This document shows, piece by piece, positions 1 through 33,350 of a stretch of DNA of 33,350 nt; the first letter of the stretch is position 1; the number at the start of each line of letters is the position of its first letter. The position numbers were made by a program, and so were the translations under genes. Where the stretch lies: the IMG/VR virus record IMGVR_UViG_3300036828_000438, positions 1-33,350 of that record, one strand, 5' to 3'. The stretch comes from a virus. Below the pieces are notes generated by a model. That model was not told the origin of the DNA. It ran no database searches and saw only the letters and a list, made by a program, of their open reading frames with translations.

Positions 1-142
1 TCTGCTCGTTCAGCGAAGCCAGGTTCTTCGTGTTGAGCGCGGCCTCGGCCATGGCCTTGAACAGGGAACGGCCCAGCGCGACGATGAGCGTGACGGCCGC
101 GCAGACGCCCCCGATGACGACGGAGAGACTGGTCGCTGGCAT
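1..142 (-). CDS. Small membrane protein, N-terminal part (cut by window edge)
   Basis: The first 47 codons are visible, starting at ATG 142, one base after the stop of the upstream peptidase gene (TGA-C-ATG). Residues about 5-24 form one hydrophobic segment that starts right at the N-terminus. It is followed by an Ala-rich, likely helical stretch (FKAMAEAALNTKNLASLNEQ). One N-terminal membrane helix plus a helical tail, directly after cell-wall hydrolase genes, fits a holin-like or DUF2746-type phage membrane protein. This is inference from topology and neighbours only. The 3' end lies outside the window and the ribosome-binding site is weak, so translation probably depends on coupling to the upstream gene. 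Confidence 0.6.
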   Translation of the reverse strand, partial: MPATSLSVVIGGVCAAVTLIVALGRSLFKAMAEAALNTKNLASLNEQ

Positions 143-143
143 G

Positions 144-950
144 TCACAGGCTCAACGTGCGGCCGGTCAGCTGGTGGAAGTCAGCGGCCAGCGCCTGCGT
201 GTTCACGCCGGCCTGGAAGGCGGCGCTGCCCAGGTGCTCGGGCCAGATGCAGACCCAGGCTTCCTCGGCCTGGTGCTGCCAGAAGCTGTCGGTGAAGCTG
301 GTCTCCTGCGCCCAGGTGATGAACCGCTCGTCACCGCCGAGCGCGCCGGGCCGCCGAGGCCCGTACCCGCCGGTCAGCACGGAGTGCCCGCCGTCCGGCG
401 CTGCCCCCGGCACGTAATCCCATGGCTGGCTGCTGCCGAACTGCGCCATGTTGGCGTCCAGCACGTTGACCCCGGTCCACAGGTAGCCGAACACGTCCAG
501 GGCGAACTTGACCTGCGGGACGTTCTTCACGTCCACCTGGCCGAAGGCGACCGCCTTCACCCCGTCCGGTCCCCCGGTGCTGACCAGGGCCTCCAGCGCG
601 GTCTGGATGTCCATGCCGTTGTCCTCGCGGCTGCCCGGCCCGTTGGCCTGCGGGCTGCCGGCCGGGTCGAAGCCGGGGTTCTGGGTCTGGTAGAACTGCC
701 AGACCTGCGCCTGGCCCGGGTAGCTGGACGTGCCGGCGAGCACGGTGGTGACCACCCGGCGGGCGTTGGCCCAGGTGACCGACACGCAATCCGCTGCCGA
801 GTCGTTGCCCAGCATGTTCCACCCGGGGCCGGTCCTGAGCAGGTAGTCGGCCGCGTTGGGGTAGCTGTACTGGGCCTTGACGCCCAGCCACCGGCTTGCC
901 TGCATGGCCGGGGCGCGCTTGGGCTCCCGGCGTCCGTACTTCCCGGCCAC
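144..950 (-). CDS. Papain/C39-like cysteine peptidase
   Basis: About 268 residues from GTG 950. A second GTG at 956 lies closer to the GGGAGGT ribosome-binding site and is an equally good start. The protein has the layout of the papain-like peptidases often found near actinophage lysis or tail genes. There is a Cys in SAADCVSVTWANA (about residue 55), a His in a GGHSVLTGGYG motif late in the protein, and a following TWAQETSFTDSFW segment that would supply the third polar residue. No signal peptide is visible. It could cleave peptide crosslinks of host peptidoglycan or process a virion protein; the sequence does not decide which. Earlier in-frame ATG codons would run through the terminator hairpin of the upstream gene, so I rejected the longer version. 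Confidence 0.75.
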   Translation of the reverse strand: MAGKYGRREPKRAPAMQASRWLGVKAQYSYPNAADYLLRTGPGWNMLGNDSAADCVSVTWANARRVVTTVLAGTSSYPGQAQVWQFYQTQNPGFDPAGSPQANGPGSREDNGMDIQTALEALVSTGGPDGVKAVAFGQVDVKNVPQVKFALDVFGYLWTGVNVLDANMAQFGSSQPWDYVPGAAPDGGHSVLTGGYGPRRPGALGGDERFITWAQETSFTDSFWQHQAEEAWVCIWPEHLGSAAFQAGVNTQALAADFHQLTGRTLSL

Positions 951-974
951 GGGCACAGGGACCTCCCGGCAACG

Positions 975-1009
975 CCAAAGGGCGAGGCCACTGCGGCCTC
1001 GCCCTTTGG
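975..1009 (-). terminator. Strong hairpin terminator after the secreted-protein gene
   Basis: A perfect 15-bp inverted repeat (arms 975-989 and 995-1009, CCAAAGGGCGAGGCC) with a 5-nt loop lies 11 nt beyond the stop of the gene at 1021-1887. It ends just before the ribosome-binding site of the peptidase gene at 144-950. No long U tract follows, as is common in GC-rich phages. Confidence 0.8.
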
Positions 1010-1020
1010 ATCGACGGTGG

Positions 1021-1887
1021 TCAGACGACGGCGATGAAGCCCGCGTCGACCGGGTACTGCGTGAGGCCAGCGCCACCAGGGAAGCTGGTCAGCGGGCCGA
1101 CGCCGTGCTTCCACACGTCACCGGACACGCTGGGCGAGCCGTGCACGAAGACGGTCACCTCGGTGCCGCCCAGGCCGGGCACGGACAGCGGGATGACGAA
1201 GTCGAACTCAGCATTGCGCAGGCCAGGGCGGACCCTGGCGTCCTGGACCGGGGCCACGTAGTGCAGCACCGACTGGAAGGTGCCCGCAGGCAGCGTCCAG
1301 GTCAGGTTCTGCGCGGGGCTGGTGTTGGACACGGCGGTGCCGGTCGCGGAGCCGTCACTGGCAACGGTGCCGGTGCCGTTCACGACGTAGCCCGGGTTGC
1401 CGGTGACGTAGGTGATGGTGAACGAGACACGGCTGCCCCGGACATCACCGGTGATGTTCCAGGCGTCCTGCGCCGGGCCGGAAGCCGGGTACTGCCCGGT
1501 GCCGGTGAACCGCAGGTGCGTCGGGGACACGCCGGTCAGGGTCAGGCCCGCGCCGTTCAGCGTGTGCGCGTACGGCGTGCCCTGGAAGAGGAACGTCAGC
1601 GCGTCAGGCTTGGCGACAGGAGCCCACACACGGGACCCGGCCTCAGGGTCGCCCCAGTTGGTGTAGCTGATGTAGCCGTGGAACGGCCCGTGCTGCCGGA
1701 CGAAGAACTGCGCGTTCTGGAGCGGGCTGCCCAGCTCCACGGACCCGTCCGCGATCCTCGGATCGAAGTGACGGACCTGCGAAGACAGAACAGCCGCGCT
1801 GGCCGGCCCGCTCGACGCGAGCACCGGAGCCGCCACGGCTGCCAAGGCACCGGCTACCAGGCCGGCCTTGAGAAGAAGATGCTTCAT
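1021..1887 (-). CDS. Secreted protein of unknown function
   Basis: 288 residues. ATG 1887 is preceded by a clear AGGGAGGG ribosome-binding site. The N-terminus is a classic Sec signal peptide: MKHLL, a hydrophobic core over residues 8-23, then Ala-rich sequence with likely cleavage near ASA|AV (about residue 32). The mature part is rich in Gly, Thr, Ser and Val with many short beta-prone segments (for example SRVSFTITYVTGNPGYVV), so a secreted beta-sandwich fold is likely. I do not recognise the family. It is monocistronic: its own promoter (TTGACA/TATACT) lies 37-70 bp upstream and a 15-bp hairpin follows the stop. That is the typical moron layout. A Sec-exported protein has no obvious role inside a virion, so a role at the host surface or in lysogenic conversion is an inference. 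Confidence 0.8.
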   Translation of the reverse strand: MKHLLLKAGLVAGALAAVAAPVLASSGPASAAVLSSQVRHFDPRIADGSVELGSPLQNAQFFVRQHGPFHGYISYTNWGDPEAGSRVWAPVAKPDALTFLFQGTPYAHTLNGAGLTLTGVSPTHLRFTGTGQYPASGPAQDAWNITGDVRGSRVSFTITYVTGNPGYVVNGTGTVASDGSATGTAVSNTSPAQNLTWTLPAGTFQSVLHYVAPVQDARVRPGLRNAEFDFVIPLSVPGLGGTEVTVFVHGSPSVSGDVWKHGVGPLTSFPGGAGLTQYPVDAGFIAVV

Positions 1888-1930
1888 ATAAACCCTCCCT
1901 TATCGGAGATTGTGGTTGCTTACCCTCGCA

Positions 1931-1958
1931 AGTATAGGCGTCCAGACGCCTTTGTCAA
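1931..1958 (-). promoter_or_regulatory. Sigma70-like promoter of the secreted-protein gene
   Basis: On the minus strand, -35 TTGACA (1953-1958) and -10 TATACT (1931-1936) are separated by 16 bp. The start would be near 1924, about 37 nt before the ATG at 1887. The -35 is a perfect consensus match and the -10 is a close one. The spacer contains the palindrome AGGCGTC-TG-GACGCCT. Confidence 0.85.
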
Positions 1959-1977
1959 ACGCCTGAACGCCTATACT
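1931..1977. repeat. Inverted repeat spanning the promoter (operator candidate)
   Basis: Arms 1931-1954 and 1956-1977 are imperfect inverted copies. Their outermost 11 bp (AGTATAGGCGT) are identical, so TATACT faces outward at both ends. AGGCGT/ACGCCT occurs four times within 40 bp. The repeat covers -10, spacer and -35 of the promoter, so a dimeric repressor bound here would block it. A GACGCC-TA sequence also sits just upstream of the -10 of the lipoprotein promoter at 7158-7186. Confidence 0.7.
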
Positions 1978-2048
1978 AGAGTGACTACCGTCACGCACAG
2001 GCTACGCGACCATTGTCACTGGTAGAACGCGCGTGCCGCCGTGCCGGT

Positions 2049-2867
2049 TTACGCGGCCTCAGCCTGCGGCAGCGCCGCGATGGCCATGTCCTCCGCGACC
2101 TCGTCGGGGTTGCGCACCTGATCGAAGCTGTACACGTGGATGTTGGCGTGCTTCTTGGCCAGGTCCTGGTACTGACGCAGGACCGCGTCGTGGTCCTGGC
2201 CGTAACCGAAGACGGCTACCGCCCACACCTCGTCCCAGTCCGCGCGGACGCCGATGTTGTTCTCGTCGACCTTGGAGCCCTCCATGTACTTGGCGAAGGC
2301 GTCGTGGTCCTTCAGCTCGCCGTCCGTCCAGACCGTGCGGAGCCTGATGGGCCGCTCGGCGCGCGGCTTGTCGAAGAACTCGCCGGGCTCTCGCTTGGTG
2401 CCGAAGAAGTGCTGATCGCCGGCCCGGATGGCCTCCATGATCTTGGTGCCGCCCTGCGGCAGGCCGTTGACGAAGTAATTCCGCTCGAACGCGCCCATCT
2501 TCTCCTCGAAGTTGGCGCTGTTCAGGTCCCCGTCGTCGTCTCCCTCACCGATGGGCAGGAACTGGTGGTTGAACGGGTAGAAGTAGACGCCGCCCTTGTC
2601 GTCGTCCCCCTCGGCCTGCTCCTTGGCGGCCTCGGTGTCCAGCTGCTCGAACGGCACGATGAAGCCCCGGATGGCCCCCTTCATGACCGTGTAGCGACTG
2701 GGCTGGCTGCCCTCGGGCGGGGCCACTTCCCAGCCGGTGGACTGGGACATGTCCCAGTAGCCCTCGGGCTCGGAGCCGCGCGCCACGGTGATGAGCGGGA
2801 CAATCTCCTCGCGGGGGGTGCGCTTGGGGCCTCCAGTAGTGGCTTCCGTGCGCTCGATGACCTTCAT
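2049..2867 (-). CDS. VWA (von Willebrand A) domain protein
   Basis: 272 residues from ATG 2867, with AAGGGAG five bases upstream. A VWA/MIDAS metal site can be traced: DMSQS (residues 39-43) fits DxSxS, GGTKIMEAI fits the GGT loop, and WTDGELKDHD (T181, D182) fits the TDGE-type strand end typical of VWA proteins. The last third (VAVFGYGQDHDAVLRQY... then IHVYSFDQV) matches the C-terminal beta/alpha part of bacterial VWA domains. Residues about 75-125 are an acidic insertion rich in Glu and Asp. VWA domains bind partners through the metal ion; the partner is unknown. It lies between two secreted-protein genes but lacks a signal peptide, so it should be cytoplasmic. Tandem hairpins separate it from the gene upstream. 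Confidence 0.75.
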   Translation of the reverse strand: MKVIERTEATTGGPKRTPREEIVPLITVARGSEPEGYWDMSQSTGWEVAPPEGSQPSRYTVMKGAIRGFIVPFEQLDTEAAKEQAEGDDDKGGVYFYPFNHQFLPIGEGDDDGDLNSANFEEKMGAFERNYFVNGLPQGGTKIMEAIRAGDQHFFGTKREPGEFFDKPRAERPIRLRTVWTDGELKDHDAFAKYMEGSKVDENNIGVRADWDEVWAVAVFGYGQDHDAVLRQYQDLAKKHANIHVYSFDQVRNPDEVAEDMAIAALPQAEAA

Positions 2868-2887
2868 GGTTCTCCCTTGCTGTGTGC

Positions 2888-2992
2888 GGAAGGCCGGGCA
2901 CGACCCGCGTGCCCGGCCTCCACGTCATACGGTCAGGGCGTTACATCGAAGGGCCGGGCACGGAACCCCGTGCCCGGCCCTCACGTCATACG
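2888..2992 (-). terminator. Two tandem near-identical terminator hairpins
   Basis: Hairpin 1 is 2891-2919 (12-bp stem AGGCCGGGCACG, 5-nt loop). Hairpin 2 is 2951-2980 (13-bp stem GGGCCGGGCACGG, 4-nt loop). Each is flanked by the same CACGTCATACG sequence (2921-2931 and 2982-2992), giving a duplicated unit of about 61 bp. They lie after the stop of the gene at 3011-3769 and before the VWA gene, so they should stop transcription between the two. Confidence 0.8.
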
Positions 2993-3010
2993 AGTGAGAT
3001 GGTCAGGTGG

Positions 3011-3769
3011 TCAGCCGGCGGTAGGAGCGAAGATGCTCCTGGACGGCTCGGGAACCGGCTTGTGGTGGTGACGCACCACAGCTGCCCGGCCGACTGCCTG
3101 GACGCTGACGCTGAACGCGAGAGGCTGCGGCAGGCCGCTGCCGTTGTTGAGGTCCCAGTCCGCCTGGCCCGAAGTGAGGCCGAAGGGCAGGGTGCAGTGG
3201 TTGTGCCTGGTCGGGAAGCTGAACAGCGCCTCCAGGTCGTAGAACCCGTTGCCGGTGGCCCCGGCGAACACGCCGAAGCCCTGGTGGATCGACCAGGGCA
3301 GGTCCGCCTGGCTGACCGTGATGGAGCAGGTCACGCGGTCAATGACCGAACCGGCCAGCGGCTCATGGTTGATGCGGACGCCACTGGCATTGTCGGAGGT
3401 GTCGAAGAAGTCCACGCGCGGGTTGCTCGTGGGCCTGTCAACCCCGCCGACGATGGAGATGGGACCGGTGCCGAGCACCCAGCCGTTCGGCAGGAGGTTG
3501 TTCTCCAGCAGGTCGAACTCCTGCTGACGGAGGAACGGGGTCACGACGGGCGGCGGGGTGGTGACGGTAGGAGTGGGCTCGGGCGGCTTGGTCGTCTTGC
3601 AGTCGCCGCCGTATGGCTGGAGCGGCTGGACCGTGGGCTCGCAGCTGGGCGTCGGGTGACCGCCCGGCGTCTGGCCGGCGAACGCCGACGAGGCCGTGAG
3701 CCCGAGGGTCAGCAGGCCAGCTGCGGCTACTGCCGTCGCGCCAGCTGCTGCGTACCGAAATCGGGACAT
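3011..3769 (-). CDS. Secreted protein of unknown function with Pro/Thr linker
   Basis: 252 residues from ATG 3769, ribosome-binding site GGAAGGAAG. The signal peptide is clear: MSRFRY, a hydrophobic stretch over residues 8-25, and likely cleavage after SAFA (about residue 31). A Pro/Thr-rich linker follows at about residues 36-78 (TKPPEPTPTVTTPPP), as in secreted or wall-associated proteins. The rest is beta-rich and holds a few Cys residues that could form disulfides (SCEP, GDCK, VTCSI, NHCTL). I do not recognise the family. It has its own promoter (3888-3915), a leader stem-loop next to the ribosome-binding site, and tandem terminators, so it is an independent moron-type unit. A host-surface role is inference. 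Confidence 0.78.
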   Translation of the reverse strand: MSRFRYAAAGATAVAAAGLLTLGLTASSAFAGQTPGGHPTPSCEPTVQPLQPYGGDCKTTKPPEPTPTVTTPPPVVTPFLRQQEFDLLENNLLPNGWVLGTGPISIVGGVDRPTSNPRVDFFDTSDNASGVRINHEPLAGSVIDRVTCSITVSQADLPWSIHQGFGVFAGATGNGFYDLEALFSFPTRHNHCTLPFGLTSGQADWDLNNGSGLPQPLAFSVSVQAVGRAAVVRHHHKPVPEPSRSIFAPTAG

Positions 3770-3780
3770 GTTCTTCCTTC

Positions 3781-3832
3781 CCTAGGTGGAAGTCGCCAGG
3801 GGAGGACACGCAGGTCAGTACAGCCACCTAGG
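3781..3832 (-). promoter_or_regulatory. Leader stem-loop beside the ribosome-binding site
   Basis: A perfect 9-bp inverted repeat, CCTAGGTGG (3781-3789) and CCACCTAGG (3824-3832), encloses 34 nt. Its 3' arm in the RNA ends directly before the GGAAGGAAG ribosome-binding site of the gene at 3011-3769. A second small hairpin (CCGGGC/GCCCGG, 3854-3871) lies upstream in the same leader. Together they could control translation or stabilise the message. Confidence 0.5.
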
Positions 3833-3887
3833 CCCGCCCCTAGCTGTCGGAAACCGGGCCTCTCTGCCCGGCCGCATGGTGCATGAC

Positions 3888-3915
3888 CTTATACACAGCT
3901 GACTCACAGGTTCAA
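3888..3915 (-). promoter_or_regulatory. Sigma70-like promoter of the Pro/Thr-linker secreted protein
   Basis: Minus-strand TTGAAC (3910-3915) and TATAAG (3888-3893) are separated by 16 bp. The expected start is near 3881, giving a leader of about 110 nt before ATG 3769. Confidence 0.7.
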
Positions 3916-3938
3916 CAGAAACGCGCATACTGACACGA

Positions 3939-4013
3939 GTATCCCGCCCCGGCTTGGATCACTAAGGAGCCTGACCTGCGGCCAAGCAGCCCTTCCCAGC
4001 CGGGGCGGGATAC
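3939..4013 (-). terminator. Long-loop 16-bp inverted repeat after the NlpC/P60 gene
   Basis: GTATCCCGCCCCGGCT (3939-3954) is the exact reverse complement of 3998-4013, with 43 nt between. It starts 12 nt past the stop of the peptidase gene at 4026-4499 and lies upstream of the next promoter. It is probably the terminator of the lysis operon. The unusually large loop is odd for a terminator and could itself be a structured or regulatory element. Confidence 0.6.
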
Positions 4014-4025
4014 ATCACGATACGG

Positions 4026-4499
4026 TCACCCCACCTCGAACGCCATGGTCGGCTGCCAGCTCCCTGGCCACCACCTGATCCAGCCCACCGTGGTACCGGA
4101 GTCATGAGCGCCGAAGCTCATGTCATGGAAGACAGTGGCGAACTCGACGTGGCCGCTGCCGTAGAACAGGATGTCCCCTCTCCTAATATCGGACAACGGC
4201 ACCCTTATCAGGTGCGGGTCACCCAGCATGGCGTAGGTGCTGTGCGGCAGGGAGATGCCGACGTGCCGGAACGCAGCCATGACCAGCCCGGAGCAGTCGT
4301 AGGCGTACGGCCCGGCCGCCCCGAAGGAGTAGGGCTTGCCTGCCTGGCTCTCGGCCCAGTTCAGCGCGGCGTTGTCCAGGTTGCTGATCTGGGCCTGGGT
4401 GCGTGCGGACTGCGCCGTGGCGGCGAGCGCAGCCCGCACGGGCAGGAGCGCGAGCATGACGAGTAGCGCCGTGGTCAGCACGGCGCGGCTGGCGCGCAC
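4026..4499 (-). CDS. Exported NlpC/P60 peptidoglycan endopeptidase
   Basis: 157 residues from GTG 4499, three bases after the stop of the LysM/transglycosylase gene, so the two are co-translated. Residues 1-27 are a signal peptide (MRASR, hydrophobic core, ALAA). The rest is one NlpC/P60 domain: catalytic Cys69 in AYDCSGLV, the RRGDILFY strand (about 106-113), and His117 in GSGHVEFA. A further His (132) is in AHDSGT. Such enzymes cut the stem peptide of peptidoglycan, usually between D-Glu and the diamino acid. Pairing with a glycan-cutting enzyme suggests a two-enzyme lysis or wall-remodelling module. Export by a host Sec signal, instead of release through a holin, is notable. Confidence 0.88.
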   Translation of the reverse strand: MRASRAVLTTALLVMLALLPVRAALAATAQSARTQAQISNLDNAALNWAESQAGKPYSFGAAGPYAYDCSGLVMAAFRHVGISLPHSTYAMLGDPHLIRVPLSDIRRGDILFYGSGHVEFATVFHDMSFGAHDSGTTVGWIRWWPGSWQPTMAFEVG

Positions 4500-4502
4500 G
4501 CC

Positions 4503-5390
4503 TCAGCACCCATCATAAGGCGACCAGTTGGACTGGCCGCCCTGGGCCATGGCGTTGCCGAACACCCTGTTCTGCTCGGACACGCTGGCGTGCCCGAACG
4601 TCGAGGCGCTCCCGCCGTATGCCTGCCAGGTACCGCTGCTGAACTGGTAGAGGCCGTAGTGCCCGCTGCCGTTCATCACCTGGCTGTTGCCGCCGGACTC
4701 CCGGGCGATGACGCATGCCTGGAAGCCCGAGTAGTTGCTCGGGGAGCTGTTGCCGTAACTGCCGCTGCTGCTGTAGCTGCGATGGGAGCGAGCACCGCTG
4801 TAGACACGGCGGGTCGCAGACTGATAACCCGGGTTACCACCACCGCCCTGGCCCGGCGGATGGCTCAGGTCGAACCCGTCGCCGTCGCCGTCACCCCAGC
4901 AGTCCGGTTTGCAGAACGCTCCGCCATGGCCGTCGCTCGGATCGCCGCCGCTGGCGTAGCTCGCCGTGCGGGCATGACGCGGGGCCGGCGGGTCGTAGCC
5001 GCCGCCCGCGCTGGTGCAGGCGATGGTGACCGTCAGGCCGACCGGCACCATGTTCGGATTCTGGATGCCCCCGGTGGCGTGCCAGATGCCGGGCCAGTCG
5101 GCGGGCGTGCCGCAGAACATCACGGACACCCTGGACAGGTAATCACCACGTCGCAGGGTGTATGTGCGAGCTTGTGCGGCGCGATAGTGTGCGTGCGGGG
5201 CAGCCTGCATAGTCACGCTGTCGTGAGCCATAACCCTGGCAGGTACCGGGCTCTCGGCAGCAGCCGCATGCGCTAGAGGGACACCCACAGAACCAACTGT
5301 GAGCGCGCCGGCCAGCGTGGCGGGTGGAGCGGCTTTGCGGGCTGCCCGTCTTATGCGGACAGCCGTGGTATCTCGGCGGTGCCTTCCCAC
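4503..5390 (-). CDS. Exported LysM + Rpf/SLT-type transglycosylase
   Basis: 295 residues. GTG 5390 follows a perfect AGGAGG at 4-nt spacing. The N-terminus is a long actinobacterial signal sequence (twin Arg/Lys region to about 19, hydrophobic stretch 22-45, Ala-rich cleavage). Residues about 75-125 form a LysM carbohydrate-binding motif (TYTLRRGDYLSRVS... NPNMVPVGLTVTI). The C-terminal 75 residues match the resuscitation-promoting-factor/SLT fold: IARESGGNSQV with Glu231 as probable catalytic acid, then GHYGLYQFSSGTWQAYGG. Between them lies a low-complexity Gly/Ser/Tyr linker that contains CWGDGDGDGFDLSH, a calcium-loop-like DGDGDG motif. The enzyme should cleave the glycan strand. A complex leader RNA (5442-5561) precedes it, and the NlpC/P60 gene follows. 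Confidence 0.88.
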   Translation of the reverse strand: MGRHRRDTTAVRIRRAARKAAPPATLAGALTVGSVGVPLAHAAAAESPVPARVMAHDSVTMQAAPHAHYRAAQARTYTLRRGDYLSRVSVMFCGTPADWPGIWHATGGIQNPNMVPVGLTVTIACTSAGGGYDPPAPRHARTASYASGGDPSDGHGGAFCKPDCWGDGDGDGFDLSHPPGQGGGGNPGYQSATRRVYSGARSHRSYSSSGSYGNSSPSNYSGFQACVIARESGGNSQVMNGSGHYGLYQFSSGTWQAYGGSASTFGHASVSEQNRVFGNAMAQGGQSNWSPYDGC

Positions 5391-5441
5391 TGGACCTCCT
5401 CGGCCCGGGTACTAGGCGGCCTGTCCGAACGCATTAGGCAG

Positions 5442-5561
5442 CCTCCCCCGGGCGCAGTGAAGCGCCGCCCGGGAGGGGCGGCGTTACGAACTGGTGACGA
5501 AATCACCACGAGACAGGAGAATAGACCTCGCCATCCTTGGTTGTAGAGCCTTTCACCAGTT
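5442..5561 (-). promoter_or_regulatory. Leader with mutually exclusive hairpins before the lysin gene
   Basis: The 5' leader of the LysM/transglycosylase gene can fold in competing ways. The RNA segment from 5489-5497 can pair over 9 bp with 5553-5561 (AACTGGTGA/TCACCAGTT) or over 6 bp with 5503-5508. Segment 5463-5470 pairs with 5476-5483 (8 bp, CGCCGCCC/GGGCGGCG), but 5466-5476 can instead pair with 5442-5454 (CCTCC-CGGGCG type, with a 2-nt bulge). Switchable pairs of this kind are typical of attenuators and riboswitches. I see no match to the ydaO (c-di-AMP) core that precedes many rpf genes. Confidence 0.5.
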
Positions 5562-5580
5562 AAATCAGCGATCAGACATG

Positions 5581-5610
5581 ATGAAGGGCTCGCCGTGGCG
5601 AGCCCTTCAT
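5581..5610 (-). terminator. Terminator after the polytopic membrane protein gene
   Basis: Perfect 14-bp inverted repeat ATGAAGGGCTCGCC (5581-5594) with a 2-nt loop and the second arm at 5597-5610. It begins 13 nt past the stop at 5624. It separates the lipoprotein/membrane operon from the lysin leader. Confidence 0.85.
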
Positions 5611-5623
5611 CCGAGTGTGGCTG

Positions 5624-6649
5624 CTACCAGGGCAGCCAGAACCCGTGGGTGATGCCGTACTTGCGCAGGTACACGCCCCACAGCCCGATGACCAGGCCGA
5701 CCACCAGGAGGGCAGCGAGCACCCACCTGGACCAGCTGCTGTACTCCCGCACCTTGGCGTGCGCGGCCAGCAGCCTGCCGTACAGGTGACGGTAGGCCAC
5801 CGGGTACCACAGCGACGGGTCGGCCCGGCGCATGGCGGTCAGCTTGTTCCTGGCCTCGTCCTGGGTCAGCTGGTCGGCGTGGTAGCGCACCAGGATTCTG
5901 TCAGCCACGTAGCCGATGGCCAGCCGCTTGCCGATGAAGTACCGCTGGATGTCGGCCCCGGCCTTGATAGCGGGACGGTGACCGGCGAACCGGCCCCCCG
6001 CCAGCCCGATGATGACCGGCACCCACCAGGACGTGGGCTCAAGCCACGGACTGTGATAGCCCCGCGAGTGCGCCAGCGCGATGCCGCCGAAGATGACCGC
6101 CGCCGCGATGGCCTCGCCGGGGATGGCAGTCAGCAGCATGGACGGCAGCAGCAGCGCGTACTGCGCCACCGACGTGTCCGCGCGCCTGGGCTGGCCCTTG
6201 CGCGAGCCGTGCTTCACGTCGAACCGCCCCTGGTAGACCGAGGGGATGTGCAGCCTGACGAACAGCCGGTCCAGCCATGGCGTCTTGTCCTTTTCCTTGC
6301 TGGCCAGCAGGGTGATGACCATGGCCACGAACGCATACGCCGCGATGGCCTCGGGCGCGTCCCGCATGAAGATGTGCCGGGCCAGGTTGTAGTTGTCGAA
6401 CAGCCAGTTGCCGACGCCGGGGATGGCCCTGAAATGCCACAGCAGGTTCAGGTTATCCCAGGTGTACTTGAAGGACTTGCCGAACCAGTGCGCCTGGAAG
6501 ACCAGGACGTAGACGCCGGACCAGAACCCGACCGCCCACTGCCCCACGATGATGGAGTAGACGACCGACTGGATTTTGTCCCACAGCGGGATTTTCTGCG
6601 CCAGCTGCTCGGCCCCGCTCTGCGGGACCTTGATGGCCGGGGCGCTCAC
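5624..6649 (-). CDS. Polytopic membrane protein of unknown function
   Basis: 341 residues. The GTG start (6649) overlaps the stop of the lipoprotein gene as GTGA. Five or six membrane segments can be seen: about 27-52, 102-117, 165-198 (long enough for one or two), 208-223 and 307-329. A charged loop lies at about 118-160 (KEKDKTPWLDRL... KHGSRKGQPRRAD) and another before the last helix. I do not recognise the family. It is translationally coupled to a lipoprotein and ends at a strong terminator, so the two probably work together at the membrane. Candidate roles are superinfection exclusion or a holin-related function; both are guesses from location only. Confidence 0.75.
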   Translation of the reverse strand: MSAPAIKVPQSGAEQLAQKIPLWDKIQSVVYSIIVGQWAVGFWSGVYVLVFQAHWFGKSFKYTWDNLNLLWHFRAIPGVGNWLFDNYNLARHIFMRDAPEAIAAYAFVAMVITLLASKEKDKTPWLDRLFVRLHIPSVYQGRFDVKHGSRKGQPRRADTSVAQYALLLPSMLLTAIPGEAIAAAVIFGGIALAHSRGYHSPWLEPTSWWVPVIIGLAGGRFAGHRPAIKAGADIQRYFIGKRLAIGYVADRILVRYHADQLTQDEARNKLTAMRRADPSLWYPVAYRHLYGRLLAAHAKVREYSSWSRWVLAALLVVGLVIGLWGVYLRKYGITHGFWLPW

Positions 6650-7116
6650 TTGCTGCTCCCGCTCGGGCTGACCGGGACGGCAGTCGTGCCCGGGATGTTG
6701 GCCGTGCCGGGCGAGGCGGTGCTGCCGCCCTGGGCCAGCGCGTACGTGGCGACGTTGTGCGCCCAGGCGACCCTGGCCGCGTGGCTGTGCGCCATGGTCA
6801 CGGTGAGCTGGCTCACCGCGTAGCTCTCGATCTTGGCCGTGTCACCGGCCGGGAACGTGTCGTGCAGCGCCCGCTGGGCTGCCTTGACCGGGTGCGCTGG
6901 CGTGGCCTTGATTTCCTTCTGGTAGTTGGCCAGCAGCAGGTTCTCCGCCGCCGTCACCTGCGGGTCGGTAGCCGCCGCGCTGGCTGCCGCGCTAGCACGG
7001 GCCTTGCCGGCCTGCACGTCACTGCTCTTGCTCGATGAGCAAGCCCCGGCTACCAGGGCCAGCACGATGGCCAGGACAGCGAAGCTCACCACCCTGGCGA
7101 GTGTCTTGGAACTCAT
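6646..7116 (-). CDS. Lipoprotein
   Basis: 156 residues from ATG 7116, chosen because a perfect AAAGGAGG lies 8 nt upstream; a longer in-frame start would lie between the promoter and this site. The N-terminus MSSKTLARVV, hydrophobic core and lipobox LVAGAC (Cys26) make a lipoprotein signal peptide. The mature protein begins with a Ser/Ala/Lys-rich tether and then helical sequence (about residues 50-125). It ends in a Pro/Gly/Thr/Ser-rich tail. It is the first gene of a two-gene unit with the membrane protein at 5624-6649, driven by the promoter at 7158-7186. Phage lipoproteins often act in superinfection exclusion; that is an inference here. Confidence 0.8.
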   Translation of the reverse strand: MSSKTLARVVSFAVLAIVLALVAGACSSSKSSDVQAGKARASAAASAAATDPQVTAAENLLLANYQKEIKATPAHPVKAAQRALHDTFPAGDTAKIESYAVSQLTVTMAHSHAARVAWAHNVATYALAQGGSTASPGTANIPGTTAVPVSPSGSSK

Positions 7117-7157
7117 TACTCTGCCTCCTTTGACTTGGTTGAGGTCTGTAGGCACTC

Positions 7158-7186
7158 ATACTAGGCGTCTACTTGACCCAAGTCAA
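7158..7186 (-). promoter_or_regulatory. Sigma70-like promoter of the lipoprotein operon
   Basis: Minus-strand TTGACT (7181-7186) and TAGTAT (7158-7163) with an ideal 17-bp spacer. The -35 and most of the spacer lie inside the 3' end of the gene at 7161-7445. A TTGAC/GTCAA dyad sits on the -35, and GACGCCTA overlaps the start of the -10, as at the promoter 1931-1958. Confidence 0.8.
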
Positions 7187-7445
7187 ATCGGCTGCCGTGC
7201 ACCAGCACTTCCACGCGCTCGGTCTCGGTGATCGTCACGTGCTCGGCGCGGGCCTCATGGCTCTCGTGCACGTCCTTGAGGTACTGCACGGCAGCTACCC
7301 ACGTCTTTATCCGCTCGGGCCACTCCCCTGTCGCCGGGTAGGCCCGGTGGTAGGGGTACTGCTCCAGCCGCTCGGTGCGGCCCAGCACCACGCTGCCGGG
7401 CCTGCCCGGCTTGCCCTGCCAGATAACCCACCACCTGGGCGGCAT
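7161..7445 (-). CDS. Small conserved-type phage protein, unknown function
   Basis: 94 residues from ATG 7445, which has a strong GGAGGGGGACACC ribosome-binding site; an in-frame ATG at 7496 has a poor one. The N-terminal half (WWVIWQGKPGRPGSVVLG, then YHRAYPATGEWP) looks like the small wxVI-type phage proteins with a short beta-strand start. The C-terminal half is more helical and then beta (KTWVAAVQYLKDVHE, HVTITETERVEVLV). I cannot assign a function. It lies between the Lsr2-like gene and the lipoprotein promoter, and its 3' end holds that promoter's -35 element. Confidence 0.65.
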   Translation of the reverse strand: MPPRWWVIWQGKPGRPGSVVLGRTERLEQYPYHRAYPATGEWPERIKTWVAAVQYLKDVHESHEARAEHVTITETERVEVLVHGSRFDLGQVDA

Positions 7446-7513
7446 GGTGTCCCCCTCCACGCGGGCGCGGTGGATGTCCTTGGGGGTCTTGCGCATGCCG
7501 CCCAGGTCTGGCT

Positions 7514-8026
7514 CTACCCCGCTTCCTGGTCCTGCCGCCCGGCCTCAGCCTGGTTCGCTGCCTGACCCAGCAGCTCCTGCTGCCGCAGGTACTCGGCGTA
7601 AGCGTCGGCCAGCGTCTTCGGATAGTAGTAGGACCCGTGCGCGTTCGCGTCCGTGGGCTTGGTGGTGTAGGTGAACCCGTTCGCGTCGGCCCACTGGCGC
7701 AGCCCGAGCAAGTACGCCCGGCGCTCCGGGGTACCGTGACGCCTGCTGGTAGGCCGCGCTCCGTTGGACCGGTCTGCGGCTGGCTCGGGGCTCTCCCTCT
7801 CCGGGCGGCTCCTGTCCAGCGGACCCTTGCCGACTTCCTTCTCCGGGGTGCGGCCGGCCTCCCACCACGGGGCCAGCACGGCATTCAGCCTGGCCACGTT
7901 CTCCTCGGAAAGGTCCAGCTCTCTCCACTTGCCGTCGCGGCCGATGAGCACGGTCTGCTCCGCGTGGGTCTTGCGGCCCTCGCGGAGGTCGTAGTCGTCC
8001 CAGTCCGCGAAGATGATTTCCCTCAT
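7514..8026 (-). CDS. Lsr2-like nucleoid-associated protein
   Basis: 170 residues; ATG 8026 overlaps the upstream stop as ATGA. Residues about 24-58 (VLIGRDGKWRELDLSEENVA, then LNAVLAPWWEAGR) match the N-terminal dimerisation domain of Lsr2, whose usual pattern is F-x-LDG-x-x-YEIDLSE-x-N. Residues about 103-150 resemble the C-terminal DNA-binding helices (LRQWADANGFTYTT... LADAYAEYLRQ). The linker between is charged and Pro-rich. The RGR minor-groove hook between the two helices is not visible; that place holds a longer KPTDANAHGSYYYPK segment. Lsr2 silences AT-rich foreign DNA, so a phage homologue may counter or mimic host silencing. The missing RGR makes a dominant-negative partner possible. 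Confidence 0.75.
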   Translation of the reverse strand: MREIIFADWDDYDLREGRKTHAEQTVLIGRDGKWRELDLSEENVARLNAVLAPWWEAGRTPEKEVGKGPLDRSRPERESPEPAADRSNGARPTSRRHGTPERRAYLLGLRQWADANGFTYTTKPTDANAHGSYYYPKTLADAYAEYLRQQELLGQAANQAEAGRQDQEAG

Positions 8027-8457
8027 GACGCCGGCACCTTCGGCTTGGCCGGCGCTTTGGGCGCGGGAGTCGGCGGGGCCTGCGTGATCAGGTCCTCAAG
8101 CGTCCGGCGGAACACTTCCTGCATGAAGTCGCGCGGGGTCAGCCCGGACCCCTTCGGCGCGGCGTACCCGGCCGGCTGCTTGTACACGTAGATGGTGTCC
8201 TTGTCGAACACGCCCTTGGGCAGCGTGGTCGTCATTCTCTCCATCTTGCACACCGGGCAGATGAAGGTGACCTGGTAGACACCCTGGCGGCGGTTCACCG
8301 GGTCCAGCCGGATGCCCTTGGGCACCTTGCCCGGCCTGAGCTTGGGCCAGGAATGCCCCTGGCTGCGGCACTGGGCGAACTCGTCGGAGACGTGGTGGAG
8401 GAACTGATCGGCCTCCATGTCCGGTGTCAGCGCTGGCACGGCGGTCAGCTCGACCAT
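8023..8457 (-). CDS. Zinc-ribbon protein of unknown function
   Basis: 144 residues from ATG 8457 with GGGAG five bases upstream. The middle has C29...H35 and later ICPVCKMER, a likely zinc site of the form C-x5-H...C-x2-C. The C-terminal tail is Pro/Ala/Lys-rich. It lies between a WhiB gene and the Lsr2-like gene, overlapping both, so it belongs to the same putative regulatory operon. Phage zinc-ribbon proteins of this size often bind nucleic acid or RNA polymerase. No specific role can be assigned. Confidence 0.7.
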   Translation of the reverse strand: MVELTAVPALTPDMEADQFLHHVSDEFAQCRSQGHSWPKLRPGKVPKGIRLDPVNRRQGVYQVTFICPVCKMERMTTTLPKGVFDKDTIYVYKQPAGYAAPKGSGLTPRDFMQEVFRRTLEDLITQAPPTPAPKAPAKPKVPAS

Positions 8458-8759
8458 GAAAACTCCCTGCCTGCACGGGGACGGCGGTCGTGCAGCTCAT
8501 TGAGATAGCCACTGCGCTGTCGGCGCGTGGTGCCGCCCCATATCCCATACGCCTCGGGCAGGGACAGCGCGTGATCACGGCAGGCCAGCAGCACCGGGCA
8601 GTCCGCGCAGTACGCCCTGGCCTTCTCGATGCGGCGCTTCTCCGGGCCGCATGCCTCGGCGTCCAGCGCCCTGGCGGGCGGCATGTCGTCCACCCGGCCG
8701 AACCACAGCTTGGGGTCACTGCCACGGCAGGCGGCGCGTCCGGCCCACTCCAGGCTCAT
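8445..8759 (-). CDS. whiB: WhiB-family iron-sulfur transcriptional regulator
   Basis: 104 residues from ATG 8759 with AGGTGAGG upstream. It has the four cluster-binding cysteines of WhiB proteins (C11, C51, C54 and C60, with the CADC pair), and the diagnostic GIWGGTT turn at residues 72-78 followed by basic RRQR. One additional Cys (37) lies before the CxxC. WhiB proteins bind a 4Fe-4S cluster and the primary sigma factor, and change promoter choice. Phage-borne copies, such as the one in mycobacteriophage TM4, can interfere with host WhiB2. This copy probably redirects host transcription or affects division. It overlaps the downstream zinc-ribbon gene by 13 bp. Confidence 0.92.
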   Translation of the reverse strand: MSLEWAGRAACRGSDPKLWFGRVDDMPPARALDAEACGPEKRRIEKARAYCADCPVLLACRDHALSLPEAYGIWGGTTRRQRSGYLNELHDRRPRAGREFSWSS

Positions 8760-8767
8760 GCCCTCAC

Positions 8768-9046
8768 CTACGGCTGGGCGTCCACCACCAGCGTCTCAAT
8801 CAGCTCCCCGGCCATGTCGTACCGGTGCAGCACGCGGCGCACGTCGTAGCGGGCCTTGCGCAGCCGCCGCATGCAATCCTTGCACTCCATCTCAATCAGG
8901 TTGTCCGGCTGCACGAAGGAGGGACGGCCGCCGGTCAGCCGCAGCAGGGCGAGCAGCTTGCCGGGATGGCAGCTGCCGTCCTGGCGGGAGTACTCGACGG
9001 GGCAGCGCAGCTCCACCACCTCGACGCCGTTGTACACCTCAGCCAT
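8768..9046 (-). CDS. Com-like zinc-finger protein
   Basis: 92 residues. ATG 9046 overlaps the end of the glycosyltransferase gene by 8 bp. It has paired metal-binding motifs: ELRCPVEYS... GSCHPGKLL near the N-terminus and IEMECKDCMRRL in the second half. That is the pattern of the small Com-like/zinc-ribbon proteins found in many phages, whose prototype (Mu Com) activates translation of the mom mRNA. Here no mom-like modification gene is visible, so I call only the fold. It is followed at once by WhiB. Confidence 0.7.
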   Translation of the reverse strand: MAEVYNGVEVVELRCPVEYSRQDGSCHPGKLLALLRLTGGRPSFVQPDNLIEMECKDCMRRLRKARYDVRRVLHRYDMAGELIETLVVDAQP

Positions 9047-10250
9047 GGCCGTGCCCGTAGCCGATGATGTCGCCGCCCCGGGCCGGGCGGCGGCAGGCCA
9101 GGGCCTTCTGGCTGACCTCCGGGCCGGGGCCGTCGATGGTCTCCAGGCGGCGGAACAGCGCCTCGATGACCACCTGCCAATCACACATCTTGGGGATGAT
9201 GTCAGCGGCCAGCTCGGCCTTGCGCCGGGCCTCGTCGCGGTGCGTCCAGATGTGCCAGATGACCTCGGCCAGGTGGTCCGGGTCGACCTGCGCGCTGTGC
9301 GCGGCCCACGGCTTGTCCTCAAAGGTGGGCACCAGCTCGTAGTCCAGCGGGTAGGCGTAGTCGCTGCGCAGCCAGTGCTCCGGGCCGCCGAAGTTGGTCA
9401 CCGCGCAGGTCCCGCCCGTGGTCATGAACTCCAGCGCGGGCAGCAGCTTGCCCTCGCCCATGGACGGGCCGAGCAGCACGTGCCCGGCCGCGTAGAAGTC
9501 GTCCAGTTCCTGCTTGTCCAGCGCGCTGGTGAACACCTTGATGCCCGACTTGGCGAACGGCTCATTCAGCTCGGGGAACAGGGTGCCTGGCGCGGAGGTG
9601 TGCAGCGCGAGCCTGGCCCCGTCGAACTCGCTGCCCTTGTCGAACTTGAGCCGCTGGAATGCCTGGATGGCGGTCCACGGCTGCTTCCGGCGGTTCAGCG
9701 CGCCGTGCATGATGAACTGGAACCGCTCCCCGGTCCAATCCCGGCCGGTGTGCTTCCACCGCCGCGAGTCGTACCCGCCCTGGAGCACCCCCTGGCGGAC
9801 CTTAGACGGCACGTACGGGCTGATGGCGTCCAGCGACACGTTGTCGTAGCCCAGCACCATGTCGAACCACCTGAGACGCTCTGGGAGCGTCGTGCGGCGC
9901 GGGCAGTGCGGCACCAGGCCGCTGACCGGCTTGCCGTTCTTGCCCGGCCCGCCGGCGAACTCCCACATGGTCCAGGCCACCGCGATCCGGCTCATGCCCC
10001 GGGCCTCCCGGGTGATGAACAGGTTGGTCGGGTCCCAGTGGTTGATGAGCAGGTCGAACGGGGGGTCCAGCGTCTTGGCGAACAGCGGCAGCAGGTCCTT
10101 CGGGATGGGCACGTCCACCCAGGTGGGCTGGGGGTAGACGTCGCAGCCCCACTGGCTCAGCGCCCGGAGCATGCCGAGCCCGTCCATGCCGTAGCCGCTG
10201 TACTCGGAGAAGGGACTCTTGACCAGAACTTTCAGTGCGTCTGATCCCAC
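9039..10250 (-). CDS. GT4-like (GT-B fold) glycosyltransferase
   Basis: 403 residues from GTG 10250, with GGGGAG five bases upstream. The N-terminal part has the Rossmann-like start LKVLVKSPFSEYSGYG with a Gly-rich loop. The second half has the sugar-nucleotide-binding features of family GT4: RFQFIMHGALNRRKQP, and GPSMGEGKLLPALEFMTTGG (about residues 258-277), which fits the E-x7-E region. It would transfer a sugar from a nucleotide donor to an unknown acceptor, such as a virion protein, phage DNA or the host surface. It sits directly after the tail terminator gene, where the major tail protein is usually found. A second, unrelated glycosyltransferase is at 14326-15090. Confidence 0.85.
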   Translation of the reverse strand: MGSDALKVLVKSPFSEYSGYGMDGLGMLRALSQWGCDVYPQPTWVDVPIPKDLLPLFAKTLDPPFDLLINHWDPTNLFITREARGMSRIAVAWTMWEFAGGPGKNGKPVSGLVPHCPRRTTLPERLRWFDMVLGYDNVSLDAISPYVPSKVRQGVLQGGYDSRRWKHTGRDWTGERFQFIMHGALNRRKQPWTAIQAFQRLKFDKGSEFDGARLALHTSAPGTLFPELNEPFAKSGIKVFTSALDKQELDDFYAAGHVLLGPSMGEGKLLPALEFMTTGGTCAVTNFGGPEHWLRSDYAYPLDYELVPTFEDKPWAAHSAQVDPDHLAEVIWHIWTHRDEARRKAELAADIIPKMCDWQVVIEALFRRLETIDGPGPEVSQKALACRRPARGGDIIGYGHGHG

Positions 10251-10265
10251 TGGTACTCCCCGCCG

Positions 10266-10778
10266 CTAGACCCAGCCTGACCAGAAAACGCCGTAGTAAG
10301 CAGTGCCACGGAGCATGTTATCGCCATCTACGAGCGGCGAGATAACAGGCTCGGTCAGAAGCGTACAGGCGAGCGTCAGCATGTCACCGAAAAGCACCGT
10401 GTTCGGGTCGGTGCGCTGGAGCCGGAAGTGCACCGCATTGAACACGGCCAGGCACCGGTTCATGGTGTAGACGGAGGACTCGGTGATGTTGTTCAGCGAA
10501 TCCCGCAGCGGGTCGGTCCACACGTCCACCCGCAGCCGGCGGAACCGCTGGGTGCCGAACTGCGGCGGGGGCTGCCACCCGCCGCCGTCGCCCAGCACCA
10601 CGGCGGAGGCGCTGGTGGACTCGACGCGGGCCAGCACCCCGGCGTTGGCGTCCGCGAACAGCCAGGGCTGCCCGGCGTTGGACGGGTTCGGGTCGTCTGC
10701 CGGGAATGCCCCGAGCAGCCCGGTGACGTCGCTGAACTTGCGCAGGTACTGCACCCCGCCCGTGGCCACGCTGTCCAT
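10266..10778 (-). CDS. Tail terminator / minor tail completion protein
   Basis: 170 residues. ATG 10778 shares one base with the stop of the upstream gene (TAATG), which fixes the start. The protein reads like tail terminators of actinophages: an N-terminal helix (VQYLRKFSDVTGLLG), then beta strands (LFADANAGVLARVEST, RRLRVDVWTDPL) and a long C-terminal part with YTMNRCLAVFNAVHFRL. It is the fourth gene of the connector set, in the expected place. Tail terminators cap the tail tube and join it to the head. The call rests on position plus general resemblance. Confidence 0.65.
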   Translation of the reverse strand: MDSVATGGVQYLRKFSDVTGLLGAFPADDPNPSNAGQPWLFADANAGVLARVESTSASAVVLGDGGGWQPPPQFGTQRFRRLRVDVWTDPLRDSLNNITESSVYTMNRCLAVFNAVHFRLQRTDPNTVLFGDMLTLACTLLTEPVISPLVDGDNMLRGTAYYGVFWSGWV

Positions 10779-11212
10779 TAGCCGCCTCCCGAGGCCCACT
10801 CCAGGTCGCCGGACGGGGCGTCCCCGCCGTCCCAGTCCGTCACCCAATCCCAGACCGCCTGCCGGACGCCCTTCTCGAACTCGTGCCCGCCCGGGTCGAA
10901 GAAGTAGTGGCGGCCGGGGTAGGGGTGGTACTTGGTGGGCGCGTCCCCCCTGGCCAGCTCGAAGATGCCGGGGAAGCGGGCGTACTCGATGGTGCCGGTC
11001 CAGGTGTCGCCGCTGAACTCGCTGTGCGGGTGGCCGCTGCCCTTCAGGTGCCCGGTGATGACGTGCACCCGTCCCTCGGTGATGGTGTAGCCGAGCGCCA
11101 GCGCCCCCTCCATCTGCCCCACCGCCCGGCCCATGGGGCCTGCTTCCAGCCGGTCCAGCTCGAACCCTGCGCCGTGCGGGCCGTACAGCTCGACGTCGTA
11201 CCGGATGATCAT
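10778..11212 (-). CDS. Neck / HK97 gp10-like tail-completion protein
   Basis: 144 residues from ATG 11212 (ATGA overlap with the upstream stop). The N-terminal part has strands with an amphipathic helix (FELDRLEAGPMGRAVGQMEG). The C-terminal part has the pattern common in gp10-type proteins: an IEYARFPGIFELARGD strand/helix, then a Tyr/Pro-rich loop and HEFEKGVRQAVWDWV. It lies between the head stopper and tail terminator, as such proteins do, and should form part of the neck between head and tail. Confidence 0.65.
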   Translation of the reverse strand: MIIRYDVELYGPHGAGFELDRLEAGPMGRAVGQMEGALALGYTITEGRVHVITGHLKGSGHPHSEFSGDTWTGTIEYARFPGIFELARGDAPTKYHPYPGRHYFFDPGGHEFEKGVRQAVWDWVTDWDGGDAPSGDLEWASGGG

Positions 11213-11700
11213 GGCCCGCTCCCGGGGAACGGGGTGATGGACCCGGGCTGGATGGCCTGGCTGACCTCGATGACCTGGGCTTCCATGTGATGCGCGCCGA
11301 TGAGGTCCTGCTCGACGTCGGGGATCATGCGGAGTTCCCAGATGCCGTAGACCGGCCCGGCCACGCACTGGAGCCGGTCCCCGGCCTTGACGAACGGCAC
11401 GCCCATGGTGTCGGCGGCGCAGTCGTAGAAGACCACGCCGACCCGGTCGGGGGCACGGCCGGCCACGAACGGGGCGGGGGCGTCCTTGCCGGGCCGGACC
11501 AGGCCGATGTTGAGCAGGCACTTGAGCAGGCCGGGCTCGTCCAGGAACGGGTCCACGATGGTGCTCAGCTGCGCCCAGGCCAGGCTCATGCCGCCGCCGG
11601 GCTGGAGGCTGGGCTGGAGGCGGGACACCTGGCAGGTGCTCTTGTACAGCAGCCGCATCGGGCTCGGCCCGGTGAACCTCGGCTCGTACGGGGTGGTCAC
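11209..11700 (-). CDS. Head closure (stopper) protein
   Basis: 163 residues from GTG 11700, which overlaps the stop of the connector gene as GTGA. The sequence is beta-rich (RVGVVFYDCAADTMG, GDRLQCVAGPVYGIWELRMIPD). The segment ending in EAQVIEVSQAIQPG is typical of small head-closure proteins, which seal the capsid after packaging and bind the first tail completion protein. The assignment relies on gene order (connector, stopper, neck, terminator) and general features, not on a diagnostic motif. Confidence 0.6.
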   Translation of the reverse strand: MTTPYEPRFTGPSPMRLLYKSTCQVSRLQPSLQPGGGMSLAWAQLSTIVDPFLDEPGLLKCLLNIGLVRPGKDAPAPFVAGRAPDRVGVVFYDCAADTMGVPFVKAGDRLQCVAGPVYGIWELRMIPDVEQDLIGAHHMEAQVIEVSQAIQPGSITPFPGSGP

Positions 11701-12284
11701 GTCGGGTCCACCGGGAAGTTCTCGGCGTTGACAGCGATGAACGGGGCCTCAATCTGATCCACGTCAGCGGGGCCGAGCAGCACGGTCTGGCCCGTGCCCT
11801 CGTGCTTGCGCAGGTAGAGCACGGCGTCGGAGCGCTCCTTGATGTTCTCGAAGACCTGGACCTGCCCGTAGAAGACCCCGGCCGCGCGCTCCCGCCTGGA
11901 CAGCATCTGCACCGCGAGGTCCCACATGACGATGCCGGTGGCCTGGAGGCCCAGGCTCAGCTCCATGGCCTGCACGTTGCGGGCCTCGACCGGGAACGGC
12001 TTGGAGTAGGTGTAGGACCCGACCGTCTCCGACTCCATGGGGGAAGCGAGAATCTGCTGGTAGGGCTGCCGCAAGTAAATGTAGTCGGCGTAGGCCATGA
12101 TGCCGTTGTTGGCCAGCAGCTGATCGTCGGGCGACAGCCCTTCCCAGTCGTCCGCACCCAGCTCGGTAACGGTGGTGAAGATGAGGGTGGCCTGGAGCAG
12201 CGCCGAGTCTGCGTAGCCGGTGTAGCTGGTTTCCGCGCGGCCGGACCAGATAGCCAGCTCTCCGAGGGTGGGCACCGGGAACAT
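11697..12284 (-). CDS. Head-to-tail connector protein (gp6-like)
   Basis: 195 residues from ATG 12284; a TTG at 12290 is in frame, and neither has a convincing ribosome-binding site. The N-terminus (MFPVPTLGELAIWSGRA) and the helical core (YADSALLQATLIFTTVTEL, LANNGIMAYADYIYLRQPY) match the all-helical connector proteins of actinophages. The ETVGSYTYSKP element is a recurrent signature after the second long helix. These proteins form the ring below the portal. The C-terminal tail is longer than in minimal gp6 proteins. The gene is preceded by a 318-nt structured non-coding region. Confidence 0.78.
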   Translation of the reverse strand: MFPVPTLGELAIWSGRAETSYTGYADSALLQATLIFTTVTELGADDWEGLSPDDQLLANNGIMAYADYIYLRQPYQQILASPMESETVGSYTYSKPFPVEARNVQAMELSLGLQATGIVMWDLAVQMLSRRERAAGVFYGQVQVFENIKERSDAVLYLRKHEGTGQTVLLGPADVDQIEAPFIAVNAENFPVDPT

Positions 12285-12290
12285 GTTCAA

Positions 12291-12608
12291 GAAAATCGGT
12301 GAGCCGCGCGGGCTGGTGCCGGGACCGCGACTATAGGAAACGTGTGGGAGCTAACCTTTTAAGTCTGCCGGCCGGTGAATCTCCTGACTTCGGAACTCAA
12401 GGGCACAGCCGGCCGGCACCCCTGGGTGAAGGAGCCGACGCGGCCCTCCCGACCTGCCTCCAGCAGAAGGGTGAGACCACCTGGGCGGTAAAACTACCTC
12501 ACAGCGGCCCTTAACCAGACGGAGGACTTGACTGCCGCAGCTTGCTGGAGCTACGGCAGCCGTACGGTCTAGGCAGAGCCTTCGCGCCGGCTCCCCTGGA
12601 CTGATACG
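12291..12608 (-). other. Non-coding region with several stable hairpins
   Basis: No convincing protein lies here on either strand. Read on the minus strand it holds: an 11-bp stem with one G-U pair (12533-12560, CTGCCGTAGCT/AGCTGCGGCAG, 6-nt loop); a GAGCC/GGCTC hairpin before it; two small four-base-loop hairpins (GGTA-GTTT-TACC and GGTG-GTCT-CACC) enclosed by GTGAG/CTCAC; and a 10-bp stem (TGCCGGCCGG 12366-12375 with CCGGCCGGCA 12409-12418) whose loop contains an imperfect palindrome. A TATAGT -10-like hexamer lies near 12330-12335. It may contain the terminator of the gene at 12609, a promoter and a structured leader, or a non-coding RNA. Confidence 0.5.
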
Positions 12609-12938
12609 TCAGATGAGCGAGGCCAGGTCGACGGTGGGGCCAAGCGTGGACGGGAGCTGCACGCCGGTCAGCACCTGGTTGTCGGCGTCACCGTCCGGCC
12701 CGCTGATTCTCATGGTGATGGTGTAGGTGAACGGGGGCAGGGTGCTGTCCGTGGTAGGCAGGTTGATGGCGTCCATGACCCCGTTGCGCACGGTAGCATC
12801 CGCCGAGCCCAGGAAGATGGCCGGCATGTCGGGGATGTCCACCGCCTTGTCCGTGCTGAACAGGACGAAGCCGTTGAGCGGGGTGCCGTCCAGCGTGGTG
12901 ATGCTCTGGCCCGTCACCTGAATCATGGTTACCGGCAT
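12609..12938 (-). CDS. Stand-alone tail-type beta-sandwich protein
   Basis: 109 residues from ATG 12938 (GGGTGA upstream). An earlier in-frame start at 12971 lies inside the previous gene. It reads as one beta-sandwich: VTGQSITTLDGTPLNGFVLF, a default-value segment, then TLPPFTYTITMRISG and GVQLPSTLGPTVDLASLI. In actinophages this pattern, ending in LPxxxGPxVDLAxL, is normally the N-terminal virion-anchoring domain of a minor tail protein. Here it is a complete short gene placed between capsid and connector genes. It could be a capsid-surface decoration or an adaptor for a separately encoded fibre. The structured region 12291-12608 follows. Confidence 0.6.
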   Translation of the reverse strand: MPVTMIQVTGQSITTLDGTPLNGFVLFSTDKAVDIPDMPAIFLGSADATVRNGVMDAINLPTTDSTLPPFTYTITMRISGPDGDADNQVLTGVQLPSTLGPTVDLASLI

Positions 12939-12942
12939 GGAA

Positions 12943-13677
12943 TCACCCGAACGCCGGGGCGGGGACGCCACGGCCGCGCGCCTGCTCGGCGGCGTCGGCC
13001 TGGCGGAGCTGGTCCTCGGTCGGCCCGGCGAACTTCCCGCTCTTGTCCATGGTGGCCAGCTCCTCGTACATGCCCCGGCCGGCCGTGTAGGACCGGCGGC
13101 CAGGCCAGGGGCCGTGCTCGAAATACTGCTTGCCGTACCGCTCTACCTGCTCATACCGGGTCAGCATGATCCACCTGCTGGCGTCCGGCCAGCGGGGGTG
13201 GCCCGGCCCGATTTCCATTTCCTGGCCCCGGTACCAGACCCGGCCGGCGAAGGTGAACCCGTCGTCGACGAAGTGGATGACAATGGCCTCGCCCGGCGTC
13301 TGGACAATCCGCTCGGGGGCCTGCTCGAACTGGGCGGTGACGGTGACGGCGGCAGCGTGCTGGGCGTCCCGCGCGTCCCGCTCCTCGGCGGTGAGCTGCG
13401 CGGCTGGCTTGGGCGGGACCAGCTCGGGCTTAGCCCCGGCCGGTGCCGCGTCCATGGGCAGTCCGCACGCCGCGCAGAATGCGGCACCGGGGACATTGGG
13501 GTGGCCGAACGCGCCGCAGAGCACGCTGTCGTCGTGGTCGCGGGGGGTGAGGACGCTGCCGCCAGCCGCCGGGAACGGAAGAGAGGTCGCGCTTCCTGCC
13601 CGCTGGCTGGCCAGCAGCGCCTGCGCCACAGCGGGCACGTCCACGATCTTAGCGTCCTTGGCGCGGATTCCGGTCAC
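12943..13677 (-). CDS. Zinc-ribbon protein with long C-terminal domain
   Basis: 244 residues from GTG 13677; the ribosome-binding site is weak and the gap to the upstream stop is 13 bp. A double-knuckle motif lies at about 54-78 (VLCGAFGHPN... FCAACGLPMD), the type found in phage proteins with a C-x(n)-H/C...C-x2-C ribbon. A Pro/Ala/Glu linker follows. The C-terminal half (IVQTPGEAIVIHFVDDG, AGRVWYRGQEMEIGPGH, then WIMLTRYEQVERYGKQYFEHG) looks like a compact beta-rich domain followed by helices. I do not recognise the family. It sits between the capsid and connector genes. Confidence 0.65.
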   Translation of the reverse strand: MTGIRAKDAKIVDVPAVAQALLASQRAGSATSLPFPAAGGSVLTPRDHDDSVLCGAFGHPNVPGAAFCAACGLPMDAAPAGAKPELVPPKPAAQLTAEERDARDAQHAAAVTVTAQFEQAPERIVQTPGEAIVIHFVDDGFTFAGRVWYRGQEMEIGPGHPRWPDASRWIMLTRYEQVERYGKQYFEHGPWPGRRSYTAGRGMYEELATMDKSGKFAGPTEDQLRQADAAEQARGRGVPAPAFG

Positions 13678-13690
13678 GGCGAGGCTATCG

Positions 13691-13957
13691 TCACAGATTG
13701 GCCAGCGCCCTCATGGTCTGGCAGCCCAGGCACGCGCACACGCTGGCCCCGCCGCAGCGCGGGCACCACCAGTAGGGCTCGTTCACGCCCGGCGACCAGC
13801 AGCCAGCCACGGGCTCGTGCTTCTCGGCCGGGATGCCGCAGCGCCCGCACGTATCGGGCACGTGGTGCCGCGAGCCGTCCGGGTAACGCCCCCCGGGAAG
13901 CGAGCAGGCCCGGGGGCTCCGGGCCTGCTCCTGGGTGCTATCGCTTGCTTCCGACAT
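13691..13957 (-). CDS. Small zinc-ribbon protein
   Basis: 88 residues from ATG 13957 with GGAGGAAGG upstream; it overlaps the basic peptide gene by 20 bp. It is Cys-rich: TCGRCGIPAEKHEP, then WWCPRCGGASVCACLGCQTM. These give at least two C-x2-C pairs and a His, enough for two zinc sites. The N-terminal 30 residues are Ser/Arg/Pro-rich and probably disordered. It is coupled to the gene upstream and precedes another zinc protein. No function can be assigned. Confidence 0.65.
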   Translation of the reverse strand: MSEASDSTQEQARSPRACSLPGGRYPDGSRHHVPDTCGRCGIPAEKHEPVAGCWSPGVNEPYWWCPRCGGASVCACLGCQTMRALANL

Positions 13958-14120
13958 ACGCGCTCGCCTTCCTCCGGTTACGACCTGGGCTGCGCTCGGG
14001 GTCCCGCTGGGTGCGCGCCGGGTTGTTCTTCGTCCGGCGGTGCTGGGCCGCGTACCGCGCGCACTTGACGCGGTTGCGGCCCCACTTGCGGTTCTTCTTG
14101 CCCTTCTTTTCCTTTGCCAC
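13938..14120 (-). CDS. Small highly basic protein
   Basis: 60 residues from GTG 14120, about a third Lys or Arg. The core motif RKWGRNRVKCARYAAQHRR, including the single Cys, resembles short basic proteins found in the structural region of many actinophages. These probably bind nucleic acid or RNA. The C-terminal part is Arg/Asn/Pro-rich. Its leader is unusually long (about 200 nt from the promoter at 14325-14354) and structured. The function is unknown; a DNA or RNA condensation role would fit the charge but is not shown. Confidence 0.6.
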   Translation of the reverse strand: MAKEKKGKKNRKWGRNRVKCARYAAQHRRTKNNPARTQRDPERSPGRNRRKASAYVGSKR

Positions 14121-14320
14121 GGGGTGGTGTCACCCCCTCTCCTGCTCAGCCCCCCTAGGGGTCTGGCAGGAGATGGCGCAGAACACGCACTCTTCTTTCC
14201 TCCTTGCGATGAGTTGCGATGAGCGAGGCGAAGCGGGCAGGGATTCTCCCAGGCGAAATGCGGTGCCTGCCTCTCAGTCGGCGTACAGCCTCTGAACTGC
14301 CTGGACGGCTCCGCCCCGCA
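14121..14320 (-). promoter_or_regulatory. Long structured leader with strong internal RBS
   Basis: About 200 nt without a recognised gene, downstream of the promoter 14325-14354. It has an AAGGAGG site followed at 8 nt by GTG that opens an 11-codon frame. A second GTG in another frame opens an 18-codon frame with a CxxxC motif (FCAISCQTPRG). These tiny frames run into a stem (arms 14139-14145 and 14166-14172, CTCCTGC/GCAGGAG) with an inner CCCC/GGGG extension. A leader peptide and attenuator hairpin is possible. Confidence 0.4.
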
Positions 14321-14324
14321 TCCG

Positions 14325-14354
14325 ACTATACAAGCAGCCCCGGGACGCTATCAA
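14325..14354 (-). promoter_or_regulatory. Sigma70-like promoter inside the end of the GT2 gene
   Basis: Minus-strand TTGATA (14349-14354) and TATAGT (14325-14330) with an 18-bp spacer. The -35 and spacer lie in the last codons of the glycosyltransferase gene, and the -10 overlaps its stop codon. It would start the transcript for the basic peptide, zinc proteins and possibly the connector genes. Confidence 0.65.
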
Positions 14355-15090
14355 ACGGCACCTCGTGGTAGCTCATGGGCGGGTAGCTGGCGCTGAAGCA
14401 GTCGGACTGGGAGTCGCGGAACAGCTTCTCCGCGAGCACCGGCAGCAGCCAGGTGGAATACTCCCCGATGTGGTTGGCCCGGGACCAGGTCGGGAACAGG
14501 CAGAACCGGCCGTCCCGCTGGACCTGCGCCCGCAGGTTGGTGTCCCACGCCTGGCTGCGCGACGGGTCGCCCCACTGCGGGTCGGCCCAGCCCTTGAACT
14601 CCGGGCGGATGTACCCTTCCCAGCGGTCCTTCCAGGTCCCGCTGATGAGCGGGCTGAACCAGCTGGCCCGGACCACCGCGCTGGTGTCCGCCGAGCTGCT
14701 GGCCTTGCAGTGCGCGGAGACGGCGATGACCTCCGGGCTGCCGACGTAGGTCCCGGCAGCCCAGCTGAAGTATTCCAGCGTATCCGTCGCCACCTCGATG
14801 TCCTCTTCCGCGATGACGGCAAACCGCGCGCCGTACTCGAAGGCCAGGTCAATGCCGTTGCGCGTGTTGGCCACGGTATTGAGCACGGATGAGTTGACGA
14901 CAATCCCCACGTTGTTGAAGACCCGGTGCGCCCAGCCGTCGAACTCCTTCACCGGGAAGTTCCCCGGCTCGATGCAGAACAGCAGGTGGGCGTCCTGCAC
15001 GCCGCGCACTTTCGCCCAGCTGTCCAGCGACTGGCGCAGGTACTTCTCCCGCTGGCCGCTGACGGTGAACGCGATGACCAGCTCAGCCAC
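14326..15090 (-). CDS. GT2-like (GT-A fold) glycosyltransferase
   Basis: 254 residues from GTG 15090 (8-bp overlap with the gene upstream). The N-terminus LVIAFTVSGQREKYLRQSLDSW is the start of a GT-A nucleotide-sugar-binding fold. AVIAEEDIEVATD (about residues 91-103) is in the place of the DxD metal-binding motif, with EED as the likely ligand. A substrate-side motif with WKDRWEGYIRPEFKGW and a later YHEV near the C-terminus are also visible. It is shorter than many host enzymes but similar in length to phage-encoded ones. Neighbouring capsid genes suggest it may glycosylate a virion protein; the acceptor is not shown. Confidence 0.75.
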   Translation of the reverse strand: MAELVIAFTVSGQREKYLRQSLDSWAKVRGVQDAHLLFCIEPGNFPVKEFDGWAHRVFNNVGIVVNSSVLNTVANTRNGIDLAFEYGARFAVIAEEDIEVATDTLEYFSWAAGTYVGSPEVIAVSAHCKASSSADTSAVVRASWFSPLISGTWKDRWEGYIRPEFKGWADPQWGDPSRSQAWDTNLRAQVQRDGRFCLFPTWSRANHIGEYSTWLLPVLAEKLFRDSQSDCFSASYPPMSYHEVPFDSVPGLLV

Positions 15091-15352
15091 TGGGTGCGCC
15101 CGCGCGCCGGCCCCGCTCCTTGGCCGTGCCGGCCTTCTGCTGAGCCGCCTCCCTGGCCGGGGCCGGGCCTTCCGCCTCCTCGGGTGCGTCCCGTTCCCAG
15201 AGGATGCTGGCCTCGGGGTAGGTCACGTTGGCGGTGTGGATGACCCAGCCGTCCGCCACCATCTGATCCATGTGGGCATGCGCGCCCTCGGCGTTCTCGT
15301 CCCCGACGCGGGGGCGGACGTCGTAGGAGTGCAGCCGGTACTGCTTCGCCAT
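15083..15352 (-). CDS. Small protein resembling DUF4177-type proteins
   Basis: 89 residues from ATG 15352. The first 50 residues (QYRLHSYDVRPRV... MDQMVADGWVIHTANVTYPE... SILWERD) follow the strand-helix-strand pattern of small phage proteins that contain an 'L-x-x-x-GW-x-[VI]' segment. The C-terminal third is Ala/Glu/Arg/Lys-rich and probably disordered. It is translationally coupled to the GT2-like gene by an 8-bp overlap. No function can be assigned. The ribosome-binding site is weak (AGGA 13 nt upstream). Confidence 0.6.
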   Translation of the reverse strand: MAKQYRLHSYDVRPRVGDENAEGAHAHMDQMVADGWVIHTANVTYPEASILWERDAPEEAEGPAPAREAAQQKAGTAKERGRRAGAPSG

Positions 15353-15453
15353 GGACAGGAAATCGTCCTGGCGCAGCGCGGTCTAAACCCTCACCTGCCG
15401 CCGGACGCGCGCCCTTTCCGTATCGTGCGCCTAGGTTCCCACTTGCCTCTGTC

Positions 15454-15609
15454 CTACCAGTACCAGCGCCGCCCGTAAACCGGGTGGCCGACCGACCCGG
15501 CCAGCCACAGAATCAGCCCGATGACCAGGACGATGATGCCGAGCGTCCAGAAAATCCCGATGCCGGTAACCACGCCCGCGATTAGCAGCAACGCGCCAAC
15601 GATAATCAT
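15454..15609 (-). CDS. Tiny membrane protein, DUF6131-like
   Basis: 51 residues from ATG 15609. It is almost all hydrophobic over residues 2-38 (MIIVGALLLIAG, then IFWTLGIIVLVIGLILWLAG), enough for two short membrane helices with a tight turn. It ends in GSVGHPVYGRRWYW. This matches the pattern I recall for the small actinobacterial DUF6131 family (MII-GxxLLxxG ... GSxGRPVGGRRxxx). The gene lies alone between the MCP terminator and the gene at 15083. Such a protein inside the capsid region is unusual. Its ribosome-binding site is modest (GGCGG). Confidence 0.7.
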   Translation of the reverse strand: MIIVGALLLIAGVVTGIGIFWTLGIIVLVIGLILWLAGSVGHPVYGRRWYW

Positions 15610-15750
15610 GGCCGCCTACTACCCGCCTGGCAACAGGCAAACGCGGCACCGGGTGCTGGCCCGGCCCCAGCCAAAGCCATGGCAAAGCCGGAACCTCGGT
15701 CTCGGGACCAGCCCGTAGGGGCCAGCACCACGGCTCCGCTGGTACATACG

Positions 15751-15787
15751 CGAGAGCCCCGCGCGCTGCTGCGCTGCGGGGCTCTCG
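15751..15787 (-). terminator. Terminator after the major capsid protein gene
   Basis: Perfect 12-bp inverted repeat CGAGAGCCCCGC (15751-15762) with 15776-15787 and a 13-nt loop. It begins 34 nt past the capsid gene stop. There is no U tract. Confidence 0.8.
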
Positions 15788-15820
15788 TGCGCCTGTGACG
15801 AGGCGTACCAGCTAGCCAGG

Positions 15821-17011
15821 TCAGTCGATGGTACCGCCACCGCCGGCCCAGTAACCGGCAGGTGCCGTGCCGTACGCCTGGACGATGTTGGTTGCCACCA
15901 GGAACTGTTCCGGCCGGGTCACGATGGGAAGCAGGTGCCACTCCAGGAGATACTGCCTGGCACTCGGGTCCTTCTCCTTCCAGGTCTTCGCATACTTCCC
16001 GGTGAACCCAGAAGGCGCTTCATCATCAGCCGTGGGGCCGATGAGCATTTCCATGGGCCGCTGGTCGCTGTAGTTGCCCATGTAAATCTGGCCGTCCGGC
16101 ACGAAGAACGTCAGGAGACCGGCGTCATTCTCGTACACGTGCTCGACCGTGGTCCAGTTCATGCCCATGAAGCCGGACAGGATGCCGGACGAGAAGTACT
16201 CGTCCTTCATGCGGTCGCTGATCATGGTGGCCGGGATGTTGACGGTACTGCCCGCGCCGGCGTGCACCCAGGCTTCCATGAGGGCGGCCATGGTGACCGT
16301 GGTGGCGAAGCACTCCCGGGCCGGGACCCGGCCGTGGATTTGGATAATCCTCTTCCAGCTTCTCACGTCCTCGATTATCTGGAACGGGCTGGCGTAGGTC
16401 GGGGTCTGGCCGAAGGACAGGTTGGTGTTCGCCTGGCCCATGGTCTGCGGCGTGTTCGGGAGAGGCTGCGGGCTGGCTGCGGGGACCTGGGTGCCCATGT
16501 AGACCAGCGAGGTGTTGGACAGCCACGGCGCAGCCGGGACGACGAAGTGGGACGCCGGGAACTTGAAGTCCACGGTGGCCTGAATCTCCGCGTAGTTGTA
16601 GTTGATGCCGCCGCCCATGGCCTGCCAGATGGACCACTCCGCGAAGTTGTCGAACCGCTGGTTCAGGTCGTTCACCTCGCGCAGGACCGACTTCTCCGCG
16701 TTAACCCGGGCCAGCTCGCCGGGCGTGCGCAGCCAGTGCAGCGTGGTGGGCTCGAAGACCTTCTTCTCACGAAGGTAGATGAAGCTGGCCGACTCCTGGC
16801 TCCTGCCCAGGCGCGAGATGATGTGCGCCTCGGAGTTGGGCACGTTGGGCTTGGCGACCATCCTGGAGCCCTTGATTACGTCCCAGGTCGCGGACGGGAA
16901 CGGCCACGGCGTCTGGTCCAGGCGATTGAGCATCATGAGCGTGTCGGGCACCATGAACTTCTCGACCACCCCGCGCAGGACGACGGGCTCCAGCAGGCTG
17001 ATGTCTGGCAT
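15821..17011 (-). CDS. Major capsid protein (lambda E-like, HK97 fold)
   Basis: 396 residues from ATG 17011 with GGGAGT eight bases upstream. The pattern fits the 'phage major capsid protein E' type: a start with SLLEPVVLRGVVEKF, long stretches with WDVIKGSRMVAKPN and AHIISRLGR, a helix with EVNDLNQRFDNFAEWSIWQA, and C-terminal P-domain-like segments (MISDRMKDEYFSS, GQIYMGNYSDQRPMEMLIGP, LLEWHLLPIVTRPEQF). Gene order of protease, decoration and capsid supports it. It forms the icosahedral shell. A strong terminator follows, so it is the last gene of the capsid operon. Confidence 0.88.
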   Translation of the reverse strand: MPDISLLEPVVLRGVVEKFMVPDTLMMLNRLDQTPWPFPSATWDVIKGSRMVAKPNVPNSEAHIISRLGRSQESASFIYLREKKVFEPTTLHWLRTPGELARVNAEKSVLREVNDLNQRFDNFAEWSIWQAMGGGINYNYAEIQATVDFKFPASHFVVPAAPWLSNTSLVYMGTQVPAASPQPLPNTPQTMGQANTNLSFGQTPTYASPFQIIEDVRSWKRIIQIHGRVPARECFATTVTMAALMEAWVHAGAGSTVNIPATMISDRMKDEYFSSGILSGFMGMNWTTVEHVYENDAGLLTFFVPDGQIYMGNYSDQRPMEMLIGPTADDEAPSGFTGKYAKTWKEKDPSARQYLLEWHLLPIVTRPEQFLVATNIVQAYGTAPAGYWAGGGGTID

Positions 17012-17144
17012 ATCCGGTTACTCCCGAGTCGATGCGTTCCGGTTGCAGCGACACCGTGGTGCCCGGCCTGCGCCGCCCGTGTCTCAGGGCCACTTGGCTG
17101 GCCTATGCCTGTCCTAATCGACCCGCATGCGCCCGGACATGCCT

Positions 17145-17210
17145 CGGCCCCTGCCGGGGGGGGGATGGCAGGGGCCGGGTGATGCAGTGCTGAGTGGGGG
17201 GGTTCTCAGC
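17145..17210 (-). terminator. Hairpins between decoration and major capsid genes
   Basis: An 11-bp stem CGGCCCCTGCC (17145-17155) pairs with 17167-17177 across an 11-nt loop. A 6-bp stem GCTGAG/CTCAGC (17189-17210) lies just before it on the minus strand. Both lie in the 238-bp gap before the capsid gene. They may be partial terminators or processing sites that set the decoration-to-capsid ratio. No strong promoter is visible in this gap. Confidence 0.6.
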
Positions 17211-17249
17211 CGTGCTGGATACCGTCAGCGTACGGCACTAAGCAAACAC

Positions 17250-17891
17250 CTAGAACAAGAAAGCATTAACGCCGGACGCAGCCGTCTGGCCGTCCATGGG
17301 ACCGCCGGGGAACGGGGCACCCTGCGGGCTGGCAGCGATGGACCCGCCGAACGGGGCGACCCGCGCGCCCATGGCAGTGAGCGTGGCCGCGACCACGCCG
17401 CCACCGGTGCCGGTCACGATGGTGCCGGTGTCCGTGCCGCTGACCAGGTTGGCGTTCAGAATCCCCCGGTAGACCAGGTTGCCCAGCTGGCCGGCCGGGG
17501 CCTTGCCGGCAGGGCTGGCCGGGAAGGCGACGACATGGCCGGCCACCAGCGCAGTGCCGAACGCGGTGTTGTACTGGGCGATGGTGTAGCCGAGGCCGCC
17601 AGTATCGCGTGCGTCCCGCAGTACGCCCAGCGCGACCTGGCGGCCGTCCGTGGCGGTGCCGTCGTAGGCGTAGTACAGGCCGGTGGCGGTGACCTTGCCC
17701 AGGATGCAGCCGGTCGGCAGGGCACCCTGGCCGGGCGCGAGCATGACGCCGCGCTGGGTGTACCCGGCCATGCTCAGCATCAGCTCCGCGACTACTTCAG
17801 CGTGGAACTCGTCACCGAACGGCGTGCCGTATTCATGAGTCGGCTTGACGTAGCCAGGTGGCTGGTCAAACTCGAAGGAATCCGCTGGCAT
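17250..17891 (-). CDS. Head decoration protein (lambda gpD-like)
   Basis: 213 residues from ATG 17891 with AAAGGAG nine bases upstream. The middle shows the gpD/HDPD pattern: LPTGCILGKVTATGLYYAYD, followed by GRQVALGVLRDARD, and later a Gly/Thr-rich set of strands. It is about twice as long as lambda gpD (110 residues), with an N-terminal helix-rich part and a C-terminal Gly/Ala/Pro tail. Decoration proteins bind the expanded capsid at its threefold positions and stabilise it. It lies between protease/scaffold and capsid genes, as expected. Confidence 0.82.
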   Translation of the reverse strand: MPADSFEFDQPPGYVKPTHEYGTPFGDEFHAEVVAELMLSMAGYTQRGVMLAPGQGALPTGCILGKVTATGLYYAYDGTATDGRQVALGVLRDARDTGGLGYTIAQYNTAFGTALVAGHVVAFPASPAGKAPAGQLGNLVYRGILNANLVSGTDTGTIVTGTGGGVVAATLTAMGARVAPFGGSIAASPQGAPFPGGPMDGQTAASGVNAFLF

Positions 17892-17922
17892 GGCCTGCTG
17901 CTCCTTTAGCTACCGGGTCCCG

Positions 17923-18984
17923 TTACTTCTTGTCCTTGGAGAACATCTGGCTGTGCTGCGCAGTCAGCCGCATGATCTCCTCGTCCACGTTCTCCTGCTG
18001 CTTCTGCTCGCCGTCCGGGGGAGCCTGGCCGTGCTGGTCGTTCAGCCGGACGTAGGGCTCCTTCTCCGGGGACAGGAAGTCCTCGACGCCCCGGCCGAGC
18101 AGGATTTCCTCAATCGCCCGGTTGCGGCTCTTGGGCAGCAGCCGCCCGACGCTGATGTACCCGTCGACCTCGCGCTCGGCCTGCTTGCGGGTCAGCGTGG
18201 CCACCTGGTCGGTGAGCACCTCGTTCTTGCCGGCCAGCTCGACAATCGCGCCGACCACGTCGCCGGCCTCCAGCTGGCCGTCGCTGAGCTTGACGCCGGC
18301 CCCGGTGTCCTTCAGCGCGTCCATGATGGCGGAGGTGAGCTGGGCGGTGTCGGCCTTGGCGCTGGCCTGCTCGGTGAGCGCCTCCACGTCAATGCCGTGC
18401 TCGGCCTTGAGCTGCTCCAGCAGCTCTTCCTTGGTCATAGCCACCGTCTCCTGTCCGCCCAGCACGATGATGTCGTCCTCTGTCTCATCGGCGGTGGCCG
18501 CGATGACTTCCTGGTAGTCCTCAAGGCCGGTGATGTACGGGCGGTTAGTGACGCAGACGTGCAGCAGGGCCGGCCCGACGCGCTCTTGCGTGGCCGTGTC
18601 CTTGTAGTTCATGTGCAGGAACGCGCTGGACCCGAGGTAGGTCTTGCCGAACTTCTCCGCATCCTGGCGCGCGTCGATGACGGCGTAGACCTTCTTGCCG
18701 TCGCGCTCCACGTCCACGACCTCACCGAGGTTGCGGGACGGGTCCTCACTGTGCCGGTTCTGCGCGTCGGCCAGCGGGACCTGGACGATGTCGGCCACGC
18801 CCGAGTTGAAGTTGTGCTTGAGCCTGGCGTACCAGTTGTCGTCCAGGTTGAAGGTCTGGCCCTCGTAGCTGAGCTGGCCCAGGTTCAGGATGTGCTTGCG
18901 GAACAGCCGGCCCTGCCGGCTCCGCGTCAGCGGGACATAGCCCTCGGCGTCACGCGGCGAGGGGATGATGAGCAGGTCTCCCAT
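17923..18984 (-). CDS. Capsid maturation protease / scaffold (Mu I-like)
   Basis: 353 residues from ATG 18984. The N-terminal 150 residues follow the Mu protein I/head-maturation protease pattern: MGDLLIIPSPRDAEG, NLDDNWYARLKHNFNSG, KKVYAVIDARQDAEKFGKT, FLHMNYKDTA and finally HVCVTNRPYITGL. The last of these is the typical 'xxx-TN-xP' end of the protease domain. The C-terminal half is helical and charged with EELLEQLKAEHG and KNEVLTDQVATLTRKQ, as expected for a scaffold. The protein should help assemble the procapsid and then cleave itself and the capsid protein. No ribosome-binding site precedes the ATG, so translation probably couples to the 50-aa gene just upstream. Confidence 0.8.
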   Translation of the reverse strand: MGDLLIIPSPRDAEGYVPLTRSRQGRLFRKHILNLGQLSYEGQTFNLDDNWYARLKHNFNSGVADIVQVPLADAQNRHSEDPSRNLGEVVDVERDGKKVYAVIDARQDAEKFGKTYLGSSAFLHMNYKDTATQERVGPALLHVCVTNRPYITGLEDYQEVIAATADETEDDIIVLGGQETVAMTKEELLEQLKAEHGIDVEALTEQASAKADTAQLTSAIMDALKDTGAGVKLSDGQLEAGDVVGAIVELAGKNEVLTDQVATLTRKQAEREVDGYISVGRLLPKSRNRAIEEILLGRGVEDFLSPEKEPYVRLNDQHGQAPPDGEQKQQENVDEEIMRLTAQHSQMFSKDKK

Positions 18985-19004
18985 GCAGGGAGAATCGGAT
19001 AGCC

Positions 19005-19157
19005 CTAGGAGACCGCTCCCGGCTGGATGGCTGCCTGCAACCGGGAGTGCCAGTCCTCGAAGATGATGACCTCGCCGTTGAAGACGGCAGGCCCGGTCAT
19101 TTCGTCACCACTGGCAAAGCCGTCACCGATCGTGAAGCTGTTTCCGTTGCTGAACAC
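19005..19157 (-). CDS. 50-aa protein at the start of the capsid operon
   Basis: 50 residues from GTG 19157 with AAGGGA nine bases upstream, ending in TAG at 19005-19007. The sequence is compact and not compositionally biased (MFSNGNSFTIGDGFAS... PAVFNGEVIIFEDWHSR), which supports real coding. Its stop is 20 nt before the protease start, which lacks its own ribosome-binding site, so this gene may feed ribosomes to it. It follows a hairpin and a dyad that likely form the operon's control region. I do not recognise the family. Confidence 0.6.
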   Translation of the reverse strand: MFSNGNSFTIGDGFASGDEMTGPAVFNGEVIIFEDWHSRLQAAIQPGAVS

Positions 19158-19192
19158 GTTGAGTAGTCCCTTCGTACCAGAACTGTCAGCGT

Positions 19193-19220
19193 GTTATACG
19201 GAAATGCGTCAGATGACGCA
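19193..19220 (-). promoter_or_regulatory. Possible capsid-operon promoter with operator dyad
   Basis: A TATAAC -10-like hexamer (minus strand, 19193-19198) precedes the 50-aa gene by about 36 nt. No good -35 is seen; instead a near-perfect dyad TGCGTCA-GA-TGACGCA (19205-19220) covers the spacer and -35 region. That arrangement suggests an activator-dependent or repressed promoter. Confidence 0.45.
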
Positions 19221-19222
19221 GA

Positions 19223-19243
19223 GGCCGGGCCTGCAACCCGGCC
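19223..19243 (-). terminator. Terminator hairpin before the capsid operon
   Basis: GGCCGGG (19223-19229) pairs with CCCGGCC (19237-19243), 7-nt loop. It lies 51 nt after the stop at 19294 and upstream of the capsid operon. Confidence 0.55.
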
Positions 19244-19293
19244 CCCGCTACTCAGGCGATGTCAGGGCGTGTCCTATGCAGGTGCCTTGTTCA

Positions 19294-19608
19294 TCATGCC
19301 GGTGATTGTACGGGCGTCAGCGCCTCGCTGGCCGCCTGGTGCCGGGCCAGGGTCAGCGCGTACCGGGCGGTGGACCCGTCCGGCACGTCGATCTCGTACC
19401 ACCGGCCGAAGTAGGGCGGCAGCTGCTCCAGCATGGCCACGTGCTGGCTCCAGCTGGCCTTGGTGCCCCTTGCCGCCATCTGCCCGTACGCCTGCCCGGT
19501 GATGTCCTCGTCGGCGGGGATGGCGGCCGAGTCGGGCACCTTCCCCTTGACCGGGGGGAGGAACACGACGGTCGGCCCCAGCTTGGATTCGTAGACCAGT
19601 GCCTTCAC
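19294..19608 (-). CDS. Small phage protein, unknown function
   Basis: 104 residues. GTG 19608 overlaps the stop of the gene upstream as GTGA; longer frames read into other genes. It begins with beta strands (KALVYESKLGPTVVFLPPVKG). A helical middle follows (ITGQAYGQMAARGTKASWSQHVAMLEQL) and the end contains WYEIDVPDGSTARYALTLARH. I do not recognise it. It belongs to the coupled chain giant protein, 130-aa protein, this gene, and ends just before a terminator hairpin. Confidence 0.65.
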   Translation of the reverse strand: MKALVYESKLGPTVVFLPPVKGKVPDSAAIPADEDITGQAYGQMAARGTKASWSQHVAMLEQLPPYFGRWYEIDVPDGSTARYALTLARHQAASEALTPVQSPA

Positions 19609-19997
19609 TTGTCCGGCTCCCCTCGTATCACGGTGTCTCCGCCGTGCGGCACGGCAGTAATGGAATCCTGGCGGTCCTTCTCCATGAGCCGGACCATCTC
19701 CGGTTGCAGGCTGCCCGACCAGACCATGGTCTGGTCGATGGTGTCGAACCGGACCCGGACGGCCCGGGGGGCTGACCGGAACTGCTCGTAGGACAGCACC
19801 TGGAGCGGGCCGAACACCTTGTGCGACCCGGAGTAGACCGGGAACCAGACCACCGGGTCGAGCCCGGCCATGCCGGTCACCACCACCCGGGGGACGTGGT
19901 AGTTGGCGTGGTTGCGCTCCTCGAAGTACGCGAGCAGGCCGTACGGGAACTCCCGGTCCAGCTTGGCCTGCCAGCGGGCCACCTGCTCGTCGGTCAC
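19605..19997 (-). CDS. Small phage protein coupled to the giant gene
   Basis: 130 residues from GTG 19997, which overlaps the giant gene stop as GTGA. An upstream in-frame ATG (20045) would lie inside the giant gene. The N-terminus has a helix (EQVARWQAKLDREF) and the middle is beta-rich (HVPRVVVTGMAGLDPVVWFP, VFGPLQVLSYEQF, AVRVRFDTIDQTMVW). The family is not recognised. Tight coupling to the giant gene suggests a chaperone or partner of that protein; this is inference. Confidence 0.65.
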   Translation of the reverse strand: MTDEQVARWQAKLDREFPYGLLAYFEERNHANYHVPRVVVTGMAGLDPVVWFPVYSGSHKVFGPLQVLSYEQFRSAPRAVRVRFDTIDQTMVWSGSLQPEMVRLMEKDRQDSITAVPHGGDTVIRGEPDK

Positions 19998-22900
19998 GGC
20001 TTCTCCCCCTGGTGGAACGGGCAGGTGCACCCAGGCGTCGTGCACACCGGGTCGTGGTCAAGCCCGTCACCGTCACCGTCACTCGTGGTGCTGGCAGGGA
20101 TAGCCAGCTTGGCGATGATGTCCTTCAGCTGCGCGTTGGTGAGGCCACCGGACTGCACCGGGGGGCTGTAGCTGAACGTGCCGCTGGCAGTGGTGTAACC
20201 CTGGCTGCCGCTGATGTCGGCGTACAGCTCAGGCTCGACCTGCCACTGGACGAGGGGGCCGCTGTACAGGTGCTTGGAGTGGATGGTGCCGGACGTGATG
20301 TTGGCCGTGCTCGTGGCGACCGGCACGTTGAGGGTGACGTACTCATTGCCGAAGGCGTCCTGGTGCTTCTCGGCGGTGAGCCCGGCCTGGGATTCGATGT
20401 CCATGGCCTGCTGGCCCTTCAGCGCGGCCTTCTCCGCTGCGGTGGCGTCGGCAGGCAGCTCGGCCACGCTCCAGTCGACCGGGGCGGCTGGCACGAACCA
20501 GGTCCCGGCCTGCTTCTCCAGCGCCTTGCGGGCCTTGTCCAGCGCCGTGCTCACGCCGTACTCGGTGACAATGCGGTCCTCGACCGGCAGGCCCCGGATT
20601 TCGGTGATGCCGAACCCCTTCAGGTCCTTGATGATCTTCTGCCGCTGGGTCTCGCTGTACGCCTTGAGCACCTCGATGTCGTCGAGCAGGCTGATGGCGT
20701 CCGGCACCATCATCTCGTTCCCGCCGCCGCTGTGCTGGGTGTGGTGGCCGTAGTCCCAGTGGGAATACTCCTTGCGGGATGTCACCTCACCGAACTTGTC
20801 GGAGCCGAAGCTGTAGCTGCCGAGCTGGGCGGTGACCCGGGGGCTGACCCAGACGTGGTAGCTGCTGCCGGACAGGTTCTGCCGCAGGAAGACGAACCCG
20901 GAACTGCCGTGCTGCTGGTCACTGTCCCAGCTCATGCCGGGCTTGTGGGTACCCAGCGCGCGGAGCCGGGCCTCGGATGAGTACAGGCCGCCTGACCGGG
21001 CGACCAGCACCGCATCCCGCTCCGGGCCGCCGTCCGCGTTGAAGCTGTTGATGAGGAAAGCCTTCTTGGCCACCTGCTCCGGGGTCACGTCGAAGCGGTA
21101 CCAGATGGGCTTGCCGCCCGGCACGGTCTTGGCGTGCATGCTGTAGTGGTTGAAGTGCGGCATGTACCCCTGGCTGTCCGCCCACGCCTTGACCTTCTCC
21201 GGGCTGGCCATGTGCGCCATGGCCTCGCGCCAGATTTTGGCTTCGTCCTCGGCGGGCAGGCCCAGGGCGGCCAGCTTGTCGATCATTCCGCGCACCGGGC
21301 CGTGAATCTGGGACAGAGGGATGCCCGAGCCCTTGGCCAGCGCCCCCCACATCTTCTTCTGCGCGGGATTCTGCCGGTCGGCCCGGTCACCCATGTCGGC
21401 GGCGGCCAGCCGCCAGTACAGGTTCTCCATGGCCCCCTGGGTGGCTTCCTTCATGGGCAGCCCGGCCTCCTGGAGGAAGCCCCGGACATTCTCCAGCGAG
21501 CTGGAGCCCTGGTCGTGCACGGCCAGGAACCGGACCCGGCCCTGCTGCGCCTTGGGGCTGTTGGCCGGGTCGCTGATCTCGATGACTTCCCCGGTCGGCA
21601 GCTTGACCTCGTACACGCTGCCGGCATAGTGCGTGAGCAGCCCGGCCTTGAGCACCAGCTCGCCGGTCTTGGGGTCCAGCTGCCAGCTGTCAGCGGTGAG
21701 GTTAGCCGAATTGGTGCCCAGCTGCCGGGTGGCCGTCTTGGGGCCGGCGACCTGGATGCCGCCGGCTGCCTCTGACACCTTCCCCTTCAGCTCGAAGGCG
21801 GGGAAGTCGCCTACCTCCGGTATGGTGTCCTGCACCTTGGCCAGGTTCACCTTCTGAATCTGATCCAGGTAGAACTTGGCCATCTCCACGACCGCGTGCG
21901 GGTCGCCGTACTTATCCAGCGCGGCCAGGTACTTGGCGCTGGACGCCCCCGCCTCCAGCGCCGCCTCGGACTCGTGCAGCCGCTGCTCCAGCTTGTCCTT
22001 GACCTCGTTCATGGCCAGCAGGGCCGCATCACTAATCGGGCCGTACAGGACGAACTTCTTGCCGTAGGGGTTCTCCGGGGTGAGCGAGTGCGTGCTGACC
22101 GCCTCGGCGGCGGTGAGGATGGCCTGGTGGAACTCGTACTCGTCCTTGGGCGCGAGCTTGGCGGCCTCCCCGCTGTGGCTCTTAACCCAGGCCAGGAGGT
22201 CAGACAGGGACTTGCCGCGCAGCTCGAACTCGCCCCGGGTAGCGGGCTTGCCACTGGGGTTGATTTCCTGCCAGACGTGCACGGCACCCCGGGCCAGGCC
22301 GGGCTCGTCGAAGAAGAAAGCAACCCCGGCGCTCTTGGCACTGGCGACGTGCTCCATGCCGTCGACCTCAGAGAACCCGGAGTGCGCACCGCCTTCCAGC
22401 GCGGTGACGGGCACCTCGGGCGGGGTCCAGCCAAGCTTGGCGTAGGCGCTGTCCCACAGCGCGGTGATGTCATTGACCAGGCTGTTCTTGCGGGCAACCA
22501 GCGCGGCGACCCCGGCCGTGCTGAGCCCGGTGCCGCCGAGCAGCTGGGAGAACCGGGCGTCGGGCAGCTTGCACATCCGCTGCGCGACCCGCACCGCGCC
22601 GATGTACGCCTCGTCGGCGGATGCCTTGGACACCCCGCCGCTGGCCATGGAGTCGAACAGCAGCGAGACAGGCTGCTTGAACTGCTCGTCCAGATGATCC
22701 AGGCTCGCGCCCTGCCACTTCAGGCCGGTGAACGCGCCGGGCTTGCCGGCGCTGACCACGGACCCGTCGTGCATGACCAGGTAGCTGCCGGCGGTGGAGG
22801 ACGGGTTGCCGAGCAGGTAGTCCAGCACGTGCTCGCGGGCGATGTCCGCGAGCTGCTTGTCGGTCAGGCTGGTCAGGCCGCCCGCGACGTGAGCCAGGCT

Positions 22901-25900
22901 GCCCTTCGGCACCACCTCGTCGGTGAGGATGCCGGGGGTGCCGTCCTTCTCCAGCTTGGCCCACTCGGCCTTGGGCGTCTTGAACCCAAAGGCCCTGGCC
23001 AGCGAGTTGACCGCGATGCGCGAGGCCATCTCGGGCTTGGTGCCGCTGAACCACAGCTTGGTGTTGCCGTTCTGGTCCCGCACGTAGCCGGGCTTGCCGT
23101 CGACCAGCTCCCACTTGGGCCGCAGCTCTTCTTCCTTGGCCTTGGCCACCACGTCGTCCAGGTATGCCTGAACGGCGGGCTTGGCGTAGTAGCCGCTCTG
23201 GTGCAGCCATTCGGCCGGGGTAAGGCTGGAGCCCTGGTCGCTGATGAGCTGCTGGGCGAACGGGGCGAGCGCGGCCTCGTTGTGGTTCACGAAGTCCTGG
23301 GTGGCCTCGTTAGTCCAGGACTTGGCCGGGGTGGCGTCCTCCAGGAAGACGCTGTAGCTCTTGGCCGGGGTGAGCGTGTCGTGCCAGACGGGCGGCGCGG
23401 TGAGCGGCTGCTCCTTGCCCTGGTACCGCTCGGCGGCGGTGCGGGACAGCTCGTCGACGGCTTCCTGATCCCCGTTGCGGTGCAGCTTGACCAGCAGCCG
23501 GCGCTCCTTGGCGCTCAGGTACGCGGCGTGCTGGACATTGACCTTGATGAGGTAGTTGTCTACCTCGTCCTTCAGCGGCGTGATGCCCGGGTCGGACCAG
23601 TTGCCCTCGATGGTCTGGCTGGCCGGAATCTGCCCGCTGTCCCACGGTGCCCAGGTCATGTGGTGCGTGACGGTGTTCTCCGGTGCGCCGGGGTGGGCCG
23701 GGCTGACCTTCCCGCCCTTGGCGTCCAGGTTGAACACGGTCTGCATGTCGCCCTTTTTCCAGGCGTGCAGCCAGGCGAGCCGCTCGGGCTTGGTCAGGCC
23801 GGACTTGTGGGTGCCGACCACCTTGCCGCCGCCGTACTGCTCGCTGACGGCCTCGATGACCGAGGCCAGCTGCGGGGAGCCCATGGCGGCCAGCACGTCG
23901 TTCGCCAGTGACCCGTCGAACGGCTTGGCGTACCCCTGGCCGGCGAAGCTGAAGATGTCCTTGGGGCCGTAGATGCCGGGCGGCAGGCCCTTGAGGAACT
24001 TGACCTCAGCCGGGGCCTCGGCCTTGGCCCCGGCCTGCTGCTGCGGGATGCTCAGCAGCTCGTTCATGAGGCCCATCAGCGCGTGGTACTGGTCCTCGCC
24101 GTTGCCGGACAGGCCCTTGTCCTCCACGAAGGCCAGGACCCGGTTCATGGCCTCGTCCTGCGGGACGCCGATGCCGGCCCAGAACACCGGAGCCCACTTG
24201 TACCCGCCGGTCTGCTGGAGCTTGTTGCGGAGGCCCTCGACCTCCATGTAGGTCATGCCCTGCCCGCCGAACAGGTGGTACACGGACGGCATGGTGCCCG
24301 GCTCGACCACGGTATTGCCGTACTTGTCCAGCACCATGCCGCCCTCCATGGAGGACGTGGTGCCGAACAGCGTGCCGTGCTCCCCGGTCGACGGGTCCTG
24401 CCACAGCGCCGAGCCGTCCTCGTGGACGGTGATGTGCTCGCTGCCGTTCATGCCATGGGCGTCGGACCAGAGCTTGTAGCTGCCGGGCGCGGCGGTGGTG
24501 GCGTACTTGTTGGCGAAGAACGCCTTGGGGACCAGCGGCTTCTCGGTCTCCCAGTACTCGGTGTTCTTCTGAAGCTGAGACGCGGCGAAGGAGGGGGTCT
24601 TGGCGGCGGTGTTGCCCGAGGTGTCGTGCCAGATGAATGCGGCGGTGCCGCCGGGCTTGCCGTACTTGTGCTTGTGGTACTTGCCGTAGTTCTTGGCTTC
24701 CTTGACCTCCAGGAACGCCTTGCCCTTGGGGCTGTAGTAGAACCCGAACTTGTAGACCTTGCCGTCGACGGTGACCGCGCCGGGGGTGAGCGCCTGCTTG
24801 ACGTGGTCGATGATCTCGGAGACCGGGATGTCCTCCGTCAGCCCCTCCGGGTACTGCGGGCTGGGCTTGAAGTGGTGCTGGACCTTGAGGCTCTCGGGAT
24901 TGAAGTGCCAGTATTCGCTGGCGTTGTGCGGGGTGTAGCCGGCGCTTCCCCAGCCGCCGCCCCCGGCGTACTGGAAGATGTACTGGGCCTGGGAGGCGTA
25001 GTGGCTCTTGCCGCTCAGCTTCTCCGCGACCTGGCCCTTCCAGCTCTTGTCCGCGTCGGCCTTGGAGATGGCGGCGGTATGCGCCCACGTCTTGACTTCC
25101 GCGATTGCCTTGGCCTCGGCAATCTCCTGCTCGGTGGGCGCGGGAATCTCGTGGATGGTGCCCGCCGCGAGCTGCTTATCCCCGCCGTAGTAGCTCTTGG
25201 ACAGGTTGTTGCCGTAGCTGCTCTCCAGCCATGACCCGTCCGGCTGCTTCACGTAGTAGGGCGTGTACCCGTACTCGGGCTTCGGCCCGCTGTAGAACTT
25301 GGACCCGGCCGGGACCATGCCCAGGATTTTGTTATCCAGGATGGCGGGGATTTCGGTGACGACGTCGGCCGGCTTCTCCTTGCCGTACTCCACCAGAGCC
25401 CCGCCGGCGGCCAGCGCGTCGAGCTTCTGCGGCTCGCTGGTGCCCTGATCCCCCTGCTGGCCCTGGACGAAGATGCCCCAGGACCCGTCGCCGTACTTGA
25501 CGTAGTAGGCCGCCGCGTCGTCCTGAGTCTTGGCCGTGGCGGCGTGCCAGTACACCGTGGCGTCGGCGGGAATACTGCCGACCCCCTTGCCCTTGATGGT
25601 GAGCGGCTTGGTGGCCGGCTCCGCCTTGGGCGCAAGGTGCGGCTCCACGTCCGGCTCGGGCGCGTGCTCGGGTGCCCCGCTGGTCTCCGCCAGCAGCTTG
25701 GCGCTGGCCGACAGCGGCTTGAGCAGCCCGTTACCGATCCAGTTGTCCAGCGCCGCGTTCGTGCCCAGGATGTGGACGCCGCCGCCGGCGTACTGGAGGG
25801 ACCAGGTGCCGTCCTCGTGCTTGATGTAGGTGCCGTAGCCCGGCTCCTGGGTGTCCTGCCAGGTGGAATCCCCCGGCTCGCCTATGTAGATGTCCTTGCC

Positions 25901-28879
25901 GATACCGGGCAGCCAGACCTTCTCGGGCTTGGGTGGCTCGGCGGGCTTGGGCGCAGCCTTCTCGATCTTCTCCGGTACCAGCTGGCCGCCTGTGACCCAC
26001 TGGTCGTACTTCCCGGCAGACGGCTCCCCGTAGGTGCCGAGGCTGCCGTACTTCTGCCAAGTACCGTCCTTGAGCTTGACGTACTTGAAGTTCGCGGACT
26101 CCGGGTAGGCCCCGGTCCCGTGGTAAATGACCGCGCTCTTGGGAACCTGGGCGACCGTCTTGCCCTTGACCATTACGTCCTGCATGGCCTCGGGCTCAGC
26201 CTTGGCCTCGGGCTCAGGCGCAGGCTTGGGCGGCTCAGGCGCAGGCTTGGGCGGCTCAGGCGCAGGCTTGGGCTCTTCCTTCTTGAGCAGCTGGGCCAGC
26301 TTGAGCACCATGCCGCTGGAGAACGCGGTCTCGCTGCCGTCCTTGCCGACCAGGATGACCTGGTGGTCCGGCGTAATCCGGTAGTACAGCTCCCCGGGCG
26401 CTCCCCAGGCCCCGGTCAGACCCGGTGTCTTGGAGAACTTCCAGCCGCCGCCCTCCTTGGCCAGGATGTACCGGGTGGCGTTTAGCTTGGCCGACCCCCA
26501 CAACGCGGACGCCAGCGCGTTGTCCACGTCCCCGGCCACCCCGGGAACGTCCTTGGACGTGGCCAGCAGGATTAGCTGGTTGATGTCCTTCCAGTCCGGG
26601 GCAGCGGCCTTCCAGTCGTCTGGGAACATTTCCGCTGCCGGGGGTGGCGCAGGCGGGACCTTGACCTCGGGCTCGGGCAGCGGCTCGGGCTTCGGGGCCT
26701 CAGCCTCGGGCTTGGGCCAGTTGATCTTTACTGGCTCAACGACGTTGACCTTGAGCTTCGGGGGCGGCTTGGCCTCCGCCGGGTACGGCTTGACTTCCTC
26801 CTTGGGCGGGGCAACCGGGGGCTTCTCAGGCTCGGGCACGGCCTCCGGGGGCGGCTTAATCCAGGACTTGGCGTCAGCCAGCGTCATGTCCGCCGCGTAG
26901 TCCTTCTGCTCGCCCCCGATGGTCATGGTGACCTTGTGCTCGGGCGAGGCGGTGAACCAGCTGTAGCCCTTGGCGGGCGGGCTGAAGTCCACTTCCCAGG
27001 TGCCGGGAGTGGCGTGGCTGGCGAAAGCGTAGGTGTTGACCTTGTTGTGGTGCGCGTAGAGCAGCGCGGCGGCGACCGCCCCGTGCGGGTTGTTCGCCCA
27101 CCCGGGCTTGAGCGCGCTGACCTTCTGCCCGGCCAGCGCGTGCAGCTCCGCTGACTGGTCGTGACCCGTCTCCTGGTCAGCCTTGGCCAGCTCGCCGGCG
27201 TGCTCCTTCAGTGACTCCAGCATGAGCAGCTTGGTGGACCAGGATTTGGCCGTGTCCGGGTGGGCCGTCTTGTACTTCTTGGCCTCGCCCATGTAGTCGG
27301 CGGTGGCAAGCGGGTTGCCCGTCTTCTTCATGGCCTGGCTGAAGCTCTGCTTGCCGCCCATGGTCTGCTGGAGCCAGTCGGCGGCCTCCTGGAGCTGTTC
27401 CTTGGTGGCGGTCTTGCCGCCCCAGCTGTAGGTGTGCGGCGTCAGGTCCTGGGCGTGCTCGGCGGCGGCCTCGGCCTTGGCCGTGGTCTCCTCGGTGACG
27501 TGCTGCTCGGCCTCGGTGGCGCTCAGCTCGTCCAGCTTGCCCGCCAGGTGGTGCAGTATGGCCAGCTTGACCTGGCCGACGTGCTTGGCCTTGGTACCTT
27601 TCGGTACTAGTAGCCCCGGGTACTTGGCCAGCTCGGCCTTGGAGACGGCCATGTAATCCATGTCCGCCAGCGGGTTCCCGGCGTTCTTCAGCGGCCCCTT
27701 GACGTTGGTGGACAGCTTGGAGTTCAGCACGCTGATGGCGTGGTGGATTTCCTCCTTGGTCACCGGGATGCCGCCGATGTCCACCTTGACCGCCTCCGCG
27801 CCGGTCGACTCGGCGGGAGCCGGCTTGGCAGCCACCTTGACCATGGGCGTCACCTTGGCAGGCTCCGGTGGCGCGGGCGGCGGCTCAGGCTTGGGGGTGG
27901 TGGGTGCGACGTGCGACGGCGCGGGCTCGTGCGTCTCGTGGTCTTCCTTGACCAGCTGGCCCTTGGCAGCCCACTTCTCCAGGTTGGCGGCGGTAGGCGG
28001 GTTGATCTTCTCGACCTTGCCCGTCTTGCCGACGTAGTGCCAGTCCCCGGTATCCGGGTCCTTGGCGAACTTGCCGGTCAGCTTGTCCTCGGGGGCGGTG
28101 GACGACTTGTGCACCTGCCAGTGGTGCGGCACCCAGGCAGCATGCTTGCCGCCGATGGTGACGGCCTTCTTCGGCTCGGGCTCGGGGAGCTTCTTGTAGT
28201 GCGCGGCCAGGTTGCCGATGGCCATGGCCGACGTGGGCACCGGCTTGCCCGGCATGTCGTCGTCACCTGGGTGCAGCACGACGTGCTCGGGGTTCGGCCC
28301 CTTCTTCACCACGATCTTGGGCGCGTTCTTGACCTGCGCCTCGTCGCCGGTGTCCACGTCCTTGGGGACGTGCACCTCCAGGCCGTTGTGCACCGCGTAG
28401 GTGTGGTTCCCGGCCTGCACGTAGTGGTGAGTACCCTGCTCGACGGCCTGCTTGGCGTCCCCCGGCTTCCACTGGTTGGCCTTCCACAGCTCCGGGGTAA
28501 TGGAGTGCACCATGTGCCCCGGCTGCCCGGCGACCCAGTGCTCCTTGCCGTGCGGGATGATGAAGTCCCCGATGTTGCCGTGGAACTTCTCCTCGCCCAG
28601 GGCGCTGGCGATTTTCTTGGGGGCGTGCCCTCCCTTGACAGTCTTGCCTGCGCCGGCCGGGCCAGCGGCACCGGCTGCCGCCTCGGAGATGGTCTGGCCG
28701 GGCAGCCCGGCACCGGGGGCTCCCGCGCCCGGCCCGGCATCCCCGCCTCCCGCATCCGCCAGGGCGACCAGCCCGGAAGCGGCCAGCACGATGTTCTTCT
28801 TGTCCTTGGCCAGGTGCGCGTAGTGCGCCTTGAGCTTCTTGTGCTCAGGCGTGTCATCCGGCCACGACGGGAGTGCCAT
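19994..28879 (-). CDS. Giant multidomain virion protein, 2961 aa: repeats, kinase-like and ART-like domains
   Basis: ATG 28879 with an excellent GGGAGGT site. Domains: N-terminal Ala/Gly-rich helical part; helical modules around 366-440 and 483-545, each with a NPLA-x2-DYM motif; proline-rich linkers at about 317-350, 674-752, 866-893, 967-989 and 1064-1097; five related modules of about 65 residues (about 244-310, 904-965, 994-1057, 1095-1165, 1184-1245) sharing Y-x-x-YVK-x2-DGSW and ending G-x-LV. Residues about 1930-2110 look like the HipA/PI-kinase-like domain seen in phage MuF-region proteins, but NHDSH is NPSST at 2025-2029 and IDKG is AGKP at 2044-2047. Residues about 2560-2790 look like a phage ADP-ribosyltransferase: R2628 before GGLYSSE, then GNEMMVPDAISLLDD with E2722. 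The end has DGDGDGLDHD plus a Cys/His cluster. No signal peptide. It follows MuF, so packaging in the capsid and ejection into the host is the leading inference. Confidence 0.85.
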   Translation of the reverse strand: MALPSWPDDTPEHKKLKAHYAHLAKDKKNIVLAASGLVALADAGGGDAGPGAGAPGAGLPGQTISEAAAGAAGPAGAGKTVKGGHAPKKIASALGEEKFHGNIGDFIIPHGKEHWVAGQPGHMVHSITPELWKANQWKPGDAKQAVEQGTHHYVQAGNHTYAVHNGLEVHVPKDVDTGDEAQVKNAPKIVVKKGPNPEHVVLHPGDDDMPGKPVPTSAMAIGNLAAHYKKLPEPEPKKAVTIGGKHAAWVPHHWQVHKSSTAPEDKLTGKFAKDPDTGDWHYVGKTGKVEKINPPTAANLEKWAAKGQLVKEDHETHEPAPSHVAPTTPKPEPPPAPPEPAKVTPMVKVAAKPAPAESTGAEAVKVDIGGIPVTKEEIHHAISVLNSKLSTNVKGPLKNAGNPLADMDYMAVSKAELAKYPGLLVPKGTKAKHVGQVKLAILHHLAGKLDELSATEAEQHVTEETTAKAEAAAEHAQDLTPHTYSWGGKTATKEQLQEAADWLQQTMGGKQSFSQAMKKTGNPLATADYMGEAKKYKTAHPDTAKSWSTKLLMLESLKEHAGELAKADQETGHDQSAELHALAGQKVSALKPGWANNPHGAVAAALLYAHHNKVNTYAFASHATPGTWEVDFSPPAKGYSWFTASPEHKVTMTIGGEQKDYAADMTLADAKSWIKPPPEAVPEPEKPPVAPPKEEVKPYPAEAKPPPKLKVNVVEPVKINWPKPEAEAPKPEPLPEPEVKVPPAPPPAAEMFPDDWKAAAPDWKDINQLILLATSKDVPGVAGDVDNALASALWGSAKLNATRYILAKEGGGWKFSKTPGLTGAWGAPGELYYRITPDHQVILVGKDGSETAFSSGMVLKLAQLLKKEEPKPAPEPPKPAPEPPKPAPEPEAKAEPEAMQDVMVKGKTVAQVPKSAVIYHGTGAYPESANFKYVKLKDGTWQKYGSLGTYGEPSAGKYDQWVTGGQLVPEKIEKAAPKPAEPPKPEKVWLPGIGKDIYIGEPGDSTWQDTQEPGYGTYIKHEDGTWSLQYAGGGVHILGTNAALDNWIGNGLLKPLSASAKLLAETSGAPEHAPEPDVEPHLAPKAEPATKPLTIKGKGVGSIPADATVYWHAATAKTQDDAAAYYVKYGDGSWGIFVQGQQGDQGTSEPQKLDALAAGGALVEYGKEKPADVVTEIPAILDNKILGMVPAGSKFYSGPKPEYGYTPYYVKQPDGSWLESSYGNNLSKSYYGGDKQLAAGTIHEIPAPTEQEIAEAKAIAEVKTWAHTAAISKADADKSWKGQVAEKLSGKSHYASQAQYIFQYAGGGGWGSAGYTPHNASEYWHFNPESLKVQHHFKPSPQYPEGLTEDIPVSEIIDHVKQALTPGAVTVDGKVYKFGFYYSPKGKAFLEVKEAKNYGKYHKHKYGKPGGTAAFIWHDTSGNTAAKTPSFAASQLQKNTEYWETEKPLVPKAFFANKYATTAAPGSYKLWSDAHGMNGSEHITVHEDGSALWQDPSTGEHGTLFGTTSSMEGGMVLDKYGNTVVEPGTMPSVYHLFGGQGMTYMEVEGLRNKLQQTGGYKWAPVFWAGIGVPQDEAMNRVLAFVEDKGLSGNGEDQYHALMGLMNELLSIPQQQAGAKAEAPAEVKFLKGLPPGIYGPKDIFSFAGQGYAKPFDGSLANDVLAAMGSPQLASVIEAVSEQYGGGKVVGTHKSGLTKPERLAWLHAWKKGDMQTVFNLDAKGGKVSPAHPGAPENTVTHHMTWAPWDSGQIPASQTIEGNWSDPGITPLKDEVDNYLIKVNVQHAAYLSAKERRLLVKLHRNGDQEAVDELSRTAAERYQGKEQPLTAPPVWHDTLTPAKSYSVFLEDATPAKSWTNEATQDFVNHNEAALAPFAQQLISDQGSSLTPAEWLHQSGYYAKPAVQAYLDDVVAKAKEEELRPKWELVDGKPGYVRDQNGNTKLWFSGTKPEMASRIAVNSLARAFGFKTPKAEWAKLEKDGTPGILTDEVVPKGSLAHVAGGLTSLTDKQLADIAREHVLDYLLGNPSSTAGSYLVMHDGSVVSAGKPGAFTGLKWQGASLDHLDEQFKQPVSLLFDSMASGGVSKASADEAYIGAVRVAQRMCKLPDARFSQLLGGTGLSTAGVAALVARKNSLVNDITALWDSAYAKLGWTPPEVPVTALEGGAHSGFSEVDGMEHVASAKSAGVAFFFDEPGLARGAVHVWQEINPSGKPATRGEFELRGKSLSDLLAWVKSHSGEAAKLAPKDEYEFHQAILTAAEAVSTHSLTPENPYGKKFVLYGPISDAALLAMNEVKDKLEQRLHESEAALEAGASSAKYLAALDKYGDPHAVVEMAKFYLDQIQKVNLAKVQDTIPEVGDFPAFELKGKVSEAAGGIQVAGPKTATRQLGTNSANLTADSWQLDPKTGELVLKAGLLTHYAGSVYEVKLPTGEVIEISDPANSPKAQQGRVRFLAVHDQGSSSLENVRGFLQEAGLPMKEATQGAMENLYWRLAAADMGDRADRQNPAQKKMWGALAKGSGIPLSQIHGPVRGMIDKLAALGLPAEDEAKIWREAMAHMASPEKVKAWADSQGYMPHFNHYSMHAKTVPGGKPIWYRFDVTPEQVAKKAFLINSFNADGGPERDAVLVARSGGLYSSEARLRALGTHKPGMSWDSDQQHGSSGFVFLRQNLSGSSYHVWVSPRVTAQLGSYSFGSDKFGEVTSRKEYSHWDYGHHTQHSGGGNEMMVPDAISLLDDIEVLKAYSETQRQKIIKDLKGFGITEIRGLPVEDRIVTEYGVSTALDKARKALEKQAGTWFVPAAPVDWSVAELPADATAAEKAALKGQQAMDIESQAGLTAEKHQDAFGNEYVTLNVPVATSTANITSGTIHSKHLYSGPLVQWQVEPELYADISGSQGYTTASGTFSYSPPVQSGGLTNAQLKDIIAKLAIPASTTSDGDGDGLDHDPVCTTPGCTCPFHQGEKP
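26211..26273 (-). repeat. Three perfect tandem 21-bp repeats in the giant gene
   Basis: Three exact copies of a 21-bp unit (26211-26231, 26232-26252, 26253-26273) encode PKPAPEP repeats at about residues 869-890. Perfect DNA identity points to recent slippage or expansion, so linker length may vary between relatives. Confidence 0.9.
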
Positions 28880-28890
28880 GCCACCTCCCT

Positions 28891-29121
28891 TCAGGCGTCG
28901 GTCTCATGCAGGCCCGGGACCCTGGTAATGGCATCGGAGACGCCTTCCAGGTCAGGACCCGACAGCCACAGGCCCTGCTCTACCATTTTACCAGAGTCAA
29001 GCGGCCCTACGATGAAGTCAACCTCGTGGTCCCGGGCGTATTCCACCACCGTGGCCATGGCAATGTTGTACAGCAGGGCACTGTCATTCTCGGCGCGGAA
29101 CCGCCTGGTCACGTCAGCCAC
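28891..29121 (-). CDS. Small phage protein, unknown function
   Basis: 76 residues from GTG 29121, overlapping the upstream gene by 8 bp and ending 11 bp before the giant gene start. It is mostly helical at first (RRFRAENDSALLYNIAMATVVEYAR), then has strand-like DHEVDFIVGPLDSG and an acidic end. The family is not recognised. Close packing suggests co-expression with the giant protein. Confidence 0.6.
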   Translation of the reverse strand: MADVTRRFRAENDSALLYNIAMATVVEYARDHEVDFIVGPLDSGKMVEQGLWLSGPDLEGVSDAITRVPGLHETDA

Positions 29122-29374
29122 CGGGCTTCTCCGGGTGCCGGTGGCAGACCCACCGGCCGCCGACGCGCCGCCAGTCGTGCTCCAGCAGGTACCACTCGAC
29201 CCGCTCGTCCATGTCCTGCTCCACGAAGGCGTCCCGAAACGTCACCGCAGCATGGCTGGCGGGGTTGAAGGCGGGCAGGACCATGCCGGGCGGGGCCTCG
29301 AACTGGAGGAAGCTCAGGCAGCCGTTGGGCCAGGCCGCGCAGTTGAACCGGAGCGTGATCTTCTGGTGCGTCAC
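29114..29374 (-). CDS. Small phage protein, unknown function
   Basis: 86 residues from GTG 29374, which overlaps the upstream stop as GTGA, the usual junction in this genome; an in-frame ATG at 29386 (90 residues) is the alternative. It is beta-rich (KITLRFNCAAWPNGCLSFLQF, AAVTFRDAFVEQ) and ends WYLLEHDWRRVGGRWVCHRH, with Cys and His that might bind a metal. I do not recognise the family. Confidence 0.6.
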   Translation of the reverse strand: MTHQKITLRFNCAAWPNGCLSFLQFEAPPGMVLPAFNPASHAAVTFRDAFVEQDMDERVEWYLLEHDWRRVGGRWVCHRHPEKPGG

Positions 29375-29754
29375 CGGGTTCCCCATGCCTTCCGGTGCCT
29401 CCAGTCCCTGCGGCACTCCTCGGCCGGGCAGTCCGGGCCATTGCTGCACACCGCGTAGGCACCCCCGGCCCCCAGGCGGCGTACCTCGTTGAGCGCGCAC
29501 TGCTCCGCCGCCACGTCCGTGTCGTGCTCGTGATGGCAGTGCCACGAATCAGGGCGGGCAACGCGGCTGTTCTCGGGATACGTCGCCACCACGGCCCCGT
29601 AGTACGAACCCCGCCACCCGCCGCCTGCGGACATGACCTGGCGGCCGAACTCGCGCGCCTGGGCCTGGACCTCGAACAGCAGGCGGTAGTGCTCCCGCGC
29701 CTCCTTGCGCTCAAGCTCTGCCAGCTCACGTCTCAGGTCATCCAGCCTCGTCAT
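29371..29754 (-). CDS. Coiled-coil protein with Cys/His cluster
   Basis: 127 residues; ATG 29754 overlaps the MuF gene stop as ATGA. The first 35 residues are heptad-like (DDLRRELAELERKEAREHYR), a probable coiled coil. The C-terminal half is rich in Cys and His (WHCHHEHD, AEQCALNE, AVCSNGPDCPAEECRRDW) and may bind zinc. Function unknown; the place behind MuF suggests a virion or head-assembly role. Confidence 0.65.
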   Translation of the reverse strand: MTRLDDLRRELAELERKEAREHYRLLFEVQAQAREFGRQVMSAGGGWRGSYYGAVVATYPENSRVARPDSWHCHHEHDTDVAAEQCALNEVRRLGAGGAYAVCSNGPDCPAEECRRDWRHRKAWGTR

Positions 29755-30740
29755 AGCCCTGCCAGCCTCCTGAGCGCCATGCCCAGCTCGTGCACGGCGG
29801 CCCGGAGGAACGCCATGAGGGACCGGTACCTCGCCTCGGGCAGGGCGCGGATGTCAGCGGCAGCCAGGAACTCACCGGCAGCTTGGGGAGCGGGGGACCG
29901 TCCGCCGGGAGCAGCCTGGCCGCCGTCTGATGATACGGGCACGAGCACGATCCTGCACCGGCACCGGGGGTGCAGCGGCGGGCCGGGCAGCATGCCGTGG
30001 TACAGCCTGGGCGGGTGCGTCCAGATGATGGCAGTGCCGATGCGCTGGTGGTACCGGTCCTCCCCGGCCGGGGTGGCGACGTGCCGGGTGGCCGTCTCAT
30101 GCTGGACGGCGACCGGGCCGGGGAGCGGGAACTGGGCATGCAGGGGGACCGTAGTGCCATCCAGGAACCGGCACCACATGCAGGTCTTGCCGTCCCTCCT
30201 GGCCACCCACCGCTTGCGGACCTGCTCCCCGGCAGCCTCCCGCTCGGCCCCGGCCTCCAGGACTGCTGCGGTCTGGGCGGCAGCCCTGGCGACCTGGAGT
30301 GACAGCCCGTGGCTAAGGAGCCGGTCTCTCGCAAACCCCACGATAGCGCGGCGGACGGCGGCGGCCCGCCGGATGGCGGCCTCCATGTGCGGGACCGTGC
30401 CGGGCGGTGTGACACCCACAATGAAATGAGCGTGCGGGACCGAGGCGTGCGCGTGCCGGATCGCGTGCCGCAGGTGCGGCAGGGAGTATTGGGCCTCGAT
30501 GTCGTCGAGCAGGTGCTGGTAGTACGCAGTCTGAGCGGCGTCCGCCGAGTTCCATTCGTCTTCCAGCTCAGCGACAGCCAGGTTCCGGGCGTCTTCCAGC
30601 GCCTGCGCGAGCAGGGCCTCGATGTCCGGCCTGGCCAGCAGCGCGTCGGCACTGCCGTAGGGGTTGTTCCGCACGACCAGGGCGATGTAATCCGCGAGCT
30701 GGGCGAAGACGGCGTGCAGCGAGACAGTGAGGGTAGGCAC
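29751..30740 (-). CDS. MuF-like minor capsid protein
   Basis: 329 residues from GTG 30740 (weak ribosome-binding site). The C-terminal part has the MuF signature: TCMWCRFLDGTTVPLHAQF at about 190-208 and PLHPRCRCRIVLVPV at about 254-268, in which the paired CxxC and HPRCRC motifs form the conserved core. The first 180 residues are helical. A Pro/Gly/Ala-rich tail of about 60 residues follows. MuF proteins bind the portal or inner head and are sometimes fused to toxins or enzymes. Here the enzymatic domains are instead in separate neighbouring genes (zeta-like upstream, giant downstream). Confidence 0.85.
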   Translation of the reverse strand: MPTLTVSLHAVFAQLADYIALVVRNNPYGSADALLARPDIEALLAQALEDARNLAVAELEDEWNSADAAQTAYYQHLLDDIEAQYSLPHLRHAIRHAHASVPHAHFIVGVTPPGTVPHMEAAIRRAAAVRRAIVGFARDRLLSHGLSLQVARAAAQTAAVLEAGAEREAAGEQVRKRWVARRDGKTCMWCRFLDGTTVPLHAQFPLPGPVAVQHETATRHVATPAGEDRYHQRIGTAIIWTHPPRLYHGMLPGPPLHPRCRCRIVLVPVSSDGGQAAPGGRSPAPQAAGEFLAAADIRALPEARYRSLMAFLRAAVHELGMALRRLAGL

Positions 30741-30799
30741 GACCGCTGAATCGGGCGGCGGGGCGGCTAATCTACTTCCTGCCGGGGAATCCGTTTCGT

Positions 30800-31084
30800 T
30801 TACTGCGTCTGGGAAGCAGAGTGTGAAGCGGCAGCCGCGAGCTGCTCGTACTGGTACCGGGTAATCCGGCCCAGGGTGTACGCCCGGGACACCTGGTAAA
30901 AGGAGTGGTCAGCGGGCACCTCGGGGTCGCCGTTGGCGTCCTCGGCCATGCGCTGGTGCGCGCCCTTGGCCGGCGGCTCCTCGAACCCGAGCTTCTTCAC
31001 CTGGCTGACCGCGTCGGGCAGGGAGATGCGCCCGTTTTCCAGCCCTTCAAGAAGGTGCTCCAGCCGGATGCCGGCGTCACTCAC
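30800..31084 (-). CDS. Small phage protein, unknown function
   Basis: 94 residues from GTG 31084, overlapping the previous stop as GTGA; a longer frame from 31204 would cover the whole neighbouring gene. It is helical: AGIRLEHLLEGLENGRISLPDA near the N-terminus and the end YQVSRAYTLGRITRYQYEQLAAA. The middle is charged. It may be an assembly or portal-associated factor, by location between portal and MuF. The family is not recognised. Confidence 0.65.
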   Translation of the reverse strand: MSDAGIRLEHLLEGLENGRISLPDAVSQVKKLGFEEPPAKGAHQRMAEDANGDPEVPADHSFYQVSRAYTLGRITRYQYEQLAAAASHSASQTQ

Positions 31085-31263
31085 CGGGCCAGGCCCTCGC
31101 GCACCATGTAGGCCACCGCCTGCGCGGCTGACTCCCAGTGCCGCTGGATGACGGCCTCCTGCTGATCCCACCGGGGCAGGTGCTCGGCCCGGATGCTCAG
31201 CCACCCGGCGTCCTCCGCGTAGGCGTCGTAGGCCACCTGGCCCAGCGACCGCAAGTCAACCAT
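31081..31263 (-). CDS. Small phage protein, unknown function
   Basis: 60 residues from ATG 31263, overlapping the zeta-like gene by 8 bp. The pattern 'LAxxAYxxYAExxGW... LPxWDxx... IxxxWExAAxAV' (here LGQVAYDAYAEDAGWLSIR and HWESAAQAVAYM) is one I recall from many short phage and actinobacterial proteins without known function. It starts a GTGA-coupled chain with the next gene. Confidence 0.7.
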   Translation of the reverse strand: MVDLRSLGQVAYDAYAEDAGWLSIRAEHLPRWDQQEAVIQRHWESAAQAVAYMVREGLAR

Positions 31264-32530
31264 GCGCCGTCCTCCTTCTCAGCTCCTCGACGCTGGGGAT
31301 GGCACCACCACTGTCTGACGCCGAACCGCTGGATTCCGTCCGGCGCGGTGCTCCCCCGGAATTGTCCCAGTGCTCCCAGGAGTCCAGGGACGGCTTGGCC
31401 ATGTCGAAGGCGTCGTTGTTCTGGCTGGACCCTCCCGAGGTCTCAGCGGCAGCCAGAGCGCCGCTCATGGGCAGCTTCGCGCCCGCGCCCTTGCCCTTGC
31501 GGTACTTCTCATGGCCGGCCCGGTGCGCCCGGTGCGCGCTGTCCACAGCATTGTCCACCGGGGTGTGGACAAAGACGCCGTGCACGCTGTAGCCGTTATC
31601 CCGCAGCCGCTGGGCGTGCTGCTCGACGTGATGCGCGCTGGCCATGGGCATGTGGACGGCCAGGTTCTTGCCGCGCTTCATGGCCAGGTCCGCGATGAGA
31701 TGCGCGATGTGCACGGCCTCCTCGTGCACCAGGGGACTGCCCTCGGCCGGGGATAGCCCCCTGATCTCGGGTATAAGGCCGAGGGCGGCCATGGCCTCCT
31801 TGACCAGCTCGGGGTCCGCGTGCACGTAGTCCTCTGGCTTGAGGCTCCCGGCCACAGACGTACGCCCTGGGTGCCGGAAGCCGCCCACCAGCATGCCCTG
31901 GCGGCTGGACGGCACGTCGGTGGCGCTGTCCAGCGCCTCATGAGCCAGGTCAGTGTGCACCGAGGCCCGCTCCGGGGACCAGATGCGGCCCTTGCCGTCC
32001 AGGGTGTGCTCCTGGCTGGTGGCCCGGCCGGATTTCAGCGCCCTGGCCACCGCATCCTCGGCGTACCGCTGGTGGCTGGCGTGCTCGTCCGGGGTCCACG
32101 CCTTGTAGGTGCCGGGCAGCGGAATCCCCTGCGCGGCCTGCTGGCTGGCGTGCTGCTCCACCTCCTTGGACGCGCTCTGGTACTCCCCTACCTTCTGCTC
32201 CCAATCCCCGTACTTGGCCAGCTGGTCCTTAGCGTCCTGGAGCTGGAGAGATTTAGCATCCGGCCCGGCCGGGGGCTCATACGGCCGGGGCGTGCTGCGG
32301 TAGGCGATGCGGCTGATCGTGTCGTGCGGGTGCTCGCGGACCAGGTGATGGCCCAGGTGCGGGTGGACCGCCCCGGCTCCTTCCCTGGCTGGCGGCGGGG
32401 TGGCGGTCGGCGGCGGCAGCGGCGGGTTGTCGGTGCGGGGCGGGGCGGCCAGCTCCAGCACGCGGGCCGCCGCGATGTCCTCCACCAGCGACCTGGCCAG
32501 CGCGGTCAGCGCCTCCTCGGCTTCGCTCAA
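31256..32530 (-). CDS. Zeta-toxin-like P-loop protein with degenerate Walker A
   Basis: 424 residues from TTG 32530 with GGAGC six to eight bases upstream. Residues 1-200 are helical, Ala/Gln/Glu-rich. From about 207 the zeta-toxin/UDP-GlcNAc-kinase pattern can be followed: GMLVGGFRHPGRTSVAG with the loop GGFRHPGRT at 216-224, YVHADPELVKEAMAALG with D239 in the place of the catalytic Asp, LVHEEAVHIAHLIADLAMKRG (from 267; shown in part), VHMPMASAHHVEQHAQ and the Arg motif AHRAHRAGHE. The usual Walker Lys is Arg223, so activity may be reduced, lost or changed. A disordered tail follows. It lies between portal and MuF. Zeta toxins phosphorylate UDP-GlcNAc and block wall synthesis; a virion-packaged effector is plausible, and no antitoxin is visible. 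Confidence 0.72.
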   Translation of the reverse strand: MSEAEEALTALARSLVEDIAAARVLELAAPPRTDNPPLPPPTATPPPAREGAGAVHPHLGHHLVREHPHDTISRIAYRSTPRPYEPPAGPDAKSLQLQDAKDQLAKYGDWEQKVGEYQSASKEVEQHASQQAAQGIPLPGTYKAWTPDEHASHQRYAEDAVARALKSGRATSQEHTLDGKGRIWSPERASVHTDLAHEALDSATDVPSSRQGMLVGGFRHPGRTSVAGSLKPEDYVHADPELVKEAMAALGLIPEIRGLSPAEGSPLVHEEAVHIAHLIADLAMKRGKNLAVHMPMASAHHVEQHAQRLRDNGYSVHGVFVHTPVDNAVDSAHRAHRAGHEKYRKGKGAGAKLPMSGALAAAETSGGSSQNNDAFDMAKPSLDSWEHWDNSGGAPRRTESSGSASDSGGAIPSVEELRRRTAHG

Positions 32531-32560
32531 TTACCGCTCCAGCTCCTGATTCAATCCTCT

Positions 32561-33350
32561 CTAGCTCCCCTGGCTTGCCGCGCCAGCGGGTACCGCAGGC
32601 TTGGGACGCGGGGGCATTACGGCATTGCCCGCGTTGGTCCCTGCGGTCTGGCCGGCCTGCGGGGGCGGGCCGCCCGGCGGCGGAGCACCACCAGGACCGC
32701 CAGCACCAGGTAGACCCTGGGCCTGGTTAGCCATTTGCTGCTGGGCCTGGGCCTGCATGAGCTTCTGCTGCTTCTCCCGCTCCTTCTTGATCTTGTCGTA
32801 GTCGATGTCACTGAAGCCCAGCTCCTCGGCCATGTGCTGCTCCAGGTCGAGCATGAAGTCCGGCGTGACGTTGGCGTTCTGCCCGGCCACGGCCAGCTTG
32901 TCGAACGTGTCCTGGATGGCGGCCTTCTGCTCGGCGGTGAGCGCGCCCCACTGGAAGTGCGGGTACTTCTCGGTGCCGAAGTTCCAATCCACGAAGCGCG
33001 GGAAGATGTGATTGTCGATGACCTCGGCCATCTCTTCCAGGATGCCCTCCAGCATGAGGAAGAACGTCGTATCCGATTGCTTGCCGAAGTCCACCAGCGT
33101 GCTGTCGCCCTGGCTCTGGCCCTGGCTGTCGTCGAACCACTGGGCCAGCACGCTCTTCGACATCTGGCTGTTGTGGTGGTTGATGAGCCCGAGGAAGTCA
33201 AAGCGCGAGGAAGCCTCGTTCAGCGTCTGCACCGTCCAGTCCGCGCTCGGCACGGCGATGTACTGCGCCAGCCCGAGCTGGCTCAGCGCCTTGACGAAGT
33301 TGTCCTTGTCCCGGGCCGGCGCATTAGGCACCATGGTACCGACCCGGAGG
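32561..33350 (-). CDS. Portal protein, C-terminal part (cut by window edge)
   Basis: The reading frame is open to the right end, so the first visible ATG (33334) is unlikely to be the true start; about 262 codons are seen. The pattern fits the DUF935/Mu gp29-type portal: a segment with KDNFVKALSQLG, WTVQTLNEASSRFDFLGLIN, HHNSQMSKSVLAQWF and a late EEMAEVIDNHIFPRFVDWNF. The C-terminal tail is helical (KIKKEREKQQKLMQAQAQ) and then Pro/Gly-rich. The portal forms the ring for DNA entry and exit. It is followed by the zeta-like and MuF genes. Confidence 0.75.
   Translation of the reverse strand, partial: LRVGTMVPNAPARDKDNFVKALSQLGLAQYIAVPSADWTVQTLNEASSRFDFLGLINHHNSQMSKSVLAQWFDDSQGQSQGDSTLVDFGKQSDTTFFLMLEGILEEMAEVIDNHIFPRFVDWNFGTEKYPHFQWGALTAEQKAAIQDTFDKLAVAGQNANVTPDFMLDLEQHMAEELGFSDIDYDKIKKEREKQQKLMQAQAQQQMANQAQGLPGAGGPGGAPPPGGPPPQAGQTAGTNAGNAVMPPRPKPAVPAGAASQGS

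What the first reader, a model, noticed from the sequence alone, without database searches (positions are those of the whole stretch)
19994..28879. 2961-residue virion-type protein combining repeats, a decayed kinase-like domain and an ART-like domain
One gene takes over a quarter of the window. It sits directly behind MuF in the head operon and has a string of Pro-rich linkers and repeat modules, then two enzyme-like domains. The order suggests a modular effector delivered with phage DNA. Proteins of this size in this position are usually tape measures or ejection proteins, but the content here differs from both.
Basis: partly seen in the sequence, partly recalled or inferred. Interest (0 to 1): 0.85.

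Follow-up and report, generated by a model that had tools for sequence, protein, structure and literature searches.

The report
Giant effector protein in phage head
A soil phage carries, among its head-building genes, one 2961-residue protein that joins a burnt-out kinase to a probably working ADP-ribose-transferring enzyme related in shape to the bacterial toxin DarT; its design suggests it is packed in the phage head and injected with the DNA, and a short motif shared with many other phage head proteins hints at how such cargo is loaded.

Summary
The gene is real: one unbroken 2961-codon frame on the minus strand, with long homologues in at least 11 other phage contigs. Both domain guesses hold. 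Residues 1919-2150 fold like the CtkA/HipA/PI4-kinase group (best Z 12.8); the ATP-site lysine and catalytic D, N and D are lost here and in two relatives (one clade, support 100/99) but kept in nine others and in an M. abscessus prophage protein. Residues 2596-2795 fold as an ADP-ribosyltransferase nearest to DarT (Z 10.4), with an invariant candidate catalytic Glu (E2722). It is not the tape measure. The gene and a 146-residue partner form an accessory insert absent from most relatives. One homologue is fused to MuF; two add a Nudix domain. Best reading: a head-packaged, injected polyvalent effector; packaging and activity are inferred, not shown. Unexpected lead: a 22-residue motif (RxVxTPxGAxxYGxPIGxxI) recurs in MuF proteins, giant N-termini, zeta-toxin-type and ADP-ribosyltransferase proteins and small head-operon genes of actinophages, like a T4-type capsid-targeting tag. 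In this window it is clear only in MuF.

The parts
19994..28879 (-). giant gene, 2961 aa
   Evidence: homologues
28556..28615 (-). residues 89-108: same place as the head-operon motif of homologue L094 (residues 79-98), but diverged below detection in the window protein
   Evidence: alignment register; not significant; copy in G003/L094 E 0.0018
27185..27784 (-). residues 366-565: two helical modules of about 90 aa; residues about 365-469 also match separate 250-381-aa proteins elsewhere in related phages
   Evidence: two-copy reading by eye
26630..26857 (-). residues 675-750: Pro/Glu/Lys-rich linker (others about 318-362 and 868-900)
25124..26182 (-). residues 900-1252: four DG[TS]W repeats
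23480..24082 (-). residues 1600-1800: most conserved module (GDM..VF..DA..GKVSP.HPGAP.N..TH)
22430..23125 (-). residues 1919-2150: kinase fold of the HipA/CtkA/PI4K group, catalytic residues lost
21770..22417 (-). residues 2155-2370: conserved module of unknown fold; in G003 and G005 a NUDIX domain is inserted just before it
21245..21682 (-). residues 2400-2545: conserved module (LPTGE ... YWR)
20495..21094 (-). residues 2596-2795: ADP-ribosyltransferase fold, DarT-like; invariant E2722, with R2595 and R2640 close by
19605..20045 (-). 146-aa partner gene, found only in phages that carry the giant
28891..29121 (-). 76-aa conserved gene just upstream; directly after MuF in giant-less relatives
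29751..30740 (-). MuF head protein, with the 22-aa head-operon motif at 30024-30089
31256..32530 (-). zeta-toxin-fold protein with a degenerate Walker A motif; its N-terminus matches short proteins of giant-less phages

Best explanation
A head-borne polyvalent effector. The protein is made with the late head genes, probably enters the prohead together with or through MuF, and is injected with the DNA. In the cell its C-terminal ADP-ribosyltransferase domain would modify a host macromolecule; DNA or RNA is plausible because DarT is the nearest fold. The kinase domain, active-looking in most relatives, survives here as a pseudokinase that may bind a target or hold the protein together. Shown: gene, folds, motif losses, accessory insertion, MuF fusion in a homologue. 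Inferred: packaging, injection, catalysis, substrate.
For: Kinase fold: best Z 12.8 to CtkA, then PI4K, LepB, actin-fragmin kinase and PI3K; Pfam PI3_PI4_kinase E 0.0012 in L099 and HipA_C E 0.013 in L105. ART fold: model pLDDT 81.5, pTM 0.83; the best rows by Z are ADP-ribosyltransferase-fold proteins, DarT1 first at Z 10.4; E2722 invariant in 15 of 15 sequences and R2595 in the 13 that cover it. Head link: the gene lies between portal/MuF and protease/capsid; L105 joins a MuF-like N-terminus to the same C-terminal modules; M. abscessus prophage gp54 has a MuF-type VG15 domain, a homologous kinase and an ADPrib_exo_Tox domain in that order. Accessory insert with the 146-aa partner. The giant evolves faster (pN/pS 0.75) than capsid (0.24), protease (0.30) and decoration protein (0.16). 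Separate tape-measure homologues or candidates in three giant-bearing phages. Precedents: polyvalent proteins (PMC5512222); virion-packaged ARTs and Nudix (PMC9503650); the >4,400-residue Burro gp27, held to be virion-associated from a ~250 kDa gel band (PMC7302621).
Against: No virion proteomics was found for any member of this family. Foldseek E-values are weak for both domains (best 0.0036 and 0.0043); the cases rest on consistency of the hits, VIA Z-scores and motifs. The ART profile has no significant match to DarT at sequence level (hhalign probability 0.6%). The first-strand His of DarT is not seen in the window protein. Codon bias makes pN/pS only a relative measure, from one pair.
Confidence: 0.7

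Rival explanations
1. A structural or ejection protein of the head: its enzyme folds are retained as building blocks, and size, repeats and linkers do the work (DNA ejection, core formation).
For: The kinase fold outlived loss of its catalytic residues over a deep clade, and the neighbouring zeta-fold protein is degenerate as well, so activity is dispensable in this lineage. Repeats and Pro-rich linkers are extensive.
Against: About 25 related phages whose contigs reach this region lack the gene, so it is accessory; its nonsynonymous rate relative to synonymous is about three times that of the capsid gene; E2722 is invariant in 15 sequences.
Confidence: 0.17
2. A late intracellular protein that is not packaged, for instance acting on the host or on superinfecting phages before lysis.
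For: No packaging data exist; the window protein's own N-terminal motif is not significant.
Against: MuF fusion in L105, the analogous MuF-kinase-ART protein of M. abscessus prophages and clear head-operon motif copies in six homologous giants.
Confidence: 0.1
3. The tape-measure protein or part of the tail machinery.
For: Length only.
Against: It lies upstream of the capsid gene. G024 and G025 carry both a giant and a homologue of the Magritte tape measure; G003 has a separate 3651-codon frame that looks like a tape measure.
Confidence: 0.02

Closest known systems
Polyvalent proteins of phages and conjugative elements (Iyer et al. 2017, PMC5512222)
   Same: Several unrelated enzyme folds in one polypeptide, encoded with the portal and head genes, ADP-ribosyltransferase included.
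   Different: Their ARTs are described as HYD2-clade and their kinases as lacking the C-lobe; here the ART is nearest to DarT, the kinase is of the HipA/PI-kinase group, and no Pfam domain is recognised in the window protein.
MuF-kinase-ART protein of M. abscessus prophages (e.g. prophiFSQJ01-1 gp54)
   Same: Homologous kinase domain and the same order: MuF, kinase, ART.
   Different: One 1170-aa protein with an ADPrib_exo_Tox domain; no match to the repeats or to the DarT-like domain.
DarT (PF14487), toxin of the DarTG system
   Same: Fold (Z 10.4 to DarT1).
   Different: No sequence-level match; part of a giant phage protein; a DarG partner was not looked for.
Magritte gp17, Forza gp80, DSL-LC01 3289-aa protein
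   Same: Large protein in the head operon; Magritte gp17 and Forza gp80 share the N-terminal motif; DSL-LC01 shares the ART module (HMM E 4e-6).
   Different: Other cargo domains: Acetyltransf_1 (gp17, E 0.0012), ADPrib_exo_Tox (gp80).
T4 capsid targeting sequence of internal proteins (PMC3012670)
   Same: A short motif shared by otherwise unrelated head proteins.
   Different: Here it also lies inside MuF proteins; its function is untested and no sequence comparison with the T4 signal was made.

Membership tests
Polyvalent protein | two or more domains of disparate activity in one polypeptide | tested here: met
   kinase and ART folds; NUDIX E 5.8e-16 in the homologue L057/G005. In the window the kinase has lost its catalytic residues
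Polyvalent protein | encoded in a phage with a portal-terminase head operon | tested here: met
   portal, MuF, protease and capsid families around it
Polyvalent protein | packaged and injected with DNA | not testable with these tools
   only indirect: MuF fusion in L105, operon position
DarT (PF14487) | match to the Pfam DarT model | tested here: not met
   no DarT hit for any of 15 members; hhalign to seven DarTs probability 0.6%
DarT (PF14487) | DarT-type ADP-ribosyltransferase fold | tested here: met
   DarT1 Z 10.4 over 155 residues, DarT2 Z 7.3-8.8
DarT (PF14487) | catalytic Glu | tested here: inconclusive
   E2722 invariant and in register with the DarT QAE Glu in a non-significant alignment
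DarT (PF14487) | ADP-ribosylation of DNA | not testable with these tools
   needs an enzyme assay
HipA/CtkA/PI3-PI4-kinase-like | fold | tested here: met
HipA/CtkA/PI3-PI4-kinase-like | ATP-site Lys and catalytic D, N, D | tested here: not met
   absent in the window, G001 and G004; present in nine homologues and gp54
MuF polymorphic toxin | MuF domain in the same polypeptide | tested here: not met
   separate MuF gene here; fused in L105
Zeta toxin (neighbouring gene 31256-32530) | intact Walker A | tested here: not met
   GGFRHPGRTS here against GGPPGAGKTT and GGLGGAGKTT in relatives

The most novel reading that the evidence does not exclude
Actinophages share a capsid-targeting tag of about 22 residues, analogous to the T4 tag, that sorts unrelated cargo (giant kinase-ART proteins, zeta-type proteins, ADP-ribosyltransferases, MuF) into heads; and in this phage lineage the kinase cargo has become a retained pseudoenzyme while the DarT-like enzyme stays active.
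Probability: 0.3. Interest if true: 0.85.

Novelty: new variant of a known kind. Interest (0 to 1): 0.7.

Why it matters
Very large proteins in phage head operons are usually annotated as hypothetical. Here one resolves into toxin-type enzyme folds: a HipA-like kinase and a DarT-like ART, with Nudix in relatives, next to a zeta-type protein. A phage-borne DarT-like enzyme would be the fold of a bacterial anti-phage weapon in phage hands. The shared motif, if it is a loading tag, gives a sequence handle for finding injected effectors across actinophages and a testable way in which cargo is sorted into their heads.

Tried and rejected
Whole-protein searches of Pfam, PHROGs, NCBIfam, PDB sequences and phages found nothing significant. 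A viral-contig scan with the giant alone failed; relatives were reached through the capsid protein. The one genome scan gave a single weak hit in a Rhodoferax MAG contig, not pursued. ART profile against PDB sequences: nothing significant. AF2 of the 1071-residue span gave a poor ART region (pLDDT about 40), so the ART was folded alone. The two conserved modules at 2155-2545 were not resolved: the kinase filled the fold-search lists. pN/pS by domain showed no specially relaxed kinase domain (0.69 against 0.70 for the ART), but codon bias limits its reading. Tape measure rejected.

Full report
Observation. The frame at 19994-28879 is on the minus strand: 2961 codons from an ATG without interruption. 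The window is a 33,350-base virus record from IMG/VR. Around it, read in the direction of transcription, lie a Mu-type portal, a zeta-toxin-fold protein, MuF, short genes, the giant, a 146-aa gene, a Mu-like protease/scaffold and an E-type capsid protein. It is an ordinary head operon except for the giant and the zeta-fold gene.

Relatives. The giant itself finds nothing in 50,697 phage records or by its own peptides in viral contigs. The capsid protein does: 61 viral loci, and one isolate, Microbacterium phage Magritte, at 49.5% identity. Some of these loci carry homologous giants in the same place. Profile-guided scans added more. Full or nearly full homologues are G001 (2716 aa, contig end), G003, G004, G005, L093, L099, L105, L108, L110 and L111, with L109 partial. 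Four modules (residues 1600-1800, kinase, 2155-2370, 2400-2545) and the ART occur together in every frame that is long enough, and in none of the giant-less relatives of the capsid search.

Accessory insert. In about 25 giant-less relatives a homologue of the 76-aa gene follows MuF, and the protease follows within a few kilobases; the 146-aa gene occurs only with the giant. Between the window and its nearest relative G001 the giant has pN/pS 0.75, the capsid 0.24, the protease 0.30 and the decoration protein 0.16. This is a comparison within one pair, and codon bias inflates all values.

Kinase. The AF2 model of residues 1760-2830 is mediocre overall (pLDDT 62.7) but mostly 70-80 over the kinase. 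The 50 VIA rows shown for residues 1919-2150 are CtkA, PI3- and PI4-kinases, actin-fragmin kinase, mTOR and LepB, with Z up to 12.8; HipA appears among the Foldseek rows. Most homologues keep an ATP-site lysine, a D-x4-N motif and an ID[KI] motif; the window, G001 and G004 have lost them. The three form one clade (100/99), and the fold has persisted over substantial later divergence. That suggests the fold still has a job.

ADP-ribosyltransferase. Folded alone with 15 sequences, residues 2545-2800 give pLDDT 81.5 and pTM 0.83. DarT1 leads at Z 10.4; other DarTs, tRNA 2'-phosphotransferase and known ART effectors and toxins follow. Foldseek's own E-values are weak (best 0.0043). E2722 is invariant; in a non-significant profile alignment it falls on the DarT Glu. 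Sequence-level membership in DarT is not met, so the claim is 'works like', not 'is'.

Further cargo. G003 and G005 carry a NUDIX domain between the kinase and the next module: Pfam E 5.8e-16 for G005, and G003 by alignment and the Nudix-box pattern. L099 has a second kinase-like segment in its middle (HMM E 2e-3) whose relatives occur in large proteins of other phages. L105 carries a MuF-like N-terminus: Pfam E 0.034 only, but with the Cys/His pattern of MuF. The M. abscessus prophage protein has MuF-type, kinase and ART domains in one chain.

Head-operon motif. A 22-residue motif was noticed at the N-terminus of several giants and then found by HMM inside MuF proteins, at a portal C-terminus and in short genes. 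Of 15 phage records 14 have it at E up to 1, one to three times each; the clear hits whose context was checked lie in head-operon genes. G025 has it on a zeta-toxin protein (Pfam E 1.9e-20). In 50,697 phage records a consensus peptide hits 38, of which 37 are phages of actinobacteria, at weak single E-values (4e-4 to 8); the genes are annotated as ADP-ribosyltransferase, head maturation protease, RNA ligase, HNH or HTH protein, or hypothetical, and in three records opened they lie between portal or head-morphogenesis genes and capsid or tail genes. T4 has a comparable capsid-targeting sequence (PMC3012670). The window's MuF carries the motif; the window's giant has only a diverged stretch that is not significant. 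Its function is untested, and the motif was found after the fact, by following these proteins.

Neighbouring zeta protein. Its Walker A lysine is replaced in the window, while G003 and G005 keep it. Its N-terminus matches short proteins of giant-less phages at the same place, so here too an enzyme domain appears joined to a head-operon protein.

Verdict. The finding is sound. The class, polyvalent effectors, is known (PMC5512222, PMC9503650); the combination, the DarT-like ART fold in a phage head operon, the clade of retained pseudokinases and the motif were not found described in the papers searched, which is not a full literature search.

Noticed in passing
30024-30089 (MuF) and L063, L093, L099, L103, L108, L110, L111, L120: 22-residue motif shared by MuF, giant N-termini, a zeta-toxin protein and small head-operon genes of actinophages; candidate head-loading tag.
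   Followed up: partly
31256-32530: Zeta-toxin-fold gene with degenerate Walker A; intact-looking copies in G003, G005, G025.
   Followed up: partly
19605-20045: 146-aa gene that occurs only in giant-bearing relatives; chaperone, partner or immunity protein are all possible.
   Followed up: no
L099 frame 3155-13786, residues about 1097-1336: Second kinase-like segment with 34-42% identical relatives in Gordonia, Pseudomonas, Aeromonas and other phages, some annotated ADP-ribosyltransferase.
   Followed up: no
L120 3088-6222: 1045-aa protein with the motif, a zeta-toxin domain and, by eye only, GNAT-like and RelA-like stretches.
   Followed up: no

Follow-up and report, generated by a model that had tools for sequence, protein, structure and literature searches.

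What does the C-terminal region of a giant phage protein do, and is it an ADP-ribosyltransferase (ART)? This question is raised by a viral record of 33,350 bases, the whole of which was analysed and is called the window here, encoding a protein of 2961 aa among its head genes. A preliminary description of the locus had proposed an ART-like domain near the end of this protein, possibly carried inside the capsid, with R2628, an SSE/STS element and E2722 meeting in one active site. The landmarks on which that proposal was built (the ORF, R2628 in VARSGG, GGLYSSE, VWVSPRVTAQL, GNEMMVPDAISLLDD, ITEIRGLPVEDRIV and E2722) are all found where they were described. Below we ask whether the region belongs to a conserved family, which fold and active site it has, and what role its gene neighbourhood suggests.

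The giant protein is encoded in a head-gene cassette

The giant gene is a single ORF at positions 19994–28879 on the minus strand, so that residue k corresponds to window positions 28880-3k to 28882-3k. The frame is coding, as indicated by a third-position G+C of 0.90–0.96 in all six 500-codon blocks and by a Shine–Dalgarno-like GGGAGGTGGC upstream of the ATG. All the head genes located here lie on the same strand. The cassette opens with the portal protein gene (32561–33349, cut by the window end; phrog_113, 1e-15), a gene for a zeta-toxin-like kinase of 424 aa (31256–32530; PF06414, 1.1e-6, over the cut-off) and a MuF-like head morphogenesis gene of 329 aa (29751–30740; phrog_241, 8.4e-11; Phage_Mu_F, 3.7e-5, below the Pfam cut-off). 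A 206-aa gene and the giant gene follow and, downstream, the genes for the head maturation protease (17923–18984; phrog_328, 6e-8), a decoration protein and the major capsid protein (15821–17011; phrog_29, 2.8e-23).

The order giant–protease–decoration–capsid is common to the window and three related loci (L012, L026 and L072), and in 13 of 20 relatives scanned a MuF domain lies within the same protein as the ART domain. The giant is thus a multidomain protein encoded in a head-gene cassette, the arrangement expected of a polyvalent or MuF-type virion effector. On the basis of this gene position, and of the MuF domains in the same protein of relatives, the giant would be carried inside the capsid, as the preliminary description had supposed. 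No macrodomain antitoxin was found among the neighbouring ORFs scanned in this record, which is a fragment (20 ORFs by PHROG, 16 by Pfam).

Along the giant protein, the L012 relative is 61% identical over residues 766–2909, and blastp against the ORFs of relatives revealed that residues 2002–2265 and 2560–2773 recur jointly in many of them. The N-terminal part (window 24000–28879, minus strand) has linkers rich in proline, glutamate and lysine; visual inspection also picks out an ~80-aa module with DGTW/DGSW-like segments that is repeated, and a 35-nt direct-repeat pair falls on this region. Farther downstream in the record, the minus strand carries an Lsr2-like gene (7514–8026) and a gene for a glycosyltransferase (9039–10250; phrog_2170, 1.5e-19). 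The record also encodes a PF06737 transglycosylase domain which, together with the Lsr2-like gene, points to an actinobacterium as the putative host.

A family of homologous C-terminal domains

On its own, the window domain gave nothing at a meaningful score in Pfam, PHROGs, PDB sequences (phmmer and hmmsearch) or phage records. tblastn of the window domain and of its L026 counterpart against 50,697 phage records gave nothing useful, and a related-locus search with the single window protein returned three stretches and no relatives. The family was obtained with a degenerate DNA pattern for the motif GMSxxxDxxxGxxx[FY]VFxR, which corresponds to residues 2648–2666 (20882–20938, minus strand). 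This pattern matched the window once, versus 0.00 matches expected in shuffled sequence, and it matched 26 viral contigs, all of which encode a homologous domain at the C-terminus of a protein that is usually large; one of them, L002, has a frameshift after the motif. The segment is therefore beyond chance and belongs to a real homologous family.

Genome contigs yielded 11 matches to the same pattern, of which 10 were true homologs; the other, in L028, is a chance match and was discarded. A second pattern, placed around the glutamate, matched five loci including one new one (L072), and tblastn with the sequence of a relative led to the head morphogenesis protein of Pseudanabaena phage Pan1. 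Among 23 family members, 8 are matched by phrog_6577, a group of unknown function. Divergent relatives with a DarT-like H segment are present in three genome contigs of Deltaproteobacteria/Myxococcales (L029, L032 and L037); these have a long insertion ahead of the NE motif, and the ORFs of the first two are 680 and 689 aa long.

The domain has a DarT-like ART fold

DarT (PF14487) is the thymidine/guanosine ADP-ribosyltransferase of the DarTG system, a DNA-modifying toxin with which bacteria act against phages. An AlphaFold2 model of residues 2563–2792, built from 23 sequences, reached a pLDDT of 85.2 and a pTM of 0.85. In a Foldseek search of the PDB, the top nine matches were all ARTs, namely seven DarT chains and two SopF chains; the best had an E value of 7.3e-3 and a probability of 0.99, and none fell under 0.001. 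Structural comparison by VIA-align gave Z scores of 10.1 (E. coli DarT1, 3.6 Å over 155 residues), 9.5 and 8.0 for DarT entries, 6.6 for tRNA 2′-phosphotransferase and 3.5–3.9 for pertussis S1-type chains. Sequence identity in the structural alignments to DarT was about 8–15%.

A profile comparison, independent of the model, was consistent with it. With hhalign, 27 domain sequences were aligned to a profile of 18 DarT sequences gathered from genomes with a probability of 74.2 over 153 columns, which placed E2722 on the DarT catalytic glutamate. Controls stayed close to zero: 0.1 for reversed DarT, 0.0–0.2 for six shuffled DarT profiles, 0.5 for a phage kinase profile and 0.9 for KptA. When divergent rows were added, the DarT probability fell to 62.0 and 54.8; the two myxobacterial relatives by themselves scored 6.2 against DarT. 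The window domain has no match to the DarT Pfam model (PF14487), which a single member of the 23 reaches, at an E value of 0.019.

Together, the model, the fold search and the profile match support an ART fold of the DarT-like branch for residues 2594–2772 (20564–21100, minus strand). In this respect the preliminary description is upheld, and the non-ART fold that would have spoken against it was not seen; its assignment of the domain to the R-S-E type does not stand, for the reasons given with the active site below.

A kinase-like domain precedes apparently exchangeable ART modules

Upstream of the ART domain, residues 1920–2160 (22400–23122, minus strand) have a HipA/CtkA-like kinase fold. 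The model of residues 1900–2300, built from 17 sequences, had a pLDDT of 77.7 overall and mostly 81–93 in its first 250 residues, and VIA-align gave Z scores of 12.8 to CtkA, 12.4 to the N-terminal part of LepB and about 10 to HipA. Comparison of residues showed that the motifs FKP, NHDxH and GIDKG are kept in relatives, whereas the window reads LWF, GNPSSTAG and SAGKPG; the HipA-like ATP-binding and catalytic residues are absent in both the window and L012. Because these motifs have been lost in the two proteins, the domain is a predicted pseudokinase in this phage.

The kinase-domain profile matched three mycobacteriophage proteins, prophiFVLQ01-1 gp56 (1.5e-62), Phrappuccino gp195 (2.6e-53) and Onyinye gp16 (6.8e-45). 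The first and the last of these (loci L001 and L074) end in PF03496 ARTs, which are of the R-S-E class, and the DarT-like ART profile did not match either of them. Two different ART classes are thus found behind one kinase-like domain. That the kinase-like domain is shared while the ART class differs suggests that ART modules may be exchanged behind it, as in polymorphic toxins.

The predicted active site keeps its glutamate and varies at strand 1

Conservation was counted in a 31-row alignment of the ART domain. E2722 (20714–20716, minus strand) lies at the start of a late strand of the model (160–164), where ARTs have their catalytic glutamate (or Asp or Gln). It is E in 29 rows, and the two others (L029 and L032) are misaligned by an insertion and carry NE further on. 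The proposal that E2722 is a catalytic-type glutamate is borne out by this conservation and by its position on the DarT glutamate, and we regard it as the predicted catalytic residue. D2654, G2658, R2666, D2694 and G2697 are invariant over the 31 rows; the first three belong to the search pattern, and they hold as well in L071, which came to light independently of that pattern. The SSE position is conserved as an S-T motif (S in 23 rows, T in 25), which retains the SSE/STS element of the preliminary description without the triad that it was to form with R2628, and the far C-terminal segment is conserved too.

The site departs from the ART pattern in strand 1 (model residues 47–50), where a His or Arg for NAD+ is expected and the window protein has N2611 (21047–21049, minus strand). 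By analogy with H-type ARTs this position would contact NAD, and it is His in 26 of the 31 rows; the others are the window and L012 (N), L003 (A), L016 (S) and L026 (G). In the tree all five fall in one seven-row clade with a support of 100/100, within which L021 and L072 retain His, so that at least two changes are needed at this position.

Catalysis by the window copy is doubtful because the strand-1 His is Asn here and, with the kinase also dead, there is an appreciable chance of its being a pseudo-enzyme. In the fuller form of this explanation, the domain of this phage and of its close relatives would be a degenerate ART that keeps the fold and the glutamate but no longer uses NAD+, having a binding or structural role in a head protein beside the pseudokinase. 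The grouping of every non-His row in one clade and the loss of the kinase site in the window and L012 speak for it. However, E2722, D2654, R2666, D2694 and G2697 are still invariant in the same rows, two members of the clade keep His, and the same column is, by eye, not always His among the gathered DarT rows either. The ART could well be unaffected by what happened to the kinase residues, and few parts of the protein are better conserved between the window and L012 than the ART segment (69.6% identity), whose crude dN/dS of 0.62 is hard to read because codon bias is strong. We give this explanation a sizeable minority share of our confidence.

A second alternative concerns the substrate. Arg51 of DarT2 serves in recognition of the base, thymidine (PMC11281641); in our alignment it falls on Q2655, a column that is mostly Met in the family. 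Since this position is not conserved, the window domain is predicted to be DarT-like in fold yet not a DarT. This lack of conservation would also fit an ART-fold enzyme acting on NAD+ itself or on a small molecule rather than on a macromolecule, and NADases are described among ART folds (PMC9503650). The closest folds nevertheless modify macromolecules, and we consider an NADase-like enzyme unlikely.

Two other ART classes fit less well, and ORF28 and p0068-like ARTs are described as further families (PMC9503650). The N4-like/Tox-ART-HYD2 ARTs have a His-Tyr-Asp site with the Asp in strand 5 (PMC5512222), whereas 29 of 31 rows here have Glu at the aligned position. An R-S-E enzyme of the T4 Alt/VIP2 type (PF03496) built on R2628, SSE and E2722 has in its favour the order of these residues along the chain and the presence of PF03496 ARTs in the phage head proteins prophiFVLQ01-1 gp56 and Onyinye gp16, but is highly improbable: R2628 (20996–20998, minus strand), rejected here as the catalytic arginine, is Arg in 3 of 31 rows (the window, L012 and L072) and lies in a model helix (57–67, residues 2619–2629), strand 1 bears N2611 in place of the Arg of this class, DarT heads the fold list with pertussis S1-type chains far below, the E/Q-x-E motif is absent in most rows (the window reads G2720-N-E, and S, G or N prevail in column 2720), and the window domain has no PF03496 match, although in one such search control genomes gave none either.

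Proposed role in the virus head

These results allow us to propose a role for the giant protein. Our preferred reading, to which we assign a probability of roughly 0.6, is that the DarT-like ART domain is the C-terminal module of a multidomain, virion-packaged head effector of the polyvalent type. Being encoded among head genes and ending in a DarT-like ART fold, the giant is probably a cargo enzyme, or a former enzyme, carried in the virus head. We suggest that it would be built into the head during assembly and enter the host together with the DNA. Inside the host, the ART domain of the family would bind NAD+ and, through the conserved glutamate (E2722 here), transfer ADP-ribose to a macromolecule of the host, either protein or nucleic acid. 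The ART would be an exchangeable module linked to a HipA/CtkA-like kinase domain that, in this phage, is now a putative pseudokinase.

A more speculative extension is that phages took up a DarT-like ART as a weapon, carried in the head, with which the nucleic acid of the host is marked upon entry, as one of several modules exchangeable behind the HipA-like kinase, and that the branch including this phage is turning both enzymes to non-canonical or regulatory use; we hold this as a conjecture with rather poor odds.

With this analysis, a conserved C-terminal domain of phage head proteins, to which Pfam and PHROGs assign no function (phrog_6577), acquires a fold and a conserved catalytic residue. 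The analysis also ties these proteins to DarT, which in its bacterial forms works against phages, and makes the target of the family, including action on nucleic acid, directly testable.

Comparison with known systems

DarT is the closest known relative in fold (Z up to 10.1), and the family shares with it the order of motifs, a GMS-like loop, the aligned catalytic glutamate and, in most members, the strand-1 His. It differs in lacking a conserved Arg51 and, in the window copy, the strand-1 His. DarT is also a small toxin with a macrodomain antitoxin, whereas the domain described here is part of a giant head protein. HipA/CtkA-like kinases share the fold of residues 1920–2160, but their ATP-site and catalytic residues are missing from the window and L012. 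T4 Alt, in turn, is not known as a giant head-gene product carrying a kinase-like domain. It shares the concept of an ART that is delivered from the head, being packaged and injected (PMC5512222, PMC9503650), but has an R-S-E active site (PMC5512222).

Closer in architecture are phage MuF–ART and minor capsid–ART fusions such as prophiFVLQ01-1 gp56 and Onyinye gp16 (PMC9503650), which have the same head-gene context, a C-terminal ART and the same kinase-like domain upstream, but whose own ART belongs to the R-S-E class (PF03496). The Pseudanabaena phage Pan1 protein (UXO93730.1) has a homologous C-terminal DarT-like ART and an N-terminal MuF domain; it differs in being 927 aa long, in lacking a full kinase-like domain and in its altered GMS motif, and it is annotated only as a head morphogenesis protein. 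PMC9503650 describes ARTs that are packaged in heads and joined to MuF; polyvalent proteins in which kinase and ART domains occur are covered by that paper and by PMC5512222. We found no earlier description of a phage head protein with a DarT-like ART in the literature searched, although supplements may list the family under another name. Head-packaged ARTs as such are already known, and the new element here is that one of the DarT-like type is joined to a HipA/CtkA-like kinase domain.
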